From Beijerinckiaceae bacterium (GTDB lineage Bacteria > Pseudomonadota > Alphaproteobacteria > Rhizobiales > Beijerinckiaceae): 64,000 nucleotides of DNA. Location of the stretch: contig JAPZTO010000006.1 in the NCBI GenBank assembly GCA_027532775.1, positions 1-64,000 on the forward strand, written 5' to 3'. Shown piece after piece: positions 1 through 64,000 of the stretch; position 1 is the stretch's first letter; every line of letters begins with the position of its first letter. The notes below the pieces were generated by a model. That model had not been told where the DNA came from, made no database searches, and saw nothing but the letters and a program-made list of their open reading frames with translations. The position numbers and the translations under genes were made by a program.

Positions 1-2
1 GC

Positions 3-98
3 CGCGTGCTGGGCAAGCCGAGCGCTGAACTCCCGGGCCTGCTCGGCTACGAAGGCCCTGAAACCGTGATCCACCGCGACGACCTGGTGCTGCTGTGA
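3..98 (+). CDS. C-terminal end of an unidentified protein (partial)
   Basis: An open frame enters from the left edge and ends at a TGA at 96-98. It gives about 31 residues ending in VIHRDDLVLL. The amino-acid composition is ordinary and unlike the low-complexity sequence that follows. I do not recognise the family from so short a tail. It runs toward the homopolymer block and is convergent with the minus-strand gene starting at 1064. Confidence 0.35.
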   Translation, partial: RVLGKPSAELPGLLGYEGPETVIHRDDLVLL

Positions 99-128
99 GC
101 CCCGACGACCATCTCCAGATCCGGGCGT

Positions 129-205
129 GGGGGGGGGGGGCCCGCGCCGCCCCCCCCCCCCCGCCCCCCCCCCCCCCCCCCCCGCGCCCCCCCCCCCCCC
201 CCCCC
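129..205. repeat. Poly-G/poly-C low-complexity block, probable assembly or read artefact
   Basis: The block holds a run of 12 G, then C runs of about 13, 20 and 19 separated by single G or GCG interruptions. Nothing else in the window resembles it. The block is immediately followed at 216 by the stop codon of a normal gene. Such runs are typical of polymerase or base-calling errors at a hard-to-sequence spot, or of a forced join. Reading frames that cross it have Pro- and Gly-rich nonsense translations and were ignored. Confidence 0.8.
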
Positions 206-215
206 GGGCCCGGCG

Positions 216-1064
216 TCAGACCGGGAACCAGGTCCGCGTCGGCACGCTCTGGACCATCGGGCCGGGCACGGCCATGTCCAGCCGGCCCACCACCTGCCCG
301 GCCTCGATCTTCGCGGGCTTGTCATGCACCGGCAGCAGGAAGCGCGAGGAATTGAGCAGCTTCTTGATTGCCGCCTTTTCCTGCCGCTTCGAGGTGCCGT
401 GATTGCCGGTGACGCGTGGCTCGTCGGCATGGATCTCGTGATACGGATCCACGATCTGGTCGTTGAAATCATAGATCACATCGCCGCAGATCGTCGCCCG
501 GCCCTCGGCCGTATCGACATGGACATTCATCGAGCCCTCGGTATGCGCGCCGGCCGCCTCGAGATAGCAGCCCGGGAACAGCTCGATCATGCCGCTCAGC
601 TCGAGATCCTCGAGCCGCAAAGCATGCTTGGTGTGCAGGCGGTCGATCAGGTGCTTGATATCCGGCGCGGGATATTGCGGATGCATCAGCCCGGACACCG
701 AATATTCCAGCTCGCGCCGGTTGATGATCACCGTGGTGTTCATCGGGAAAAGCTCATCCTTGCCGGCATGGTCGATATGCAGGTGGGTATGCGCGACATA
801 GCGGACATCGCCCATGCGCACGCCATGTTTCAGGAGCTGGTTCTCGATCATGTTCTCATGGAACTGCAGGCCCCGCATGCCGAGGCTCTCCATGATCTGG
901 TTATGGCGATAGCCGGTATCGACCACGACCGGCCACGGCCCGCCGAGGATCAGGAAGCCATAGGTATAGACGCGCTTGCGCTGGCCGCAGCCGCGGCCCA
1001 GCACGAGGAAGCTCGATTCCAGTTCGATGTCGCCATAGTCGAGCACCTTGATTTCCAGCGGCAT
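216..1064 (-). CDS. Metallo-beta-lactamase-fold hydrolase (N-acyl homoserine lactonase-like)
   Basis: This 282-residue protein carries the dinuclear metal motif HTHLHIDHAG (residues 92-101, HxHxDH type), a later His in GAHTEGS and an Asp in CGDVIYD, as in MBL-fold hydrolases of the AHL-lactonase group. The family hydrolyses lactone, ester or amide bonds with two Zn ions and is cytoplasmic here, since no signal peptide is visible. A GGAGG-type ribosome site precedes the ATG. It is the last gene of the long minus-strand catabolic cluster, 15 bases after the amidohydrolase gene. I infer that it opens a lactone or similar ring of the pathway intermediate. Quorum quenching is possible but not supported by the context. 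Confidence 0.8.
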   Translation of the reverse strand: MPLEIKVLDYGDIELESSFLVLGRGCGQRKRVYTYGFLILGGPWPVVVDTGYRHNQIMESLGMRGLQFHENMIENQLLKHGVRMGDVRYVAHTHLHIDHAGKDELFPMNTTVIINRRELEYSVSGLMHPQYPAPDIKHLIDRLHTKHALRLEDLELSGMIELFPGCYLEAAGAHTEGSMNVHVDTAEGRATICGDVIYDFNDQIVDPYHEIHADEPRVTGNHGTSKRQEKAAIKKLLNSSRFLLPVHDKPAKIEAGQVVGRLDMAVPGPMVQSVPTRTWFPV

Positions 1065-1079
1065 GGGGGTTCCTCCTCG

Positions 1080-1958
1080 TTATGTCAGTCTGTAGGTCCG
1101 GCGGGCCGTGCCCGCGAAAATCTGCGCCCGGTCAGCCTCCGGCAACGATGCGGCGGCGGCCCGATGGGCGGCGACAAGGTCGGCATAGGTGGTCCAGAGC
1201 TTCTCGATCGGGAAATTCGAACCGAACAGGCAGCGTTCGGCCCCGAACAGCGCGACGGTCTCGCGCAGGATGAAAGCGATATGGGCGGGGTCGTTCTTCC
1301 GCAGGAAGGTGCCGAGGCCGGAGAGCTTGCTCACAACATTCGGCTGCCGGGCCAGCAGGGCCATGCCGGCGCGCCATGCCGTGATCCCTACCTCGGAAAG
1401 GTCTTCCAGCATGCCGGCATGCTGGAGCACGAAGGGGACATCCGGGCAGGCGGCGGCAAGTTCGGCCGCGCCCTCCATCTGCCCCGCAAAGACCTGCAGG
1501 TCGAAGCTCCAGCCATAGGCGGCGAGCGCCGCGACATTGCGCTGGAGCACGGGGTCGCGGGCGAGATCGGGGGCGGAGGCAAACCGGTAAAGCGGGTTCT
1601 CGTGCCAGTGGAGCTGCATGCGCACGCCGCGCACCCAGGGCTCGGCCGCCAGCACATCCAACGCGGGCCGGACATCGCCGGCGAGCATGTCGGCATAGGC
1701 GACAATCGCGACGGGGAAGCCGGCCCGCCGGGCGGAATCCGCCACGAAGCGCACCTCGTCCATGGCCCGGCCGGGTGCCCAGTTCGCCTGGACATAGACG
1801 GCACCGGTCACGCCGCCCGCTACGGCATCGGCGAGATACTCCTCGATCGGATAGTCGCGGCGGATCGGCTCGTAGGGGCCGAAAATGCGCGGCTGCATCG
1901 GTCCGACCAGCCAGGGCAGGTCGGCCTGCCGCCAGATATGGAAATGCGCGTCGATCAT
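1080..1958 (-). CDS. Amidohydrolase-2 family TIM-barrel hydrolase
   Basis: This 292-residue protein begins MIDAHFHIW, giving the HxH metal-binding motif at residues 5-7 of the amidohydrolase superfamily branch that includes 2-pyrone-4,6-dicarboxylate lactonase, 4-sulfomuconolactone hydrolase and decarboxylases. Further family landmarks are QLHWHENP, the LQHAGM segment and FGSNFPIE near the C-terminus, where the last metal ligand normally sits. It has no signal peptide. The start overlaps the stop of the VWA gene by four bases (ATGA), so the two are translationally coupled. With the neighbouring MBL hydrolase it probably performs hydrolysis after Mo-dependent hydroxylation. The substrate is unknown. 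Confidence 0.8.
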   Translation of the reverse strand: MIDAHFHIWRQADLPWLVGPMQPRIFGPYEPIRRDYPIEEYLADAVAGGVTGAVYVQANWAPGRAMDEVRFVADSARRAGFPVAIVAYADMLAGDVRPALDVLAAEPWVRGVRMQLHWHENPLYRFASAPDLARDPVLQRNVAALAAYGWSFDLQVFAGQMEGAAELAAACPDVPFVLQHAGMLEDLSEVGITAWRAGMALLARQPNVVSKLSGLGTFLRKNDPAHIAFILRETVALFGAERCLFGSNFPIEKLWTTYADLVAAHRAAAASLPEADRAQIFAGTARRTYRLT

Positions 1959-3097
1959 GCCGCCCTCCCCCGCTGGCCAGGCCCCTGGCCGAGCGCCAGC
2001 AAGTGCCGGCAGATCGCGGCGGTGGAATTGCCGTTGGCGAGGCTGGCCAGCATCGGCCGGATCGCCGCCAGGGCCTCTGTCTGCGGCTGGTAGGCCGGGT
2101 CGGCGGCCAGCGGCGAGAACCAGTCGATGCGGAAGGCGCGCGCGGCCAGACGACGGACGGCGCCGATCATGGCGGCGGGGTCACCGCGTTCGAGCCCGTC
2201 CGAGAGGATCGCCACCACGGCGCCGCGGGCATACCCGGCAAAGCGGGGCACGGCGAGGAAGGCCGCCAGCGCATCGCCGATCCGCGTGCCACCATCCCAG
2301 TCCGCGACGAGGCCGGAGGCTGTGGCAAGCGCCTGCTCGCGGTTCTTCAGCTTCAGCGGGCGCGTCACCCGGGTGAGCCGCGTGCCGAAGGTGAAGACCT
2401 CGACGCGCGGCGCGCTCTGCACGATCACATGGGCCAGCGCGAGATTGGCATCACTGCGCTGCTTCATCGAGCCGGAGACATCGATCATCAGCAGGATCGG
2501 CCGGGGGCGGCTGGCGCGGCGGCGGCGGCTGAGGGCCATCACATCGCCATCGGTGCGGATCGCGGCACGCAGGCTGCGGGCAAGGTCGATCGTCGCGCCG
2601 CGGCGGGCCCGGCGGTAGCGATAGCCCCGCCGGCGCGGCAGGGCGGCCGGCAGGTCACGGGCGAAGCGCGCCAGCGTATCGGCGGCATCGGGCGGCCGCA
2701 AAGCCCGTATGGCCAGAGCCTCGGCCTCGATGGCCTGCTGGCCGGTCTCGTTGATGCTCTCGCCGATCAGGATCTCGCGGCTGCCCTCATCCTCCTGGAC
2801 CTTGAGTTCCTCGTCGGGCTGCCAGTCATCCGCCTCGCCCGGTTCGGCCATACCGCCGAGGAAATGGAAATCGAACAGGGCGTCGAAGGCTTCGCGCTGG
2901 TGCGGCTGCGGCGCCAGCGTGGCCCAGGCGGCCTGCCGGACCTGCTCGAGCGAGCGCGGCCCGAGCACGGTGATTGCCTCGAGGAAGGTCAAGGTCTGGT
3001 CGGGCGCGACGGCGAAGCCATGCTCGCGCAGCAGCGTTGGGAACGCGACGAAGGGGCGGCTCGCAACGGGGAGCGGGTTGGATGGCCTGTCCGTCAT
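1955..3097 (-). CDS. VWA-domain protein, CoxE-like
   Basis: This 380-residue protein has a C-terminal von Willebrand factor A domain with an intact MIDAS motif (DVSGS, residues 206-210). An arginine-rich segment and an acidic linker precede it. The architecture matches CoxE (COG3552), which with the MoxR ATPase CoxD acts on maturation of the molybdenum active site of CO dehydrogenase and related hydroxylases. It overlaps both neighbours by four bases (MoxR upstream, amidohydrolase downstream), which implies coupled translation. I infer that it helps insert or modify the Mo cofactor of the hydroxylase encoded just upstream. Confidence 0.85.
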   Translation of the reverse strand: MTDRPSNPLPVASRPFVAFPTLLREHGFAVAPDQTLTFLEAITVLGPRSLEQVRQAAWATLAPQPHQREAFDALFDFHFLGGMAEPGEADDWQPDEELKVQEDEGSREILIGESINETGQQAIEAEALAIRALRPPDAADTLARFARDLPAALPRRRGYRYRRARRGATIDLARSLRAAIRTDGDVMALSRRRRASRPRPILLMIDVSGSMKQRSDANLALAHVIVQSAPRVEVFTFGTRLTRVTRPLKLKNREQALATASGLVADWDGGTRIGDALAAFLAVPRFAGYARGAVVAILSDGLERGDPAAMIGAVRRLAARAFRIDWFSPLAADPAYQPQTEALAAIRPMLASLANGNSTAAICRHLLALGQGPGQRGRAA

Positions 3098-3978
3098 GCC
3101 GCCACCGACGCGATCAGGGAATCGAGCCTCGGCCGGAGAAAGGCGAGATCCTCCTCGTCCTTCAGCGCCGCACCGATTGACCGGCGGAACGCATCCGGCC
3201 AGGCGGCCCCGGTCCGCGCCAGCGCGGTCGCGGCTTCGGCCCAGTCCACCGCCTCGGCCACGCCGGGCGGCTTGGTCAGCGGCTCCTGCCGCAGCAGGCC
3301 AACCGCATGCACCACAGCGCGCGCGGTCTGCTCGGCCACAGCCGAGGAGCGGAGCATGATGATCGCCGCCTCGCGCGCCGGATCGGGATAGGCGATGTAG
3401 TGGTAGATGCAGCGCCGGCGCAACGCCTCGTGCAGGTCGCGCGTGCGGTTCGAGGTGAGGATCACCACCGGCCGTTCCGCCGCCCGCAAGGTGCCGCGCT
3501 CGGGAATGGAGATGGAGAAATCCGACAGGAATTCGAGCAGGAACGCCTCGAATTCATGGTCCGACCGGTCGATTTCGTCGATCAGCAGCACGGTGGAATC
3601 CGGCCGCCTGAGGGCCGATAGCATCGGTCGCTCAATCAGGAAATCGTCGCGGTAGAGATCAGCGCTTTCGCCCTCGCGGGCCTGCCGGATGGCCAGCATC
3701 TGGCGCGGATAGTTCCATTCGTAGAGGGCGGCGCTGGCATCGATGCCCTCGAAGCATTGCAGGCGGATCAACTGGCGGCCGAGAATGCCGGCCAGCGCCT
3801 TCGCCGCCTCGGTCTTGCCGACGCCCGGCGCCCCCTCCAGCAAGAGCGGCTTGCCCAGCGCCAGCGAGAGGAAGGCCGCCGTGGCGATGCCGTCATCGGC
3901 GAGGTAGAAGGCCGCGCGCAGGGCCTCCGACAGGGCTTCTGGACTGGAAAGGCCGTTGGGGAGCGCGCGGATCGTCAT
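3094..3978 (-). CDS. MoxR-family AAA+ ATPase, CoxD-like
   Basis: This 294-residue protein has a Walker A GAPGVGKTE (residues 49-57), a Walker B LLIDEIDRS and the arginine-rich sensor region of MoxR ATPases. MoxR proteins pair with VWA partners as metallo-chaperone systems, and CoxD with CoxE is the best-known case for Mo hydroxylases. It sits three bases after the C-terminal molybdopterin subunit gene and overlaps the VWA gene by four bases, so the pair and its probable client enzyme are co-expressed. No membrane segment is visible. Confidence 0.88.
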   Translation of the reverse strand: MTIRALPNGLSSPEALSEALRAAFYLADDGIATAAFLSLALGKPLLLEGAPGVGKTEAAKALAGILGRQLIRLQCFEGIDASAALYEWNYPRQMLAIRQAREGESADLYRDDFLIERPMLSALRRPDSTVLLIDEIDRSDHEFEAFLLEFLSDFSISIPERGTLRAAERPVVILTSNRTRDLHEALRRRCIYHYIAYPDPAREAAIIMLRSSAVAEQTARAVVHAVGLLRQEPLTKPPGVAEAVDWAEAATALARTGAAWPDAFRRSIGAALKDEEDLAFLRPRLDSLIASVAA

Positions 3979-3981
3979 GGC

Positions 3982-5016
3982 TCAGAGCGCTCCGCCGCGA
4001 CGCGCCTGCGGCTTCGGGCCGCCATTGGCCTTGAGGCCCCGCAGGATCTTCTCCGGGGTGATCGGCAGGTCATTCACCCGCACGCCGATAGCATTGTAGA
4101 CCGCATTGGCGATGGCCGGCAGGACGGGGTTGGCGCACATCTCGCCGGGCCCCTTGCCGCCGAAGGGTCCGTCCGGCGCGGGTCGTTCGAGGATGGTGAT
4201 GCTGTAGGGCGCGATGTCGCCCGGGCCGGGCATCAGGTATTCGTTGAAATCGCGCGGGCCATGATCCGGGTTGGGGTAATAGGGTTCCGGCGTTTCATAC
4301 AGCGCATGGCTGATGCCCATCCAGGCGCCGCCGACCAGTTGCTGCTCGACCATTTTCGGGTTGATGACCCGGCCGAGCTCGTAGGCCGAATTCATGCCGA
4401 GGACCGTGACTTCACCCGTCTCGTCATCGACCTCGACATCCGCCACGAGGCAGGCATGGGCGAAGGCGGTGTTGGGGTTCATCTCGCCGGTTTCGGGATC
4501 GACCGCCGAAAGCGGGATCAGGAAGATGCCGCGCCCGGCAATCGTCTTGCCTTGCTTGAACTGGGCCGCCTGCGCGGTGGCACGGACGGTGATGGCCCGC
4601 GAGGGCGCGCCCTTCACATGGATATTGCCCTTGCCGTCGGTGACGAGATCGGCGGCATTGACCTCGAGTTCCTCGGCCGCCGCCTCGAGCAGAACGCCTC
4701 GGGCCTCGCGAGCGGCGGCAATCACGGCATTGCCCATGCGATGCGTCCCGCGCGAAGCGAAGGAGCCCATGTCATGCGGGCCGGTATCGCTGTCGGCGGT
4801 GTCGACATAGACATCCTCGACCGGCACGCCGAGCGTTTCCGCCGCGACCTGCCGGGTAACCTGCTTCATGCCCTGGCCGAGATCGATCGCCGAGAGCGCG
4901 ACGGTGAATTTCCCGTCCGGATTGGAATGGATCAGCGCCTGGCTGGGATCGCCGCCGAGATTCATGCCGATCGGATAGTTGACGGACGCCATGCCGCGTC
5001 CCCTGAACCGGGCCAT
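3982..5016 (-). CDS. Molybdenum hydroxylase large subunit, C-terminal half (separate polypeptide)
   Basis: This 344-residue protein corresponds to the second molybdopterin-binding domain of xanthine dehydrogenase/CoxL-family large subunits. It starts at the conserved RGRGMA segment, has LGQG at residues 46-49 where the D/GQG loop lies, and ends with GGKGPGEM. E292 of that motif aligns with the catalytic base glutamate of the family. A strong AAGGAGG site lies seven bases before its ATG, inside the end of the upstream ORF, and the upstream TGA is separated from this ATG by one base. I therefore read it as a genuine separate subunit rather than a sequencing frameshift. It should assemble with the N-terminal half, the FeS subunit and the FAD subunit. 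Confidence 0.85.
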   Translation of the reverse strand: MARFRGRGMASVNYPIGMNLGGDPSQALIHSNPDGKFTVALSAIDLGQGMKQVTRQVAAETLGVPVEDVYVDTADSDTGPHDMGSFASRGTHRMGNAVIAAAREARGVLLEAAAEELEVNAADLVTDGKGNIHVKGAPSRAITVRATAQAAQFKQGKTIAGRGIFLIPLSAVDPETGEMNPNTAFAHACLVADVEVDDETGEVTVLGMNSAYELGRVINPKMVEQQLVGGAWMGISHALYETPEPYYPNPDHGPRDFNEYLMPGPGDIAPYSITILERPAPDGPFGGKGPGEMCANPVLPAIANAVYNAIGVRVNDLPITPEKILRGLKANGGPKPQARRGGAL

Positions 5017-5017
5017 C

Positions 5018-6739
5018 TCAGCGCCTCCTTGTGCCGAAGACCGAGGAGAAGCGGTGCGCGCCATGCTGCGAGGCCGGTGCCGGGCTGGCTGATGGCGGCG
5101 CAGGCGATGGAGCCGGCGGCATTGGGGCCGGTGGCGGGGCCGCAGCGGAAGGCGGCGGTGCGGCAGCGGTCGGGCGGTAGGGCTCGTATTGCGGCACGGC
5201 AGGCGCCTTGGGCCGGTTCTCGGTCGAACCTTCCATGATCGGCTGCTTGGTCATCGGAATGCGCATCGTGCCGGCCGGCAGGGTTTGCGTGGGGCGGCCA
5301 CCGCGCGTTTCCGGGCGGTTGATCCGGCCATTCTCGTCGATCGGTGTCGCGGGGATCTCCGCCCGCGCGCCGCCACCGCCCGCCAATGAGGATTGCCGCC
5401 GCGCCTCGTCCGAGAGCGGCCACCGCGCCTTTTCCGCCGCGACCTGCACGCATTCGATCAATGCCGTGTTCTTCGCCACGCGGCGATGGGCCTTCATGTC
5501 GCCATCGCGATAGGCGTTGAGGATGCGGAATTCCATCGGATCGAGCCCGCAGGCCTCGGCACCCTTGTCCATATGGACCTCGAGGGCGAAGTCAACGGCG
5601 GTGATGCCGAAGCCGCGCATCGCGGTGGAGGGGCAGCGGTTGGTGTAGACGACATGGATGTCGGAGGTGACATTGGGGATCGTATATGGCCCCGGCAGAT
5701 GGGCCGTGCACTTGATCGCAGCATAGCTCGACAGGCGGGTATAGGCGCCGGCATCGAAATAGGAGCGGACATGCCGGGCAATGATACGCCCGTCGCGGGC
5801 GATGCCGTCCTTGATGTAGATGCGCTCGGCGCCGCGCGGGCTGCCATAAAGCATCTCCTCCTCGCGATCGAGCACATAGCGGACCGGGCGCCCCGTCATC
5901 ATCGCACCAAGGATGGAGAGCGGCTCGGTCAGCGAATCCACCTTGCCGCCGAAGCCGCCGCCCACCGTGCCGCCGATGAAGTGCAGGCGGTTGGAATCGA
6001 GATTGACGATCTTTGCCGCCGTGCCGAGCGAAAAGAACAACCCCTGCGCGCAGGAATGCACGACGAAGCGGTCATTCTGCTCCGGTGCGGCGATCGAGCC
6101 GTTGGTTTCCGTCGGCGCATGCTCGATCGGCGACATCTGGTAGCGGTCCTCGACGATATGGTCCGCCATGGCGAAGCCACGTTCGACATCGCCGAAGCGC
6201 AGCTTCTGGTGGTCGTATTTCTCGTGATATTCGAAATAGTTGCCGGGATAGGTCTCGTTGATGACCGGCGCGCCGGGTTTCAACGCCTCCTCGACATCGA
6301 ACACCGCCGGAAGCGGTTCGTAATCCACCCGCACCAAGGCCCGCGCGGCGAGCGCCTGCGCCTCGCTCTCGGCAATGATCGCGACAATGGGTTCACCCTT
6401 GTAACGCACCTTGTCCACCGCGAGGGTCGGCTCGTCATCCTTGCCGAAATTGATCAGCGAGAGCAGGGTGTTCTTGTTGACGGGCACATCGGCGCCACGA
6501 AGGATCCGCTTGACGCCGGGTGCGCGCTCGGCGGCGGAGATATCGATCCGGCGGATCCGCGCATGGTGATGCGGCGAGCGCACCACCTTGAGATGCAGCA
6601 GCCCCTCGAAGGCATGGTCGTCGAAGAAGGGCGAGCGGCCGGTGACATGGCCCGGCATGTCCTGCCGCTGCACACCCTTGCCGACGACATTGAGGTTGTC
6701 GTCGCGCTCGTTCTGGAAGAGGTCCTTGCGGAATTCCAT
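5018..6739 (-). CDS. Molybdenum hydroxylase large subunit, N-terminal half with Pro-rich tail
   Basis: The 573 residues contain the a/b-hammerhead domain (about 20-150) and the first molybdopterin-binding domain (about 160-440). Visible landmarks are GGTVGGGFGGK (256-266) and AMRGFG (373-378) in the place of the xanthine-dehydrogenase RGFG arginine motif. The CO dehydrogenase loop AYxCSFR is absent, so this is not a form I CODH. From about residue 450 the sequence becomes Gly-, Pro- and Ala-rich and runs to the stop, with no counterpart in single-chain homologues. The start at 6739 is preceded by GGAGG at eight bases. The second half of the enzyme is encoded by the next gene. Confidence 0.87.
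   Translation of the reverse strand: MEFRKDLFQNERDDNLNVVGKGVQRQDMPGHVTGRSPFFDDHAFEGLLHLKVVRSPHHHARIRRIDISAAERAPGVKRILRGADVPVNKNTLLSLINFGKDDEPTLAVDKVRYKGEPIVAIIAESEAQALAARALVRVDYEPLPAVFDVEEALKPGAPVINETYPGNYFEYHEKYDHQKLRFGDVERGFAMADHIVEDRYQMSPIEHAPTETNGSIAAPEQNDRFVVHSCAQGLFFSLGTAAKIVNLDSNRLHFIGGTVGGGFGGKVDSLTEPLSILGAMMTGRPVRYVLDREEEMLYGSPRGAERIYIKDGIARDGRIIARHVRSYFDAGAYTRLSSYAAIKCTAHLPGPYTIPNVTSDIHVVYTNRCPSTAMRGFGITAVDFALEVHMDKGAEACGLDPMEFRILNAYRDGDMKAHRRVAKNTALIECVQVAAEKARWPLSDEARRQSSLAGGGGARAEIPATPIDENGRINRPETRGGRPTQTLPAGTMRIPMTKQPIMEGSTENRPKAPAVPQYEPYRPTAAAPPPSAAAPPPAPMPPAPSPAPPSASPAPASQHGAHRFSSVFGTRRR
5024..5030 (-). promoter_or_regulatory. Strong ribosome binding site for the C-terminal large-subunit gene
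   Basis: AAGGAGG on the minus strand lies seven bases before the ATG at 5016 and within the last codons of the upstream ORF. It is a near-perfect Shine-Dalgarno sequence, which supports independent initiation of the second half of the split subunit immediately after termination of the first. Confidence 0.75.
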
Positions 6740-6753
6740 GGCTGGTTGCCTCC

Positions 6754-7239
6754 TCAGGATCGGCGCTGCGCCGGCAGCGTCCGGGCGGCGGCGAGGATGG
6801 CCTGGATGATCGGCTCGTAGCCCGTGCAACGGCAGATATTGCCGGCAATGGCATCGATCACATCCTCGCGGCTCGGATCAGGGTTGCGGTCCAGCAGCGC
6901 CTTCGCCGCCGTCAGCATGCCCGGCGTGCAGAAGCCGCATTGCGCGGCGAAATGCTCCATGAAGGCGTTCTGCAGAGGATGCAGGTTCGGCCCGTCGGCC
7001 ATGCCGGATACGGTCTCGACGCTCGCCCCCTCGCAGGAGGCCGCGAGGGTCAGGCAGGCGAGGCGCAGTTCGCCGTCGATCAGCACCGAACAGGTGCCGC
7101 AGGTACCCTGCCCGCAGCCATATTTCGGGCCGAAATCGTTGAGGCCACGCCGCAGCACGGTGAGCAAGCTGTCCGCCGGATCGGCGAAGGCGGCGCGGTC
7201 GGAGCCGTTGAGGCGGAACTGCACGGGAACTTTCGCCAT
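6754..7239 (-). CDS. (2Fe-2S)-binding small subunit of the molybdenum hydroxylase
   Basis: This 161-residue protein has the plant-type ferredoxin motif GCGQGTCGTC and a downstream Cys in LACL. The C-terminal helical domain carries CGFCTPGM and ICRCTGY. All eight cysteines for two 2Fe-2S clusters are present, as in CoxS/XdhB-like subunits. It transfers electrons between the Mo site and FAD. The order FAD subunit, FeS subunit, Mo subunit is the usual Cox-type order, with gaps of 11 and 14 bases. An AGGAGG site precedes the ATG. Confidence 0.92.
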   Translation of the reverse strand: MAKVPVQFRLNGSDRAAFADPADSLLTVLRRGLNDFGPKYGCGQGTCGTCSVLIDGELRLACLTLAASCEGASVETVSGMADGPNLHPLQNAFMEHFAAQCGFCTPGMLTAAKALLDRNPDPSREDVIDAIAGNICRCTGYEPIIQAILAAARTLPAQRRS

Positions 7240-7250
7240 CCTCGCCTCCT

Positions 7251-8072
7251 TCAGCTCTGGTTCGCCAGAAGCCGGCCGAGATGGACCGGCAGAACCTCGC
7301 GGCGATACCAGTCGCTCGCGATCGCGTCGGTGACGGGCTGGATGCCCTCCAGTGCGGCAGCACGGGCGGCGGCACCGCCGGCGGCATCGAGCGCCTTGCC
7401 TTCGAGCGCACGCTCGACCCCGCGCGCCCGGATCGGCACGGGGCCCATGGCGCCATAGGCGACCCGCGCCTGCCCGATCCGGCTGGCATGGCCCGGCAGA
7501 TGGGTGGCGATGGACAGGACCGAAAGGCCTTTCGGCTTGACCCGGCTGACCTTGATGAAGCGGAAATCGCCCGGCGCAACAGGGCGGTTGAACTGGACCG
7601 ACGCGACGAGGCGGGCCTCCCCGCGCGACCGGCCGGCGAGAAACTCCTCGATTGGAACAGCACGCGGGCTGCCATAGCCAGCGAGCACCATCACCTGCGC
7701 ATCAAGCGCCAGCAAAGCCACGGCGAAATCGCCATAAGGCGCTCCGGCGAAGAGGTTGCCGCCGATCGTCGCCATGTTGCGGATGGCCGGACCGCCGACG
7801 GCCCTTGCCGCGGCATGAAGGAAGCCCAGTTCGCGATTGGCGAGGATCGCGGCCATGGTCGCGCCGGCACCGAGTTCGATCCGGCTGCCGGACACCTGGA
7901 TCTGCCGCCAGACGGGGTCAGTCACCCGCAGCAGCGTGCCCTCGGTCAGGCGGCCCTCGTTGACATCTCGCATCACCAGAGTCCCGCCCGAGAGCAGGGT
8001 GGTGCGGGAATCCGCCGCTAGGATGCCGGCGGCTTCGGACAGGCTCTGGACCACGCGCAGCGCAAGGGGCAT
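7251..8072 (-). CDS. FAD-binding medium subunit of the molybdenum hydroxylase
   Basis: This 273-residue protein belongs to the CoxM/FAD-binding PCMH family. Visible landmarks are LLSGGT near the N-terminus and IRNMATIGGNL, the conserved TIGGN flavin-binding loop, followed by the CO dehydrogenase flavoprotein C-terminal domain. It accepts electrons from the FeS subunit and passes them to an acceptor, or to oxygen or quinone. The ATG at 8072 is one base after the stop of the upstream SRPBCC gene (TGA-C-ATG). The longer upstream frame lacks homology, so this start was chosen. Confidence 0.9.
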   Translation of the reverse strand: MPLALRVVQSLSEAAGILAADSRTTLLSGGTLVMRDVNEGRLTEGTLLRVTDPVWRQIQVSGSRIELGAGATMAAILANRELGFLHAAARAVGGPAIRNMATIGGNLFAGAPYGDFAVALLALDAQVMVLAGYGSPRAVPIEEFLAGRSRGEARLVASVQFNRPVAPGDFRFIKVSRVKPKGLSVLSIATHLPGHASRIGQARVAYGAMGPVPIRARGVERALEGKALDAAGGAAARAAALEGIQPVTDAIASDWYRREVLPVHLGRLLANQS

Positions 8073-8073
8073 G

Positions 8074-8526
8074 TCAGGCTCCCGTCTCGAGAAGTTGCGG
8101 CATCTGGCGGACGGCTTCCATGCCGGCGACATAGACATCCTCGCCCACCATCCGGGCGAATTCTTCCTCGCGGCCGGCCGGGGTGGTGAAGCGGCTTTCC
8201 CAGTGCCAGAAGCTGCGGTTGCCATCGGTGACCGGCAGCAGCCGGATATGCGCGACATAGTTGAAAAGCGGAACCGGCGTATCGAGCAGGCAATAGGAGT
8301 AGCTCATCTCGAGATCCGAGAGGCTGAGCAGCTGCTCGCGCAACTCGCTGCCGTCGCGCAGGGTGAAGCGCCGCACGCAGCCGACCTTGTCCACCGGATG
8401 GCCCCGCTCGATCTGGCTGGTGGCCACGATCGGGTGATACTGGTCATGCGCATTGAAATCGCGCACGACGGCCCAGAGGCGGTCAACCGGCACATCGATG
8501 ATCGTGCTGCGCACCACTTTCGGCAT
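8074..8526 (-). CDS. SRPBCC family protein, second of a tandem pair
   Basis: This 150-residue protein has the START/Bet v1-like fold pattern of the polyketide cyclase/dehydrase group: an N-terminal strand, VPVDRLWAVVRDFNAHDQYHP, then successive beta strands and a long C-terminal helix. The preceding gene product is similar along its whole length, for example DKVGC followed by LREQLL, so the two are paralogues. CoxG, which takes part in CO dehydrogenase biogenesis, is also an SRPBCC protein, so a maturation role is possible. Alternatively the pair binds a hydrophobic substrate or intermediate. Confidence 0.78.
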   Translation of the reverse strand: MPKVVRSTIIDVPVDRLWAVVRDFNAHDQYHPIVATSQIERGHPVDKVGCVRRFTLRDGSELREQLLSLSDLEMSYSYCLLDTPVPLFNYVAHIRLLPVTDGNRSFWHWESRFTTPAGREEEFARMVGEDVYVAGMEAVRQMPQLLETGA

Positions 8527-8527
8527 G

Positions 8528-8965
8528 TCAGCCTCCGAAAGCCCGCTTCAGCGCGTCGAACCCGCCCTGGAAGACGTTGCCGCCGATGCCCGAGACGAGA
8601 TCGGCCTCCTTGTCCGGCGCGCAATCGAACTCGGCCGACCATTCGATGAAGGTGCGGTCCTGATCGGTGACCGGCGTCAGGCGCAGGGTGGCGACGTAAT
8701 TGGTCAGCGGCATCGGCGAGTCGAGGATCGAGTAGGTGCAGAACATGTCGTAATCCGACAGGCCCAGCAGCTGCTCGCGGAGACGGTCGCCGTTCCGGAG
8801 CGAGAAGGCCCGGATGCAGCCGACCTTGTCGGCCGGCTCGCCATTCTCGATCCGGCTCTCGGCAATGGCCGGGTGCCAGTTCGGCAGGCCGTTGAAATCC
8901 CGCACCCGGGCCCAGACCCGGGCCGCCGGAGCATTGATCACGCTGGAAGCGTAGACGCGTGCCAT
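8528..8965 (-). CDS. SRPBCC family protein, first of a tandem pair
   Basis: This 145-residue protein is a paralogue of the next gene product, sharing a WARVRDFNGLPNWHP-type N-terminal helix, DKVGCIRAF and LREQLLGLSDY. It is a small hydrophobic-ligand-binding fold without signal peptide or membrane segment. One base separates it from its twin, and a 29-base gap separates it from the flotillin-like gene upstream. It could bind the pathway substrate, or act like CoxG in maturing the hydroxylase. The sequence alone does not decide between these. Confidence 0.78.
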   Translation of the reverse strand: MARVYASSVINAPAARVWARVRDFNGLPNWHPAIAESRIENGEPADKVGCIRAFSLRNGDRLREQLLGLSDYDMFCTYSILDSPMPLTNYVATLRLTPVTDQDRTFIEWSAEFDCAPDKEADLVSGIGGNVFQGGFDALKRAFGG

Positions 8966-8994
8966 GGGTCACCTGCTCACTTTACGAAACCTGA

Positions 8995-11634
8995 TCACTT
9001 TTTCTCACCGCCGCCATCCTTGCCGCCGCCATCCTTGCCTCCACCATCCCTGGGCTTGGAAGGCTGGGCATCTTTGGCGACGCGCTGCATGTCGGAGGCC
9101 TCGCGCATCAGCCCGCCCATCTTGGCGAGGCTGCCGCCCTCGATGCCGATCTCCTTCAGCACCTCGTCGATCAGCGGCGCCTGGACGCGGTAGCGCAAGG
9201 CGCTCTCGATCACCTCGTCGGTCGGGGTGCGGCCGGATCCGGAACCGCCGCCGGACAGACCATCGACATGGAGGATCTTGATGCCGTCGATCTTCTCCAT
9301 CGGCTTGACGCTCTCGCGCACGATACCCTCGATCCGGTCGAGCAGGCGGCGGCGGAACAGGCCATAGCGGGCGCCATCCGTCAGCACATTCTCGGCCTCG
9401 TAGAGCAGGCGCTGGGCCTCGGCCTCGACCGCGCGGCGGACCTTGTCGGCCTCGGCGGCGATACGGGTTTCGTCGGCCGCCTTCTCGGCCATCATGACCT
9501 CGACGGTGCGGCGGCGCTTCGCCGTCTCGCGCTCGCGCACGGTGGTGACCATCTCGGCGGCCTCGACTGCCTTGGCCTTGGCCAGTTCCGCCTGGGCAGC
9601 CGCGGCGCTTTCCTCGAGCGACTTGGTGTAGAGCGTGATCGCCTTCTCCATCGCCGCGTTCTCGACATCACGCTCGCGCTCGATCTCGAGCTTGCGCAGG
9701 TCGCGCTGGCGGCCGACACGCGCTTCGTCGAGGCCGCGATCGGAGGCGATCCGTGCGCGCTCGACTTCCTCGTTCGAGACGATCTGCGCCTCCTGCAGCG
9801 CCTGGACCCGGGCGATTTCCAGCTGCTCGATCACGCGCTTGCGTTCGAGCCGGGCGGCTTCCAGCGCCTGCTCGCGGGCGACATCGGTGCGCTCGACCTC
9901 CTGCTTGGCCACGATCTCGGCCTGACGCAGCGCCTTGTCGGCATCGGTACGTTCCGCCTTCTTGGCCGCGAGCGTGATGGCGCGGTCTTCCTCGGCCAGT
10001 TCGACGACGCGCTTCTGCTCGATCTGAAGGATCTCGCGCGTCCGGGCCGAGGCGATGCGCTCCTCGTCGATCTTCAGCTCGGCGGCGATGCGCTGCCGCT
10101 CGACCGCGTCGCGGCGCTGGATCTCGGCGGCTTCCAGTTCCTCCGTCCGGCGGATTTCGAGCCGACGCGTTTCAAGTTCCGAAGCGATCCGCTCGGCGGC
10201 GATGGCCTTTTCCTGCGCGATGCGGGCGGCTTCGGTGGCTTCACGGGCGGTAATCTCGGCCGTCTCGACCACCTTGTTGCGCTCGATCTCCAGCTTGCGG
10301 CGGCCTTCCTCGAAGCCGATCCGCTCGGCCGTCACCGCGTTTTCCTGAGCGATCCGCGCCTTTTCCACCGCCTCGCGGGCAGCGATCTCGGCCTCGTCCA
10401 GCGCCCGGTTGCGGGCGATCTCGAGATTGCGGATCTCCTGCTCGCGGCCGATCCGTTCGGCATTGACCGCATTTTCCTGCGCAATCCGGGCCTTCTCTGT
10501 CGATTCCCGCGCGGCGATCTCGGCCGCCTCGAGCATCCGCGTCCGCTCGATCTCCTTCTGGCGCGTCTCGAGTTCCGAGGCGATGCGTGCTGCCTGGATC
10601 GACTTGTCGTTATGGATGCGGGCCTTCTCGATTTCCTCGCGGGCGAGGATCTCGGCCGATTCCACAGCCTTGGTGCGCTCGATCTCGCGCTGGCGGACCT
10701 CGCGGTCCGAGGAGATGCGCGCCTCGCTGATCGCACGCTCATTGGCGATCTTCGCCTTCTCGATCTCCTCGCGGGAGAGGATCTGCGCCTGCTCGGCCTC
10801 GGTATCGCGGGCCGCGCGCTCCCGCGCCACCTCGGCGCGCTGCATGGCCCGCCGGATCTCGATCTCGCGCTGCTGCTCCAGCCGGGCGGTCTCGCTCTCG
10901 CGCTCGATATCGAGGGCCTGCCGCTCCGCCTCGAGGTTGCGGGTGCGGATGCGGATCATCGAATCCTGCTCGATATCGTTGCGGAGCTTCCGCTTTTCCT
11001 CGATCTCCTCGATGATCCGGGTCAGACCTTCGGCATCGAACCGGTTGGACGGATTGAAATATTGCAGGTCGGTCTGGTCGAGATCGGTGATCGCCACCGA
11101 TTCCAGCACAAGGCCGTTCTGCTCCATCATGTCGACGGCAGCATCGCGCACGCGCTGGACATAGAGCCCGCGCTGCTCGTGCATTTCCTCCATCGACATT
11201 TCCGAGGCCACCGAGCGCAGGGCCGAGATGAACTTGCCGGAAAGCAAGGCATTGAGCTGGTCGGGCTGCAGCGTCCGCTTGCCGAGCGTGGCGGCTGCGA
11301 TAGAGACCGAGGGCCTGTCCGGCCGGACGCGGACATAGAATTCTGCATCGATATCGACGCGCATCCGGTCCCGCGTGATCAGCGCGTCCTGGTTGGCCCG
11401 GGTAACGGCCATGCGCAGGACATTCATGTTCACCGGCGTGACATCATGGATGATCGGCAGCACGAAGGCGCCGCCATTGATCACCACCTTTTCGCCGAAC
11501 AGGCCGGTGCGCACGAAGGACACCTCCTTCGACGAGCGGCGATAAAGCCAGTTCACCAGATAGACGATGATCGCAATGCCGATCACCGCCACGATGAGCC
11601 AGAGAATGAGGGTTCCGATCAGTTGCCCCGTCAT
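8995..11634 (-). CDS. Very long flotillin-like membrane-anchored coiled-coil protein
   Basis: This 879-residue protein has a single N-terminal membrane helix (about residues 5-30) with no cleavable signal, then an SPFH/band-7 domain (about 35-200). A nearly uninterrupted helical region rich in Glu, Arg and Ala follows to about residue 760. Residues 293-556 contain tandem 44-residue repeats. The C-terminus has an FRRRLLDRIEGIVRES-like segment and a low-complexity Gly/Lys tail (GGGKDGGGK). Bacterial flotillins scaffold membrane microdomains, but most are 500-700 residues long. The ATG at 11634 follows GGGAGGAA. Its place between transporter and hydroxylase genes is unusual. Confidence 0.85.
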   Translation of the reverse strand: MTGQLIGTLILWLIVAVIGIAIIVYLVNWLYRRSSKEVSFVRTGLFGEKVVINGGAFVLPIIHDVTPVNMNVLRMAVTRANQDALITRDRMRVDIDAEFYVRVRPDRPSVSIAAATLGKRTLQPDQLNALLSGKFISALRSVASEMSMEEMHEQRGLYVQRVRDAAVDMMEQNGLVLESVAITDLDQTDLQYFNPSNRFDAEGLTRIIEEIEEKRKLRNDIEQDSMIRIRTRNLEAERQALDIERESETARLEQQREIEIRRAMQRAEVARERAARDTEAEQAQILSREEIEKAKIANERAISEARISSDREVRQREIERTKAVESAEILAREEIEKARIHNDKSIQAARIASELETRQKEIERTRMLEAAEIAARESTEKARIAQENAVNAERIGREQEIRNLEIARNRALDEAEIAAREAVEKARIAQENAVTAERIGFEEGRRKLEIERNKVVETAEITAREATEAARIAQEKAIAAERIASELETRRLEIRRTEELEAAEIQRRDAVERQRIAAELKIDEERIASARTREILQIEQKRVVELAEEDRAITLAAKKAERTDADKALRQAEIVAKQEVERTDVAREQALEAARLERKRVIEQLEIARVQALQEAQIVSNEEVERARIASDRGLDEARVGRQRDLRKLEIERERDVENAAMEKAITLYTKSLEESAAAAQAELAKAKAVEAAEMVTTVRERETAKRRRTVEVMMAEKAADETRIAAEADKVRRAVEAEAQRLLYEAENVLTDGARYGLFRRRLLDRIEGIVRESVKPMEKIDGIKILHVDGLSGGGSGSGRTPTDEVIESALRYRVQAPLIDEVLKEIGIEGGSLAKMGGLMREASDMQRVAKDAQPSKPRDGGGKDGGGKDGGGEKK
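10099..10758 (-). repeat. Five tandem 132-bp (44-residue) coding repeats in the flotillin-like gene
   Basis: Residues 293-336, 337-380, 381-424, 425-468 and 469-512 align without gaps. Each begins with a KARI- or AARI-like segment and ends in AREE/AREAxE-like sequence. A sixth, more divergent unit covers 513-556. Forty-four residues equal four hendecads, consistent with an 11-residue coiled-coil periodicity rather than the 7-residue one. Divergence between copies suggests old duplication. Confidence 0.75.
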
Positions 11635-11662
11635 GTCACGTTCCTCCCTCAGCCTGCCTGCC

Positions 11663-12517
11663 TCACGCCGGACCCGGCGCGCCGCCTGTGCGGCTGATTG
11701 TCTTGAAAGCCCTGGTCTGTTCGCGGATCGCCACTTCCACCGGCAGGCGCTCCATCGAGGAGGCGCCATAGAAGCCGTGGCAATGGCGGGTCTTCTTCAT
11801 GATGAAATCGGCATCCGGCGGCTCGGCCACCGGCCCGCCATGGACGAGGATGATCGCATCCGGCTTGACGGCCAGAGCTGCCGCCGCCCAGGCATCGACA
11901 ATGGCCGGGCAATCCTTCAGCTTGAGCGCGGTTTCCGCGCCGATCGAGCCGCCGGTCGTCAGGCCGAGATGGCAGACGATGATATCCGCCCCCGCACCGG
12001 CCATGGCGGCGGCATCCGCCTCGGAAAACACGTATGGCGTGGTCAGCAGGCCCTTTTCCCGGGCGAGCCGGATCATCTCGACTTCGAGGCCGTAGCCCAT
12101 GCCGGTTTCCTCGAGATTCTGCCGGAACACGCCATCGATCAGCCCGACGGTCGGAAAATTCTGCACGCCGGAAAAGCCGATTCGCGCGACATCGTCGAGG
12201 AAGACATCCATCGAGCGGAAAGGATCGGTGCCGCAAACCCCGGCAATGACCGGGGTTTTCTTCACGACCGGCAAGACCTCGCTGGCCATATCCATGACGA
12301 TGGCATTGGCATCGCCATAGGGCATCAGCCCGGAAAGCGAGCCGCGCCCGGCCATGCGGAACCGGCCGGAATTGTAGATCACGATCAGATCGATGCCGCC
12401 GGCTTCCTCGCATTTCGCGGAAAGGCCGGTACCGGCACCGCCGCCGACGATCGGCTCTCCCCGCGCGATCATCGCACGGTAGCGGGCGAGCAATTCGGTG
12501 CGGGCGAAGCGGGGCAT
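11663..12517 (-). CDS. Phosphoenolpyruvate hydrolase-family TIM-barrel protein
   Basis: This 284-residue protein matches the PEP-hydrolase-family TIM barrel (COG5564 type). Landmarks include [14 protein letters not shown] near the N-terminus, [13 protein letters not shown], and CGTDPF, and later LVHGGP. The biochemical role of the bacterial family is poorly defined. It is three bases downstream of the LivF-Tm-1 fusion gene. In the plant Tm-1 protein an equivalent barrel forms the C-terminal half, so the two gene products probably act together. Confidence 0.82.
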
Positions 12518-12520
12518 GTC

Positions 12521-14746
12521 TCAGGTCCTGCCGGTAGCGCCCCGGAAGCGGCCCTGATGCAGCGCACGGAAATGCTGCACGAGGGCGGCCGCGAAGGCGG
12601 GGTCATTGATGTGATGGGGCAGCCGGATGAGCTGCCGGGTCGCGGTGACGCGGATTGTCGAGGCAATCGCGTCGAACAGCGCGGCATCGGCGGCGGGATC
12701 CCAGAAGGGCTGGCCCGGCGCATCCAGCGCGGAAACGCCGCCTTCCGGCAGCAGGAACCGCACGGGCCCCTCCATCTGGTTGAGGCGCTCGCCGATCCAG
12801 CGGCCCATACGGGCATTCTCCTCCGCTGTGGTCCGCATCAGGGTGATCTGCGGGTTATGCGGATAGAAGAGCCGCTGGCGATAATGTGCGGGCACGGTGT
12901 CCGGCGCGGCGAAATTGACCATGTCGAGCGCGCCGACCGAGCCGACATACGGGATCTTCGTGCGGATCACGGCGCCGAAGCGGTCCTCCGTGGCCGGGAG
13001 GATGCCGCCCATCATCATGTCGCAGATCTCGGTGGTCGAGACGTCGATCACGCCAGGCACGAGGCCGGAATCGATCAGCTTTTCCATCGAGCGGCCGCCA
13101 GTACCGGTGGCATGGAAGACCAGCGGCTCCCATTCCCGTTCGATCAGCCGCGTCACCTGCTGGACGCAGGGCGTTGTCACGCCGAACATGGTCAGCCCGA
13201 CCAGCGGCTTTTCGGCCTCGGGGCGACGTGTTGCCGGCCCGTGCTGCTGCTCGTGGAAGCTCCGCGCCATGGCTGCCATGGCCTGCGCGGCATTGCCGAG
13301 CACTGTCCGCGAGACGCGGTTCAGGCCCTGAACATCGGTCACCGAATGCATCATCGTGATGTCGGTCGCGCCGACATAGGCCGCGACATTGCCCGAGGCC
13401 ATGGTCGAGACCATCAGCTTCGGCACGCCGACCGGCAGGGTCTGCATGCCGGCGGTGGCAATGGCGGTGCCGCCGGAACCGCCTGCCGAGATGATGCCGA
13501 TCACGCCCTGCTGGCGCGCCATCCAGGCGCGAAACGCCTCTGTCATGGCGGCGACAGCCTTGCCGCGATCACCCGAGGCAATGCCGGCGGAGCCGTTCGG
13601 CAGGGCCAGCGCCACTTCCTGCGCAGAAACATCCGCGCCCTGATTGCGGCCATTGGTCGAGAGATCGACGAGGCGGGTGCGCAGGCCAGCAGCCTTGATC
13701 GCATCGCGCAGGAAGCGGAGTTCCACGCCCTTGGTATCGAGCGTGCCGGCGATGATGACATGCGGATCCTGCGGCGCGCGCGCCGCAAGCGGCGAGACAT
13801 CGCCAACGCGGCGGCCGTCGATCGTCGCGAGAATCGGCCGGGAGATGGTGCGGGCCTGCGCCTCGATCCGCGCAGCCGGCACATCCTGCGACCAGCGCGT
13901 CGGAACCGTGGGATTGGCATTGTAGACCCGGATCGGGCCCTGCGAGGCCGTGGCAGCGGGACGCGGCTCGCCGGATGGCGCCGGGCCCGGGCCAGCCTCG
14001 GGTTCCTCGTGGCTGTGCCGGCCGACGCCGAGCAGACGCTGCTGGAGATCGCGGTCAGCCGCGAGCACCGAGGAGGCGATGACGCGGTGGATCCGGCCAT
14101 TGACCATGATGGCGATCGTGTCCGACATCTGCGTCGCGACGCCGATATTCTGCTCGACGACAAGGATCGAGACATCGCCCTCGGCCGCGAGGCGCACCAG
14201 CGTTTCCTCGACATGGGCGACGATGACCGGGGCAAGGCCTTCGGTCGGCTCGTCCATGATGAGCAGGCGCGGATTCATCAGCAACGCACGGCTGATCGCC
14301 AGCATCTGCTGTTCGCCACCGGAAAGCTGGGCGCCGCCGTTGCGGCGCCGTTCGGCCAGGCGCGGGAAAACCTCGTAGATGCGCTCGGGCGTCCAGGCGC
14401 CCTTCCCGCGGGACATCAGGCGGAGATGCTCGTCCACCGTCAGCGAGCGCCAGAGCCGCCTTCCCTGCGGGACATAGCCGATGCCCATCCGAGCGATCTC
14501 GGCAGGGGTGCGGCCGACAAGTTCCTCGCCCATGAAGCGGATCGAACCGGAGGAAACCGGCACGAGGCCCATGATGGCCTTGCAGGTCGTGGTCTTGCCC
14601 ATGCCATTCCGGCCGACCACCGAGAGCACACCCGAATGGAGCGCGAGATCGACCCCCTGCACGGCATGCGAGCGGCCATAGAAGACGTTGACGCCCTGGA
14701 GTTGCAGGATCGGCGCGCCGGCGCCGCGGACGGGGCGCTCACTCAT
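12521..14746 (-). CDS. Fusion of a LivF-type ABC ATPase and a Tm-1-like (UPF0261) ATP-binding domain
   Basis: The 741 residues fall into two modules. Residues 13-242 form a complete LivF ATPase with Walker A GRNGMGKTT (45-53), signature LSGGEQQ (141-147) and Walker B LLIMDEP (161-167). After a Pro/Ala-rich linker (about 245-325), residues 330-735 form a Tm-1-like/UPF0261 domain with GTLDTKGVEL (334-343), SAGGSGGTA and STTEICDMMMGG. The first module should drive the Liv-type importer encoded upstream. The second is an ATP-binding domain of uncertain activity. The gene overlaps livG by eight bases. No stop or frameshift lies between the modules. Confidence 0.88.
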   Translation of the reverse strand: MSERPVRGAGAPILQLQGVNVFYGRSHAVQGVDLALHSGVLSVVGRNGMGKTTTCKAIMGLVPVSSGSIRFMGEELVGRTPAEIARMGIGYVPQGRRLWRSLTVDEHLRLMSRGKGAWTPERIYEVFPRLAERRRNGGAQLSGGEQQMLAISRALLMNPRLLIMDEPTEGLAPVIVAHVEETLVRLAAEGDVSILVVEQNIGVATQMSDTIAIMVNGRIHRVIASSVLAADRDLQQRLLGVGRHSHEEPEAGPGPAPSGEPRPAATASQGPIRVYNANPTVPTRWSQDVPAARIEAQARTISRPILATIDGRRVGDVSPLAARAPQDPHVIIAGTLDTKGVELRFLRDAIKAAGLRTRLVDLSTNGRNQGADVSAQEVALALPNGSAGIASGDRGKAVAAMTEAFRAWMARQQGVIGIISAGGSGGTAIATAGMQTLPVGVPKLMVSTMASGNVAAYVGATDITMMHSVTDVQGLNRVSRTVLGNAAQAMAAMARSFHEQQHGPATRRPEAEKPLVGLTMFGVTTPCVQQVTRLIEREWEPLVFHATGTGGRSMEKLIDSGLVPGVIDVSTTEICDMMMGGILPATEDRFGAVIRTKIPYVGSVGALDMVNFAAPDTVPAHYRQRLFYPHNPQITLMRTTAEENARMGRWIGERLNQMEGPVRFLLPEGGVSALDAPGQPFWDPAADAALFDAIASTIRVTATRQLIRLPHHINDPAFAAALVQHFRALHQGRFRGATGRT

Positions 14747-15542
14747 GGCCGCCTCCGAGATAGAGTTCCTGCACCTCGGGATCGTCCTCGATCTCCTCCG
14801 GCCGGCCTTCCTTGAAGATGCGGCCGTTATGCATCATCGTCACGCTCTCGACGACGCGCAGGGCCACATCCATGTCGTGTTCGATGATGATGTAGCCGAT
14901 ATGGCCGGGCAGCGTGGTGAGGATCGAGACAAGATCGCGCCGCTCGGTCGGCGAAAGGCCCGCCGCCGGTTCGTCGAACAGGATGAAGCGCGGCGCGCCG
15001 GACAGGGCGAGCGCGATTTCGAGCTGGCGCTGCTGGCCATAGGCGAGTTCGCCAACCAGCCGGTCTTTTTCGTCCGTCAGATGCACCGCCTCGACCAGCG
15101 TTTCCGCCGCGTGGACGAGGGCATCATCCCGCCTTGGGCGGATCAGCGAGAAGCGGTTCCGCGAGACGCCCCGGCAGGCGAGATAGACATTGTCGATCAC
15201 CGACAGGCCGGCGAAGAGGGAGGAGATCTGGTAGGTGCGGCGCAACCCGCGCCGGATCCGCTCATGTGGCGGAAAGGTGGTGACGTCCTCGCCGAAGAAG
15301 CGGATCAGCCCGGCCGTCGGCAGGAAATCGCCGGTGATGCAGTTGAACAGGGTCGTCTTGCCGGCGCCGTTCGAGCCGAGTACGGCGCGGCGCTCGCCCG
15401 GACGGACCGAGAGCGTGACGTCGGAAATGGCGGCGAGCGCGCCGAACATCTTGGTGATGCCGCGCAGTTCCAGCGCATTGCCGGCGCTGACATGGCTCTG
15501 GCCGAGGGCGACCGGCCGGGGCGGTGTGACGGGGGCGTTCAT
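14739..15542 (-). CDS. LivG-type ABC transporter ATP-binding protein
   Basis: This 267-residue protein has Walker A GSNGAGKTT, the LivG-type insertion around TYQISSLF, a signature-region helix GELAYGQQRQLE and Walker B ILFDEPAAGL. It belongs to the HAAT family ATPases of branched-chain amino-acid-type importers. The ATG at 15542 overlaps the livM stop by four bases, and its own stop overlaps the LivF-Tm-1 start. In this cluster the substrate is probably not a branched-chain amino acid but the compound degraded by the downstream enzymes. Confidence 0.9.
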   Translation of the reverse strand: MNAPVTPPRPVALGQSHVSAGNALELRGITKMFGALAAISDVTLSVRPGERRAVLGSNGAGKTTLFNCITGDFLPTAGLIRFFGEDVTTFPPHERIRRGLRRTYQISSLFAGLSVIDNVYLACRGVSRNRFSLIRPRRDDALVHAAETLVEAVHLTDEKDRLVGELAYGQQRQLEIALALSGAPRFILFDEPAAGLSPTERRDLVSILTTLPGHIGYIIIEHDMDVALRVVESVTMMHNGRIFKEGRPEEIEDDPEVQELYLGGGHE

Positions 15543-16603
15543 GCCGCGCCTCCCCCCGACAGCTGATCCTGCTGCTGCCGGCGGCGCGCGCGCCAGCGGT
15601 CCCAGAGGCCCAGCACGCCATCGGGCGAGAACAGCACGACCGCGAGGAAGCCGAGGCCGATGATCAGCTTGAAGCGTTCGGCGGAGAAGCCGAAAAAGCC
15701 GAGGATATCCGGCGAGAAGACCTGCAGGATCACATAGATGAAGGCGCCGATGAAGGGCCCGAGTGGCCTTCGCATGCCGCCGACCACCGCCACGACGAGC
15801 ACATCGATCGCGGCGGACATGCCGATTGTGCCCGGTGCAATCTGCGCATTCTGCCAGACCAGCAGGATACCGCCGGCCGAAGCGAAGACGCTGGCGAGCG
15901 CATAGGCCGCGACACGATGGGCGGTGACGTTGAAGCCGAGCGCGGCCATGCGGCGGGGATTGTCCCGCACGCCCTGCAGCGCCAGGCCGAAGGGCGAGCG
16001 CGAAACATAGACCACCGTGCCATAGGACAGGGCGGCCAAAGCGAGGCTGAGATAGTAGAAGGGCACGGGTTCGCGCCAGTTCACCCCGAAAAGCTGCGGT
16101 GGCAGGACGAGGTTGAACCCGGAATAGCCGTTGAAGATCGTGTAGTTCTGCCGCGTGAAGTAGAAGAACGCCGCCGCGATGGCGAGGGTGATCATGATCG
16201 TATAGATGCCCTCCGTCCGCACGGCGAGCGCGCCGGACACCGTGGCGAAGAGCGCGGCGATCAGGAAGGCGGCGGGCAGGACGATCCACCAGGAAAGGCC
16301 GAGGCTGACCGTGACCGTGCCGGAATTGCCGAGGATCGCGACCATGTAGCCGGCCATGCCGGCCACGGTCATCTGCAGCAGGCTGACCATGCCGCCATAG
16401 CCTGCAAGGAACATCAGGCTGAGCCCGATCATGCCGAGGATGAAGGTCCAGCCCATGACCTGGAACAGCCAGAAACTGTTGGCCACGACCGGCAGGAAGA
16501 GCAGAACCACCGCCAGCGCCCACCAGGGCGCGGGGATGCGCTCGAACCAGAGCTTCTGGTCGGCACGGTTGACGAAGCGGGGGGCGTGGTCGGTCATCGC
16601 CAT
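15539..16603 (-). CDS. LivM-type ABC transporter permease
   Basis: This 354-residue inner-membrane protein has about nine or ten hydrophobic helices and the LivM landmarks GLSLMFLAGYGGMVSL near the N-terminus and GVRDNPRRMAALGFNV in the cytoplasmic loop that contacts the ATPase. It forms the translocation pore with the LivH-type permease encoded three bases upstream. The start is the first ATG after the livH stop. It overlaps livG by four bases. Confidence 0.9.
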   Translation of the reverse strand: MAMTDHAPRFVNRADQKLWFERIPAPWWALAVVLLFLPVVANSFWLFQVMGWTFILGMIGLSLMFLAGYGGMVSLLQMTVAGMAGYMVAILGNSGTVTVSLGLSWWIVLPAAFLIAALFATVSGALAVRTEGIYTIMITLAIAAAFFYFTRQNYTIFNGYSGFNLVLPPQLFGVNWREPVPFYYLSLALAALSYGTVVYVSRSPFGLALQGVRDNPRRMAALGFNVTAHRVAAYALASVFASAGGILLVWQNAQIAPGTIGMSAAIDVLVVAVVGGMRRPLGPFIGAFIYVILQVFSPDILGFFGFSAERFKLIIGLGFLAVVLFSPDGVLGLWDRWRARRRQQQDQLSGGGAA

Positions 16604-16606
16604 GGG

Positions 16607-17623
16607 CTAGCGCCTCGCCCCGAGCAGGCCCTGCGGGCGGAAGGCCAGCACGGCCGCCATGATGAGGAAGGTGAAGACCACCGAATAGGTGGGCGCATAG
16701 ACGAAGCCCATCTGCTCGGTGACGCCGATGATCAGCGAGCCGAGGGCCGCACCGACGATCGAGCCCATGCCGCCGACAATGACGACCACGAGGCTGGCCA
16801 GCAGGAAGCGCGTATCCTCGCCCGGCGAGAGCGACTGGAAGGTGCCGCCGATAATGCCGGCCATGCCGGCGAGGCCGGCGCCGAAGCCGAACACGGCGAG
16901 GAAGACGAGCTGGATCCGCACGCCGGAGGCAGCCAGCATCTCGCGGTCATCCACCCCGGCACGGATCAGCATGCCGAGCGCCGTCCGGTTCAGGACGAGC
17001 CACATGGCCACACCGATGACAATGGCGGCGATCAGGATCCAGATCCGCACGGCCGGGTAGCGCAGCCAGTTGGTGGCGCCGGTGCTGGCATTGATGGAGT
17101 TGATGATCGGCAGTTCCATCGGCCCGGTCAGGAAGCCGGGCGCGAGAATCGAGTAGGATTGGCCACCCCAGAGCCAGAGCATGAGATCGGCGAGGACGAT
17201 GGAAATGCCGATGCTGACCAGCGTCTGCCTCAGTTCCTCGCCCTCCATCTTCGAGAAGATGAAACGCTGCATCAGCAGGCCGAGCAGGCCGACGACGAGG
17301 AACACAACCGGGAAGGCGATGAACCACGAGCCGGTGAGGCTGGCAATCTCGTAGCCGAGATAGCCGCCGAGCAGGAACAGCGAGCCATGGGCGAGGTTGA
17401 CGACCCGCATCAGGCCGAAAATCAGCGTGAAGCCGGCGGCGACGAGGAAATACAGCGCTCCGAGCGTGATGCCGCCAAGCAGCGCATTCAGGAAGATCTG
17501 CTTGCGGCCCCATTTTGCCACCAGTTCCGGCGGCCACGGCGCGAAGACAAGCCAGAGGAAAACCGCGATCAGGATCGCGATGATCAGGCTCCGGAGCGGA
17601 TTGCGCTTGATGATGTCATCCAT
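16607..17623 (-). CDS. LivH-type ABC transporter permease
   Basis: This 338-residue integral membrane protein has the LivH landmarks GLMRVVNLAHGSLFLLGGYLG-like helix 2 and 3 sequence, RAGVDDREMLAASGV in the EAA-like cytoplasmic loop, and a C-terminal ending FRPQGLLGARR. The ATG at 17623 (MDDII) is chosen because upstream in-frame residues have no membrane or family character, though its ribosome site is weak. It follows the AraC gene by 168 bases and starts the permease-ATPase block. Confidence 0.88.
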   Translation of the reverse strand: MDDIIKRNPLRSLIIAILIAVFLWLVFAPWPPELVAKWGRKQIFLNALLGGITLGALYFLVAAGFTLIFGLMRVVNLAHGSLFLLGGYLGYEIASLTGSWFIAFPVVFLVVGLLGLLMQRFIFSKMEGEELRQTLVSIGISIVLADLMLWLWGGQSYSILAPGFLTGPMELPIINSINASTGATNWLRYPAVRIWILIAAIVIGVAMWLVLNRTALGMLIRAGVDDREMLAASGVRIQLVFLAVFGFGAGLAGMAGIIGGTFQSLSPGEDTRFLLASLVVVIVGGMGSIVGAALGSLIIGVTEQMGFVYAPTYSVVFTFLIMAAVLAFRPQGLLGARR

Positions 17624-17750
17624 CGCGGCGTGTCTCGGAAGACCCTGTCCTCGGGCCGGCATCCTGTCTTCGCAGGAATTTGCCGGACCCGGATGGCGCC
17701 CTTTCGCCACCCCTCTTCGGCAAGACTAGAATGAGCACCGGCCGGCACGC

Positions 17751-17778
17751 TTTCCCGAACGTCTTTTCTTTCGGGAAA
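17751..17778. other. Inverted repeat between the AraC gene and livH
   Basis: TTTCCCGAA at 17751-17759 is the inverted complement of TTCGGGAAA at 17770-17778, with a ten-base loop. It lies downstream of the AraC-family gene and upstream of livH on the minus strand. No U-tract follows. It could be a weak terminator or an operator. Confidence 0.35.
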
Positions 17779-17791
17779 CGCGGAGCCTGCC

Positions 17792-18628
17792 TCAATGGAC
17801 GGCCCCGAGCACGCTGCGCCGGTAGGCACTGGGGGGTACGACCCCATTGGCGATGAAGAAGCGCGAGAAGCTGGCCGGGGTGGCAAAGCCGAGATCGAGG
17901 CCGATTTCCGAGACCGTCTCCTCGCCGCGCGCCAGCCTCTCGATGGCGCGTTCCATCCGGAGGGCGTTGAGATAGAGCGTCGGCGGCAGACCCACCTGCT
18001 CCCGGAACAGCTTGAAGAAATGCGGCCGCGACAGGCCGGCCGCACGCGAGACGACGCTGAGGTCGATCGGCTCGCCGAGGGTTTCGCCAAGCAGGCTGAT
18101 CGCCCGCCGGATCCGGAAATCGCGGAAGCCGAAGCGCAGCCGGTCCCCGGCCTGCCCCCCCGCCTGCCATTGCCAGGTCTGGTCGAAGGCGGCCTGCGTC
18201 AGGGCGCTGAGCCGGTCCTCGAAATTGCCATCGCCGTCGGAATAGGCGGCAAGCTGACGGGCGGTTTCGGCCGCAAGGCGGGCAATATGGTCGTCCATGC
18301 TGACGACCGGCCGGCCGAAACGCAGGATTTCCGAGGCCTGCCCGCTGGCCTCCACGAACCAGCCGGGGCGGATATAGAGAACTAGCGTCAGGGTCGCATT
18401 GCGCCGATCCACCGGCATGAAATAATGCGGCTGCCAGGGGCTGATCGCCGTCGCCTCGAGCGGATTGAGCGGATAGGCGCGACCGTCGATGACGACCTTT
18501 GCCGCCGGTCCACGGACATGGAAGATCAGATGCCCTTCCCGGTGGGCATGCGGCACCATCGGCCGGTCCAGCTCGTAGAGGCAAGCCCGCCCGAACGCAC
18601 CATGTGCGACAGCGTGAGCGATGCTCAT
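17792..18628 (-). CDS. AraC-family transcriptional regulator
   Basis: This 278-residue protein has an N-terminal cupin-like ligand domain (about 1-140, with HREGHLIFHV) and a C-terminal double helix-turn-helix (about 175-275, including LSRPHFFKLFREQVGLPP and SEIGLDLGFATPASFSRFF). AraC regulators of this arrangement usually activate neighbouring catabolic genes when the substrate binds. It lies inside the minus-strand cluster between the dehydrogenase homologue and livH. A GGGAGGAA site lies five bases before the ATG. Confidence 0.9.
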   Translation of the reverse strand: MSIAHAVAHGAFGRACLYELDRPMVPHAHREGHLIFHVRGPAAKVVIDGRAYPLNPLEATAISPWQPHYFMPVDRRNATLTLVLYIRPGWFVEASGQASEILRFGRPVVSMDDHIARLAAETARQLAAYSDGDGNFEDRLSALTQAAFDQTWQWQAGGQAGDRLRFGFRDFRIRRAISLLGETLGEPIDLSVVSRAAGLSRPHFFKLFREQVGLPPTLYLNALRMERAIERLARGEETVSEIGLDLGFATPASFSRFFIANGVVPPSAYRRSVLGAVH

Positions 18629-18725
18629 CGGTTTCCTCCCGCTTGTTCTTCTTCGCGGATTACGACGAATGTATAGGGTGCCGGATAACTGGCAACCGGT
18701 GATTGGGACGCAGGCTGCATCGGGC

Positions 18726-19781
18726 TCACCATGCGGCTTCGAGGATGCGCCGGCAGTCGCCCGGGGTCAGGCGGCGCGGGTTGGCAAGGGCGGCCGGGTC
18801 ATTCGCCGCCATTTCGGCAAAACGGTCGAACCGGCGCCGGTCGATACCGATCTCGCGAAGGCTCGTCGGCAGGCCGAGGCCACGGGCGAAGGCGCCGATC
18901 TCGGTGCTGAGCGAGACTTGCCCGTCGCGCCGGGCCAAAGTCATGGCGAGGGCGGTGTAGCGATCCCCCACGGCCTGCGCGTTGAAATCCGCCATCGCCG
19001 CAAGAAGCGGGGCGTGCAGGTCACCCGGCAGGAAACCGGATCGCAATTCCGGTTCGATCGGAAAGGCCAGGGCATCGACCCCGCCAACCGCCTTTTCGAG
19101 CGCGAGGCCGGCAGTCATTGCCGCCGCCATGATCTCGCGCCTCGCCTCGCGATGGCCGGGCACGCCCAGAACCACCGGCAGCCAATGCGTCATGCGGCGC
19201 ACGGCCTCGAGGGCGAGGCCATCGGCCGGAGGGTTGTAGCTCGGGCTGGCATAGGCCTCGATCGCATGGACCATGATTTCCATGGCCGAGGCGGCGATAC
19301 GGCGGATCGGCACCTGTTCGAGCACGGTCGGATCAACAATCACCCGGTCGGGCCGCGGGCACGGGGCCGGCCGGCCATCCCGCGGCCGGACATGGCGACC
19401 GAGGCCGAGATCGAAGAGCCCGACCGGCACGGCGATGACCGTCAGCCTCTCGCCCTGCCGGGATGCCTCGGCCGCCACCAGCCGCGCCTGACCGACGGCC
19501 TGGGCCCCGCCGACAGCGAGCAGGGTCGACGTGCCGATCTGCCGCAGGCGGGCCAGCAATTCGCGGGTCTCCCCGCGCGAGGGTGCGCCGGGCGGAAGGG
19601 CATGGACGGTCAGCGGGATGCGGTCCAGTGCCTCGCTGACGCGGGCAAGGGCGGCGCGGGCGCCGGGCTCGTCATCCGCCAGCACCAGCGCCTCGGAAAG
19701 AACCCCGGTTTCCTCGGGCAGCGCATCCTCGATGGCGCCTTCCGCGAAATGGGTCCGGGTCAGATAGCCTATCAGGGTCAT
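18726..19781 (-). CDS. Divergent iron-containing alcohol dehydrogenase/maleylacetate reductase homologue
   Basis: This 351-residue protein follows the group III alcohol dehydrogenase fold, with an N-terminal nucleotide-binding half, an HAIEAY helix and the C-terminal LGLPTSLREIG and NPRRLTP segments. The dinucleotide loop, usually GGGSxxD, reads GGAQAVG. By my eye alignment the metal ligands D-H-H-H become Glu, His and two non-His residues. It may therefore be metal-free, as maleylacetate reductases are, or non-catalytic. GGGAG lies eight bases before the ATG. The gene lies between the binding-protein gene and the AraC gene. Confidence 0.75.
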   Translation of the reverse strand: MTLIGYLTRTHFAEGAIEDALPEETGVLSEALVLADDEPGARAALARVSEALDRIPLTVHALPPGAPSRGETRELLARLRQIGTSTLLAVGGAQAVGQARLVAAEASRQGERLTVIAVPVGLFDLGLGRHVRPRDGRPAPCPRPDRVIVDPTVLEQVPIRRIAASAMEIMVHAIEAYASPSYNPPADGLALEAVRRMTHWLPVVLGVPGHREARREIMAAAMTAGLALEKAVGGVDALAFPIEPELRSGFLPGDLHAPLLAAMADFNAQAVGDRYTALAMTLARRDGQVSLSTEIGAFARGLGLPTSLREIGIDRRRFDRFAEMAANDPAALANPRRLTPGDCRRILEAAW

Positions 19782-19844
19782 CGGCAGCACTCCCGGCGAG
19801 GGCGGTCTGTTGCCGCCCGTTCTTGTCTTCGCGAAGGAGAGAAC

Positions 19845-19866
19845 GGCTGGCCCCGGGGGGCCAGCC
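19845..19866. terminator. GC-rich hairpin after the Liv-type binding-protein gene
   Basis: GGCTGGCCCC at 19845-19854 pairs with GGGGCCAGCC at 19857-19866. On the minus strand it follows the stop of the periplasmic binding protein by about 30 bases and is followed by a pyrimidine-rich but not U-only stretch. It probably protects the binding-protein mRNA or partly terminates transcription, lowering expression of downstream genes. Confidence 0.6.
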
Positions 19867-19896
19867 GCATGTCGGCGTGTCGATGAGGAGGGCCGG

Positions 19897-21162
19897 TCAG
19901 CCGCCCGAGCGCAGCTTCGCGCAATCCACCACATTGCGCGACGGCAGACCGAGGGCGCGGAACTGCTCTGCCGTCATGCCGAGGGTCTGGGTGACGTTGT
20001 CGGACTTCGCCACCATCTTGGTGGTCATGTTGCCATCCGGCCCGTCAACCACCTCGTTGATGAACACCGTGCCGGTGGCCTGGCGGTTCTCGTTGAGCGT
20101 GATCTTGCCGACCGGGCTGTCCAGCTGGAGCTTGTTCAGCGCTTCCTTGAACTTGGCCTGGCCATTCGACAGGTCGCCGCCGGCCGCTTCCAGCCCCTTG
20201 ATGGCCGCAAGCGTGGCCGTGTAATAGCCCAGCCCGAACAGCGAGGGCGACGGCAGGCGCTGGTTGGCCGGGAAGGAATCCTGGTAGAGCTTCACATAGG
20301 ATTTCCAGGCCGGATCGGGATTGTCATTGGCAAAGGGCCCGGAAACCGGCGTGCCGAACAGGGCTTCCTTGGCCTTGCCGCGCGCCGTCAGCACGGTCTG
20401 GTCCGCCATGATCGTCCCGCCGATCAGACGGGTCTTCTCGCCGGCCTGCTGGTACTGGTTCAGGAAGTTGATCGCGTCCGTGCCGCCGAGACCGAGATAG
20501 ATCGCGTCGACGTTTTCCGGCAGCTGGGCGATGATGCCGCCGAAATCGGACTGGCCGAGCGGCTGCCAGAAGCGCTGGACGATATCACCGCCCGCCTTGC
20601 AGTAATCCACCGCGAAGCCCATGAAGTTCGTGTAGCCGAACGAATAATCCGCCGCGATGGTGGCGATCCGCTTGAAGCCCTTGGTCTTGACCGCGTACGA
20701 ACCGAGGCCGTAGCCCCACTGCGCGCCGTCAAGGTTGAACCGGTAGAAATTCGGCGCAGGATCGACCCAGGTGGTCTCCAGCGCGCCGGAAATCCCGTTG
20801 ATCACCACCTTGTCGGGGATGGTCTTGGCGAAGTCCCGCATGGCGATGCCTTCCGAGCCGGAAAGCGGGCCGATGATGAGATCGACCTTGTCCTGCTCGA
20901 TCAGCTTGCGCGCCATGCGGATCGTGGTGTCCGGCTTGGTGTCGGTCGGCGCGACCACCGTCTCCACCTTCTTGCCGGCAATGGTGTTGTTGACCTGCTT
21001 GAGGGCGAGTTCGACGTTGCGGACGCCATCCTGGCCCCCGGTCGCAAACGCGCCTTCAAGCGCGACGAGAATGCCGATCTTGATGGTTCCGCCCTGCGCC
21101 ATGGCTGCGCCAGGCAGCATGAGGGCGGTAATCGCAACGGCTCCGAGCAAAGTCTTGCGCAT
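19897..21162 (-). CDS. Liv-type ABC transporter substrate-binding protein
   Basis: This 421-residue protein has a Sec signal peptide (about 1-22, ending AMAQ) and the type I periplasmic-binding fold of LivK-like receptors. Landmarks are IKIGILVALEGAFATGG, IIGPLSGSEG and a GLGGTDAINFLNQY hinge region. It should capture the pathway substrate in the periplasm for the LivH/LivM permeases. GGGAGGAAT lies just before the ATG at 21162. It is the first gene of the long minus-strand cluster, divergent from a Gfo/Idh/MocA oxidoreductase. Confidence 0.9.
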   Translation of the reverse strand: MRKTLLGAVAITALMLPGAAMAQGGTIKIGILVALEGAFATGGQDGVRNVELALKQVNNTIAGKKVETVVAPTDTKPDTTIRMARKLIEQDKVDLIIGPLSGSEGIAMRDFAKTIPDKVVINGISGALETTWVDPAPNFYRFNLDGAQWGYGLGSYAVKTKGFKRIATIAADYSFGYTNFMGFAVDYCKAGGDIVQRFWQPLGQSDFGGIIAQLPENVDAIYLGLGGTDAINFLNQYQQAGEKTRLIGGTIMADQTVLTARGKAKEALFGTPVSGPFANDNPDPAWKSYVKLYQDSFPANQRLPSPSLFGLGYYTATLAAIKGLEAAGGDLSNGQAKFKEALNKLQLDSPVGKITLNENRQATGTVFINEVVDGPDGNMTTKMVAKSDNVTQTLGMTAEQFRALGLPSRNVVDCAKLRSGG

Positions 21163-21316
21163 AGGTATTCCTCCCTGTGACGCGGCAGGTCCCACCGGCT
21201 TTGACGCCGTGGCGGGCCTGCTCGCCTCGCAGCGCGATCTTCAGCCGCGCCTCGCTGAAGGCTGCCGTTCAACCCCGAAACCGCCCATATCCCAGCGTCT
21301 CATTTTATGGCGGAGG

Positions 21317-21333
21317 GCCGGCAAACTGCCGGC
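21317..21333. other. Short inverted repeat in the divergent intergenic region
   Basis: GCCGGC at 21317-21322 and 21328-21333 flank AAACT. Since GCCGGC is itself palindromic, the element is both a direct and an inverted repeat. It lies between the divergent binding-protein and oxidoreductase genes, where an operator for the AraC regulator would be expected. The assignment is tentative. Confidence 0.25.
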
Positions 21334-21397
21334 TTGACGCCCCGGGACGAACGGTTTCGACTGCACCGCCCCATCGTGGAGGCAGGAAAGCGGCTCC

Positions 21398-22426
21398 ATG
21401 ACACGCCTGCGTTTCGGAATGATCGGCCTCGGCATGGCGGTGGCGCCGCATGCCAGGAGCCTGCAGGACCTTGCCGGCGATATCGAGCTTGTCCATGCCT
21501 TCAGCCCCAGCCCGGAACGGCGGGCGGGCTTCTCGAAGGCCTTCGGGTTCCCGACCTGCGGGCGGATCGAGGACATTATCGAGGATCCGAGCCTCGACGC
21601 GGTGATGGTCCTGACCCCGCCGAACACCCATCTCGAACTGGTCGAGCGCATCGCCGCCACGGGCAAGGCTATCCTGCTGGAAAAGCCGCTCGACATCTCG
21701 ACGCCCCGGGCAGAAGCACTCGTCACGGCCTGCGAGCGGGCCGACGTGATGCTGGCGATCATGCTCCAGCATCGGTTCAAGCCGGCGGCAGAACGCCTCG
21801 CAGCCCGCCTTCGCGAGGGCCGCCTCGGACCGCTGATCCGATGCAGCGCGGCAATCCCGCTCTGGCGGCCGCAAGCCTATTACGACGAGCCGGGCCGGGG
21901 CACGCTGGCACGCGACGGTGGCGGCGTGCTGCTGACGCAGGGCATCCATACGCTGGACCTGATGATCAGCCTGGCCGGGCCGGTGAGCCGCGTCTGCGGC
22001 GATGCCCTGACCAGCCCTGTCCATCGCATGGAAACCGAGGATCTCGTGACCGCCAGCCTGCGTTTCGCTTCCGGCGCAGTCGGCACGCTCGATGCCACGA
22101 CGGCCTGCTTCCCCGGCTTTCCCGAGCGGATCGAGATGATCTTCCGCCATGGCACGGCGATCCTCGCCGGCTCCTCTCTCGACATCCATATCCATGATGG
22201 CGGGCATGAAACCGTCCGCCCGGACAATTCGCCCGGCGGGACGGGCGCGGATCCGATGGCCTTCCCGCATGATTACCACCGGGGCGTCATTGCCGACTTT
22301 GCCGCAGCTATCCGCGAGAAGCGGGCGCCACGCATTCCCGGCCGGTCGGTGCTGCATGTCCACCGGCTGATCGATGCGCTGCTGGAATCGGGCCGGACCG
22401 ACCTGCCGGTCGAACTGGCCGGCTGA
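21398..22426 (+). CDS. Gfo/Idh/MocA-family oxidoreductase
   Basis: This 342-residue protein has an N-terminal Rossmann fold with the variant loop GMIGLGMAVAPHA, the EKPLDI motif whose lysine is catalytic in the family, and a C-terminal alpha/beta domain including HDYHRGVIADF. The family oxidises or reduces sugars, inositols and related polyols with NAD(P). The ATG at 21398 follows GGAGGCAGGAAAGC. It is divergent from the catabolic cluster and could be co-regulated with it, but no direct link is visible. Confidence 0.88.
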   Translation: MTRLRFGMIGLGMAVAPHARSLQDLAGDIELVHAFSPSPERRAGFSKAFGFPTCGRIEDIIEDPSLDAVMVLTPPNTHLELVERIAATGKAILLEKPLDISTPRAEALVTACERADVMLAIMLQHRFKPAAERLAARLREGRLGPLIRCSAAIPLWRPQAYYDEPGRGTLARDGGGVLLTQGIHTLDLMISLAGPVSRVCGDALTSPVHRMETEDLVTASLRFASGAVGTLDATTACFPGFPERIEMIFRHGTAILAGSSLDIHIHDGGHETVRPDNSPGGTGADPMAFPHDYHRGVIADFAAAIREKRAPRIPGRSVLHVHRLIDALLESGRTDLPVELAG

Positions 22427-22444
22427 AGCCACACAATCCGGCGG

Positions 22445-23119
22445 CTATCGGGACTTCTTCTCGATGAGCGCGGCAATCAGCCCGAAGCCGCGTCGCCTTG
22501 CATGGTCGAGCGGCGTGACACCCTCGCGATCGGCGAGGCGTGGATCCGCGCCGGCATTGAGCAGGGCATCGACGATCTCGACATAGGCGGGGCCCCCATC
22601 ACCCAGGATGACGGCCTCCAGCAGCGCCGTCCAGCCGAGACGATTGACGTGGTTCACGTTGATCTTCGTCTTGAGCAGCCGGTAGACGACGTCGACATGG
22701 CCGTAATGGCAGGCCGGGATCAAGGCCGTGCCGCCATAGCGGTTGGTCGAGGCGAGGTCGGCACCATGGGCCAGCGTCATCTCGAGGATCTCGAGCCGGC
22801 CGCTGGCGCCCGCCAGCAGGAAGGGCGAGTCGCTGATCGAATCCTTCGCGTTCACATCAGCGCCGGCCTGGATCAGGATCCGCGCCGCCTCGACATGGTT
22901 GCCCTGCACTGCCGCGAGAAGCGCAGTGCGACCGGTCCGGTCACGCGCATCCACCGGCACGCCGATGCCGAGAAACCGCGCAACGGCATCGGCATCGCCG
23001 GACGCGGCGGCATGGATCATGGCCAAAGCGGAGGCCTGGTCGCCGGCAAAAGCCGTCAGCGGCAGCAGGCACAGGGCACCGGCCGAAAGCGTGATCACCC
23101 GTCTCCGCGTCCTGATCAT
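22445..23119 (-). CDS. Exported ankyrin-repeat protein
   Basis: This 224-residue protein starts with a basic N-terminus and hydrophobic stretch (MIRTRRR to about residue 28, ending AFAG), a signal peptide that may be Tat-like because of its arginines. About five ankyrin repeats follow, recognisable from GRTALLAAVQGNHVEAARIL, GADVNAKD, GADLAST and GADPRLAD motifs. Ankyrin repeats mediate protein contacts, and the partner is unknown. The ATG at 23119 is preferred over an in-frame ATG 24 bases upstream because GGGGAGG precedes it at seven bases. Confidence 0.83.
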   Translation of the reverse strand: MIRTRRRVITLSAGALCLLPLTAFAGDQASALAMIHAAASGDADAVARFLGIGVPVDARDRTGRTALLAAVQGNHVEAARILIQAGADVNAKDSISDSPFLLAGASGRLEILEMTLAHGADLASTNRYGGTALIPACHYGHVDVVYRLLKTKINVNHVNRLGWTALLEAVILGDGGPAYVEIVDALLNAGADPRLADREGVTPLDHARRRGFGLIAALIEKKSR

Positions 23120-23238
23120 CGACGAGCCTCCCCGCAGCCCCATGGCCAGGTGCCAGAGACTAGCATGGTGGCCCGGCAGCGCGATTCACATTGCCGCGAC
23201 AGCCTTCCCTTTGGGACGCAATGCGATATTTCGGAGCG

Positions 23239-24726
23239 ATGACACGCCTTGCCTCCTCTCCTGTCGCCCCCGCCCTCGACCGGACCCTTGTCTGGTTCCG
23301 CAGCGATCTCCGCCTGACAGACAACCCGGCCCTTGCCGCCGCCCTTTCTGCAAAAGAGGCCCTGTTCGTCTTCATCGACGAGACGAATGACGGCCTGCGG
23401 CCACGCGGCGGTGCCAGTCGGTGGTGGCTGCACCACGCGCTGGAGAGCCTCGGGCGGAGCCTTGCGGAACGGGGGCAGAAGCTTTTGTTCCTCAAAGGGG
23501 ATTCCCGGCAGATCATCCCCGAACTGGCCGAACGGTGCGGCGCGGGTCGCGTGGTCTGGAACCGGCGCTATGGCCAGCCGGAGCGGGATATGGATGCCAG
23601 CATCAAGGCCGCATTGAAGGCAGGCGGTATTGCGGTCGAGAGCTTCAACGGTGCCTTGCTCTACGAACCGATGGAGATCCGCTCGAAGGCCGGCGGCCCG
23701 ATGCGTGTCTTCACCCCGTTCTGGCGGGCCTGCCGCACCCTGCGCGAGCCGGACCAGCCGGTCGCGGCACCGGAACGGCTTCCGGCACCCGCCGCTACGG
23801 TGCCGCTCGATATGCTCACGCTGGACGACCTTGCGCTGCTGCCGACGAAGCCGGACTGGGCCGGCGGGCTGCGCGCCAGCTGGCAGCCGGGTGAAGCCGG
23901 GGCCGCGGCGAAGCTGGCGGATTTCCTCGCCGGGCCGCTCCGGAATTATGGCGAGAACCGCAACCGGCCGGATTTCGTTTCCACCTCCCGCCTCTCGCCA
24001 CATCTCGCATTCGGCGAAATCTCGCCGCGCCAGATCTGGCACGCGACCGAAGCCGCCCGCATGGCCGGGCAGGCTGCCGGCAACGCCGAGGATATCGACA
24101 AGTTTTTCTCGGAACTGGGCTGGCGGGAATTCTCGCATCACCTGCTGTTCCACTTCCCCACCCTGCCGAAAGCGAATTACCAGCCGAAATTCGATTCCTT
24201 TCCCTGGCAGGAGGATCCGGCCGGGCTTGCCGCCTGGCAGCGCGGCCAGACTGGCTACCCCATCGTCGATGCGGGCATGCGCGAACTCTGGCAGACCGGT
24301 TTCATGCATAACCGGGTGCGGATGATTGTCGCATCCTTCCTCATCAAGCACCTGATGATCGATTGGCGGCTTGGCGAAAGCTGGTTCTGGGATACGCTGT
24401 GCGATGCGGATCCGGCGAACAATGCGGCAAGCTGGCAATGGGTCGCGGGGTCCGGGGCCGATGCGGCGCCGTATTTCCGGATCTTCAATCCGGTCACGCA
24501 GGGGGAGAAATTCGATCCGGACGGCGTCTATATCCGTAAGTTTGTTCCGGAACTGGCCCGGCTTCCGGACAAGTTCATCCACAAACCGTGGGAAGCGCCG
24601 CATCCGATTCGGCAGGCTGCGGGTATCGTGCTGGGACAGACCTATCCCAAACCGGTCGTCCAGCACGAGCATGCCCGCCAGCGTGCGCTTGCCGCCTTCC
24701 AGTCCCTCTCCGGGGAGCCTCTTTGA
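23239..24726 (+). CDS. phrB: Deoxyribodipyrimidine photolyase (class I CPD photolyase)
   Basis: This protein of about 495 residues has an N-terminal antenna-binding alpha/beta domain starting TLVWFRSDLRLTDNPAL and a C-terminal FAD domain with GYPIVDAGMRELWQTGFMHN, RMIVASFL, and DPANNAASWQWVAGSG. The enzyme repairs cyclobutane pyrimidine dimers using blue light. In-frame ATGs at 23191 and 23221 are alternatives, as none has a clear ribosome site. It is the first gene of a plus-strand set (flavin oxidoreductase, DUF1365, Cfa-like), a grouping seen in the RpoE/ChrR singlet-oxygen regulon of Rhodobacter. Confidence 0.93.
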   Translation: MTRLASSPVAPALDRTLVWFRSDLRLTDNPALAAALSAKEALFVFIDETNDGLRPRGGASRWWLHHALESLGRSLAERGQKLLFLKGDSRQIIPELAERCGAGRVVWNRRYGQPERDMDASIKAALKAGGIAVESFNGALLYEPMEIRSKAGGPMRVFTPFWRACRTLREPDQPVAAPERLPAPAATVPLDMLTLDDLALLPTKPDWAGGLRASWQPGEAGAAAKLADFLAGPLRNYGENRNRPDFVSTSRLSPHLAFGEISPRQIWHATEAARMAGQAAGNAEDIDKFFSELGWREFSHHLLFHFPTLPKANYQPKFDSFPWQEDPAGLAAWQRGQTGYPIVDAGMRELWQTGFMHNRVRMIVASFLIKHLMIDWRLGESWFWDTLCDADPANNAASWQWVAGSGADAAPYFRIFNPVTQGEKFDPDGVYIRKFVPELARLPDKFIHKPWEAPHPIRQAAGIVLGQTYPKPVVQHEHARQRALAAFQSLSGEPL

Positions 24727-24737
24727 AAGGACACGCC

Positions 24738-26039
24738 TTGCGTATTGCGATTATCGGGAGCGGCATTGCCGGCCACGGCGCCGCCTACCAGTTGACCAAG
24801 GCCTACGGAGCTGCCGCCGTCACCGTCTTTGAAAAAGAGAACCGCCCCGGGGGCCACAGTGCGACGGTCGATATTGTCTATGATGGAACGCCGATTTCCG
24901 TCGATACCGGGTTCATCGTCTATAACGAGCTGAACTACCCGCTGATGACGGCTTTGTTCGCCGAACTCGGCGTCGAGACACAGCTCTCCGATATGGGCTT
25001 CGCGCTGTCGCTGGATGACGGGGCGTTCGAATGGTCGGGTCAGGACAGGGACGTGCTCGCCTCGATGTTCGCGCAGCCGTCGAACGCGCTCCGCCCCACC
25101 TTCTGGCGCATGCTGGCGGACATGATGCGCTTCAATGCCCGGGCCGTGAAAGATCTCGAGGCTGGCCGGCTGGCCGGGCTCCGGCTGGGCGATTACCTCG
25201 CCGCCGGCGGCTATGGCGCCTGTTTCCGCGACAATTACATCCTGCCCATGGGCGCAGCGATCTGGTCGATGCCCTCCTCCGCGGTGCTCGATTTTCCGGC
25301 GCAGAGCTTCGTGGCGTTCTTCAACAACCACCGGCTGCTGCATATCGGCCGGCCGCGCTGGCGCACCGTGACCGGCGGAAGCCGGAACTATGTCCGGGCG
25401 CTGGTCGGCCGCTCGGGGCATCAGACGGTCTATGGTGATCCCGTGCTCGAAGTGCAGCGCGAGGGCGACGGCGTGCGCATCGTGCTGGAAAGCGGCCGCA
25501 TCGAGCGTTTCGATGCTGCTGTCATGGCCACACACTCCGACACCGCTGCAGAGTTGATCGCCGCTCATTGGCCCGAGGAGGCGGCGGTGGTTGCCGATAT
25601 CCGCTATGCCGAGGCCGATGTGTACCTGCATCGCGACCCCGCTTTCATGCCGCGACGCAAGCGGGCCTGGGCTGCCTGGAACGTGCTGAGGAAGCCCGCG
25701 CGCGATGCCGCACCGGTGACCGTGACCTACTGGATGAACCGCCTGCAGGGGATCGACCCTGCCCGCCCGCTCTTCGTGACGCTGAACCCGCCCGCGCCGC
25801 CAGCCGAGGGGACGGTGTTCGGCCATTATCGCTACGCCCATCCGCAATATGACCAGGCGGCGATCACCGCGCAGGGCCGGATGCCCGGATTGCAGGGTCA
25901 CGGAAGGCTGTATTTCGCCGGGGCGTGGATGGGGTATGGTTTCCATGAGGATGGCCTGCGGGCCGGCTTTGACGCGGCAGCCCGGCTGATCGCGGACCAT
26001 GCCGGCCATCGCGTGGCCGCCGATCAGGCTCTGGCCTGA
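24738..26039 (+). CDS. FAD/NAD(P)-binding amine-oxidase-like protein (COG2907 type)
   Basis: This 433-residue protein has an N-terminal dinucleotide-binding motif IAIIGSGIAGHGAAY and ends with YFAGAWMGYGFHEDGLRAG, the conserved C-terminal FAD-contact region of predicted flavin amine oxidases. The TTG start at 24738 is supported by AAAGGA six bases upstream, right after the photolyase stop. In-frame codons further upstream overlap the photolyase and look non-native. The family is commonly found next to DUF1365 and Cfa genes and is thought to act on membrane lipids or fatty acids. The reaction is unknown. Confidence 0.85.
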   Translation: MRIAIIGSGIAGHGAAYQLTKAYGAAAVTVFEKENRPGGHSATVDIVYDGTPISVDTGFIVYNELNYPLMTALFAELGVETQLSDMGFALSLDDGAFEWSGQDRDVLASMFAQPSNALRPTFWRMLADMMRFNARAVKDLEAGRLAGLRLGDYLAAGGYGACFRDNYILPMGAAIWSMPSSAVLDFPAQSFVAFFNNHRLLHIGRPRWRTVTGGSRNYVRALVGRSGHQTVYGDPVLEVQREGDGVRIVLESGRIERFDAAVMATHSDTAAELIAAHWPEEAAVVADIRYAEADVYLHRDPAFMPRRKRAWAAWNVLRKPARDAAPVTVTYWMNRLQGIDPARPLFVTLNPPAPPAEGTVFGHYRYAHPQYDQAAITAQGRMPGLQGHGRLYFAGAWMGYGFHEDGLRAGFDAAARLIADHAGHRVAADQALA

Positions 26040-26049
26040 AGGGAGCCCG

Positions 26050-26931
26050 ATGACACGCGCCGACGCCATGGCCTTTCCGCCGCCGGATGTCCCTGCCGTC
26101 TTCTATGTCGGCCCGGTGATGCATGCCCGGTTCCGGCCGGTGCCGCATCGATTCCAGTATCAGGTCTTCTCGCTGCTGGTGGATCTTGACCGGCTGGACG
26201 AGGCGAACCGGCTGTCGCGCTTCTTTTCGGTCGGCCGTTTCAACCTGATTGGCTTCGACCTGGCGCCACACGGGCCGCGGCCCGGCGATGATCCACGCCG
26301 CGCGATCCCCCGTATGTTGGAGGAGGCCGGCTTGGCCGAGCCGGTGGAGAAGGTATTTCTCCTTTGCTATCCTAGGGTTATGGGTTTCGTGTTCAATCCG
26401 CTCTCCGTCTATTTCGCCTATGGCCGGGGCGACCAGCTTATCGGCATGGTCTATGAGGTGCGGAACACGTTCGGCGAGCGGCATTCCTATGTCGCGCCGG
26501 TGCAGCAGGGCGAGATCAGCCCGGCCGGCCTGCGGCAGAGTGCGAGCAAGCTGTTCTATGTCTCGCCCTTCCTGGACCAGACGATGCGGTATCTCTTCCG
26601 GGTGCTGCCGCCCGGCGGCGACCGGCTGAGCCTCCGGATCCTCGAGACCGATCCTGCCGGGCCGATGCTCGCTGCGACCTTTACCGGCCAGCCCGAACCG
26701 ATCACCGACCGCGCCTGCCTGCGTCTGACCTTGCGGATGCCGCTGATGACGCTGAAGGTCGTGGCCGGCATCCATTTCGAGGCCTTGCGGCTCTGGCTGA
26801 AGGGAATACGTTTTTTTTCCCGCCCGGAACAACCGCCCGCGATCAGTCATGACGGGCGTTTTCTGGACGGCTATAATTTGGGGACGAAGCCCGGCAAAAC
26901 CGGGCCAGGGGAGACTGGACATGCAGCCTGA
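26050..26931 (+). CDS. DUF1365 family protein
   Basis: This 293-residue protein begins with VFYVGPVMHARFRPVPHRF, the N-terminal signature of DUF1365. Further conserved segments are YPRVMGFVFNPLSVYF and KLFYVSPFLDQ. It has no signal peptide. Its function is unknown, but it almost always occurs with a flavin oxidoreductase and a cyclopropane-fatty-acid-synthase-like gene, as here. GGGAG precedes the ATG by four bases, and its 3' end overlaps the next gene by 11 bases. Confidence 0.87.
   Translation: MTRADAMAFPPPDVPAVFYVGPVMHARFRPVPHRFQYQVFSLLVDLDRLDEANRLSRFFSVGRFNLIGFDLAPHGPRPGDDPRRAIPRMLEEAGLAEPVEKVFLLCYPRVMGFVFNPLSVYFAYGRGDQLIGMVYEVRNTFGERHSYVAPVQQGEISPAGLRQSASKLFYVSPFLDQTMRYLFRVLPPGGDRLSLRILETDPAGPMLAATFTGQPEPITDRACLRLTLRMPLMTLKVVAGIHFEALRLWLKGIRFFSRPEQPPAISHDGRFLDGYNLGTKPGKTGPGETGHAA
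26850..26877 (+). promoter_or_regulatory. Possible internal promoter ahead of the Cfa-like gene
   Basis: TATAAT at 26872-26877 lies 16 bases after TGACGG at 26850-26855 and about 45 bases before the ATG of the Cfa-like gene, within the end of the DUF1365 gene. The -10 box is perfect but the -35 match is weak. Confidence 0.35.
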
Positions 26932-28162
26932 AACACAGCAACCCGTTGTGCTGACGGCCGGAAATGTCGGCAAGGCCACGCGTGGCCTGCCGCGCACCAT
27001 GCAGGCCGCCTTGCGCTTTGCCACGGGGATCCGGCGCGGCCGGATCGATTTCATCCTCCCGACAGGACATCATTTCCGGATTGCCGGCCCGGAGGCGGGG
27101 CCGCAAGCCGAATTGCATGTGCTGAACTGGCGTTTTGCCCGCCGCGTGATGTTCGCGGGCGATGTCGGCCTCGGCGAGACCTACCGCGACGGCGACTGGG
27201 ACAGCCCCGACGTGACGGCTGTGGTTGCCCTTTTCGCGTCCAATGCCGATCTGGTCGACAATTTCCTCGAGCGATCGCCCTTGGCGCGGTTCGCCCTGCG
27301 GCTCCGCCACCTCGTGCTCAACCGGAACACGAAATCCGGGTCCAAACGCAATATTTCGGCGCATTATGACCTCGGCAACAGCTTCTATGCGAGCTGGCTT
27401 GACCGCGGCATGACCTATTCCTCGGCGATCTTCGAGCCGGGCGACAATGACCTGACGGCCGCGCAGGACCGGAAATACCGCATCCTCGCCGATGCGATGG
27501 GTGTCCGCCCCGGCGACCACGTGCTCGAGATCGGCTGCGGGTGGGGCGGCTTTGCGGAATTCCTCGCGCGGGAGCGTTCGGCCCGTGTGACCGCGCTGAC
27601 CATCAGCCGCGAGCAATATGACTATGCCCGCGAGCGGATCGCGCAGGCCGGGCTGTCCGACAGGGTCGAGATCCGCTTCCAGGATTATCGTGACGAGACC
27701 GGCACCTATGACCGGATCGGCTCGATCGAGATGTTCGAGGCGGTCGGGGAAAGCTACTGGCCGCATTTCTTCCGGACACTCCGGGAACGGCTGAAGCCGG
27801 GCGGAACGGCCGGGCTGCAGATCATCACGATCCCCGATCATTTCTTCGAGGATTACCGCCGGAACGTGGATTTCATCCGCCGGCACATTTTCCCGGGCGG
27901 CATGCTGCCCTCCCCTTCGCGCCTCGGCGAACTGGCGCGGGATGTCGGCCTCAAGCTCGAAGGCGAGCGCGTCTTCGGCGGCGACTATGCCGAGACCTTG
28001 CGGCAATGGCGCGACAATTTCGAACAGGCCTGGCCGCGCCTGCTGCCGATGGGCTTCGACGACCGATTCCGCCGTCTCTGGCGCTATTATCTCTGCTATT
28101 GCGAGGCCGGGTTCGATGTCGCCACGATCGACGTGCGTCAGATCGTCTACCGCCGCCACTGA
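26921..28162 (+). CDS. cfa: Cyclopropane-fatty-acyl-phospholipid synthase-family methyltransferase
   Basis: This 413-residue protein has an N-terminal lipid-binding region and a SAM-dependent methyltransferase domain with VLEIGCGWGGFAEF (motif I), SAHYDLGNSFY-like sequence before it, and YRDETGTYDRIGSIEMFEAVGE after it. These residues are typical of CfaS/CfaA. The enzymes transfer methylene or methyl groups to double bonds of membrane phospholipids. In Rhodobacter related genes respond to singlet oxygen. AGGGGAG precedes the ATG. Furan fatty acid synthesis is an alternative role for the family. Confidence 0.88.
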   Translation: MQPETQQPVVLTAGNVGKATRGLPRTMQAALRFATGIRRGRIDFILPTGHHFRIAGPEAGPQAELHVLNWRFARRVMFAGDVGLGETYRDGDWDSPDVTAVVALFASNADLVDNFLERSPLARFALRLRHLVLNRNTKSGSKRNISAHYDLGNSFYASWLDRGMTYSSAIFEPGDNDLTAAQDRKYRILADAMGVRPGDHVLEIGCGWGGFAEFLARERSARVTALTISREQYDYARERIAQAGLSDRVEIRFQDYRDETGTYDRIGSIEMFEAVGESYWPHFFRTLRERLKPGGTAGLQIITIPDHFFEDYRRNVDFIRRHIFPGGMLPSPSRLGELARDVGLKLEGERVFGGDYAETLRQWRDNFEQAWPRLLPMGFDDRFRRLWRYYLCYCEAGFDVATIDVRQIVYRRH

Positions 28163-28208
28163 GCGAAACCGGCAAGCGCGGGAAGCCTCTCCCCGCCTTG
28201 CTCACGTT

Positions 28209-28226
28209 CGGGCGGTAATGCGCCCG
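28209..28226. terminator. Hairpin between convergent cfa-like and SDR genes
   Basis: CGGGCG at 28209-28214 pairs with CGCCCG at 28221-28226. It lies between the two convergent stops and has no U-tract, so it is only a possible weak bidirectional terminator. Confidence 0.3.
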
Positions 28227-28233
28227 GGACGAT

Positions 28234-29034
28234 TCAGGGCTGCTTTCCCTTGTCGTTCCAGCCGGTCGACCAACTGACGAGCGGCAGGTACCAGCTGCGC
28301 GGCAACATGCGCAGGAACTTCAGGAAATAGGTGAAGCGCCGCGGGAAGGTGATCTCGAAGGCGCTGCTCTCCATCCCGTCCAGCACGCGGATTGCCGCCG
28401 GCTCGACATCCATCAGGAACGGCATCGGGAAGGGGTTGGTATCCGTCGCCGGCGTGCGGATGAAGCCGGGATTGACCACCTGGATCAGGATACCGGAGAG
28501 ATCGCCGTCGAGCCGCAACGATTCCGCCATGTTGATCAAAGCGGCCTTGGTGGCGCCATAGCCGGCCGAAGTCGGCAGGCCGGAATAGCCGGCCACCGAG
28601 GCGTTGAAGACGATCTGCCCCCGGCCCCGCGGCACCATATGGGGCACCAGCGCATCGAGGGCATTGATCGCGCCTCCGACATTGACCGCGAAGCTGCGAT
28701 GCATCTTGCCGGCCTCGAACGGAAACAGCCGCACGGGCAGGTAGATGCCGGCATTGAGGAAGGCGCGGGTGATGGGGCCGTGCTCGGCCTCGACCTGCCG
28801 GACGAGATCCGCCAGGGCGGCGGCATCGGTCACGTCCGCCGGTGCGGGAATGATGCGGCCGGGAAGCCCGGCGGCGGCTGCAGCCAATGTGGCGAGTTCA
28901 TCGGGGCGACGGGCCGTGGCAACCACGCGCCAGCCGCGCCGGGCGGCTTCAAGCGCGACAGCATAACCGATCCCCGAGCTGGCGCCGGTGATCCAGAACA
29001 GCCCGTCTTCCGGTTTTGAAACGACCGGTTTCAA
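28234..29034 (-). CDS. Short-chain dehydrogenase/reductase
   Basis: This 266-residue protein has the SDR cofactor motif TGASSGIG near the N-terminus, NAGIYLP, an active-site Ser in FNASVAGYSG, and YGATK carrying the catalytic Tyr and Lys. The best start is a TTG at 29034 that overlaps the stop of the ChrR-like gene (TTGA), so translation is coupled. An upstream extension would lie entirely inside that gene. An SDR also belongs to the singlet-oxygen regulon of Rhodobacter. The substrate is unknown. Confidence 0.87.
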   Translation of the reverse strand: MKPVVSKPEDGLFWITGASSGIGYAVALEAARRGWRVVATARRPDELATLAAAAAGLPGRIIPAPADVTDAAALADLVRQVEAEHGPITRAFLNAGIYLPVRLFPFEAGKMHRSFAVNVGGAINALDALVPHMVPRGRGQIVFNASVAGYSGLPTSAGYGATKAALINMAESLRLDGDLSGILIQVVNPGFIRTPATDTNPFPMPFLMDVEPAAIRVLDGMESSAFEITFPRRFTYFLKFLRMLPRSWYLPLVSWSTGWNDKGKQP

Positions 29035-29672
29035 TGGCTTACGAAGCGATTGACGAGGCGGCCGAAGGTGCCCGTCAGGCGCAACGGCGCATCCATCACG
29101 GCGAAGCAGATGCATTCCTCGTCCGGATCGGCCACGGGAACGTGGTCAAGATGCTCGTCGGCAATCACCATGTCACCCCGGCGGTAATGGCCGGTCTCGT
29201 CCGTAAAGCCGCCCTGAAGGACAAGCGTGACTTCCGCACCCTCGTGCGAATGCTGCGGCATCTTGCGGCCGGCCCGGATGCGGTAGAGAACAGCGCGGGT
29301 CTCGTCGTCGGTCTCGAGACGGAATTCCTTCACGCCCGGGAGGACGGTCCGGAAGGCCAGATCGTCGATCGACTTGCCGAAGAGATGGCGCAGGGCACGA
29401 GGCTCGAGCGCCTGGCGCTCGGCGAGAGCAGCCTCCACAGGGCCGGCAGAGAAGATCGCGTCCAGCCGGGCATCACGCCCCCGGATGGCGACAGGCTCCT
29501 GCGCGACAACATTGCGCGAGAGCCCGTCTTCCAGCCGGGCAACGAAGCCACGATTGACCGGAGAGAGCTCCAGATGGGCCCCGACAAGCGCATGCAGAGC
29601 ACGGGGTAAGGTGCCGGCGGCGTAGCCTGCGAGCATCAGCTCCAGCGGCTGTCCATCCTGAATGGGGTTCAT
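29031..29672 (-). CDS. ChrR-like cupin protein lacking the anti-sigma zinc ligands
   Basis: The 213-residue length equals that of Rhodobacter ChrR, the zinc anti-sigma factor that holds RpoE until singlet oxygen appears. The C-terminal cupin ligands are present at the same numbers I recall for ChrR: H141, H143, E147 and H177. The N-terminal anti-sigma domain is recognisable (LAGYAAGTLP) but the expected His-x3-Cys-x2-Cys reads H33 with Ser37 and Asn40, and no His occurs at position 6. Zinc-dependent sigma binding is therefore doubtful. No sigma gene is adjacent. The ATG at 29672 fits the family N-terminus. Confidence 0.8.
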   Translation of the reverse strand: MNPIQDGQPLELMLAGYAAGTLPRALHALVGAHLELSPVNRGFVARLEDGLSRNVVAQEPVAIRGRDARLDAIFSAGPVEAALAERQALEPRALRHLFGKSIDDLAFRTVLPGVKEFRLETDDETRAVLYRIRAGRKMPQHSHEGAEVTLVLQGGFTDETGHYRRGDMVIADEHLDHVPVADPDEECICFAVMDAPLRLTGTFGRLVNRFVSH

Positions 29673-29778
29673 CGTTTCCACGAAGTCCTGCTCCTGCCCG
29701 TTCCCGAAAAGCGTCTCGCCAGAAAAACGTCTTGCTCGATTGACGACTGGGTGTCGAAGATCGTGCACCTAACTGTTC

Positions 29779-29808
29779 GCTCTACGCCCTGCAACCCATC
29801 TTGGATCA
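29779..29808 (-). promoter_or_regulatory. Candidate RpoE/ChrR-type ECF sigma promoter
   Basis: On the minus strand TGATCC (29808-29803) is followed after exactly 18 bases by TAGAGC (29784-29779). This agrees with my recollection of the Rhodobacter RpoE promoter pattern, TGATC, about 18 bases, then TA. It lies about 110 bases upstream of the ChrR-like gene and would drive that gene and the SDR. The remainder of the 307-base gap (29673-29979) shows no gene. Confidence 0.5.
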
Positions 29809-29979
29809 TTGGCGGCGAGTCGTGCAGCTGGAAATAGGGCGTAATCCCGCCCGGGCCTTGTATGCAACGGGTCCCATTGCCGCAGAAAGAGGGGTGGACG
29901 GCGTTTCCGGCAAGGCTTCATTCCCGCCGGCGCTTCGCTATAGTGGAAAGCCATTCCCCCCCTGCCAGCGAGACCGGCC

Positions 29980-30747
29980 TTGAGCGAAACGTCCGAATTG
30001 CCGCCTTTTCCGCCGACCCGCCTGCTCTTCCGTGACGATGCCTATCTGGAAAGTGCCAAAGCACGGGTGATCGGCCGATATTCGGACTTCCTCGTTCTGG
30101 ATTGCACCTTGTTCTATCCCGCTTCGGGCGGACAACCCTCGGATGCGGGGCTGATTGTCAAATCCGGTGGACACAACCTGCCCGTGGGTGAGTTGCGCTA
30201 TCTTGACGCAGCGAAAACCATTGTCGGCCACAAGCTGCCCGAGGGCGAAGACCCGGCTGCCTGGGAGGGCGCGGAGATCGAGATGCAGCTGGATTTCGAG
30301 CGCCGCTACCGGTTGATGCGCGTGCATTCGGCCTTGCACCTGCTCTCGGTCGCCCTGCCCTATCCGGTGACGGGCGGCGCGATCGGCCTCGAGGATGGCC
30401 GGCTCGATTTCGACATTCCCGAAGCAGGGCTGGAGAAAGAGGCCATCACGGCCGAGCTCAACCGGCTGATTGGCCAGGAGGCGGAGATCACCTCGCGCTG
30501 GATCACCGACGAGGAACTCGACGCCAACCCGCAGCTTGTGAAAACCATGTCAGTCAAGCCGCCGCGCGGGTCGGGCCGGGTGCGGCTGGTCGAGATTGCC
30601 GGGCTCGACCTCCAGCCCTGCGGCGGCACGCATGTGCGCAACACGCGCGAAATCGGGCCGATGGTCGTCACCAACATCGAGAAAAAGGGCAAGCAGAACC
30701 GCCGCGTGCGGATCGGTTTTGCCGAACAGCAGGGATCTGCCCCATGA
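29980..30747 (+). CDS. Alanyl-tRNA editing protein AlaX-like
   Basis: This 255-residue protein is a free-standing homologue of the AlaRS editing domain. The zinc-binding motifs HSALH (H116 and H120) and CGGTH (C214 and H218) are intact, and ASGGQPSDAG is the substrate-loop motif. It hydrolyses mischarged Ser- or Gly-tRNA(Ala) in the cytoplasm. The start is taken as TTG at 29980, with a weak ribosome site. No closer ATG retains the N-terminal strand. Its stop overlaps the sseA start by four bases. Confidence 0.87.
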   Translation: MSETSELPPFPPTRLLFRDDAYLESAKARVIGRYSDFLVLDCTLFYPASGGQPSDAGLIVKSGGHNLPVGELRYLDAAKTIVGHKLPEGEDPAAWEGAEIEMQLDFERRYRLMRVHSALHLLSVALPYPVTGGAIGLEDGRLDFDIPEAGLEKEAITAELNRLIGQEAEITSRWITDEELDANPQLVKTMSVKPPRGSGRVRLVEIAGLDLQPCGGTHVRNTREIGPMVVTNIEKKGKQNRRVRIGFAEQQGSAP

Positions 30748-31610
30748 TCAACATCTTCAAGGATATTCCCTTCGTCTCCACGGCGGAGGTCGCCGCGATG
30801 ATCGGCAAGCCGGGAATCCGGGTGGTCGATGGCTCATGGCATCTGCCGCCGACAGGCCGCAAGGGCGCGGCGGAATACATGGAGGCCCATCTGCCGGGGG
30901 CCGTGTTCTTCGATATCGATGTCATCTCCGATCCGGCCAGCACCCTGCCGCATATGCTGCCGGAGCCAGCCTTCTTCGCGGAGAAGGCCGGCGCGCTTGG
31001 CCTTTCCGAGGGCGACACGATCCTCGTCTATGACCAGCTCGGCCTGTTCACGGCGCCGCGCGTGGCCTGGATGCTGCGCCTCTACGGGGCCCGGGATGTC
31101 CGGATCATGGAGGGTGGCCTGCCGCGCTGGAAGGCAGAGGGGCGCCCGGTGGAAGCCGGCATGGCCCATCCGCCAGCCACGACCTTCACCGCCCGGCTGG
31201 ACCGGTCCAGCGTGGCTGATCTCGGCCGCGTGGCCGAGGCCCTGCAGAACGGCTCGGCGCAGGTTGTCGATGCCCGGCCGGCCGCCCGGTTCCGCGGCGA
31301 TGCGCCAGAGCCGCGCCCCGGCGTCCGGGCCGGCCACATGCCGGGGAGCCTCAACCTGCCCTTCGATGCCATCGCCGCCAACGGGGCGCTGAAGGACCCG
31401 GAGACACTGCGCGCCGCCATCGCCGCGGCGGGGATCGACCTCGCAAAGCCGGTCATCTGCTCCTGCGGGTCCGGCGTTTCGGCCTGCATCATCGCCATGG
31501 CGATGAGCCGCGCCGATGTGCCCGTGGCGGCGATCTATGACGGCTCCTGGGCCGAATGGGGCAGCCGGGAGGATCTGCCGCTCGGAACGGGCGCACCGAA
31601 AGGTGCCTGA
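30744..31610 (+). CDS. sseA: 3-mercaptopyruvate sulfurtransferase
   Basis: This 288-residue protein has two rhodanese domains, the second carrying the active-site loop CGSGVSA (C241-A247). That loop is the mercaptopyruvate sulfurtransferase form rather than the thiosulfate form. Other landmarks are VSTAEVAAMI, GSWHLPP and GHMPGSLNLPF. It moves sulfur from 3-mercaptopyruvate to cyanide or thiols. It has no signal peptide. It is translationally coupled to the AlaX gene and ends before a strong terminator. Confidence 0.92.
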   Translation: MINIFKDIPFVSTAEVAAMIGKPGIRVVDGSWHLPPTGRKGAAEYMEAHLPGAVFFDIDVISDPASTLPHMLPEPAFFAEKAGALGLSEGDTILVYDQLGLFTAPRVAWMLRLYGARDVRIMEGGLPRWKAEGRPVEAGMAHPPATTFTARLDRSSVADLGRVAEALQNGSAQVVDARPAARFRGDAPEPRPGVRAGHMPGSLNLPFDAIAANGALKDPETLRAAIAAAGIDLAKPVICSCGSGVSACIIAMAMSRADVPVAAIYDGSWAEWGSREDLPLGTGAPKGA

Positions 31611-31640
31611 CCCATCCCGGTCAGGGGACCGGCATAATAA

Positions 31641-31667
31641 AAAAGGGCGCCTCCGGGCGCCCTTTTT
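31641..31667. terminator. Strong bidirectional Rho-independent terminator
   Basis: GGGCGCC at 31645-31651 pairs with GGCGCCC at 31656-31662. It is flanked by A-runs on the left and T-runs on the right, so it acts on both strands. It separates sseA (plus) from aapP (minus). Confidence 0.9.
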
Positions 31668-31690
31668 CGTTTCATTGCAGTCCGATCACC

Positions 31691-32461
31691 TCAATGCAGG
31701 ATCTGGCTGAGGAACAGCTTGGTCCGCTCGTGCTGCGGGTTCTTGAAGAACTCGTTCGGCTCGTTCATCTCGACGACCTGGCCCTGATCCATGAAGATCA
31801 CCCGGTCGGCGACCTGGCGGGCAAAGCCCATTTCATGGGTCACGCACATCATGGTCATGCCCTCTTCGGCGAGGCTGACCATGGTGTCGAGCACTTCCTT
31901 GACCATTTCCGGGTCGAGCGCCGAGGTCGGCTCGTCAAAGAGCATGATCTTCGGGCTCATGCAGAGCGAGCGGGCAATCGCCACGCGCTGCTGCTGGCCA
32001 CCCGAGAGCTGGCCCGGATACTTGTTCGCCTGTTCCGGGATCTTGACCCGGGCGAGGTAATGCATCGCCACTTCCTCGGCTTCCTTCTTCGGCATCTTCT
32101 TCACCCAGATCGGGGCGAGCGTGCAATTCTCGAGGATCGTCAGATGCGGGAACAGGTTGAAGTGCTGGAAGACCATCCCGACATCGCGGCGGATCTCGTC
32201 GATCTTCTTGAGGTCGTTGGTCAGTTCCGTGCCATCGACCACGATGGAGCCCTTCTGGTGCTCCTCCAGGCGGTTGATGCAGCGGATCATCGTGGACTTG
32301 CCGGAGCCCGACGGGCCGCAGACGACGATCTTCTCGCCGCGCGTGACCTTGAGGTTCACGTCCTTCAGCACATGGAACTCACCATACCATTTATGCACGC
32401 CAACCATCTCGACCGCGGTATCATGCGTCAGCGGCGTCGGCTTGAGATTCAACAGAGCCAT
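31691..32461 (-). CDS. aapP: General L-amino acid ABC transporter ATP-binding protein
   Basis: This 256-residue protein has Walker [10 protein letters not shown], signature LSGGQQQR, Walker [13 protein letters not shown] and the H-loop VTHEM. All are characteristic of polar amino-acid ABC ATPases. Gene order aapJ-aapQ-aapM-aapP and protein lengths match the general amino-acid permease of rhizobia, which imports a wide range of L-amino acids. Its start lies 12 bases after the aapM stop. Confidence 0.93.
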
Positions 32462-32473
32462 GAGGTTACTCCC

Positions 32474-33631
32474 TTACCTCTTGTCAGCCACGGAAAGCCG
32501 CCGCTCCATCGCGCGGGCGTAGCTTGCCATGCCATAGCAGAACAGAAAATAGACGATCGCGGCGAAGGCATAGCCTGTCGTCGAGGTTGTCGGCGCGGCC
32601 CATTGCGGGTCGATGCGGGCGGTCTCGATCGCCTTGAGGAAGTCGAAGATGCCGACGATGAGCAGCAGCGACGTATCCTTGAACAGGCCGATATACGTGT
32701 TCACGATATTGGGGATCGTGACCTTCAGTGCCTGCGGCAGGATGATGAGCCGCATCATCTGCCAGTAGCCCAGGCCCATGGCCATCGCGCCTTCATACTG
32801 GCCCTTCGGCAGAGCCTGCAGGCCGGCACGCACCACTTCGGCCATGTAGGCCGAGGCGAAGAGGCCGATCCCGACAAGGGCCCGCAGCAGCTTGTCCACC
32901 GTGATGTTGTCCGGCAGGAACAGCGGCAGCATCGTGTTCGCCATGAAGAGCACCGTGATCAACGGCACGCCGCGGACGAACTCGATGAACATCACCGAGA
33001 AGAACTTGATGACCGGCAGCTTCGAACGCCGGCCCAGCGCGAGCAGGATGCCGAGCGGCAGGGAGGCGACGATGCCGACCCCGGCCACGACCAGCGTGAC
33101 CATCAGGCCGCCCCAGCGGGCCGTATCCACCGCCGAAAGGCCGAGCCAATCGGCCCCACCCAGCAGGTAGTAGGAGACGAGGGGCAGCACGACCAGGAAA
33201 TAGATCATGCCGATATCGCGGCGCGGAGCCTTCAGCCAGAGCATCCAGGCCACGCCGATCGCCCCGAGGACGAAGAACACATCCACCCGCCAGCGCTGGT
33301 CGACGGGATAGAAGCCGTAGATGAAGAAGTTGACGCGCTCGCGCACGAAAGCCCAGCAGGCTCCGGGCACGACACCGTCCTTCGCGATGCAGGCCTCGCG
33401 GTCAGCCCCGGTCCAGACCGCATCGAAGATGAGGAAGTTCAGGAAGCCAGGGATGGAAATATAGGCCACGGCCGCGGCAACGACCGTGAGCAGGATGTTG
33501 CTCGGCGACGAGAACAGGTTGTCGCGGATCCAGGCAAGGGGGCCGATAAGGCTTCCCGGCGGCGGCAGAACCGCGGCGGGCTCCTGCCGGACATAGGCCT
33601 TCGACGAGGCAGAGACGACTTGGGTGTTCAT
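32474..33631 (-). CDS. aapM: General L-amino acid ABC transporter permease AapM
   Basis: This 385-residue inner-membrane protein has the extended N-terminal region with a large periplasmic loop typical of AapM/BztC. A C-terminal histidine-permease-like domain includes the EAA-type loop QALPKGQYEGAMAMGLGYWQ. Helices are recognisable throughout. It forms the channel together with AapQ, which is encoded 10 bases upstream. Confidence 0.92.
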   Translation of the reverse strand: MNTQVVSASSKAYVRQEPAAVLPPPGSLIGPLAWIRDNLFSSPSNILLTVVAAAVAYISIPGFLNFLIFDAVWTGADREACIAKDGVVPGACWAFVRERVNFFIYGFYPVDQRWRVDVFFVLGAIGVAWMLWLKAPRRDIGMIYFLVVLPLVSYYLLGGADWLGLSAVDTARWGGLMVTLVVAGVGIVASLPLGILLALGRRSKLPVIKFFSVMFIEFVRGVPLITVLFMANTMLPLFLPDNITVDKLLRALVGIGLFASAYMAEVVRAGLQALPKGQYEGAMAMGLGYWQMMRLIILPQALKVTIPNIVNTYIGLFKDTSLLLIVGIFDFLKAIETARIDPQWAAPTTSTTGYAFAAIVYFLFCYGMASYARAMERRLSVADKR

Positions 33632-33641
33632 TCGCTCCTCC

Positions 33642-34850
33642 TCAGCGCTCGACCAGGGCCTTGCGGGAATTGTACCAGTTCATCACCAGCGAGGTGAAAA
33701 GACTGATGGTGAGATAGACCGCCATGGTGATCGCGATGACCTCGACAGCCTGTCCGGTCTGGTTCAGCACCGTGCCCATGAAGACCTGCACGAGATCCGG
33801 ATAGCCGACGGCCACCGCCAGCGAGGAATTCTTCGTGAGGTTCAGGTATTGCGAGGTCAGCGGCGGGATGATCACGCGCATCGCCTGCGGGATGACGACG
33901 AGATCGAGGGTTGGCCCGGGCCGGAGCCCGAGGGCATAAGCCGCCTCGGTCTGGCCCTTGGAAACGGCCTGGATGCCGGCGCGCACCACTTCGGCGATAA
34001 AGGCCGCCGTATAGATCACGAGGCCGAGCAGCAGCGCGACAAACTCAGGATAGACCTGAACGCCGCCGCGGATGTTGAAGCGGCCGAGATCCGGGATGTT
34101 GAAGCTCAGCGGCTGCCCCGCCGCGAAGAAGATCAGGAGCGGCACGACAATAACGAGGCCAAGCCCGACCAGCAGGACGGGCGATTGCTGCCCGGTCCTT
34201 TCCTGCTTCTTCTTTGCCCAGCGCCCGTAGGCGAAATAGCCCATGAGGCCGGCAGCCAGCGCCCAGGTGACCCAGGAGAAGCTGGCCCCGAAGACGGGCT
34301 CGGGCATGAAGAGGCCGCGATTATTGAGGAAGAAGCCGCCGGGCATGGCGACCGAATCCCGCACTTCCGGCAGGGCCTTCAGCACGGCGTTGTACCAGAA
34401 CAGCAATTGCAGCAGCAGCGGCGTATTGCGGATCACCTCGACATAGAGGGCCGCCAGCTTGTTGACGAGGAAGTTCTTCGAGAGGCGCGCCACGCCGATG
34501 ATGAAGCCGAGCATCGTCGCCAGGACGATGCCGATGCCGGCGACCAGCAGGGTGTTGACCAGTCCGACCCAGAAGGCGCGGCCATAGCTCGACGTAGTCT
34601 CGTACGGAATGAGACGCTGGCCGATATCGAAGCCGGCCGTATTGTTCCAGAAACCGAAACCTGTGGCGATCTTCTGCTTGGTCAGGTTGGTGATGGCGTT
34701 ATCCGCCGCCTGATAGACCAGAAAGAAGACAAAAACGAAAAGTAGCGCCTGAAACAGGTAGCCGCGTTTTTCCGGATCGTTCCAGAAGGCAACGTGCGGC
34801 TTTTCGTCCCCGCCCGTTCCGCCCAGCTTCGGGGCATCGACCGAACTCAT
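33642..34850 (-). CDS. aapQ: General L-amino acid ABC transporter permease AapQ
   Basis: This 402-residue membrane protein has the AapQ/BztB architecture, longer than ordinary HisM-type permeases. Landmarks are NTLLVAGIGIVLATMLGF, EVIRNTPLLLQLLFWY and the cytoplasmic loop QAVSKGQTEAAYALGL. It pairs with AapM. It is separated from aapJ by 215 bases containing a terminator-like hairpin. Confidence 0.93.
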   Translation of the reverse strand: MSSVDAPKLGGTGGDEKPHVAFWNDPEKRGYLFQALLFVFVFFLVYQAADNAITNLTKQKIATGFGFWNNTAGFDIGQRLIPYETTSSYGRAFWVGLVNTLLVAGIGIVLATMLGFIIGVARLSKNFLVNKLAALYVEVIRNTPLLLQLLFWYNAVLKALPEVRDSVAMPGGFFLNNRGLFMPEPVFGASFSWVTWALAAGLMGYFAYGRWAKKKQERTGQQSPVLLVGLGLVIVVPLLIFFAAGQPLSFNIPDLGRFNIRGGVQVYPEFVALLLGLVIYTAAFIAEVVRAGIQAVSKGQTEAAYALGLRPGPTLDLVVIPQAMRVIIPPLTSQYLNLTKNSSLAVAVGYPDLVQVFMGTVLNQTGQAVEVIAITMAVYLTISLFTSLVMNWYNSRKALVER

Positions 34851-35017
34851 TGAAGTCTCCCCACTTCAATTGTGCGGGAGAGATGCATGCGCACACAACT
34901 TATGCTTGCACACCCGGCGACCAACCTGCCAGAGCCCATCTTTCAGGACCGTGGTGCTACGCCAGCGACCGACTCAACCGACAAACGGCCGATGGCAGTC
35001 GCTCTCCCCCGAAAACA

Positions 35018-35052
35018 ATAAAAAGGGGGATGGCCGACAGCAGCCATCCCCC
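35018..35052 (-). terminator. Rho-independent terminator/attenuator after aapJ
   Basis: On the minus strand GGGGGATGGC (35052-35043) pairs with GCCATCCCCC (35034-35025) around an eight-base loop. A T-rich tract (TTTTTAT) follows. It lies just downstream of the aapJ stop, so part of the transcripts should end here, giving more binding protein than permease. Confidence 0.85.
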
Positions 35053-35065
35053 GGATTGGCGATCC

Positions 35066-36082
35066 TCAGCGGATCGGCGGCGCGTATTGCAGGCCGCCCT
35101 TCGACCACAGCGCGTTGACGCCGCGGGCGATCTTCAGGCGCGAACCGGCACCGACGTTGCGGTCGAACGACTCGCCGTAATTGCCGACGAGCTTGATGAT
35201 CCGGTAGGCCCAGTCATTGGTGAGGCCGATTGCTTCGCCGAACTTGCCTTCCGTGCCGAGCAGGCGCTTCACGTCCGGGTTGGTGGACTTCAGCATCTCG
35301 TCGACGTTGGCCTTGGTCACGCCGAGTTCCTCGGCCGTCACCATCGCGTAATGCGTCCACTTGACGATATCACCCCACTGGTTGTCGCCATGGCGCCAGG
35401 CGGCACCGAGCGGCTCCTTCGAGATGATTTCCGGCAGGACGATATGGTCGTCCGGGGCCGTCAGCTTCAGGCGCTCGGCATAGAGGCCCGAGGCATCCGT
35501 CGTGAACACGTCGCAGCGGCCGGCATCATAGGCCTTGATCGTCTCGTCCGACGAAGCGAACGCAACGACTTCATACTTCAGCTTGTTGGCGCGGAAGAAG
35601 TCCGCGAGGTTCAGCTCGGTGGTCGTGCCCTGCTGGGTGCAGACCGAAGCGCCCGAGAGCTCCATCGCCGAGGCGATCTTCAGCTTCTTGCGGACCATGA
35701 AGCCCTGGCCGTCATAGTAGTTGACCGGACCGAACTCGAGGCCCAGCTGCGTATCGCGCGACATGGTCCAGGTGGTGTTGCGGACAAGAATGTCCACTTC
35801 GCCGGACTGGAGCGCCGTGAAGCGGTCCTTCGCGGAAAGCGGAACGAACTTGACCTTGCTGGCATCGTTGAAGATGGCCGCAGCGACCGCGCGGCAATAA
35901 TCAACGTCGAGGCCCGTCCAGTTACCCTGCGCGTCCGGCTGGCCGAACCCGGCAAGACCGGTATTCGAGCCGCATTGCAGCACGCCACGGCTCTTGACCT
36001 GGTTGAGGGTTTGCGCGGAAGCCGAACCGGCCGCCATCACGAAGGCGGCGCCAACGGCAACCGACATCAGTACTTTCTTCAT
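35066..36082 (-). CDS. aapJ: General L-amino acid ABC transporter substrate-binding protein
   Basis: This 338-residue protein has a Sec signal peptide (residues 1-22, ending ASAQ) and the AapJ/BztA-type binding fold. Landmarks include RGVLQCGSNTGLAGF, LDVDYCRAVAAAIF and DVFTTDASGLYAERL. It captures amino acids in the periplasm for AapQMP. The ATG at 36082 follows GGGGAG at nine bases. The following AT-rich 347-base gap separates it from the divergent metC. Confidence 0.93.
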   Translation of the reverse strand: MKKVLMSVAVGAAFVMAAGSASAQTLNQVKSRGVLQCGSNTGLAGFGQPDAQGNWTGLDVDYCRAVAAAIFNDASKVKFVPLSAKDRFTALQSGEVDILVRNTTWTMSRDTQLGLEFGPVNYYDGQGFMVRKKLKIASAMELSGASVCTQQGTTTELNLADFFRANKLKYEVVAFASSDETIKAYDAGRCDVFTTDASGLYAERLKLTAPDDHIVLPEIISKEPLGAAWRHGDNQWGDIVKWTHYAMVTAEELGVTKANVDEMLKSTNPDVKRLLGTEGKFGEAIGLTNDWAYRIIKLVGNYGESFDRNVGAGSRLKIARGVNALWSKGGLQYAPPIR

Positions 36083-36351
36083 CAACTCGTCTCCCCGAGT
36101 GTTTCATTGCTCCTGTCGCCAGCGCTCGGACACGGCGCTGCCGGGTTTGTCCCAATACGACAGGAGATTTCATTGCAGGCGATCTTAGACCAAAGGTCAA
36201 GGGCAAATCCGGCAACTTTGCCCTGCCAATGTGCCAAATCCTGAAATTCCGGACCGTGATTTCCGGATTTCAGGATGCAATTGGTGAAAATTCGGCAGGG
36301 TGACAGCCAAAATGGCAATCCGACCAATTTCGAGGCGAAGGCCGGGTTCGC

Positions 36352-36379
36352 TTGAAAAAGTCTTGCCCGCTGATATGAT
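36352..36379 (+). promoter_or_regulatory. Sigma-70-type promoter for metC
   Basis: TTGAAA at 36352-36357 is followed after 16 bases by TATGAT at 36374-36379, ending about 50 bases upstream of the metC start. It lies in the AT-rich 36083-36429 gap, which shows no gene. The rest of that gap should also hold the aapJ promoter, which I could not place. Confidence 0.65.
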
Positions 36380-36429
36380 CCGACATAAGAGAATTTTTCC
36401 GGTTCAGAACCTCAAATGAGAATAATGTT

Positions 36430-37614
36430 ATGAAACTGATGTCTCCTGAAGAAAAACGATCCATGGGTGACGATACCCGGCTCGTCCTCGCCGGCCGCAA
36501 CACCGCAGAGACGCACGGATTCGTCAACGTACCGCCGTTCCGCGGCTCGACGGTTGTCTATCCGGATGCAGAATCCTGCCTTGCCGGGCGCAACCGCTTC
36601 ACCTATGGCCGCCGCGGCAATCCGACCATGGAGGCCCTGCAGCTGGCCTGGTCCGAGCTGGAAGGCGCGGCAGGCACCGTGATCTGCCCCTCCGGCGCCT
36701 CGGCCTGCTCGACCGCCCTGCTCTCCTGCCTCAAGACGGGCGACCACCTGCTGATGGTCGATTCGACCTATCGGCCGACCCGGGCACTCTGCAACGGGCT
36801 GCTGGCCCGCTACGGAGTGGAGACAACCTATTATGATCCGATGATCGGCGCCGGGATCGAGGCGCTGATCCGCCCGAATACCCGCGCGATCTACATGGAG
36901 AGCCCGGGTTCGCAGACCTTCGAGGTGCAGGATGTGCCCTCGATCGTTGCGGTCGCGAAGAAGCATGGGATCACCACGCTGATCGACAATACCTGGGCGA
37001 CGGCCCTGTTGTTCAAGCCGCTGGATTTCGGGGTCGATCTGTCGATCAACGCCGCCACGAAATACCCGTCCGGCCATTCGGACGTGCTGATCGGGCTTGT
37101 CGCCGCCAACGAAAAGGCGCTGCCGGCCCTGCAGGCCACCCATGGCGATCTCGGGCTCTATCTTGGCCCGGATGACGTGTTCCTCACCCTGCGCGGCCTG
37201 CGCACCATGCCGCTGCGGCTGCGCGAACAGGGCGTGAATGCGCTGACCGTGGCGCAACATCTCGACCGGCATCCGCGCATCCGCCGCGTGCTGCACCCCG
37301 CGCTGCCCTCCTGCCCGGGCCATGAGTTTTTCAAGCGCGACTTCAAGGGCGCGTCCAGCCTGTTCGCAATCGTGCTCGACGCAACAACGGATGCGCAGGT
37401 CATCGTCTTCCTTGACCATCTGAAGCTCTTCGGCATGGGCTACAGCTGGGGCGGGTTCGAAAGCCTTGCCGTGCCGTTCGACTGCACGACCTACCGCTCG
37501 GCGACGCCGTTCAACCTAGGCGGGCGGGCGATCCGGCTGAATATCGGGCTCGAAACCCCGGCTGATCTCATCGCCGATCTTGATGCGGCGCTGGCGGCGA
37601 TGCCGAAGGCGTAA
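36430..37614 (+). CDS. metC: Cystathionine beta-lyase (trans-sulfuration PLP enzyme)
   Basis: This 394-residue protein is a Cys/Met-metabolism PLP enzyme. The Schiff-base lysine is K211 in NAATKYPSGHSD, and the phosphate-binding region reads CPSGASACS. RFTYGRRGNPTMEAL is the family Tyr/Arg segment. SGHSD following the lysine and the overall length fit MetC rather than MetB. It cleaves cystathionine to homocysteine, pyruvate and ammonia. In-frame ATGs at 36439 and 36463 are possible alternative starts. Confidence 0.88.
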   Translation: MKLMSPEEKRSMGDDTRLVLAGRNTAETHGFVNVPPFRGSTVVYPDAESCLAGRNRFTYGRRGNPTMEALQLAWSELEGAAGTVICPSGASACSTALLSCLKTGDHLLMVDSTYRPTRALCNGLLARYGVETTYYDPMIGAGIEALIRPNTRAIYMESPGSQTFEVQDVPSIVAVAKKHGITTLIDNTWATALLFKPLDFGVDLSINAATKYPSGHSDVLIGLVAANEKALPALQATHGDLGLYLGPDDVFLTLRGLRTMPLRLREQGVNALTVAQHLDRHPRIRRVLHPALPSCPGHEFFKRDFKGASSLFAIVLDATTDAQVIVFLDHLKLFGMGYSWGGFESLAVPFDCTTYRSATPFNLGGRAIRLNIGLETPADLIADLDAALAAMPKA

Positions 37615-37619
37615 CCGGG

Positions 37620-38231
37620 TCAGGGCGCGAGCCAGTCCTTGCGGATGAGGGTCGCGCCTTCCCAGGCGAAGGTGGCGCGGCGGTGCCCGCCATGCGCGAG
37701 ATAGAGCGTTTCCATCGTCTCGATGGCAATCCGCAGAACTGCGAAATTGGCCTCGCCTTCCGCCAGTTCGGGCGAATGGGAGGCAGGCAGGACGAAATCG
37801 CCGCCCGCAGCGATGGTCGTGCCCGGCGCCGGCCGCGTGCCGTAGCAGGCCTGGCTCATCGGCTGCGCGTTCTGCCAAGCCGTACGGGCGACCGGATCGC
37901 CGTGGCTGATCGTGGCGAGGCCCGTCATCCGGACCTGAAGCTTCATGCCGGGATCATAGACATGCACCGCCACGCGCGGCTTGGCGGCGATCTCGGCCAC
38001 CTTGGTGCCGCGGATATCCGTGTGGAGCCGCAGGCGGCGGATTTCCAGCTCGACGCCGCGCAGGATCATGGTGCGCAGGCGCGGTGCGCCATCTGGCCCC
38101 GTGGTCGCGATGGTGGGGTGGTGGAAGGCAGAACGGCGTGTCGAGGCGCCTGCACCGAGGCAGCGCCAGACCTCCGCGAGGGTGGCGTCCAGATCGTCCC
38201 AGAGCCAAGGCGCGGGCTGCTGCACGGTCAA
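37620..38231 (-). CDS. Pyridoxamine 5'-phosphate oxidase-like flavin-binding protein
   Basis: This protein of about 203 residues has the split-barrel pattern of PNPOx-like FMN proteins, including HPTIATTGPDGAPRLRTMILR and RLHTDIRGTKVAEI. Unlike PdxH it is short and lacks a clear PNP-oxidase C-terminal motif, so the substrate is open. The start is a TTG at 38231 overlapping the stop of the LAB_N gene (TTGA), with a GTG at 38225 as alternative. Longer upstream frames lie inside that gene and were rejected. It is convergent with metC with no visible terminator. Confidence 0.72.
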   Translation of the reverse strand: MTVQQPAPWLWDDLDATLAEVWRCLGAGASTRRSAFHHPTIATTGPDGAPRLRTMILRGVELEIRRLRLHTDIRGTKVAEIAAKPRVAVHVYDPGMKLQVRMTGLATISHGDPVARTAWQNAQPMSQACYGTRPAPGTTIAAGGDFVLPASHSPELAEGEANFAVLRIAIETMETLYLAHGGHRRATFAWEGATLIRKDWLAP

Positions 38232-38572
38232 TCCCCCTGCGAGGCCACCTTGCCGCGTTCGCGCCGTTCCTTCGCGATCAGGGCGAGGTTGCGGAAATAG
38301 ATGAAGAAGCTGAGTGCCTGGCCGAGGATGATCACCGGGTCGCGCTTGTGGATGCCATAAGCCAGCACGATGGCCGCGCCACCGATCGAGAAGAACCAGA
38401 AGGCCAGCGGCACGACCGAACGCCCGGCCCGCTCGCTGGCAAGCCATTGCACGATGAACCGGGCGGCGAAGAGCAATTGCCCGAACACACCCAGCACCGC
38501 CCACCAGGTGAAATTGGTGATGAACACATCATGCAGGAAGGAATTGAGATGGGTCGAAAGCTGGATCAGCAT
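38228..38572 (-). CDS. Lipid-A-disaccharide synthase N-terminal domain (LAB_N) membrane protein
   Basis: This 114-residue protein has three hydrophobic helices, with WWAVLGVFGQLLFAARFIVQ, LPLAFWFFSIGGA-like and LSFFIYFRNLALI segments. That is the stand-alone LAB_N domain, also found fused to LpxB in some bacteria. It is encoded just after an envelope GT2 and ArnT-like pair, so it probably helps flip or modify lipid-linked sugars. Its reaction is unknown. The gene begins one base after the GT2 stop. Confidence 0.82.
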   Translation of the reverse strand: MLIQLSTHLNSFLHDVFITNFTWWAVLGVFGQLLFAARFIVQWLASERAGRSVVPLAFWFFSIGGAAIVLAYGIHKRDPVIILGQALSFFIYFRNLALIAKERRERGKVASQGD

Positions 38573-38573
38573 G

Positions 38574-39362
38574 TCAGGCTCCCGGCGCCGCGCCGATCTC
38601 GACCACCGGCGGCGTCGGGCGCTTGCGCTTGATCAGCCACCAGACCCCGGCAAGATCGAGCACGCCGACGCGAAGGCGCCCCCAGAAGCCATAATTCGAC
38701 ACGCCCGAGCCGCGCGGCCGGTCGACCACATCGAGATGCGCCACCGCGTAGCCCTCGCGCTTGACGAGCGCAGGCATGAAGCGGTGGATCGCATCGAAAT
38801 ACGGCAGGGCAAGATAGACCTCGCGCGGGAACGCCTTGAGGCCGCAGCCAGTATCCCGCGTACCATCCTTCAGAATGGCCCCGCGGATCCGGTTGGCCTG
38901 CCGCGACTGCCAGCGCTTGAACGCGGTGTCCCTCCGCCCGACGCGCTGCCCCTGGACGATGCCGACCTTCCCCTCGCCCTCCTGCAGCAGGCGGATCATC
39001 TGCGGGATGAATGCCGGGTTATTCTGGCCATCGCCATCAAGCGTGGCGATATAGGTGCCACGGGCGAAGCGCACGCCCGACCGGATCGCGGCGGATTGGC
39101 CGCCGCCCCGCGCATGGCGCAACTGGCGCAATTGCGGGTAGGTGCCGCGCAGATTGGCGAGGATGGTCGGCGTCTCGTCGGTCGAGCCGTCATCGACGAA
39201 GATCACCTCGAAAGCCGGGCCGCTCTCAAGCGCGGCGACAATCTCCGCCAGAAGCGGCGCGACATTGCCCTCCTCGTTCCGCACCGGAACGACGACCGAG
39301 ACCAGCGGCAAGGCCACCGTTGCGGCCTCCGTTTCCCCGGTGGTGCTTTCAGACTGGTCCAC
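38574..39362 (-). CDS. Family 2 glycosyltransferase (dolichol-phosphate mannosyltransferase/ArnC-like)
   Basis: This 262-residue protein has a GT-A fold with VSVVVPVRNEEGNV, VDDGSTDETP and LDGDGQNNP, which carry the nucleotide-sugar and metal-binding Asp residues. No C-terminal membrane pair is evident. The GTG at 39362 is chosen because GGAG lies six bases upstream and the remaining upstream frame lies outside the family. It probably makes an undecaprenyl-phosphate-linked sugar used by the ArnT-like enzyme encoded just upstream. Confidence 0.85.
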   Translation of the reverse strand: MDQSESTTGETEAATVALPLVSVVVPVRNEEGNVAPLLAEIVAALESGPAFEVIFVDDGSTDETPTILANLRGTYPQLRQLRHARGGGQSAAIRSGVRFARGTYIATLDGDGQNNPAFIPQMIRLLQEGEGKVGIVQGQRVGRRDTAFKRWQSRQANRIRGAILKDGTRDTGCGLKAFPREVYLALPYFDAIHRFMPALVKREGYAVAHLDVVDRPRGSGVSNYGFWGRLRVGVLDLAGVWWLIKRKRPTPPVVEIGAAPGA

Positions 39363-39382
39363 GCGGCGCTCCGTCGATTGGT

Positions 39383-41128
39383 TCAGCGGCGGACATACAC
39401 GGCGATGTCGAGCACGCGCAACCTTCGCTGCTTGTCGAGGGCCGCATTGATGTTGACCCCGCGCACGCGTGTAACGAGGGCGGGCGCGGTGCGGCCCTGC
39501 AGGGCCGCGCGAAACGCTTCCTCGGAGGCGCGCTCGATGAAGGCAATGCGGCAGCCCTCGCCCTCGCGGTCGATGAAGGCAGCGGCGCCGGCAGCATCGG
39601 TCATCAGAAGGTCGGTCGCTGTGAGGAAGACAAGGCTCGGCTCGCGATAGCCCACGGTCGCATAGGCGGGGCTGGCACAGCCGGTAGCCCGCGCCGCCTC
39701 GGCAAGACGGGGTGACAGGTTGAAGGCTTTCAGCATCGGCAGGCCGTTGGGATAGGCCGCCAGAGTCAGCATCAGGCCGGCGGCAAGGCCGGCGACCAGC
39801 GCGCGAACGGGCCTGGCCTGCCGGACGAGCATCCAGGTTCCGTAGGCCGCGGCAGCAAAGGCAACGACGAGGAACGGCAGGGCGAGGAAAGGCAGGCGGA
39901 GAATGGTGAGCCCCTCCTCCAGCAGGAGGAACAGGCCCGGCACGCCGATCAGGAAGACCAGCGGCACGAGCAGCAGCAGGAACCCGGCAAGGGCACGCGC
40001 CCAACGCTGCTGCATCAGGCCCGAGCGCTCGGCCGCAATCATGATCAGGATGGCGATGGCGGGATAGACCGGCAGGACATAATGCGGGAGCTTGGTCGGC
40101 ACCGCCTCGAGGATCAACCAGAACGGCACGATCCAGGCGAGAAGGAAGGCGACGCCATCATCGCGCCTTTCGCGCCAGGCGAAGGGAATGGCCAGCAGGG
40201 CCAGCGGCGCGGCCGGCCAGAAGGTCACCCAGAACACGCCGAGATAGGTGCCGGGCGGGGCACCGTGTTTCTCCTGCGCCGAGCCGACCTTGGCCAGCAT
40301 GTCCTTGCCGAGCGATTCGGCGAAGAAGCTGCTGCCGGCCTTGGCGAGCATCAGCGACAGCCAGGGCAGCACGACCAGCGCGACGATCAGCAGGCCGAGC
40401 CCCGGCCGCATGCCCCTCGCCCAGCCGAGCTCGCGGTCACGCCAGACGAGGACGGCGATGGCGAGGGCCGCCACAAGCGGGGTGATCGGTCCCTTCACGA
40501 GAACCGCCGCGCCCATGGCCAGCCAGAACAGGACAAGGTGCCGCTGCGTCAGGCCGGGCGCGATACCCGGCGACCGGCTGGCGAGATAGGCGCGGGCCAT
40601 GAAGCCGAAGGCGGCGACACTCAACGCGCCGAGGACGGCATCGGTCTTCGCAAGACGCGCCTCGACCCCGAGCAGCACCGAGCCGGCCATCATCAAGGCC
40701 GCCAGCAGGGCCCCCTCGCGGGAGAGGAAGGCCAGGGCCGCCCAGTAGGTGAGCAGGACCATGGCCATGGCACCGAGGAAGGAGGGCACGCGGTAGAGGC
40801 CGATCGTGCGGCGGGCATCGGGCACGCCCAGCCATTCGCCGATCGAAACGGTGGCGCTCTGCAGCCAGTAGATGCCGACGGGCTTCTTGTGGCGCGCCTC
40901 CTCCTGGAAGCGGATATCGACGAAGTCACCCGTCTCCAGCATCTGCTTCGAGGCCTGCGCGAAACGCGGCTCGTCCCGATCCATCGGCTGGAGCGACATC
41001 TGCCCCGGCAGGAAGAAGCAGGCCGAGACCAGCACGAGGGCCAGGATGGCGCGCCGGTGGGTACGCGTCAGCGCATGAAGCACGCCGCGCCAATCATGCT
41101 GGAACAGGGCCGAGACGGGATTGGGCAT
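39383..41128 (-). CDS. ArnT-like family 39 glycosyltransferase (membrane)
   Basis: This 581-residue integral membrane protein has about 12 hydrophobic helices. The N-terminal periplasmic loop motif MDRDEPRFAQASKQML contains the acidic residues conserved in GT39/ArnT enzymes. RHKKPVGIYWLQSA is also typical. Such enzymes transfer a sugar from undecaprenyl phosphate to lipid A or another envelope acceptor. It starts an envelope trio with GT2 and LAB_N. The 368 bases upstream (41129-41496) contain no gene. Confidence 0.87.
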   Translation of the reverse strand: MPNPVSALFQHDWRGVLHALTRTHRRAILALVLVSACFFLPGQMSLQPMDRDEPRFAQASKQMLETGDFVDIRFQEEARHKKPVGIYWLQSATVSIGEWLGVPDARRTIGLYRVPSFLGAMAMVLLTYWAALAFLSREGALLAALMMAGSVLLGVEARLAKTDAVLGALSVAAFGFMARAYLASRSPGIAPGLTQRHLVLFWLAMGAAVLVKGPITPLVAALAIAVLVWRDRELGWARGMRPGLGLLIVALVVLPWLSLMLAKAGSSFFAESLGKDMLAKVGSAQEKHGAPPGTYLGVFWVTFWPAAPLALLAIPFAWRERRDDGVAFLLAWIVPFWLILEAVPTKLPHYVLPVYPAIAILIMIAAERSGLMQQRWARALAGFLLLLVPLVFLIGVPGLFLLLEEGLTILRLPFLALPFLVVAFAAAAYGTWMLVRQARPVRALVAGLAAGLMLTLAAYPNGLPMLKAFNLSPRLAEAARATGCASPAYATVGYREPSLVFLTATDLLMTDAAGAAAFIDREGEGCRIAFIERASEEAFRAALQGRTAPALVTRVRGVNINAALDKQRRLRVLDIAVYVRR

Positions 41129-41496
41129 CAGCGGTCACTCGCTTGGCCGGCTCTCCGCGCCGGAGGGGCTATTCCCCGGGGCGCAGATGCCGCTCACATT
41201 TTGATTCACCAGCAAAATCAACGCGCCATCCGGCGTGGATCAGGTGGCTTCCGGACGCGTATGTGCGCCCTCTGAGATTTTGATTCAAGACGACAATGAC
41301 AGAAAGTCGCTCCCGCCCGGTTGAAACCGAATCTTAACACCGCCGAGTCTATCTGCCCCGGCCTTGCGGGCCGGCTGATGGCACTTTGCCCCGGTTTTCC
41401 GCCGGAAACCGCACCGGAACCGGCTCATGCGGCACATGAAGCGCCGGAATCATTTTCTGAAGATATATGGATAACGCTTTGTTATTCAGAGTGTTT
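41129..41496. other. Non-coding gap with a short direct repeat
   Basis: No convincing gene is seen. The 11-base sequence ATTTTGATTCA occurs at 41198-41208 and again at 41277-41287, 79 bases apart. It may be part of a regulatory region upstream of the ArnT-like gene, but I cannot assign a regulator. Confidence 0.4.
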
Positions 41497-41573
41497 TGGC
41501 GACCCCTGCAGGGCTCGAACCTGCGACCTCATGCTTAGAAGGCACGCGCTCTATCCAGCTGAGCTAAGGGGCC
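41497..41573 (-). tRNA. tRNA-Arg (anticodon TCT)
   Basis: A complete 77-nt cloverleaf reads from 41573. The acceptor GGCCCCT pairs with AGGGGTC, the D-stem is GCTC/GAGC, the anticodon stem is CGTGC/GCATG around CTTCTAA (anticodon TCT), and the T-stem is GCAGG/CCTGC around TTCGAAC. The discriminator is G and CCA is encoded. Confidence 0.95.
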
Positions 41574-41594
41574 GATCCGCGCAGGGCGCCGATC

Positions 41595-41903
41595 TCAATG
41601 CGTCCAGGTGCCGATCCGGTCGAAGCGGAAATTGTCGGAATAGGCCATGGGCCGGCGCGAGGCCTGGCGCGGTTCCTCGACGCGGTAGGCGAGGCCGTTG
41701 CGGGTCGCGTAGGCGATTGCCTCTTCCTTCGTGTCGAACCACAGCTTGACCTGCGACAGCGTGTCGGCGGAGCTGGTCCAGCCCATCAGCGGCTCGATGC
41801 TGCGCGCCTGCCGGGCTGGCTCGAATTCCAGCAGCCAGCGCCCGGTCTTCGCCGTTCCGGACTGCATGGCCGTCTTGGCCGGGCAATAGATTCTGGCGGT
41901 CAT
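41595..41903 (-). CDS. NADH dehydrogenase NDUFS4-type accessory subunit (ETC complex I subunit)
   Basis: This 102-residue protein matches the bacterial NDUFS4/ETC_C1 family, with IYCPAKTAMQSG, LLEFEPARQARSIEPLMGWT and VKLWFDTKEEAIAYA. The family is an accessory complex I subunit shared by alphaproteobacteria and mitochondria. The ATG at 41903 is chosen because GAAGAAGGG precedes it and the longer frame is unrelated. It starts 22 bases after the tRNA-Arg. Confidence 0.87.
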   Translation of the reverse strand: MTARIYCPAKTAMQSGTAKTGRWLLEFEPARQARSIEPLMGWTSSADTLSQVKLWFDTKEEAIAYATRNGLAYRVEEPRQASRRPMAYSDNFRFDRIGTWTH

Positions 41904-42091
41904 TGCGCAAGACCCTTCTTCAAGACACCGCCACAGGCGAACCCGATTCGCGGCCCGAGCTGAACCCGAGAAACGCTGGCCCATGTGCCGCGCAGGATCA
42001 ACGGGATTCCGATGGTCAGGCGTTTGCACGCTCGCGCGGGGCGCGTCAACACAGCAATCACCCAAATCAAACTGGCAACCCTCGGATCGTG

Positions 42092-42457
42092 CTAGCCGAT
42101 TGCCCCGCGCAGGGCATCAAGCATTCTCGATACGTTTTCGGTCGTTTCAACAATACTCAATCTCTTTTCTCGGGATCTATTGCCCAAATATATACCCCTA
42201 TGATTCAGAAATTTAATAGCATTGCTCTTTTCGCCACAATGGGAAACAGAAACAGAATAACTTTCCGGCACTTCAAATTCGATATCAATCCTTGTTGGAT
42301 CTTTGAAAATCTCCAACCTCTGGACCATTCCATGTCTCTTGAATTCGAGTTCGCCGATAGAATACCCCAATTCTTGAAACAACCGGATTTGGCTTCCAAT
42401 CAAATCAACAAGCAGTGGGTAGCCCTGCAGCGAACCGGCAATCATGATTTCCCGCAC
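42092..42457 (-). CDS. Orphan AT-rich small ORF between two tRNAs
   Basis: This protein of about 121 residues starts at GTG 42457, with an ATG at 42445 preceded by GGGA as alternative. I do not recognise a family. It is charged, with segments such as GYPLLVDLIGSQIRLFQELG, and has no signal or membrane helix. The base composition is markedly more AT-rich than its neighbours. The frame stays open for 14 more sensible-looking codons up to a TGA near 42500 without a start codon, so it may be the 3' part of a truncated gene. A real gene of foreign origin or a remnant are both possible. Confidence 0.45.
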   Translation of the reverse strand: MREIMIAGSLQGYPLLVDLIGSQIRLFQELGYSIGELEFKRHGMVQRLEIFKDPTRIDIEFEVPESYSVSVSHCGEKSNAIKFLNHRGIYLGNRSREKRLSIVETTENVSRMLDALRGAIG

Positions 42458-42514
42458 GTCAGCCCGATACCAACTGATGGCTTCGATCGTGCCACAAGGT
42501 CAATGCCTTGGAAA

Positions 42515-42591
42515 TGGTCGGGGTAGCAGGATTCGAACCTACGACCTGTAGTACCCAAAACTACCGCGCTACCAGACTGCGCTATACCCCG
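42515..42591 (-). tRNA. tRNA-Pro (anticodon TGG)
   Basis: A complete 77-nt cloverleaf reads from 42591. The acceptor CGGGGTA pairs with TACCCCG, the anticodon stem is GTAGT/ACTAC around TTTGGGT (anticodon TGG), and the T-arm contains TTCGAAT. The discriminator is A and CCA is encoded. Confidence 0.95.
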
Positions 42592-42671
42592 AGGGCCGGA
42601 TGGCCGAGGCTGTCCGGCTACCATGCCAGCCGGGGCGCGACAAGCCGGCTTGCGGCTGCCTGCCCCGCCGA

Positions 42672-43253
42672 TCAGCGGAACATCGGGTGGATGATCCGGT
42701 CTCCCGGTTTCAGGCCGAGCCGGTTGGCGACATTGGCGTTGAGTTCGAGCACCGCCCTCACCGGCACGCCGGAGGAAATCATCTTCTCGGATTCGGGCTC
42801 GGTCCGGCTCTCGATGCGATGGACGCGGCCATCGGCAAAGATGAAGATCATGTCGAGCGAGAGATAGGTGTTCTTCATCCACATCGTGACCAGCTGGTCG
42901 CGCTCGAAATCGAACAGCATGCCCTGGTCCTGCGGCATGGATTGCCGGAACATCAGACCGCGCGCGCGCTGGGCATCGTTCCGGGCGACCTCGACATTGA
43001 AGATGTGGCGCCTGTCCCCGGACTGGATCTCGAGCCGCTCGAGCTGGCCGGCACCGGCCATGCTGCCGCCCTGCCCGCTCGCACCTTGCGTGTTCTTCGC
43101 CGTCTCTTCCCATTTCTGGTACATGCGGTTGAGGTTGGTCGTCAGGGAAATACCGATCACGCCGACCAGGACAACAACCAATGCAAAAATGAAGACACGG
43201 GACCGGGCCTTGCCCCGCTCGACCGCCTTCGTGTGATCCAGCTTCTCGCTCAT
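42672..43253 (-). CDS. DUF192 family protein with N-terminal membrane anchor
   Basis: This 193-residue protein has an uncleaved-looking N-terminal helix (about residues 20-38) and a periplasmic DUF192 domain (about 80-193). Family landmarks are NDAQRARGLMFRQSMPQDQGMLF, MWMKNTYLSLDMIF and LKPGDRI. The function of DUF192 is unknown. The ATG at 43253 (MSEKL) was preferred to a longer frame because the residues before it look unrelated. It lies downstream of the cold-shock gene on the same strand, 138 bases away, an arrangement common in Rhizobiales. Confidence 0.85.
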   Translation of the reverse strand: MSEKLDHTKAVERGKARSRVFIFALVVVLVGVIGISLTTNLNRMYQKWEETAKNTQGASGQGGSMAGAGQLERLEIQSGDRRHIFNVEVARNDAQRARGLMFRQSMPQDQGMLFDFERDQLVTMWMKNTYLSLDMIFIFADGRVHRIESRTEPESEKMISSGVPVRAVLELNANVANRLGLKPGDRIIHPMFR

Positions 43254-43391
43254 GTTGCCGACGCCGTTTCCCGGCGCCCTTTCCAATCCGTGTTGAACTC
43301 GGGCGGCGGCCCTTTCGGGCGCCTTCCCAAGCAACTATCCACGATTATGTTAAAAAATTAATTCAACCGTGCCGCGAGAACGCGGCCGAGG

Positions 43392-44003
43392 TCAATGCGA
43401 CGCAGGGGGGTTTCCATCCTCTGCGATCCGGACCTCGGATGCCATCAGCCCCTTCGGCCCGTTTCCGAACCGGACATAGACCACCTCGCCGGGCGTCAGC
43501 TCGGCAATGCCCGTCCGGCGCAGGGTTTCCATATGGACGAAGATGTCCTCGGTCCCATCGCCCCTTGTGACGAAGCCGAAACCCCGCAGCCGGTTGAACC
43601 ACTTGACCACCACGCGCTCGAAGCCACCCGTCGGCGTGACCTGCACATGCGTGCGGGCCGGCGGCAACTGGGAGGGGTGGGTGGCGGTGGAGACATCCAT
43701 GGAAAGGATGCGGAAGGTCTGGTAGCCGCGCTGCCGCTCGATGGCCTCCACCACGATGCGCGCGCCTTCCGGTGCTGTCTGGTAGCCATCCCGCCGGAGG
43801 CAGCTGACATGCAGGAGGACATCCGGCATGCCGTTGTCCGGAATGATGAAGCCGAAGCCCTTGGAGACGTCGAACCATTTGATCCGACCGGAAATCTCGA
43901 CCAGGTCGAGCGGCTGGTCATCCTGCCGCAGATCAGCCTCCCCGGCCGATCCCGGAACCAGGAAGCGATTGCCAAAACCCTTGGCGCCGAAATCTTCACC
44001 CAT
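43392..44003 (-). CDS. Two-domain cold-shock protein
   Basis: The 203 residues contain two cold-shock domains. The first (about 35-105) has IKWFDVSKGFGFIIPD, and the second (about 125-195) has VKWFNRLRGFGFVTRGDG and DIFVH. Both carry the aromatic nucleic-acid-binding motifs. Tandem CSD proteins act as RNA or single-stranded DNA chaperones in alphaproteobacteria. The linker is Pro-rich. The gene is followed downstream by the DUF192 gene. Confidence 0.88.
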   Translation of the reverse strand: MGEDFGAKGFGNRFLVPGSAGEADLRQDDQPLDLVEISGRIKWFDVSKGFGFIIPDNGMPDVLLHVSCLRRDGYQTAPEGARIVVEAIERQRGYQTFRILSMDVSTATHPSQLPPARTHVQVTPTGGFERVVVKWFNRLRGFGFVTRGDGTEDIFVHMETLRRTGIAELTPGEVVYVRFGNGPKGLMASEVRIAEDGNPPASH

Positions 44004-44198
44004 CGCAACACACGGCCCGCGTTAAGTTCGTTGTGCCTGTACTCTCCGAACGGGCCGGAGATCACCGACGCACAACGAATCTTTCTCCTGCGTTAACCAT
44101 GCCTTCAACTCCGTGAGTTCGGCAATCCCTAAACATCACGCGGAAGCATCAGGAGCGATGAATATCCACGACCACTTTCGCTTTTGCCGATTTTCGCT

Positions 44199-44945
44199 TC
44201 AACCGGCGTCAATCTGCCTGAAAATCGGGCCGATCTCGCCGCGCCAGACGTGATCCGCCAGATCATCGAGCGGGGTCGGCTCGCGGTTGATGATCACCAG
44301 CGTGGCTCCGTTCTGGCGTGCAAGGACCGGCAGCTCGGCGGCGGGATAAACGACGAGCGAGGAGCCGGCCACGAGGAAGAGATCGCAGGATCGCGCGAGC
44401 TCCACGGCGCGGGCCATGGCGCCGGCCGGCATGCGCTGGCCAAAGGAGATGGTCGCGCTTTTGACCAGCCCGCCGCAGGCTTCACAGGCAGGGGCGTGGC
44501 CATGCGCCTCGAAATGGGCGCGGATGGGCGCGAGCTCATGCCGCTGGCCGCATTCGAGGCAGCTGGCATAGGTGCCGTTGCCATGGATCTCGACCACCTG
44601 ATCCGGCGGCAGGCCGGCAGCCTGGTGCAGGCCATCGATATTCTGCGTGATCAGGCCGGCGAGGCGACCGGCGTGATGGAGTTTGGCGAGGGTGCGATGG
44701 CCCTCGGCGGGCTGCGCATCGCGGTAGAGATCATCCATCGTGAACTTGCGCCGCCAGGCCTCGCGGCGAGCCGCAGCGCTGCTGACGAAGGCGTCGAAGG
44801 GAATCGGCTTGTTCGCCATCCAGGGCGAGCCGGGCGAGCGGAAATCCGGCACGCCGCTCTCCGTCGACATGCCCGCCCCTGTGAAGGCAACGATCCGGCG
44901 CGCCTTTGCGAGGATATCGAGCAGGCCGGAAGGCGCCGCGCTCAT
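44199..44945 (-). CDS. cobB: NAD-dependent protein deacylase (sirtuin)
   Basis: This 248-residue protein has all sirtuin landmarks: GAGMSTESGVPDFRS (NAD site), QNIDGLHQAAG, the catalytic His in HGNG, and two Cys pairs of the zinc module (CLECG and CEACGG). GSSLVVYP and NREPTP form the C-terminal NAD contacts. It removes acetyl or other acyl groups from lysine. The ATG at 44945 overlaps the KDPG aldolase stop by four bases, so the pair is co-translated. Confidence 0.92.
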   Translation of the reverse strand: MSAAPSGLLDILAKARRIVAFTGAGMSTESGVPDFRSPGSPWMANKPIPFDAFVSSAAARREAWRRKFTMDDLYRDAQPAEGHRTLAKLHHAGRLAGLITQNIDGLHQAAGLPPDQVVEIHGNGTYASCLECGQRHELAPIRAHFEAHGHAPACEACGGLVKSATISFGQRMPAGAMARAVELARSCDLFLVAGSSLVVYPAAELPVLARQNGATLVIINREPTPLDDLADHVWRGEIGPIFRQIDAG

Positions 44946-45577
44946 TGCCCGAGGGCGGCCGCCGCCCGGGCAAGCGCCGTGATCTCGTCCCAGTGGCCGG
45001 CGGCGATGGACGCCTTCGGCACCATCCACGAACCGCCGATGCAGAGGACATTGCCGAGGGCGAGATAGGTGCCGGCATTGGCCGGCGAAATGCCGCCTGT
45101 CGGGCAGAAGCGCAGGTCGCCGAGCGGGCCGGCAACCGATTTCAGGTAGTCGACGCCGCCCGCAGCTTCGGCCGGGAAGAATTTCAACTCGTGAAAACCC
45201 ATTTCCATCAGCGCGAGCATTTCCGACACGGTCGCCGCGCCGGGCAGGCAGGGAATGCCGCTCTCTGCCACAGCGTGGCCGAGCTTCTCCGAGGTGCCGG
45301 GCGTGACGAGGAAGCGCGCGCCGGCATCGCGGGCCTCGCCGATCTGCGAGGGTGTCAGGACCGTGCCGATGCCGAGCACGAGATCGGGGCATTCGCGGGC
45401 GATCGCCTCGCAACCGCGCAGGGCGGCATCGGTCCGCAGGGTAACTTCGACGACATCGATCCCGCCGGCCTGGAGGGCGCGGGCCAGCGGCACGGCATCC
45501 TCCACGCGGTCCAGCGTGATGACAGGAATGACACGGGCCTTGCCGAGGAGCGGGGAAAAGCGCGGGAGGACAGTCAT
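44942..45577 (-). CDS. eda: 2-dehydro-3-deoxyphosphogluconate aldolase (KDPG/KHG aldolase)
   Basis: This 211-residue class I aldolase has VIPVITLDRVEDAVPLARAL at the N-terminus, the catalytic Glu in VEVTLRT, the Schiff-base Lys in ELKFFPAE and the phosphate site FCPTGGIS. It splits KDPG into pyruvate and glyceraldehyde-3-phosphate in the Entner-Doudoroff pathway. No edd is nearby. It is encoded before, and overlaps, the sirtuin gene. The ATG at 45577 follows a GGGAGGA site. Confidence 0.92.
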   Translation of the reverse strand: MTVLPRFSPLLGKARVIPVITLDRVEDAVPLARALQAGGIDVVEVTLRTDAALRGCEAIARECPDLVLGIGTVLTPSQIGEARDAGARFLVTPGTSEKLGHAVAESGIPCLPGAATVSEMLALMEMGFHELKFFPAEAAGGVDYLKSVAGPLGDLRFCPTGGISPANAGTYLALGNVLCIGGSWMVPKASIAAGHWDEITALARAAAALGQ

Positions 45578-45673
45578 GGGCACCTTGAGGGCTGGAAGCG
45601 CAACGCCAAGTGGGGCACAAAGCGTTATCCCCGAGCGCCCTCCCGGCGCAAGCATCCAGCTTGAGGAATGATC

Positions 45674-46114
45674 ATGGAATATCTGCACACGATGGTGCGC
45701 ATCCGGAATGTCGAGGAAAGCCTCCGCTTCTACCGCGATGCCCTCGGCCTTGTCGAAACGCGGCGCATCGACAACCAGCAAGGGCGGTTCACGCTCATCT
45801 TCCTGGCGGCGCCGGGCGATGTCGAACATGCCAAAGCCCACAAATCCAAGGAAGTGGAACTGACCTATAACTGGGATGCCGAGGACTATGCGGGCGGGCG
45901 GAATTTCGGCCATCTCGCCTATCGCGTCGACAATATCTACGAGACCTGCGCCCATATCCAGGCGATGGGCTACACGATCCTCCGCCCGCCCCGCGAGGGC
46001 CGGATGGCTTTCGTGAAGTCACCGGACGGCATCTCGGTCGAGTTGCTCCAGAAGGGCGACAACCTGCCCGTGGCCGAGCCCTGGGCCAGCATGCCGAATA
46101 CCGGAAGCTGGTAA
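45674..46114 (+). CDS. gloA: Glyoxalase I (lactoylglutathione lyase, VOC family)
   Basis: This 146-residue VOC protein starts MEYLHTMVRIRNVEESLRF with the first metal His, has GLVETRR, LTYNWD and NFGHLAYRV with the second ligands, and SPDGISVELLQ near the end. It isomerises the hemithioacetal of methylglyoxal and glutathione. The ATG at 45674 has GAGG at seven bases, better than the ATG two codons upstream. It diverges from eda and is convergent with a lipoprotein gene. Confidence 0.85.
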   Translation: MEYLHTMVRIRNVEESLRFYRDALGLVETRRIDNQQGRFTLIFLAAPGDVEHAKAHKSKEVELTYNWDAEDYAGGRNFGHLAYRVDNIYETCAHIQAMGYTILRPPREGRMAFVKSPDGISVELLQKGDNLPVAEPWASMPNTGSW

Positions 46115-46133
46115 CACCTGCCCCGAAAAGGCA

Positions 46134-46165
46134 CCCCGCCGCGGAACGTTTCAGCTGCGGCGGGG
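46134..46165 (-). terminator. Hairpin between convergent gloA and lipoprotein genes
   Basis: CCCCGCCGC at 46134-46142 pairs with GCGGCGGGG at 46157-46165. On the minus strand the stem is followed after a few bases by a short T-run (CCTTTTC), so it could terminate the lipoprotein transcript. There is no T-run on the plus side. Confidence 0.5.
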
Positions 46166-46194
46166 AAGCCGTTCAGGCTGTTGTTTCGTGCAGG

Positions 46195-46773
46195 CTACTG
46201 GTTGGTGACCGTGGTCGTGCAGCGACCGTCGATGCAGGTCGTCGTCTCGATCCGGCAGACATTGTTGATGCAATTGCGCTTGGTCGAGGTGGAGCGATTC
46301 TCGCGCTGGAACGTGCTGGTATTCACATTGGCGGGGCGCGGCGGCTGGACAACAGCCGGGCGCACCATCGGCGCGGTGGTGGTCTGCGGGCGCGGTGCCG
46401 GGCGCGGCGGGTTAAGCGCCTGGATGAGTGCCTGACGGTTGCGTTCGGATTCGCGGCGGTCCGCCGCTTCCCGGCGCAGGTCATCGTCGGGGATCGGCAT
46501 CCCGCGCGAGGCCAAAGCCGCGCCAGCTTCGGTGTTCCCCCAGCGGGCGGACTCGGTCAGATAATAGACGATGACATTCTCTTCCTGCGGGAAGCCGGCG
46601 ACGCCGCGCTGATGGCATTGCGCCACGGCGTAGAGATAGGTTCCGGAGCGCGGAAAGGCCTTGGCGGCCTGGCACCATGCCGGCGAATAGGCCGGCTCCG
46701 TCTGGAGCTGGAGTTCCGGCGTGCACGCGCCCAGCGCCATGGCCATCGTGATGGCCGCGATCAGTTTCTTCAT
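46195..46773 (-). CDS. Small lipoprotein with Pro-rich C-terminal half
   Basis: This 192-residue protein has a lipoprotein signal peptide ending in LGAC, with lipidated Cys17. The middle part (about 30-95) resembles one or two Sel1/TPR-like helical repeats (YAVAQCHQRGVAGF, ESARWGNTEAGAALASRG). The C-terminal part is Pro- and Thr-rich with several Cys (NCINNVCRIE, CIDGRC) that may form disulfides. The specific role is unknown. It has no obvious operon partner. Confidence 0.78.
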   Translation of the reverse strand: MKKLIAAITMAMALGACTPELQLQTEPAYSPAWCQAAKAFPRSGTYLYAVAQCHQRGVAGFPQEENVIVYYLTESARWGNTEAGAALASRGMPIPDDDLRREAADRRESERNRQALIQALNPPRPAPRPQTTTAPMVRPAVVQPPRPANVNTSTFQRENRSTSTKRNCINNVCRIETTTCIDGRCTTTVTNQ

Positions 46774-46967
46774 GGTTCGAACCCCTGTCCTTGCGCGGGA
46801 TTGAACCAGCCATCATGCTGACAGACAAGCGGAAAAGCGCAGGCTTCACCAAAAATACCGCCTAGTCCATCCGGCGCTAGGACGGCATTCTTGCCGCCGC
46901 CGCAGTGTCGGAATCAAAGGCCGGTGGGCTGACGAAAATCGGATGCCTTGTCCACCGGCATGGACCA

Positions 46968-47001
46968 TCAGCGGCGCCCGGCCAGGGCCAGACGCCGCTG
47001 A
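46968..47001. terminator. Hairpin downstream of the oxoprolinase-type gene
   Basis: TCAGCGGCG at 46968-46976 pairs with CGCCGCTGA at 46993-47001, directly after the minus-strand stop at 47009. The loop of 16 bases contains further GGCC complementarity. There is no U-tract, so it is only a probable terminator or 3' stabilising structure. Confidence 0.4.
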
Positions 47002-47008
47002 CGGGATA

Positions 47009-50000
47009 TCATTCCGCGGCTTGCGGCCGACCATAGCCGCCCGGGGTCGGCGTCTCGATGATGATCGCCTCGCCGGGCTGCAGCACGGTCTGGTCGCAGC
47101 CTTTCAGCACCACGATCTCGCCCGAAAGACGCCGGACGCTGTTCTTGCCGACAAGGCCGTTCGCGCCGCCCTTCAAGCCGAAGGGCGGAACCCGGCGATG
47201 ACCGGAGAGCAGCGCGCAATCCATCGTCTCGAGGAACCGGATGCGGCGATGCGTGCCATCGCCGCCGCGCCATTGCCCGGCCCCGCCCGAGCCACGCCGG
47301 ATGTGGAAATCCTCCAGCACGACGGGGAAGCGCAGTTCGAGGATCTCCGGATCGGTCAGACGCGAATTGGTCATGTGGGTATGCACGCCCGGCGTGCCAT
47401 GCCAGCCGGGGCCGGCCGGCGAACCGGAGCAGATCGTCTCGTAATACTGGTGCTTGTCATTGCCATAGGTCAGGTTGTTCATGGTGCCCTGCGCGCCGGC
47501 CATCGCCCCCAGCGCGCCGAACAGGCAGTTGGTCACAGCCTGGCTGACCTCGACATTGCCCGCCACCACGGCGGCCGGGTATTTCGGCGTGAGCATGGTG
47601 CCCGGCGGCACGATGATCTGGATCGGCCGGAGGCAGCCGGCATTCATCGGGATGCTGTCTTCCACCATGACGCGGAAGACATAGAGCACCGCCGCGCGGG
47701 TCACCGGTTCGGGCGCGTTGAAATTGTCGTCCCGTTGCGGCGAGGTGCCGGTGAAATCGACCGTGGCCTCGCGCTTTTCGCGGTCGACCGTGATCTTCAC
47801 CTTGATACGGCAGCCCTGGTCCATCTCGTATTCGAAGACGGCATCATGCAACCGGGCGATGACGCGGGCGACGCTCTCGGCGGCGTTGTCCTGCACATGG
47901 CCCATATAGGCCTGCACGACATCGAGGCCGAAGCCGTCGATCATTTTCTCGAGTTCCGCCACGCCCTTGGCATTGGCGGCGATCTGCGCCTTCAGGTCAT
48001 TGACGTTCTGGACGACGTTGCGGACCGGATATTTCGCGCCGGTCAGCAGCTTCACCAGCGCTTCCTCGCGGAAGGTCCCCTCATCGACCAGCTTGAAGTT
48101 GTCGATATAGACGCCTTCTTCCTCGATATTGACCGCCAGCGGCGACATCGATCCCGGCGCGATGCCGCCGATATCGGCATGGTGGCCGCGGCTGGCGACC
48201 CAGAAGAGCAGCTTCTCGCCCTCCGGGTCGAAGACCGGCGTGCAGACGGTGATGTCGGGCAGATGCGTACCACCGTTATACGGCGCGTTGATCGCATAGA
48301 CATCACCCGGCTTGATCACCGGATTGCCCTTGATGATGCTCTCGACCGAACGGTCCATCGAGCCGAGATGCACGGGCATGTGCGGCGCATTGGCGACGAG
48401 GCGGCCCTCATTGTCGAAGACGGCGCAGGAGAAATCGAGCCGCTCCTTGATGTTGACCGAATAGGCCGTGTTCTGGAGCGCCACGCCCATCTGCTCGGCG
48501 ATGGACATGAAGAGGTTGTTGAAGATCTCGAGCAGCACGGGATCGGCCTCGGTGCCGATGGCCTTGGCGCGGCGGAGTTCCTCGCGCCGGGTCAGGACAA
48601 CATGGTCCTTCGGCGTGACGCGCGCCTCCCAGCCCGGCTCGACCACGATGGTCTGGTTCGGCTCGATCAGGATGGCCGGGCCCATGAAGCGGGCGCCGGG
48701 CTTCAGATCGGCGCGGAGATGGATCGCCGCGTCCTGCCAGGCGCCCTGGCTGAAGAAGCGGGTCCGGTGCCGGGCGGCCGGGCTCGAATCCGGCGCGGCC
48801 ACGCTCGGCTCCTCGAAGCCCGAGCCGCCGCCGATGGCCTCGACCGAGATGGCCTCGATCACCACCGGCTTGGCGCTGTCGGTAAAGCCGAACCGGGCGC
48901 GATGCGCGGTCTCGAAGCGCGAGCGGAGGGCCTGCGGTCCATCGCCCGGCTTCCAGGTGATCTCGATCGGGCTGTCCGTGCCGGCATAGCGCAGGTGAAG
49001 CTCGATCACGAGGCGGACAGCCTCACGGGCGATGCCCTGCCGCGCCACTTCCGACACCGCCTCGGCGCCGATGGAGGTCTCGGCCTTGCGGACATGCTCG
49101 GCCACGTCACCTGCCAGCGGCACTTCCGAGGCGACTTGCCGCGTCGCACGGATCGAGGCGAGGCCCATGCCGTAGGCCGAAAGCAGGCCCGAATAGGGAT
49201 GGATCAGGATTTCTGTCATGCCGAGATGATCGGCCACGAGGCAGGCATGCTGGCCGCCGGCACCGCCGAAGCAGTTGAGCGCATAGCGCGTCACATCATA
49301 GCCGCGCTCGACCGAGATCTTCTTGATCGCGTTGGCCATGTTCATCACGGCGATCGCGATGAAGCCATCGGCGATTTCCTCGGCACTCTTGCCGGGCACC
49401 TTGGCGGCGAGTTCGGCGAATTTCGCCTTCACCGCCCCGACATCGAGGCGCTCGTCACGCTTCGGGCCGAAAATCGCGGGGAAGAAATCCGGGTTGAGCT
49501 TGCCGACCATGACATTCGCGTCGGTCACGGCCAGCGGGCCGCCATTGCGGTAGCAGGCGGGGCCGGGATTGGCACCGGCGGAATCCGGCCCGACGCGGAA
49601 GCGAGCGCCATCGAAATGCAGGATCGAGCCGCCACCGGCCGCAACCGTGTGGATGCGCATCATCGGGGCCCGCATGCGGACACCTGCGACTTCCGTCTCG
49701 AAGGCGCGCTCGAACACGCCGTCATAATGGGCGACATCGGTCGAGGTGCCGCCCATATCGAAGCCGATCACGCGGCCGAAGCCGGCGGATTTGCCGGTTT
49801 CCGCCAGCGCGACGACGCCGCCGGCCGGGCCGGACAGGATGGCATCCTTGCCCTGGAACAGCTCGGCCGCGGTGAGGCCGCCGGAGGACATCATGAACAT
49901 CAGGCGGATGCCCGTCCGCCCGACATCCAGTTCCTCGGAAACCTGGCTGACATAACGCGAGAGGATCGGCGAGAGATAGGCATCGACCACGGTCGTATCG

Positions 50001-50641
50001 CCGCGGCCAACCAGCTTGACGAGCGGGGAGACCTCATGGCTGACCGAGACCTGCGGAAAGCCGAGGGCACGGGCCATTTCCGCGACCTTCCGCTCATGGG
50101 CGGGGTAGCGATAGGCATGCATGAAGACGATGGCGACCGCCTGGACGCCCCGCGCCTTCAGTGCTTCGAGCGCCTTGAGCGTGCCGGCCTCGTCGAGCGG
50201 GGTCTCCACCGTGCCATCAGTCAGGATCCGCTCATCCACCTCGACCACATCGGAATAGAGCAGTTCCGGCTTGATGATTTCCTTGGCAAAGATATCCGGC
50301 CGCGCCTGATAGCCCAGTTCGAGGGCATCGCGGAAACCGCGCGTGGTGATCAGCACGGTCCGCTCGCCCTTGCGCTCGAGCAAGGCATTGGTGGCCACGG
50401 TGGTCCCCATGCGCACCTCGCCGACAAGCCCGGCGGGGATCGGCGCGCCGGTCTCGAGGCCGAGAAGCTCGCGGATTCCCTGCACAGCGGCATCTCGATA
50501 GACGCGCGGATTTTCCGACAGCATCTTCCTGGCATGAAGGTTGCCAGCGGGATCGCAGCCGATCACATCGGTGAAAGTGCCACCGCGATCGATCCAGAAA
50601 TTCCAGACTTTTTCGTTGCTTGACCTGTTCGTCGCGGACAT
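47009..50641 (-). CDS. Fused hydantoinase A/B protein (5-oxoprolinase/N-methylhydantoinase type)
   Basis: This 1210-residue protein joins HyuA-type domains (about 10-690), beginning with [13 protein letters not shown] as an actin/ASKHA-like ATP-binding motif, to a HyuB-type domain (about 700-1205) starting at [20 protein letters not shown]. The fused layout is that of eukaryotic OPLAH-type 5-oxoprolinase and some bacterial enzymes. It hydrolyses 5-oxoproline or hydantoin-like rings using ATP. The ATG at 50641 follows GGGAGG at five bases. It is divergent from a D-glutamate-cyclase-family gene, which strengthens the 5-oxoproline interpretation. Confidence 0.87.
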
Positions 50642-50691
50642 CGCAGCCTCCCGGATTGCGCCATTCTTGTGGCACATATGTAAAACGTCGA

Positions 50692-50726
50692 TAATTTGTT
50701 GACAAGATGAAAATGTGAGATAGCCT
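50692..50726. promoter_or_regulatory. Divergent promoter/operator region between oxoprolinase and D-glutamate cyclase genes
   Basis: The AT-rich gap contains TTGACA (50699-50704) followed after 16 bases by TAGCCT on the plus strand. The overlapping minus-strand TTGTCA (50705-50700) precedes TACATA after 17 bases. TTGT-TG-ACAA (50696-50705) is an inverted repeat overlapping both -35 boxes and is well placed as an operator. The -10 boxes are weak. Confidence 0.35.
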
Positions 50727-50797
50727 TATTCACAGGCGCCGATGATCGGCGAACCTCAACCGGCATCAAGACCGGGCAAACAGGAAGGGAGATCCGC

Positions 50798-51631
50798 ATG
50801 AGCCATGCGGTGAGTTCTGTGGCCGAGGCGCCCCGGGCGCTGCCGGCCCATGTCCGGATTTCTGCCGAGGCCACGCGCCGGGCGATCCGCGACGGCGAGT
50901 TTGCCGGCCCGACCAGCGGCCTCGCGCCGGGCAAGGTGCAGGGCAATCTCTGCATCCTCCCGAAAGATCTCGCGGCTGACTTCCTCCGTTTCGCCCAGCT
51001 CAATCCGAAGCCCTGCCCGGTCATCGGGATGAGCGAGCCGGGCAGCCCATTCGTGCCGATGCTCGGCGCTGGCATCGACCTCCGCACCGACCTGCCCCGC
51101 TACCGCGTCTGGCGGAAGGGCGAACTGGTCGACGAACCGACGGACCTGATGGCGCATTGGCGTGATGATCTCGTTGCCTTCGTGATCGGCTGCAGCTTCT
51201 CCTTCGAGGAAGCGCTGATCGAGGACGGCATCCCGCTGCGCCATGTGAGCTGCGGCAGCAATGTCGCGATGTACCGGACCTCGATCGCCTGCACGCCAGC
51301 CGGACCGTTTTCCGGGCCGATGGTCGTCTCGATGCGGCCGCTCAAGCCGGCCGATGCCATCCGCGCGGTGCAGATCACCTCGCGCTTTCCGGCCGTGCAC
51401 GGCGCGCCGGTCCATATCGGCAAGCCCGAACTGATCGGCATCGCAGACCTCGCCCGGCCCGATTACGGCGACCCTGTCGAGATCCACGATGATGAATTGC
51501 CGGTCTTCTGGGCCTGCGGAGTGACGCCACAGGCGGTGATTGCGGCCGCCCGGCCCGATTTCGCCATCACGCATTACCCGGGATCGATGCTGATCACCGA
51601 TCTGAGGAATTCGCGGCTTGCCGCGTTGTGA
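50798..51631 (+). CDS. UPF0317/D-glutamate cyclase family protein (DUF1445)
   Basis: This 277-residue protein is a DUF1445/UPF0317 protein. Landmarks are [56 protein letters not shown] and the C-terminal [13 protein letters not shown] mammalian homologue is a D-glutamate cyclase converting D-glutamate to 5-oxo-D-proline, and bacterial relatives are annotated as putative hydro-lyases. Being divergent from a 5-oxoprolinase-type gene and upstream of a TRAP importer, it probably joins them in acidic or cyclic amino-acid catabolism. Confidence 0.85.
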
Positions 51632-51749
51632 CGAACGGCCGGCCGCCTCCGGGCGGCAGGCCAAAGGCCGTTGACCGCAAGGCCGGCGGTGAAACAAGCT
51701 CTGGCATGCCGGCTTTCCCTGCCGGTTGCCACAAAATGGGAGAACAGGG

Positions 51750-52721
51750 ATGAAGACGACGACCATGCTGCTGGCTTCGGCCGGCCTTGCCCTCCTCGCC
51801 GGCTCGGCGAATGCGCAGACGAAATGGGACATGCCGACCCCTTACTCGGATGGCACGTTCCAGACGGTCAATGTTCGTGAATTCGTGGCCGATGTGGCCA
51901 AGACCACGGGCGACAAGCTGCAGATCACCGTGCATTCCAATGCCAGCCTCGTGAAGATGCCGGAAATGAAGCGCGCCATCCAGTCCGGCCAGGCGCCGGT
52001 TGGCGAGATCCTCATCTCGGTCCTTGCCAACGAGGATGCGATGTTCGGCTTCGAATCCGTGCCGGGCCTTGCCCCCTCCTATGCCGAGGCGCGCAAGCTG
52101 CACAACCTTGCCAAACCGGCGATCGCTTCGCGGCTCGAGAAGCAGGGCATGATGTATCTCTACTCCGTCGCCTGGCCGCCGCAGGGCATCTACACCAAGG
52201 CGCCGATCAATGCGCTGGCCGACCTGAAGGGCACGAAGTTCCGCTCGTTCAACCCGGCCACAGCCCGGTTCGCGCAGCTGATCGGTGCCGTTCCGACCAC
52301 GATCCAGGTGCCCGAAATCGCGCAGGCCTTCCGGACCGGCGTGCTCGACGCGATGATCACCTCGGGTGCTACCGGCGTGGACCAGCAGGCCTGGGACTAT
52401 CTCAACCACTATTATGACACGCAGGCCTTCCTGCCGCAGAACCTCGTCTTCGCAAACAAGAAGGCGTTCGATGCGCTGCCGGCCGATGTGCAGAAGGGCG
52501 TGCTCGAGGCTGCTGCCCGTGCCGAGGATCGTGGCTGGAAGAAGAGCGAAGAGCTCAACGAAGGCTACAAGAAGACCCTCGCCGAAAAGGGCGTGAAGGT
52601 CCTCCCCGCCACGGCCGCCATGAAGGCCGAGATCGCGAAGATCGGCGAGACCATGGCCAAGGAATGGGCTGAAAAGGCCGGCCCGGACGGCGCCAAGCTG
52701 GTGGCCGATTTCAAGAAATAA
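51750..52721 (+). CDS. TRAP transporter substrate-binding protein (DctP family)
   Basis: This 323-residue protein has a signal peptide (residues 1-23, ending ANAQ) and the DctP binding fold. Landmarks include IQSGQAPVGEI, GVLDAMITS and the conserved Arg/Asn region KFRSFNPATA. TRAP receptors bind carboxylates in the periplasm. The ATG at 51750 follows GGGAGAACAGG. DctQ and DctM follow in order, so the importer is complete. Proximity suggests the substrate is a carboxylate such as 5-oxoproline or glutamate-like acids. Confidence 0.9.
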   Translation: MKTTTMLLASAGLALLAGSANAQTKWDMPTPYSDGTFQTVNVREFVADVAKTTGDKLQITVHSNASLVKMPEMKRAIQSGQAPVGEILISVLANEDAMFGFESVPGLAPSYAEARKLHNLAKPAIASRLEKQGMMYLYSVAWPPQGIYTKAPINALADLKGTKFRSFNPATARFAQLIGAVPTTIQVPEIAQAFRTGVLDAMITSGATGVDQQAWDYLNHYYDTQAFLPQNLVFANKKAFDALPADVQKGVLEAAARAEDRGWKKSEELNEGYKKTLAEKGVKVLPATAAMKAEIAKIGETMAKEWAEKAGPDGAKLVADFKK

Positions 52722-52743
52722 GCCGCCTCTCTCCCGAGGCTGA

Positions 52744-52770
52744 CCCTGCGGCGCAGCCCGTGCCGCAGGG
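52744..52770 (+). terminator. Intercistronic hairpin after the TRAP binding-protein gene
   Basis: CCCTGCGGC at 52744-52752 pairs with GCCGCAGGG at 52762-52770 around a nine-base loop, followed by TTGGTTCCC. It sits between dctP and dctQ and probably stabilises dctP mRNA or limits read-through. Confidence 0.6.
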
Positions 52771-52813
52771 TTGGTTCCCCCTTCCCTGACGATCGTTCAA
52801 CGCGGAGGCCGCC

Positions 52814-53344
52814 ATGCGACGCGCGCTCGATGCCCTATACCTTCTGACAGCCTGGATCGCGGCGACGAGCCTGATTGCGATTGCCGGCCTGATCCTCGCC
52901 CAGGTGGGTTTGCGAACCATCGGCTCGCAACTGCAATCCGCCGATGATTTCGCCGGTTTCGCGCTGGTGGCCACCACCATCGTGGGCCTCGCACCGACCT
53001 ACCGCCACAACGCCCATATCCGCGTCAGCCTGCTGATCGAGCGCTTTGCGATCGGCACGGCAGCCCGGACCTTGCTCGAACGCCTCGTGACGGCGGTCTC
53101 GGCCATACTCGTTGGCTGGGCGGCCTGGAATTCGGTGCATTTCGTCTACGAGAGCTACATCTACAACGAGGTCAGCCAGGGGCTGCTTCCGATCAAGCTC
53201 TGGTACCCGCAAACGTTGATGGCCTTCGGCTTCATCGTGTTTTTCATCGCGCTGGTCGACGACCTCGTGACCGACCTGACAGGCGGCACGCAGAGCCATC
53301 TCGCCCATGCCGCGACCGGCGACGAAATGCCGGTCGAGAAGTGA
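52814..53344 (+). CDS. TRAP transporter small permease (DctQ family)
   Basis: This 176-residue protein has four hydrophobic helices and the DctQ pattern, with AWIAATSLIAIAGLILAQVG in helix 1 and ADDFAGFALVATTIVGLA in helix 2. It ends hydrophilic. It forms the membrane part of the TRAP system with DctM, seven bases downstream. Confidence 0.88.
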   Translation: MRRALDALYLLTAWIAATSLIAIAGLILAQVGLRTIGSQLQSADDFAGFALVATTIVGLAPTYRHNAHIRVSLLIERFAIGTAARTLLERLVTAVSAILVGWAAWNSVHFVYESYIYNEVSQGLLPIKLWYPQTLMAFGFIVFFIALVDDLVTDLTGGTQSHLAHAATGDEMPVEK

Positions 53345-53351
53345 GGCTTTC

Positions 53352-54659
53352 ATGGATCCCGCAACTGCTTCCCTCTTTCTGATCGGCCTGCTGTTCCTCT
53401 GCCTTGCCACAGGCGTATGGATCGGCCTTGGCCTCGGCTTTGTCGGCTACTTTTCGCTGGCCTTCATTTCCGGCAAGGACCCCGGACTGTCCTTTGCCAC
53501 CACCATCTGGGGTTCGATGAACTCCTGGACGCTGACGGCCCTGCCCATGTTCATCTGGATGGGCGAGATCCTGTTCCGGTCGTCCCTCTCGGACGACATG
53601 TTCAAGGGTCTCGCACCGTGGATGCAGCGCCTGCCCGGCCGCCTTCTGCATACCAACGTGTTCGGCTGCGGCATCTTCGCCGCGATTTCCGGCTCTTCGG
53701 CGGCCACCGCCGCCACGATCGGGCGCATGACGATCCCCGAACTGCGCAAGCGCGGCTATGATGATTTCATGAATATCGGCAGCCTAGCCGGTTCGGGCAC
53801 GCTCGGCCTGCTCATTCCGCCCTCGATCATCATGATCGTCTACGGGGTGGCGGCCGAGGTCTCGATCGCCCGGCTCTTCATAGCCGGTGTTATCCCGGGC
53901 ATCGTGCTGATGCTCATCTTCTCGGGCGTGCTGATGACCTGGGCGCTGATGAACCCGCACAAGGTCCCTCCCCGGGATCCTGTGATGACCTTCGGCCAGA
54001 AGCTCAACGAGAGCCGCCGGCTCATCCCGATCGTCGGGTTGATCGTGATCGTCCTCGGCTCGATCTATACCGGCATCGCCACGCCGACCGAGAGCGCCGT
54101 GCTCGGCGTCGTAGGCTCGCTGGGTCTGACGGTGATCACCGGCACCTTCTCCTGGAAGATGCTCAATGACAGCGTGATGGGCGCGGTGCGCACCAACGCG
54201 ATGATCGGCATCATCCTGGCGGGCGCCTCCTTCCTCACGGTGGCGATGGGCTTCACCGGCCTGCCGCGTATCTTCGCGGAATGGATCAACACGCTCGGCC
54301 TCAGCCAGTTCCAGCTGATCATGGCGCTGATGGTGGTCTATATCATCCTCGGCTGCCTGATCGACGGCATCTCGATGGTGGTTCTGACCGCCGCCGTGGT
54401 GATGCCTGCCGTCAAGGCGGTGGGGATCGATCTCGTCTGGTTCGGCATCTTCGTGGTGCTGGTGGTCGAGATGGCGCAGATCACGCCGCCGGTCGGGTTC
54501 AACCTGTTCGTCCTGCAAGGATTGACGGGCCGGAGCATGGGCTATATCGCGCTGGCAGCCCTGCCGTTCTTCGTGGCGATGGTGGCCATGGTGTTCTTCA
54601 TCATCCTGGTGCCCGAACTGGCGACCTGGCTCCCGAACCAGATGCTGGGCCAGAAATAA
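53352..54659 (+). CDS. TRAP transporter large permease (DctM family)
   Basis: This 435-residue protein has 11-12 hydrophobic helices and the DctM landmarks IFAAISGSSAATAATIGRM, GTLGLLIPPSIIMIVYGV and TPPVGFNLFVLQG. It catalyses sodium- or proton-driven uptake with DctPQ. The ATG at 53352 (MDPAT) is preferred to an in-frame start inside dctQ. Confidence 0.92.
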   Translation: MDPATASLFLIGLLFLCLATGVWIGLGLGFVGYFSLAFISGKDPGLSFATTIWGSMNSWTLTALPMFIWMGEILFRSSLSDDMFKGLAPWMQRLPGRLLHTNVFGCGIFAAISGSSAATAATIGRMTIPELRKRGYDDFMNIGSLAGSGTLGLLIPPSIIMIVYGVAAEVSIARLFIAGVIPGIVLMLIFSGVLMTWALMNPHKVPPRDPVMTFGQKLNESRRLIPIVGLIVIVLGSIYTGIATPTESAVLGVVGSLGLTVITGTFSWKMLNDSVMGAVRTNAMIGIILAGASFLTVAMGFTGLPRIFAEWINTLGLSQFQLIMALMVVYIILGCLIDGISMVVLTAAVVMPAVKAVGIDLVWFGIFVVLVVEMAQITPPVGFNLFVLQGLTGRSMGYIALAALPFFVAMVAMVFFIILVPELATWLPNQMLGQK

Positions 54660-54678
54660 CCCGCAAGGAGATGCGCCG

Positions 54679-55233
54679 ATGGCGAACGAAAAGACCGCAG
54701 CACCGGAGCCACAGGCCCCGATCACCAGCCTGCTCGGTCCCATCGTGTCCTCGGCGCATCTCGCCTCCGGCGCCAGCCCGGCTCTGTCGGAATTCGAGTT
54801 CGGGCTCATCCTCGTCGGCCATGCCTTCGACCGCTGGATGGTGCGCTGCATGGCGGCGGCGGGGGTGAAAGACCTCTCGCCGCTCGATGTGCTGGTGCTG
54901 CACACTGTCAATCATCGTGGACGGGCCAAGAAGCTGGCCGATATCTGCCTCGTGCTCAACGTCGAGGATACGCATACCGTTTCCTATGCGCTGAAGAAGC
55001 TGGAGCGGCTCAAGCTGCTGAAGGCCGGCAAGGCGGGCAAGGAAAAGACGGTCATCATCACCGAGGCCGGCGAGAAAGCTTGCCTTGCCTATCGCGAGAT
55101 CCGCGAGGCGCTGCTTGTCCGGGCCGTGCGTTCGCTGGGGCTGGACGAGGCGGTGCTCCACGATGTCGCCCAGCGTATGCGCGCGCTGTCAGGCCATTAC
55201 GATCAGGCGGCCCGCGCGGCGGCCAGTCTGTAG
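54679..55233 (+). CDS. MarR-like winged-helix DNA-binding protein
   Basis: This 184-residue protein has a central winged-helix region (about 65-140) with LSPLDVLVLHTVNHR, KKLADICLVLNVEDTHTVSYALKKLERLKLL as recognition helices and wing, and TEAGEKACLAYREIREALL after it. It fits MarR-type regulators. It is 19 bases after dctM, so it most likely regulates this TRAP operon and perhaps the divergent oxoprolinase promoter. Confidence 0.8.
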   Translation: MANEKTAAPEPQAPITSLLGPIVSSAHLASGASPALSEFEFGLILVGHAFDRWMVRCMAAAGVKDLSPLDVLVLHTVNHRGRAKKLADICLVLNVEDTHTVSYALKKLERLKLLKAGKAGKEKTVIITEAGEKACLAYREIREALLVRAVRSLGLDEAVLHDVAQRMRALSGHYDQAARAAASL

Positions 55234-55242
55234 CGGCGACGC

Positions 55243-55497
55243 TCACTGCATTCCGGCAATCGCCTTCGCCCTGCGTCTCCGACGGAGGAACACGACAATC
55301 GCGGCGATCAGCCCCAGCAGGCAGCCGAGCATCGGGCCAAGGCCGAATATGGCCGCCATCGCGCCGCCGCCATCGCGATCAAAGACACCGAAATAGCTGG
55401 TGGCGATGATGTAGGTGCCGACAGAAATTGCCATCCCGAGAGCAAAACCGCCGAGAAATCCCAGGAAGGTGAAGAACGCCGTGGCCATGCCCGGCAT
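55243..55497 (-). CDS. Small two-helix membrane protein of unknown function
   Basis: This 84-residue protein has two hydrophobic segments (about 5-33 and 48-70) separated by a Gly/Asp-rich turn and followed by a basic tail (FLRRRRRAKA). I do not recognise the family. It lies nine bases upstream of the minus-strand racemase stop and is convergent with the winged-helix gene. It appears to be co-transcribed after the racemase gene. Confidence 0.55.
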   Translation of the reverse strand: MPGMATAFFTFLGFLGGFALGMAISVGTYIIATSYFGVFDRDGGGAMAAIFGLGPMLGCLLGLIAAIVVFLRRRRRAKAIAGMQ

Positions 55498-55506
55498 CTT
55501 GCCCGA

Positions 55507-56232
55507 TTACAGGAACCGTGCAAGCGCAGGCGTCAACCCGACCGATGCCACGCCGTCCGGCTGCGGCGGCGGAACCGCAGCCGGCGGTGCCACGAGTGCG
55601 GCCGCAACGGCGCGGAACCCGGCCTCGACCGAGCAGATGACCGGCACGTCGACGAAGGGCTGCACCCGGGCGGCGAGGCCGATCAGCCCTGCCCCGCCGA
55701 GGATGACACGCTCGGCGCCAAAGGCCGACACGCAATGGCGGCAGGCTTCGGCGAGAACATCGCGGAACGCATCCGGATCCGATGCAATGGCGCCCCCGGT
55801 GGGCGGAATCGTGTGGATGCCGGCCAGAGTCGCATCGAGGCGGCGCAGGCGGACCATTTCCTCCAGCATGGGCCCCCAGCGCAGGCCGCCGGTGACGATG
55901 GCGTAACGCTTGCCGCCTGCCGCGGCTTCGAGGGCTGCCGCCTCGACGAGCCCGATCACGGGGACGGACGAAATCTCGCGCAGGGCATCGAGCCCGGGAT
56001 CGCCGAAACAGGCCAGCAGAACGGCATCGCAGCCGTCGGCATGCTCGGCAAAGGCCTCGATGGCGGCATGACCTGCAATGGCGAAGGCGGCCCGGCTGGC
56101 AATGTAGAGACCGCCGAACCGCCCCGTGGCTGGCCGGATCCCGACCCCGGGCAAGGCCAGGCGGGCGGCATCGACGACCATGGCCGTCATGTCGGCCCGG
56201 GTATTCGGATTGATCACCAGGACGCGTTTCAT
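55507..56232 (-). CDS. Asp/Glu/hydantoin racemase-family protein missing one catalytic Cys
   Basis: This 241-residue protein has the family fold and N-terminal strand RVLVINPNTRADMT. The first catalytic Cys is present (C75 in LLACFGDPGL). The second, normally in an LGCAG motif, is replaced by Gly180 (ILGGAGLIG). A two-base racemisation is therefore unlikely unless another residue substitutes. It may be a one-sided epimerase, a decarboxylase or a binding protein. It is divergent from the peptide-type ABC importer. The ATG at 56232 was chosen because the family begins there. Confidence 0.82.
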   Translation of the reverse strand: MKRVLVINPNTRADMTAMVVDAARLALPGVGIRPATGRFGGLYIASRAAFAIAGHAAIEAFAEHADGCDAVLLACFGDPGLDALREISSVPVIGLVEAAALEAAAGGKRYAIVTGGLRWGPMLEEMVRLRRLDATLAGIHTIPPTGGAIASDPDAFRDVLAEACRHCVSAFGAERVILGGAGLIGLAARVQPFVDVPVICSVEAGFRAVAAALVAPPAAVPPPQPDGVASVGLTPALARFL

Positions 56233-56433
56233 GCCCGTCTTTTCCTCATAGTCCCATGAATTGCCCAAAAAACAGGCAATCCGTCCGATTGCATGCAGTT
56301 ATCGACCCCGGTTCGGCCCGATTCTGCTCCGAACCCGTCGCCCTGCTTGCGGCATGCCATGGCATAGGCGTTGCTTTCCCATGCTCCACAGGCCGCCGCA
56401 AGAACGCATACACGGCGGCGCAGGGAGAACAGG

Positions 56434-58083
56434 ATGCAGTTCAACGTCAGACAGATCATCACCGCCGGGCTGCTCGCCGGCTCGATGCTGGTCGCCCCCG
56501 CCATGGCGCAGGAAAAGGTCCTGCGCATCGGGATGACCGCCGCCGATATTCCGCGCACGCATGGCCAGCCGGATCAGGGCTTCGAGGGCAACCGCTTCAC
56601 CGGCATCCCGATGTATGACGCGCTGACCGCCTGGGATCTTTCCTCGGCCGACAAGGCGAGTGTGGTCATTCCCGGCCTCGCGACGGAATGGGCGGTCGAT
56701 GCGAATGACAAGACCAAGTGGATCTTCAAGCTGCGCCCCGGCGTGAAATTCCATGACGGCTCGGCCCTGACGGCCGATGCCATCGTCTGGAATGTCGAGA
56801 AGGTTCTGAAGCGCGATGCGCCGCATTTCGACGCGAGCCAGGTGGGCGTGACGGTCTCGCGCATGCCGACGCTGCGTTCCGCGCGGAAGATCGACGACCT
56901 CACCGTCGAGCTGACGACATCGGAACCGGACAGCTTCCTGCCGATCAACCTGACCAACCTCTTCATCGCCAGCCCGGCCCATTGGAATGCCAAGCTGGCC
57001 GCCGTGCCGGCCTCGGTGGCCGACCCGGCCGAACGCGCCAAGCAGGCCTGGGTGGCCTTCGCAGCCGAGCCCTCGGGCACCGGCCCGTTCAAGGGCGTTC
57101 GCCTGCAGCCGCGCGAGCGGTTCGAGATGGTGGCGAACAAGACCTATTGGGATCCGAAGCGGACGCCAAAGATCGACCGTGTTGTCCTGCTGCCGCTGGC
57201 CGATGCCAATGCCCGCACCGCTGCCCTGCTCTCGGGCCAGGTCGACTGGGTTGAAGCGCCCGCGCCTGATGCCATGCCACGCATCAAGTCGGGTGGCTTC
57301 ACCATCTATTCCAACCCGCAGCCGCATGTCTGGCCGTGGCAGTTCTCCTTCGCGGAAGGTTCGCCCTGGCTCGACAAGCGCGTGCGGCATGCGGCCAATC
57401 TCTGCGTGAACCGCGAGGAACTGAAGACCTTGCTCGGCGGCATGATGGGCATTCCGAAGGGCTCGGTCTCGCCGGATCATCCGTGGTGGGGCAATCCGAG
57501 CTTCGACATCAAATATGACCTCGCAACCGCGAAGAAGCTGATGACGGAAGCCGGCCATACCGCCGCCAAGCCGCTCAAGGTGAAGGTGCTGACCTCGGCC
57601 TCGGGCTCGGGCCAGATGCAGCCGGTGACGATGAACGAATATCTCCAGCAGGCGCTGAAGGAATGCTTCTTCGATGTCGAGCTGGATGTCATCGAGTGGA
57701 ATGCCGTCTTCACCAACTGGCGCGAAGGCGCCAAGGATCCGAAGGCACGCGGGGCGAATGCCATCAACGTGACCTTCGCCACGATGGACCCGTTCTTCGC
57801 CATGGTCCGCTTCGTCTCGACCAAGACGTTCCCGCCGGTTTCCAACAACTGGGGCTTCTTCGGCAATGACGAATTCGACGGGCTGATCGCCAAGGCGCGC
57901 TCGACCTTTGACGGCCCCGCCCGCGATGCCGCGCTTGCCAACCTGCACAAGCGCATTGTCGAGGAAGCGCCGTTCCTCTGGGTGGCGCATGACGTGGGCC
58001 CGCGCGCGATGAGCGCCAAGGTCAAGGGCGTCGTGCAGCCGAAGAGCTGGTTCATCGATATCGCGCCGATGTCGATCGACTGA
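56434..58083 (+). CDS. Peptide/nickel-type ABC transporter substrate-binding protein, first copy
   Basis: This 549-residue SBP_bac_5 protein has a signal peptide (about 1-26, ending AMAQ) and the DppA/OppA-like fold, including VVIPGLATEWAVDAN and KLRPGVKFHDGSALTADAIVW. The next gene encodes a second copy of the same family. It should bind peptides or a hydantoin/amide-like compound in the periplasm. The ATG at 56434 follows GGGAGAAC. Confidence 0.9.
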   Translation: MQFNVRQIITAGLLAGSMLVAPAMAQEKVLRIGMTAADIPRTHGQPDQGFEGNRFTGIPMYDALTAWDLSSADKASVVIPGLATEWAVDANDKTKWIFKLRPGVKFHDGSALTADAIVWNVEKVLKRDAPHFDASQVGVTVSRMPTLRSARKIDDLTVELTTSEPDSFLPINLTNLFIASPAHWNAKLAAVPASVADPAERAKQAWVAFAAEPSGTGPFKGVRLQPRERFEMVANKTYWDPKRTPKIDRVVLLPLADANARTAALLSGQVDWVEAPAPDAMPRIKSGGFTIYSNPQPHVWPWQFSFAEGSPWLDKRVRHAANLCVNREELKTLLGGMMGIPKGSVSPDHPWWGNPSFDIKYDLATAKKLMTEAGHTAAKPLKVKVLTSASGSGQMQPVTMNEYLQQALKECFFDVELDVIEWNAVFTNWREGAKDPKARGANAINVTFATMDPFFAMVRFVSTKTFPPVSNNWGFFGNDEFDGLIAKARSTFDGPARDAALANLHKRIVEEAPFLWVAHDVGPRAMSAKVKGVVQPKSWFIDIAPMSID

Positions 58084-58091
58084 CGTAACGC

Positions 58092-58118
58092 GCCCTGCCG
58101 GGTCTTCCCCGGCAGGGC
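58092..58118 (+). terminator. Intercistronic hairpin between the two binding-protein genes
   Basis: GCCCTGCCGGG at 58092-58102 pairs with CCCGGCAGGGC at 58108-58118 around TCTTC, followed by TTTCC. The perfect 11-bp stem probably stabilises the upstream mRNA or reduces downstream transcription. Confidence 0.65.
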
Positions 58119-58146
58119 TTTCCTGCCCGCGCTTCCGGAGATCGCC

Positions 58147-59742
58147 ATGCGCCGCATCCTGCAAACCCTGACGGCCATGTCCGTCCTCTCGCTCGCCTCG
58201 CCGGTTCTGGCGCAAGGCACGCTCCGGATCGGCATGACCGCATCCGACATTCCACTGACCACCGGCCAGCCCGATCAGGGCGGCGAAGGCCAGCGTTTCA
58301 TGGGCTTCACGCTCTATGATGCCCTGGTGAACTGGGATCTGACGCGTTCCGACAAGCCCTCGGTGCTCATTCCCGGCCTTGCGGCAAGCTGGAGCGTGGA
58401 CGCTGCGGACAAGACCAAATGGACCTTCAAGATCCGCGAAGGCGTGAAATTCCATGACGGCTCGACCCTGACCGCCGATGCCGTGGTCTGGAATTTCGAC
58501 AAGCTGCTGAAATCCGATGCGCCGCAATTCGACCAGCGACAGGCCTCGCAGGGGCGCTCGCGCATTCCCGCCGTGGCCAGCTATCGCGCCATCGACCCGC
58601 TGACGCTGGAAATCACCACCAAGGCCCCGGATGCAACCCTGCCCTACCAGCTCGCCTGGATCGGCATTTCCTCCCCCGCGCAATGGGAGAAGAAGGGCAA
58701 GAACTGGCAGGAAGTGGCCAAGGAGCCGTCGGGCACCGGGCCGTGGAAGCTCGTGGGCTTCACTCCGCGCGAGCGGGCCGAGATGGTGCCGAACAAGGAC
58801 CATTGGGACAAGACCCGCATTCCCAAGCTCGACAAGCTGATCCTGATCCCGCTGCCGGAGCCGAATGCCCGCACGGCGGCCCTGCGCTCGGGCCAGGTGG
58901 ACTGGATCGAGGCCCCGGCGCCGGATGCGGTGCCGACGCTGAAGAGCAACGGCTTCCAGATCGTCACCAACGTCTATCCGCATAACTGGACCTGGCATTT
59001 CTCGAGCGCCGAAGGCTCGCCCTGGAACGATGTCCGCGTCCGCAAGGCGGCCAATCTGGCGGTTGACCGCGAGGGGCTGAAGGAATTGCTGGGCGGCCTG
59101 ATGGTGCCCGCGGAAGGATTCATGCCGCCGGGCCATCAATGGTTCGGCAAGCCGACCTTCAAGCTCAAGCGCGACCTTGCCGAAGCGAAGAAGCTGCTGG
59201 CCGAGGCAGGCTATGGCCCGAACAAGCCGCTGCAGACCAAGATCCTCATCTCGCCCTCGGGTTCGGGCCAGATGCAGCCGCTGCCGATGAATGAATTCAT
59301 CCAGCAGAACCTCGCCGAAGCCGGGATCAAGATCGATTTCGAAGTGGTGGAATGGAACACGCTCATCAATATCTGGCGTGCCGGCGCGAAGCATGAAAGC
59401 TCGCGCGGGGCGACGGGGATGAACTATTCCTACTTCATCCAGGACCCCTTTACCGGCTTCATCCGCCATCTCCAGTGCAACCTGCAGCCGCCGGCCGGGA
59501 CGAACTGGGGCCATTACTGCGACAAGGAGATGGAGAGCCTGTTCGACCAGATCCGCACGACCTTCGATGCCGAGGCGCAGACCAAGGTGCTGGAGAAGGT
59601 GCATGAGAAATATGTCAACGAGGCGCTGTTCCTGATGGTGACGCATGACGTGAATGCCCGCGCGATGAGTGCCAAGGTCAAGGGCTTCGTGCAGGCGCAG
59701 AACTGGTTCCAGAACTTCTCGTCGATCACCATGGCGCCGTAA
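58147..59742 (+). CDS. Peptide/nickel-type ABC transporter substrate-binding protein, second copy
   Basis: This 531-residue SBP_bac_5 protein has a signal peptide (about 1-22, ending LAQG) and is a paralogue of the preceding protein. Shared segments include GMTASDIP, KFHDGSTLTAD, and ARTAALRSGQVDW, and a common C-terminal SAKVKGFVQ. Only one permease/ATPase set follows, so the two receptors probably present different substrates to one importer. Confidence 0.9.
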   Translation: MRRILQTLTAMSVLSLASPVLAQGTLRIGMTASDIPLTTGQPDQGGEGQRFMGFTLYDALVNWDLTRSDKPSVLIPGLAASWSVDAADKTKWTFKIREGVKFHDGSTLTADAVVWNFDKLLKSDAPQFDQRQASQGRSRIPAVASYRAIDPLTLEITTKAPDATLPYQLAWIGISSPAQWEKKGKNWQEVAKEPSGTGPWKLVGFTPRERAEMVPNKDHWDKTRIPKLDKLILIPLPEPNARTAALRSGQVDWIEAPAPDAVPTLKSNGFQIVTNVYPHNWTWHFSSAEGSPWNDVRVRKAANLAVDREGLKELLGGLMVPAEGFMPPGHQWFGKPTFKLKRDLAEAKKLLAEAGYGPNKPLQTKILISPSGSGQMQPLPMNEFIQQNLAEAGIKIDFEVVEWNTLINIWRAGAKHESSRGATGMNYSYFIQDPFTGFIRHLQCNLQPPAGTNWGHYCDKEMESLFDQIRTTFDAEAQTKVLEKVHEKYVNEALFLMVTHDVNARAMSAKVKGFVQAQNWFQNFSSITMAP

Positions 59743-59777
59743 CCGGGCGCAAGCGCGAAAGAGCGGAAGAGCGGACG

Positions 59778-60731
59778 ATGCTGAGCTACATCCTCAAGCG
59801 ACTGGCCCTGACCATTCCCGTCGCCTTCGGCGTGAGCATCGTCTGCTTCATGCTGGTCCATATCGCCCCGGGCGATCCGCTGACCTCGGTGCTGCCGCCG
59901 GATGCCTCGGCGCAGCTCCAGGCGGAAATGCGCGCACTCTACGGCTTCGACCGGCCACTGCCGGTCCAATATGGCCTCTGGGTGATGAAGACGTTGCAGG
60001 GTGATCTCGGCGTCTCCATCGCCACCGGGCGGCCCGTCGCGTCGGAACTCGGCAAAGCACTTGGCAACACGCTCATGCTCGCCGTGCTGGCGACGATGAT
60101 CGGGTTCCTGTTCGGCAGCCTTTTCGGCTTCGTCGCCGGCTATTTCCGCGACAGCTGGATTGACCGGCTTGCCTCCTTCGTCTCGATTATCGGCGTTTCC
60201 GTGCCGCATTACTGGCTCGGCATGGTGCTGGTCATCATCTTCTCGGTGCAGTTGAACTGGCTGCCCGCCACCGGCGCCGGGCCCGGCGGCTCGGCAGACT
60301 GGGCCTGGGACTGGGTCCATGTCCGCCATCTCATCCTGCCGGCGGTGACGATGTCCGTCATTCCGATGGGCATCATCGCCCGCACCGTCCGGGCGCTGGT
60401 GGCGGAAATCCTCAGCCAGGAATTCGTCTCCGGCCTCCGGGCCAAGGGCCTGCTCGATTTCGGCGTCTTCCGCCATGTCGTGAAGAATGCCGCGCCAACG
60501 GCCCTCGCCGTGATGGGCCTGCAGCTCGGCTACCTTCTCGGTGGCTCGATCCTGATCGAGACCGTCTTTTCGTGGCCCGGCACCGGCTTCCTGCTGGGCC
60601 AGGCCATTTTCCAGCGCGACCTGCCCCTGCTGCAAGGCACGATCCTCGTGCTCGCCATGTTCTTCGTCGCGCTCAACCTGATCGTGGATATCGTGCAATC
60701 GATGCTCGATCCGCGCGTCCAGAGGGCCTGA
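59778..60731 (+). CDS. Peptide-type ABC transporter permease (DppB/OppB family)
   Basis: This 317-residue membrane protein has about six helices and the DppB landmarks MLSYILKRLALTIPVAFGVS, VHIAPGDP, RTVRALVAEILSQEFVSGLRAKGL in the EAA loop, and ETVFSWPGTGFLLGQAI. It forms the permease pair with the next gene product, whose ATG lies one base after its stop. Confidence 0.92.
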   Translation: MLSYILKRLALTIPVAFGVSIVCFMLVHIAPGDPLTSVLPPDASAQLQAEMRALYGFDRPLPVQYGLWVMKTLQGDLGVSIATGRPVASELGKALGNTLMLAVLATMIGFLFGSLFGFVAGYFRDSWIDRLASFVSIIGVSVPHYWLGMVLVIIFSVQLNWLPATGAGPGGSADWAWDWVHVRHLILPAVTMSVIPMGIIARTVRALVAEILSQEFVSGLRAKGLLDFGVFRHVVKNAAPTALAVMGLQLGYLLGGSILIETVFSWPGTGFLLGQAIFQRDLPLLQGTILVLAMFFVALNLIVDIVQSMLDPRVQRA

Positions 60732-60732
60732 A

Positions 60733-61620
60733 ATGAGCGCTGCCGCCCCCGCCCTGACCGCGATCGCCGCCATCGAGAAATCCCCCGGCTACTGGGCCGG
60801 CGTGATCCGGCGCTTCCGGCGCGACCCCGTCGCCATGGCCGCGCTGATCATCGTGCTCGCCCTTGTGCTGATGGCGATCTTCGCGCCGCTCATTGCGCCG
60901 GCCGATCCCTATCGCTCCTCGATGATCCGCCGGCTCCGGCCGATCGGCACGCCGGGCTTCCCGCTCGGCACCGACGAGCTTGGCCGTGACATGCTCTCGC
61001 GGCTGATCCATGGCGGCCGGCTCTCGCTTCTGATGGGCGTCACGCCGGTCTTCATCGCCTTCTTCATCGGCTCCGCCATCGGGATCACGGCCGGCTTTGT
61101 GGGTGGCAAGGTGAACACCGTGCTGATGCGCACGATCGACGTGTTCTTCGCCTTCCCCTCGGTGCTGCTGGCCATCGCGCTGTCGGGTGCGCTGGGCGCG
61201 GGCATTTTCAACGGGCTGCTTTCGCTGACCATCGTCTTCGTGCCGCCGATCGCGCGGATTGCCGAGAGCGTGACGACCGCCGTGCGCAAGATCGAGTATA
61301 TCGAGGCAGCGAGGGCCTCCGGCGCCTCCGCCTTCCGGATCGTCCGGATCCATGTGCTGGGCAATGTGATCGGGCCGATCTTCGTCTATGCGACGGGGCT
61401 GATTTCCGTCTCGCTGATCCTGGCCTCCGGCCTCTCCTTCCTCGGCCTCGGCGTGAAGCCGCCGGAGCCAGAATGGGGGCTGATGCTCAACACATTGCGC
61501 AATGCGATCTATGTGCAGCCCTGGGTGGCGGCCCTGCCGGGGCTGATGATCTTCATCACCTCGATCTCGTTCAACCTGCTTTCCGACGGATTGCGCTCAG
61601 CGATGGACATCAAGGCATGA
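60733..61620 (+). CDS. Peptide-type ABC transporter permease (DppC/OppC family)
   Basis: This 295-residue membrane protein has about six helices, the N-terminal OppC region (FRRDPVAMAALIIVLALVL), GTDELGRDMLSRLIHGGR, the EAA loop EYIEAARASGASAFRIVRIH, and LSFLGLGVKPPEPEWG. It pairs with the DppB-like permease. Its stop overlaps the next ATG by four bases. Confidence 0.93.
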   Translation: MSAAAPALTAIAAIEKSPGYWAGVIRRFRRDPVAMAALIIVLALVLMAIFAPLIAPADPYRSSMIRRLRPIGTPGFPLGTDELGRDMLSRLIHGGRLSLLMGVTPVFIAFFIGSAIGITAGFVGGKVNTVLMRTIDVFFAFPSVLLAIALSGALGAGIFNGLLSLTIVFVPPIARIAESVTTAVRKIEYIEAARASGASAFRIVRIHVLGNVIGPIFVYATGLISVSLILASGLSFLGLGVKPPEPEWGLMLNTLRNAIYVQPWVAALPGLMIFITSISFNLLSDGLRSAMDIKA

Positions 61621-62654
61621 ACCCCGCTTTCGCCACAGCGCCTGATAGCCTGCCCCGGCCGCCCCTGCTCTCGGTCAACGGCCTGCGCAAGCATTTCCCG
61701 CTGAAGGGCGGGCTGTTTGGCCGCACGACCGGCGTGGTCCGGGCCGTCGATGGCGTCTCCTTCGATGTGGCCGAGGGCGAGACGCTCGGCATTGTCGGCG
61801 AGAGCGGCTGCGGCAAGTCCACCACCGCGCGGCTGCTGGTGGACCTGATCACCCCGGATGACGGGCAGATCCTGCTGGAATCGCGCCGGCTCGGCGTCGA
61901 TCTCGATGTCCGCGAATTGCGCCGCCATGTGCAGATGGTGTTCCAGGACAGCTACGCCTCGCTCAATCCGCGGCTCACGATGGAGGATGCGATCGCCTTC
62001 GGGCCGCGCGTCAATGGCATGCCGGCGGCGAAGGCAACGGCGCTGGCGCATGAGTTGCTCGCCAAGGTCGGGCTGGAGCCGCGCCGTTTCGCCGGGCGCT
62101 ATCCGCATGAACTCTCGGGCGGCCAACGCCAGCGCGTGAACATTGCGCGCGCCCTCGCCTTCTCGCCGAAGATCGTCATTCTCGACGAGGCGGTTTCCGC
62201 GCTCGACAAGTCGGTGGAGGCGCAGGTGCTCAACCTGTTGGCTGACCTCAAGAAAGAACTGGGCCTGACCTATATCTTCATCTCGCATGACCTCAATGTC
62301 GTCCGCTACATCAGCGACCGCGTGATGGTGATGTATCTCGGCGAGGTGGCCGAGATCGGGCCGGTCGAGACACTCTATGCCAAGCCGACGCATCCCTATA
62401 CCCGCGCCCTGCTCGCCGCGATGCCCTCGATGGATCCGGACCGGCGCACCGAGGAAGCCCCGCTCTCGGGAGATCCGCCCAACCCGATCAACCCGCCCTC
62501 CGGTTGCCGGTTCCATCCGCGTTGCAAGGCGGCGGAGAGCGTGTGCAGCACCGGCAGCCCCGGCCTCTTCGTCCTGCCGAGCGAACGGCATCTCGTGGCC
62601 TGCCACGCGGCCATTCCCGGCTCTGGCCACAGCCTCGCGGAGATGCCCGCATGA
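61617..62654 (+). CDS. Peptide-type ABC transporter ATP-binding protein (OppF/DppF-like)
   Basis: This 345-residue protein has Walker A GESGCGKST, signature LSGGQRQRV, Walker B IVILDEAVSALD and the C-terminal oligopeptide domain with CRFHPRC. It powers uptake together with the next ATPase. The ATG at 61617 overlaps the DppC stop (ATGA), and it overlaps the next gene by four bases in the same way. Its N-terminus carries a Pro-rich extension. Confidence 0.92.
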   Translation: MNPAFATAPDSLPRPPLLSVNGLRKHFPLKGGLFGRTTGVVRAVDGVSFDVAEGETLGIVGESGCGKSTTARLLVDLITPDDGQILLESRRLGVDLDVRELRRHVQMVFQDSYASLNPRLTMEDAIAFGPRVNGMPAAKATALAHELLAKVGLEPRRFAGRYPHELSGGQRQRVNIARALAFSPKIVILDEAVSALDKSVEAQVLNLLADLKKELGLTYIFISHDLNVVRYISDRVMVMYLGEVAEIGPVETLYAKPTHPYTRALLAAMPSMDPDRRTEEAPLSGDPPNPINPPSGCRFHPRCKAAESVCSTGSPGLFVLPSERHLVACHAAIPGSGHSLAEMPA

Positions 62655-63628
62655 CAACGCCGCTGGTGGAAATGAAGGATGTGACCGTGCGTTTCCATGG
62701 CGCGCGAACCGTCCATGCCGTGAACGGGGTAAACCTGACGCTGATGCCGGGCGAGACGCTGAGCATTCTCGGCGAGAGCGGCTCGGGCAAGAGCGTGACG
62801 CTGAAAACGCTGCTGCGCCTGCTGCCCGAAAACCGGACCCAGATCGGCGGCGAGGTCCGCGTCGCGGGGGCAGATGTGCTCTCGCTGGACGGCCGAGCGC
62901 TGGCCAATCATCGCGGCGGCGTGGTCTCGATGATCTTCCAGGATCCGATGCTCGCGCTCGACCCGGTCTACACGATCGGCGACCAAATCGCCGAGGCGGT
63001 GATGCGCCATGAAGGGATCAGCCGGCAGGCCGGGCTCGCCCGCGCGCTCGACATGCTGACCCGCGTGCGCATTCCCTCGCCGGAACGGCGGATGAAGGCC
63101 TATCCGCATGAAATGTCCGGCGGGATGCGCCAGCGCGCGATGATCGCGCTGGCCCTGGCCTGCCGGCCGAAACTGCTGCTGGCAGACGAGCCGACCACCG
63201 CGCTCGATGCAACGGTGCAGATCCAGATCCTGTTGCTGTTGCGCGAATTGCAGCGCGAATTCGGCATGGCGATGATCTTTGTCACGCATGATATCGGCGT
63301 TGCGGTCGAGGTGTCCGACCGGATCGCCGTGATGTATGCGGGCGAATTCGTCGAGACCGGCACCGTTCGGCAGATCATCCGCGAGCCGCGCCACCCCTAT
63401 ACGAAGGGCCTGCTCGCCGCGAACCTGCACGGCGCGGTCAAGGGCGAACGGCTCGATGCCATTCCCGGCGCGCCGCCGGCGCTGGAAACGAAGCCGACCG
63501 CCTGTTCCTTCGCGCCGCGCTGCCTCGTGCGGCAGGACGGGTGCGAGACCGGCCGGCCGCCCGTGGCGAATTTCGATCCCGGGCGGATGGTCCGCTGCGT
63601 CCATGCTGTAGAGCCGGCCATGGCCTGA
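62651..63628 (+). CDS. Peptide-type ABC transporter ATP-binding protein (OppD/DppD-like)
   Basis: This 325-residue protein has Walker A GESGSGKSV, signature MSGGMRQRAM, Walker B LLLADEPTTALD and VTHDIGVAVE, followed by the oligopeptide C-terminal domain with CSFAPRC. It completes the importer. Its ATG overlaps the upstream stop (ATGA). The amidase gene follows directly. Confidence 0.93.
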   Translation: MTTPLVEMKDVTVRFHGARTVHAVNGVNLTLMPGETLSILGESGSGKSVTLKTLLRLLPENRTQIGGEVRVAGADVLSLDGRALANHRGGVVSMIFQDPMLALDPVYTIGDQIAEAVMRHEGISRQAGLARALDMLTRVRIPSPERRMKAYPHEMSGGMRQRAMIALALACRPKLLLADEPTTALDATVQIQILLLLRELQREFGMAMIFVTHDIGVAVEVSDRIAVMYAGEFVETGTVRQIIREPRHPYTKGLLAANLHGAVKGERLDAIPGAPPALETKPTACSFAPRCLVRQDGCETGRPPVANFDPGRMVRCVHAVEPAMA

Positions 63629-63693
63629 TGCCCTCCGGCTTGCCGGCATTGACCCGGCAGGCCAAACTCCGCGCCCCGTTTGACGAGAATGCC

Positions 63694-64000
63694 ATGCTGC
63701 TTCCTGAAGATCCTGTCCGCGCCTTCATGCCCTACCCGGCGGTACCGGTTCCGAATGCACCGGAGGGACCGCTGGCCGGGCTGACCTTCGCCGTGAAGGA
63801 TCTGTTCGACGTGGCCGGGTACCGGACGGGCTGCGGCAATCCGGTCAAGCTGGCGCAATCCCCTGTGGCGAGCCGCCATGCCCCGCCGGTCCAGGCGCTG
63901 CTCGATGCAGGGGCCCGCTTTGTCGGCAAGGCGCATACCGAGGAGCTGGCCTGGTCGCTTTATGGCACGAACGCGCATTTCGGCACGCCACAGAACCCCG
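63694..64000 (+). CDS. Amidase signature family protein, N-terminal part (cut by window edge)
   Basis: The visible part of about 102 residues contains GLTFAVKDLFDVAGY, where K is the first residue of the Ser-cisSer-Lys triad of amidase-signature enzymes, and GARFVGKAHTEELAW. The Ser residues lie beyond the edge. An in-frame ATG at 63628 overlapping the ATPase stop (TGATG) is an alternative start. It probably hydrolyses an amide imported by the upstream ABC transporter. Confidence 0.82.
   Translation, partial: MLLPEDPVRAFMPYPAVPVPNAPEGPLAGLTFAVKDLFDVAGYRTGCGNPVKLAQSPVASRHAPPVQALLDAGARFVGKAHTEELAWSLYGTNAHFGTPQNP

Follow-up and report, generated by a model that had tools for sequence, protein, structure and literature searches.

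An in-frame fusion of a LivF-like ABC ATPase with a UPF0261 (Tm-1-like) region in a conserved transport and catabolic gene cluster

UPF0261 and TBST proteins have been reported from bacteria, archaea and fungi as well as from almost every land plant sequenced; it has also been reported that they are generally encoded by separate genes in prokaryotes and that the plant fusion of the two is derived (PMC5028733, excerpts). One such UPF0261-TBST fusion became a virus-resistance gene in tomato. In excerpts from the open-licence literature, no activity was found for UPF0261 or TBST, and no paper was found on a fusion of LivF with UPF0261. Such a fusion is present in the window analysed here, a stretch of 64,000 nucleotides from a Beijerinckiaceae bacterium (contig JAPZTO010000006.1), where UPF0261 and TBST are separate genes 3 bases apart and hence differ from the plant Tm-1-like proteins, which carry both in one polypeptide. 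All genes of the window described below lie on the minus strand.

The fusion protein and its TIM-barrel partner

The fusion gene (12521..14746) starts with ATG and reads without internal stop through 741 residues, comprising a LivF-like ABC ATPase, a linker and a complete UPF0261 (Tm-1-like) region. The ATPase part covers residues 1-240 (14027..14746, boundary approximate), of which residues 31-168 matched ABC_tran (PF00005) with 91 bits against a cut-off of 25. Both Pfam halves of UPF0261 were recognized, the N-terminal domain (PF06792; residues 328-497, 13256..13765) with 200.7 bits and the C-terminal domain (PF23189, UPF0261_C; residues 513-729, 12560..13210) with 298.1 bits, each against a cut-off of 27, and the NCBIfam model NF002673 was also passed (607.4 vs 520). 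LivG overlaps the start of the fusion by 8 bases, and 3 bases (12518-12520) separate its stop codon from the start of the TBST gene (11663..12517, 284 residues), which encodes a PEP-hydrolase-like TIM barrel (PF09370, 429.6 bits vs cut-off 33.8). The preliminary description of this DNA, in which a LivF-type ATPase continued in frame into a UPF0261/Tm-1-like domain and was followed three bases on by a PEP-hydrolase-family TIM-barrel gene, is confirmed.

That description had also credited the ATPase with all its motifs, and Walker A, Q-loop, signature, Walker B with the catalytic Glu and the D-loop glycine were all found, as in Liv/Urt-type ABC ATPases. The core motor residues were invariant in all members of a thinned set of 73 fusions, in which a single row deviates at the signature Glu and a single row at the final residue of Walker A. 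At the position where many ABC ATPases have the switch His, the window fusion has Gln, as do four of five unfused LivF-like frames compared by eye (switch-region residues EQN in L194, L205 and both frames of L113; EQH in L145).

The AlphaFold2 model of the fusion had a mean pLDDT of 82.8, and its best PDB match was the tomato Tm-1 structure 3wrw (3wrw_A; Foldseek TM 0.73 by query and 0.89 by target). Separate modelling of the two proteins, as the preliminary description had suggested, gave a Tm-1 fold for the UPF0261 region of the fusion, while the TBST model was nearest to 2p10, followed by ketopantoate hydroxymethyltransferase, PdxS/PDX1 and methylisocitrate lyase. Signature motifs of stand-alone UPF0261 proteins and of Tm-1 are retained in the fusion. 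When the PDB was searched with a profile for more distant relatives of UPF0261, none but Tm-1 and 9mpy was found below E 0.5. The acetovanillone kinases HpeHI and AcvAB (acvAB being homologous to hpeHI according to excerpts of PMC9618137) were rejected as UPF0261 homologues, because HpeI is an ATP-grasp protein and HpeH is swivel/rifampin-binding-like (PMC12167813, excerpts).

The two modules are joined by a mostly variable, Pro/Ala-rich linker (residues ~241-325, 13772..14026, boundary approximate), which is about 85-92 residues long. It contains a PTRWS motif (residues 282-286, 13889..13903), whose R284 and W285 were present without exception in the thinned set (73 of 73 fusions). Since this stretch has a pLDDT of only about 60-70 in the predicted structure, any binding partner of the Arg-Trp pair is a guess. 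The linker motif and the flotillin, SRPBCC and Mo-hydroxylase context described below are additions to the preliminary description.

Genes around the fusion and their conservation

Upstream of the fusion lie genes for a LivG-like ABC ATPase (14739..15536, PF00005), a LivM-like permease (15539..16603, PF02653), a LivH-like permease whose start may lie further in (16607..17710, PF02653), an AraC-family regulator (17792..18628, PF12833 and PF02311), an iron-containing alcohol dehydrogenase-like protein (18726..19934, PF25137 above cut-off) and a periplasmic substrate-binding protein (19897..21195, PF13458). The TBST gene is followed by a flotillin/SPFH gene (8995..11769; the true start is probably the Met at ORF residue 46), whose product has both the SPFH (PF01145, 58.5 vs 23.6) and Flot (PF15975, 118.8 vs 27) domains and scored 26 of the 700 bits of the NCBIfam FloT equivalog cut-off. 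Further on are two SRPBCC proteins (8528..8965 and 8074..8526, both PF10604) and a molybdenum hydroxylase with an FAD subunit (7251..8129, PF00941 and PF03450), a 2Fe-2S subunit (6754..7239, PF01799) and a large subunit split into two genes, the first half (5018..6829, PF01315 and PF02738) probably starting further in and the second half being separate (3982..5064, PF20256); the split is conserved. The series ends with a MoxR/CoxD-like AAA ATPase (3094..3978, PF07728), a CoxE-like VWA protein (1955..3097, PF05762), an amidohydrolase-2 family protein (1080..1958, PF04909) and a metallo-beta-lactamase-fold hydrolase (216..1064, PF00753).

Of 69 fused named loci, 68 have LivG immediately ahead of the fusion and 67 have TBST immediately behind it. 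Transporter genes, TBST, flotillin and SRPBCC genes were found together in 17 of 18 fused regions of an even draw of the class, the eighteenth being a 3.4-kb contig. Two cluster variants share TBST, flotillin and two SRPBCC proteins: the Mo-type has the molybdenum hydroxylase, CoxD/CoxE-like genes and hydrolases (in ten chosen regions, MoxR, CoxE and the amidohydrolase in 10/10 and the metallo-beta-lactamase-fold hydrolase in 9/10), whereas the second lacks the Mo-hydroxylase set and encodes an FAA-type hydrolase together with an SRPBCC-dehydrogenase fusion. Deviating arrangements were seen in L107, with no TBST, flotillin or permeases near the fusion, in L137, without TBST, and in L177, with TBST upstream instead of after the fusion. 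In a comparison of 61 relatives, TBST was present in 21, all of which also have UPF0261. A flotillin gene accompanied 81 of 82 fused loci and none of 29 separate ones (two ambiguous loci set aside), a link that rests on one group, because the fused loci are close kin. If it holds, it would mean that a bacterial flotillin is dedicated to one transport-catabolism unit.

Distribution and origin of the fusion

The preliminary description had proposed counting the fusion across Alphaproteobacteria. UPF0261 was detected in 50 of 385 evenly drawn genomes of this class, and in 19 of these 50 it was fused, each time with the ABC part in frame. The fused frame also occurred in 9 of 16 other drawn genomes of the window's genus, so the modules are not always separate in close relatives; the frame of G304 is cut by the contig end, and the remaining matches in the genus were weak (about 57-58 bits in G300 and G304). 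Fusions made up 72 of 80 named loci but only one of nine plasmid regions (L138), and were also present in metagenome-assembled Gammaproteobacteria and a Burkholderiales; in the phylum draw outside the window's class, none of four matching genomes was fused, as judged by frame length. An explanation of the fusion by misassembly, a frameshift error or neighbours that are in frame by chance is refuted by the fused counts among named loci and class genomes, and an assembly artefact is excluded because relatives at 51-98% identity have the same architecture. No point was found in favour of this extremely improbable explanation; in one relative, L083, the frames of LivF and UPF0261 differ.

A tree of 119 UPF0261 domains (73 fused and 46 separate) requires two changes, most simply one gain and one later loss, with only two separate rows inside a fused group of 70 rows, and shows a largely single origin. 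In two unfused operons, L194 and L205, LivF and UPF0261 are adjacent separate genes. The tree and these neighbours indicate that two genes lying side by side in an operon were joined in bacteria as a separate event, probably when the stop codon between neighbouring and overlapping livF and UPF0261 genes was lost. The interpretation first offered was partly upheld: the transport ATPase is physically tied to UPF0261, with TBST usually adjoining, and this is kept in many genera; that UPF0261 "has moved" onto the ATPase, as though a Tm-1-like fusion had been its source, finds no support in the tree, in the neighbours in L194 and L205 or in the derived state of the plant fusion (PMC5028733, excerpts).

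Possible role and comparison with known systems

We propose, with the probability about evenly balanced, that the fusion serves a branched-chain-type (Liv/Urt-like) importer as the motor in the LivF position and that the tethered UPF0261 region and TBST process the imported compound. The conserved catabolic cluster is consistent with such action of the pair, and the occurrence of the fusion in many bacteria within such a large cluster suggests processing right at the pump. LivG and the fused LivF would hydrolyse ATP to take up a small compound, probably an aromatic or heteroaromatic one; UPF0261 with ATP and the separately made TBST barrel would carry out the first step on it at the membrane's inner face; the SRPBCC proteins may bind or carry the product; and breakdown would be finished by the Mo-hydroxylase and hydrolases or, in the second variant, by the SRPBCC-dehydrogenase fusion and the FAA-type hydrolase. 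Flotillin, perhaps via the invariant linker motif, might gather the parts into a membrane patch. UPF0261/TBST pairs also adjoin other transporters without fusion, so the fusion is dispensable for their chemistry. The UPF0261 structure 9mpy, with acetovanillone bound according to its title, was counted for the compound-processing reading.

In a bolder and, as a whole, unlikely version, the cluster, which in the Mo-type form of the window spans about 20 kb, would encode a dedicated transport metabolon, in which the motor-borne ATP-dependent enzyme domain channels the imported compound and traps it chemically on entry, TBST, the SRPBCC carriers and the split-subunit Mo-hydroxylase (or the dehydrogenase) dock on the cognate flotillin via the Arg-Trp motif, and plant Tm-1 would derive from proteins with this same UPF0261/TBST chemistry as their ancestral activity.

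C-terminal domains of MetN, MalK and ModC gate their transporters. A serious rival, though we think it improbable, is that UPF0261, also C-terminal on an ABC ATPase, is a regulatory domain that gates the transporter in response to ATP, the imported compound or the product made from it. A UPF0261 protein binding a small aromatic ligand (9mpy title) would suit such a sensor, and in L118 a TBST domain is fused with a DNA-binding domain of the Fis type, so that a sensor role is open to the partner family; however, the fusion retains the UPF0261 signature motifs, and the directly adjoining TBST is beyond what a sensor would seem to need. Distinctly unlikely, in our judgement, is that the fusion merely equalises the amounts of LivF and UPF0261, which would act independently. 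The adjacency of the genes in L194 and L205, the mostly variable linker and the unfused pairs beside other transporters agree with this, whereas the invariant Arg-Trp pair, the near absence of separate rows within the fused group and the retention of the fusion across Alphaproteobacteria and in the Gammaproteobacteria and Burkholderiales cases argue against it. A cluster that unites an importer-motor fusion with catabolic genes and the binding protein that matches it offers a direct handle on the function of UPF0261 and TBST.

Compared with known systems, the fusion resembles LivF/UrtE branched-chain-type ABC ATPases in its motifs and in its operon position after LivG, but has ~500 extra residues and scores below both NCBIfam equivalog cut-offs (UrtE 218.8 of 285.8; LivF 144.9 of 441). 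Aerobic CO dehydrogenase (cox) clusters likewise have FAD, FeS and Mo subunits with CoxD/CoxE-like proteins, but the window's Mo-hydroxylase has its large subunit split in two genes and lies below the CO dehydrogenase cut-offs (first half 154.6 of 991.15 and 165.1 of 950, second half 106.3 and 137.8), which are hard to reach because each half was scored alone against full-length models. That identity is thus not supported, and the AMRGFG stretch of the Mo-hydroxylase corresponds neither to the motif AYRGAGR nor to AYxCSFR. TBST is 62-64% identical to Mll9387 (2p10), whose title reads "putative" phosphonopyruvate hydrolase. Saro_1862 of Novosphingobium aromaticivorans (9mpy) is also a UPF0261 domain protein, but is a stand-alone chain of 406 residues and more distant (E 1.9e-59). 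Tomato Tm-1 (3wrw/3wry) and other plant Tm-1-like proteins align with the UPF0261 region over its full length (E 7e-93) and share the TBST partner; in plants the two form one polypeptide (PMC5028733, excerpts), whereas here UPF0261 is carried on an ABC ATPase, with TBST encoded by a gene of its own.

The ATPase-UPF0261 fusion gene

A LivF-like ABC ATPase continuing in frame into a UPF0261 (Tm-1-like) region had been claimed in the preliminary description, and it was borne out by an ORF at window 12521-14746 on the minus strand (741 codons, ATG start, no internal stops), in which the Pfam domains ABC_tran (residues 31-168), UPF0261 N (328-497) and UPF0261_C (513-729) all scored above the cut-off. 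The TIM-barrel gene described as lying three bases away was also found there: after a 3-base gap the next gene matched PF09370 above the Pfam cut-off (TBST hereafter). LivG, LivM, LivH, an AraC regulator, an Fe-ADH-like protein and a Peripla_BP_6 binding protein are encoded upstream, and among these genes the fusion is the sole ATPase at the LivF position. UPF0261, PF09370 and the Flot domain had one match each at an E threshold of 0.001 in the source assembly (completeness 99.73%), all within this cluster.

Across a thinned set of 73 fusions, the Walker A Gly and Lys, Q-loop Gln, signature SGG, Walker B Asp, catalytic Glu and D-loop Gly were invariant, and the last Walker A residue and the signature Glu each deviated in one fusion. 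The switch-His position (His in many ABC ATPases) was Gln in 73/73; among five unfused LivF-like frames compared, four had EQN and the fifth (L145) had EQH. The ABC and UPF0261 parts both look intact. The linker between the ATPase end and GTxDTK was 78-239 residues long (median 93; window 92), rich in Pro, Ala and Glu and mostly variable, with a stretch that usually reads P-[TN]-R-W-S and whose Arg and Trp were found in all 73 fusions. Since this stretch had a pLDDT of about 60-70 in the AlphaFold2 model amid flanks at 36-47, it may dock.

The conserved gene cluster and flotillin

The named loci were the best 80 of 589 relatives, ranked by likeness to the window, and 72 of these 80 were fused in one frame. 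Flanks were complete in 55 of the best 80. LivH, LivM, LivG, TBST, flotillin, SRPBCC1, SRPBCC2, FAD, FeS and two molybdenum hydroxylase (Mo) genes were present in 44 of the 55, with a binding protein in 43 of these 44 and an Fe-ADH homologue in 18. A second variant without Mo genes (10/55) had LivH, LivM, the binding protein (SBP), LivG, flotillin and two SRPBCCs, with TBST in 9/10; the remaining locus, L107, had LivG alone. As likeness had decided that ranking, a class draw was used to add 18 other fused regions, some from genomes in both sets, and LivH, LivM, SBP, LivG, TBST, flotillin and SRPBCC were found in 17 of them. TBST lies upstream in L177, and L190 is a 3.4-kb contig. Five of the 18 were of the Mo type, and in L175 the Mo genes are on the other strand.

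In ten chosen Mo-type regions, MoxR, CoxE and amidohydrolase-2 genes were present in 10/10 and an MBL gene in 9/10. The next gene beyond these, in 4/4 regions tested, encoded a fusion of SMP-30/gluconolactonase-like (SGL) and isochorismatase-like parts (L214 14477-16051, minus strand; also L215, L216 and L221); the window's contig starts at window base 1, so this position falls outside view. In the window, two genes (3982-6829, minus strand) encode the large subunit of the Mo-hydroxylase, the break lying between its two cofactor-binding domains. This split is conserved, as the halves were in separate ORFs in 45/45 fused named loci with both (from the best 80 of 589). All three tested loci of the variant without Mo genes (L118 14569-16044; also L130 and L132) had the second SRPBCC joined to a zinc-type MDR dehydrogenase. 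Near the L118 cluster, one protein (989-2722) contains TBST (PF09370) and a Fis-type DNA-binding domain; TBST may also serve as a ligand sensor.

Same-strand flotillin matches were counted in loci longer than 5 kb with more than 4 kb downstream. They were found in 81/82 fused loci, the sole miss being L107, and in 2/31 loci counted as not fused. When these two were excluded (L083, with the parts in different frames, and L126, whose contig starts at the domain), flotillin was found in 0/29 unfused loci. The fusion-flotillin association is a strong pattern, but some loci recur between collections and the fused ones are closely related, so it does not represent many independent events. The window's flotillin ORF (8995-11769, minus strand) is long, with 924 codons and a middle that by eye is repetitive and charged; its counterpart in L118 has 684 residues.

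Distribution and origin of the fusion

Three overlapping draws were used. In an even phylum draw, UPF0261 matched in 28/299 genomes, and an open frame of 742-821 residues lay at the match in nine of the 28. The ABC part was confirmed in eight of these nine, all eight checked, the ninth being without a locus. All nine belong to the window's class; the four matching genomes outside it had short frames. The frequency across Alphaproteobacteria, a count proposed in the preliminary description, was 19 fused (all 19 checked) of 50 genomes with UPF0261 among 385 drawn. Among 61 relatives, UPF0261 matched in 23, with 15 fused, two of these cut by contig ends. TBST matched in 21, all also with UPF0261; UPF0261 occurred without TBST in genomes G300 (57 bits) and G191 (149 bits), whose copies score more weakly. 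Fusions outside Alphaproteobacteria (L086, L107, L123, L130 and L132) came solely from metagenome-assembled genomes named Gammaproteobacteria, Granulosicoccus or Burkholderiales. One of nine plasmid regions tested for the ABC part was fused (L138). On an Azospirillum brasilense plasmid (L139), UPF0261 occupies residues 656-1047 of a 1056-residue frame that has no in-frame ABC match. The record NZ_OL790811.1, in which UPF0261 matched at 53% identity, is labelled a Proteus mirabilis plasmid, though a length of 4.08 Mb points to a chromosome.

A quick maximum-likelihood tree, built from 73 fused and 46 separate UPF0261 domains (119 in all), required two changes of state, and 0/500 shuffles were as low. 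The separate L008 and L124 were nested in a 70-row fused group (support 99) and are most simply explained by later loss of the fusion. Since the fork uniting this group, five further fused rows and the separate L046 and L136 (support 92) was left unresolved, one gain is the simplest reading of the tree but is not proven by it. Long branches were seen for several of the distant separate rows, which were placed away from the fused ones. L194 and L205 have the order LivH-LivM-SBP-LivG-LivF-UPF0261-TBST-SRPBCC, with LivF and UPF0261 in separate frames and the LivF stop overlapped by the first UPF0261 Met; a flotillin was found in neither, with 7.5 kb of downstream sequence covered in L194 and just 3.5 kb in L205. 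This arrangement is likely the state that preceded fusion. In L083 (Bradyrhizobium sp. AT1), LivF and UPF0261 are in different frames, with linker motif and flotillin retained; either the sequence contains an error or the fusion has broken.

Possible function and relation to Tm-1

Stand-alone UPF0261 adjoining TBST was found beside sugar-type, BMP-type or branched-chain-type transporters (four cases), followed by an SRPBCC gene in two and a cupin gene in one. The UPF0261/TBST pair seems to accompany the import and breakdown of several compounds. Tripartite transporters or aromatic-degradation genes adjoined more distant UPF0261 proteins, for which incomplete neighbour tables listed no TBST. 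Those of L146, L227 and L228, near homoprotocatechuate or aminotransferase and kinase-like genes and with no TBST among listed neighbours, possibly have a different activity. COG5564 corresponds to TBST. COG5441 paired with COG5564 ranks among the top fungal pairs of a phylogenetic-profiling paper (PMC8963296).

The UPF0261 part, positioned behind the ATPase, could be a regulatory C-terminal domain of the transport ATPase, a less likely but serious alternative. The fusion, its conservation and its gene cluster are directly demonstrated; the favored reading of them is that the UPF0261/TBST pair would work on the imported compound. The ligand of the PDB entry 9mpy, together with the Peripla_BP_6 binding protein, the Mo-hydroxylase and the hydrolases, suggests an aromatic or heteroaromatic carbonyl compound as substrate. 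UPF0261 would use ATP, as judged from its annotated name 'Tm-1-like ATP-binding' and from work on the tomato virus-resistance protein Tm-1 that reportedly supports this.

Structure prediction, also proposed in the preliminary description, covered the TBST protein and the linker-plus-UPF0261 part of the fusion, each alone. The TBST model (mean pLDDT 79.3) was nearest to 2p10, then to ketopantoate hydroxymethyltransferase, PdxS/PDX1, methylisocitrate lyase and tryptophan synthase chains; these fold neighbours weakly suggest lyase, aldol-type or phosphate chemistry. The AlphaFold2 model of linker and UPF0261 (mean pLDDT 82.8) was nearest to Tm-1 (3wrw) and then to 9mpy, by its title 'Saro_1862 ... 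with bound acetovanillone'. The Tm-1 stretches GTxDTK, TMFGVTTPCV, FHATGxGG and HNxQxxLMRTT are retained in the UPF0261 part of the fusion, whereas 9mpy shares them in part only.

No paper on the bacterial ATPase-UPF0261 fusion was found in a partial literature search; the fusion is probably already visible in domain databases. The term ABC is absent from the main text of Yang et al. (2016; PMC5028733), which treats bacterial UPF0261 and TBST as separate, co-evolving genes and describes their fusion in plants.
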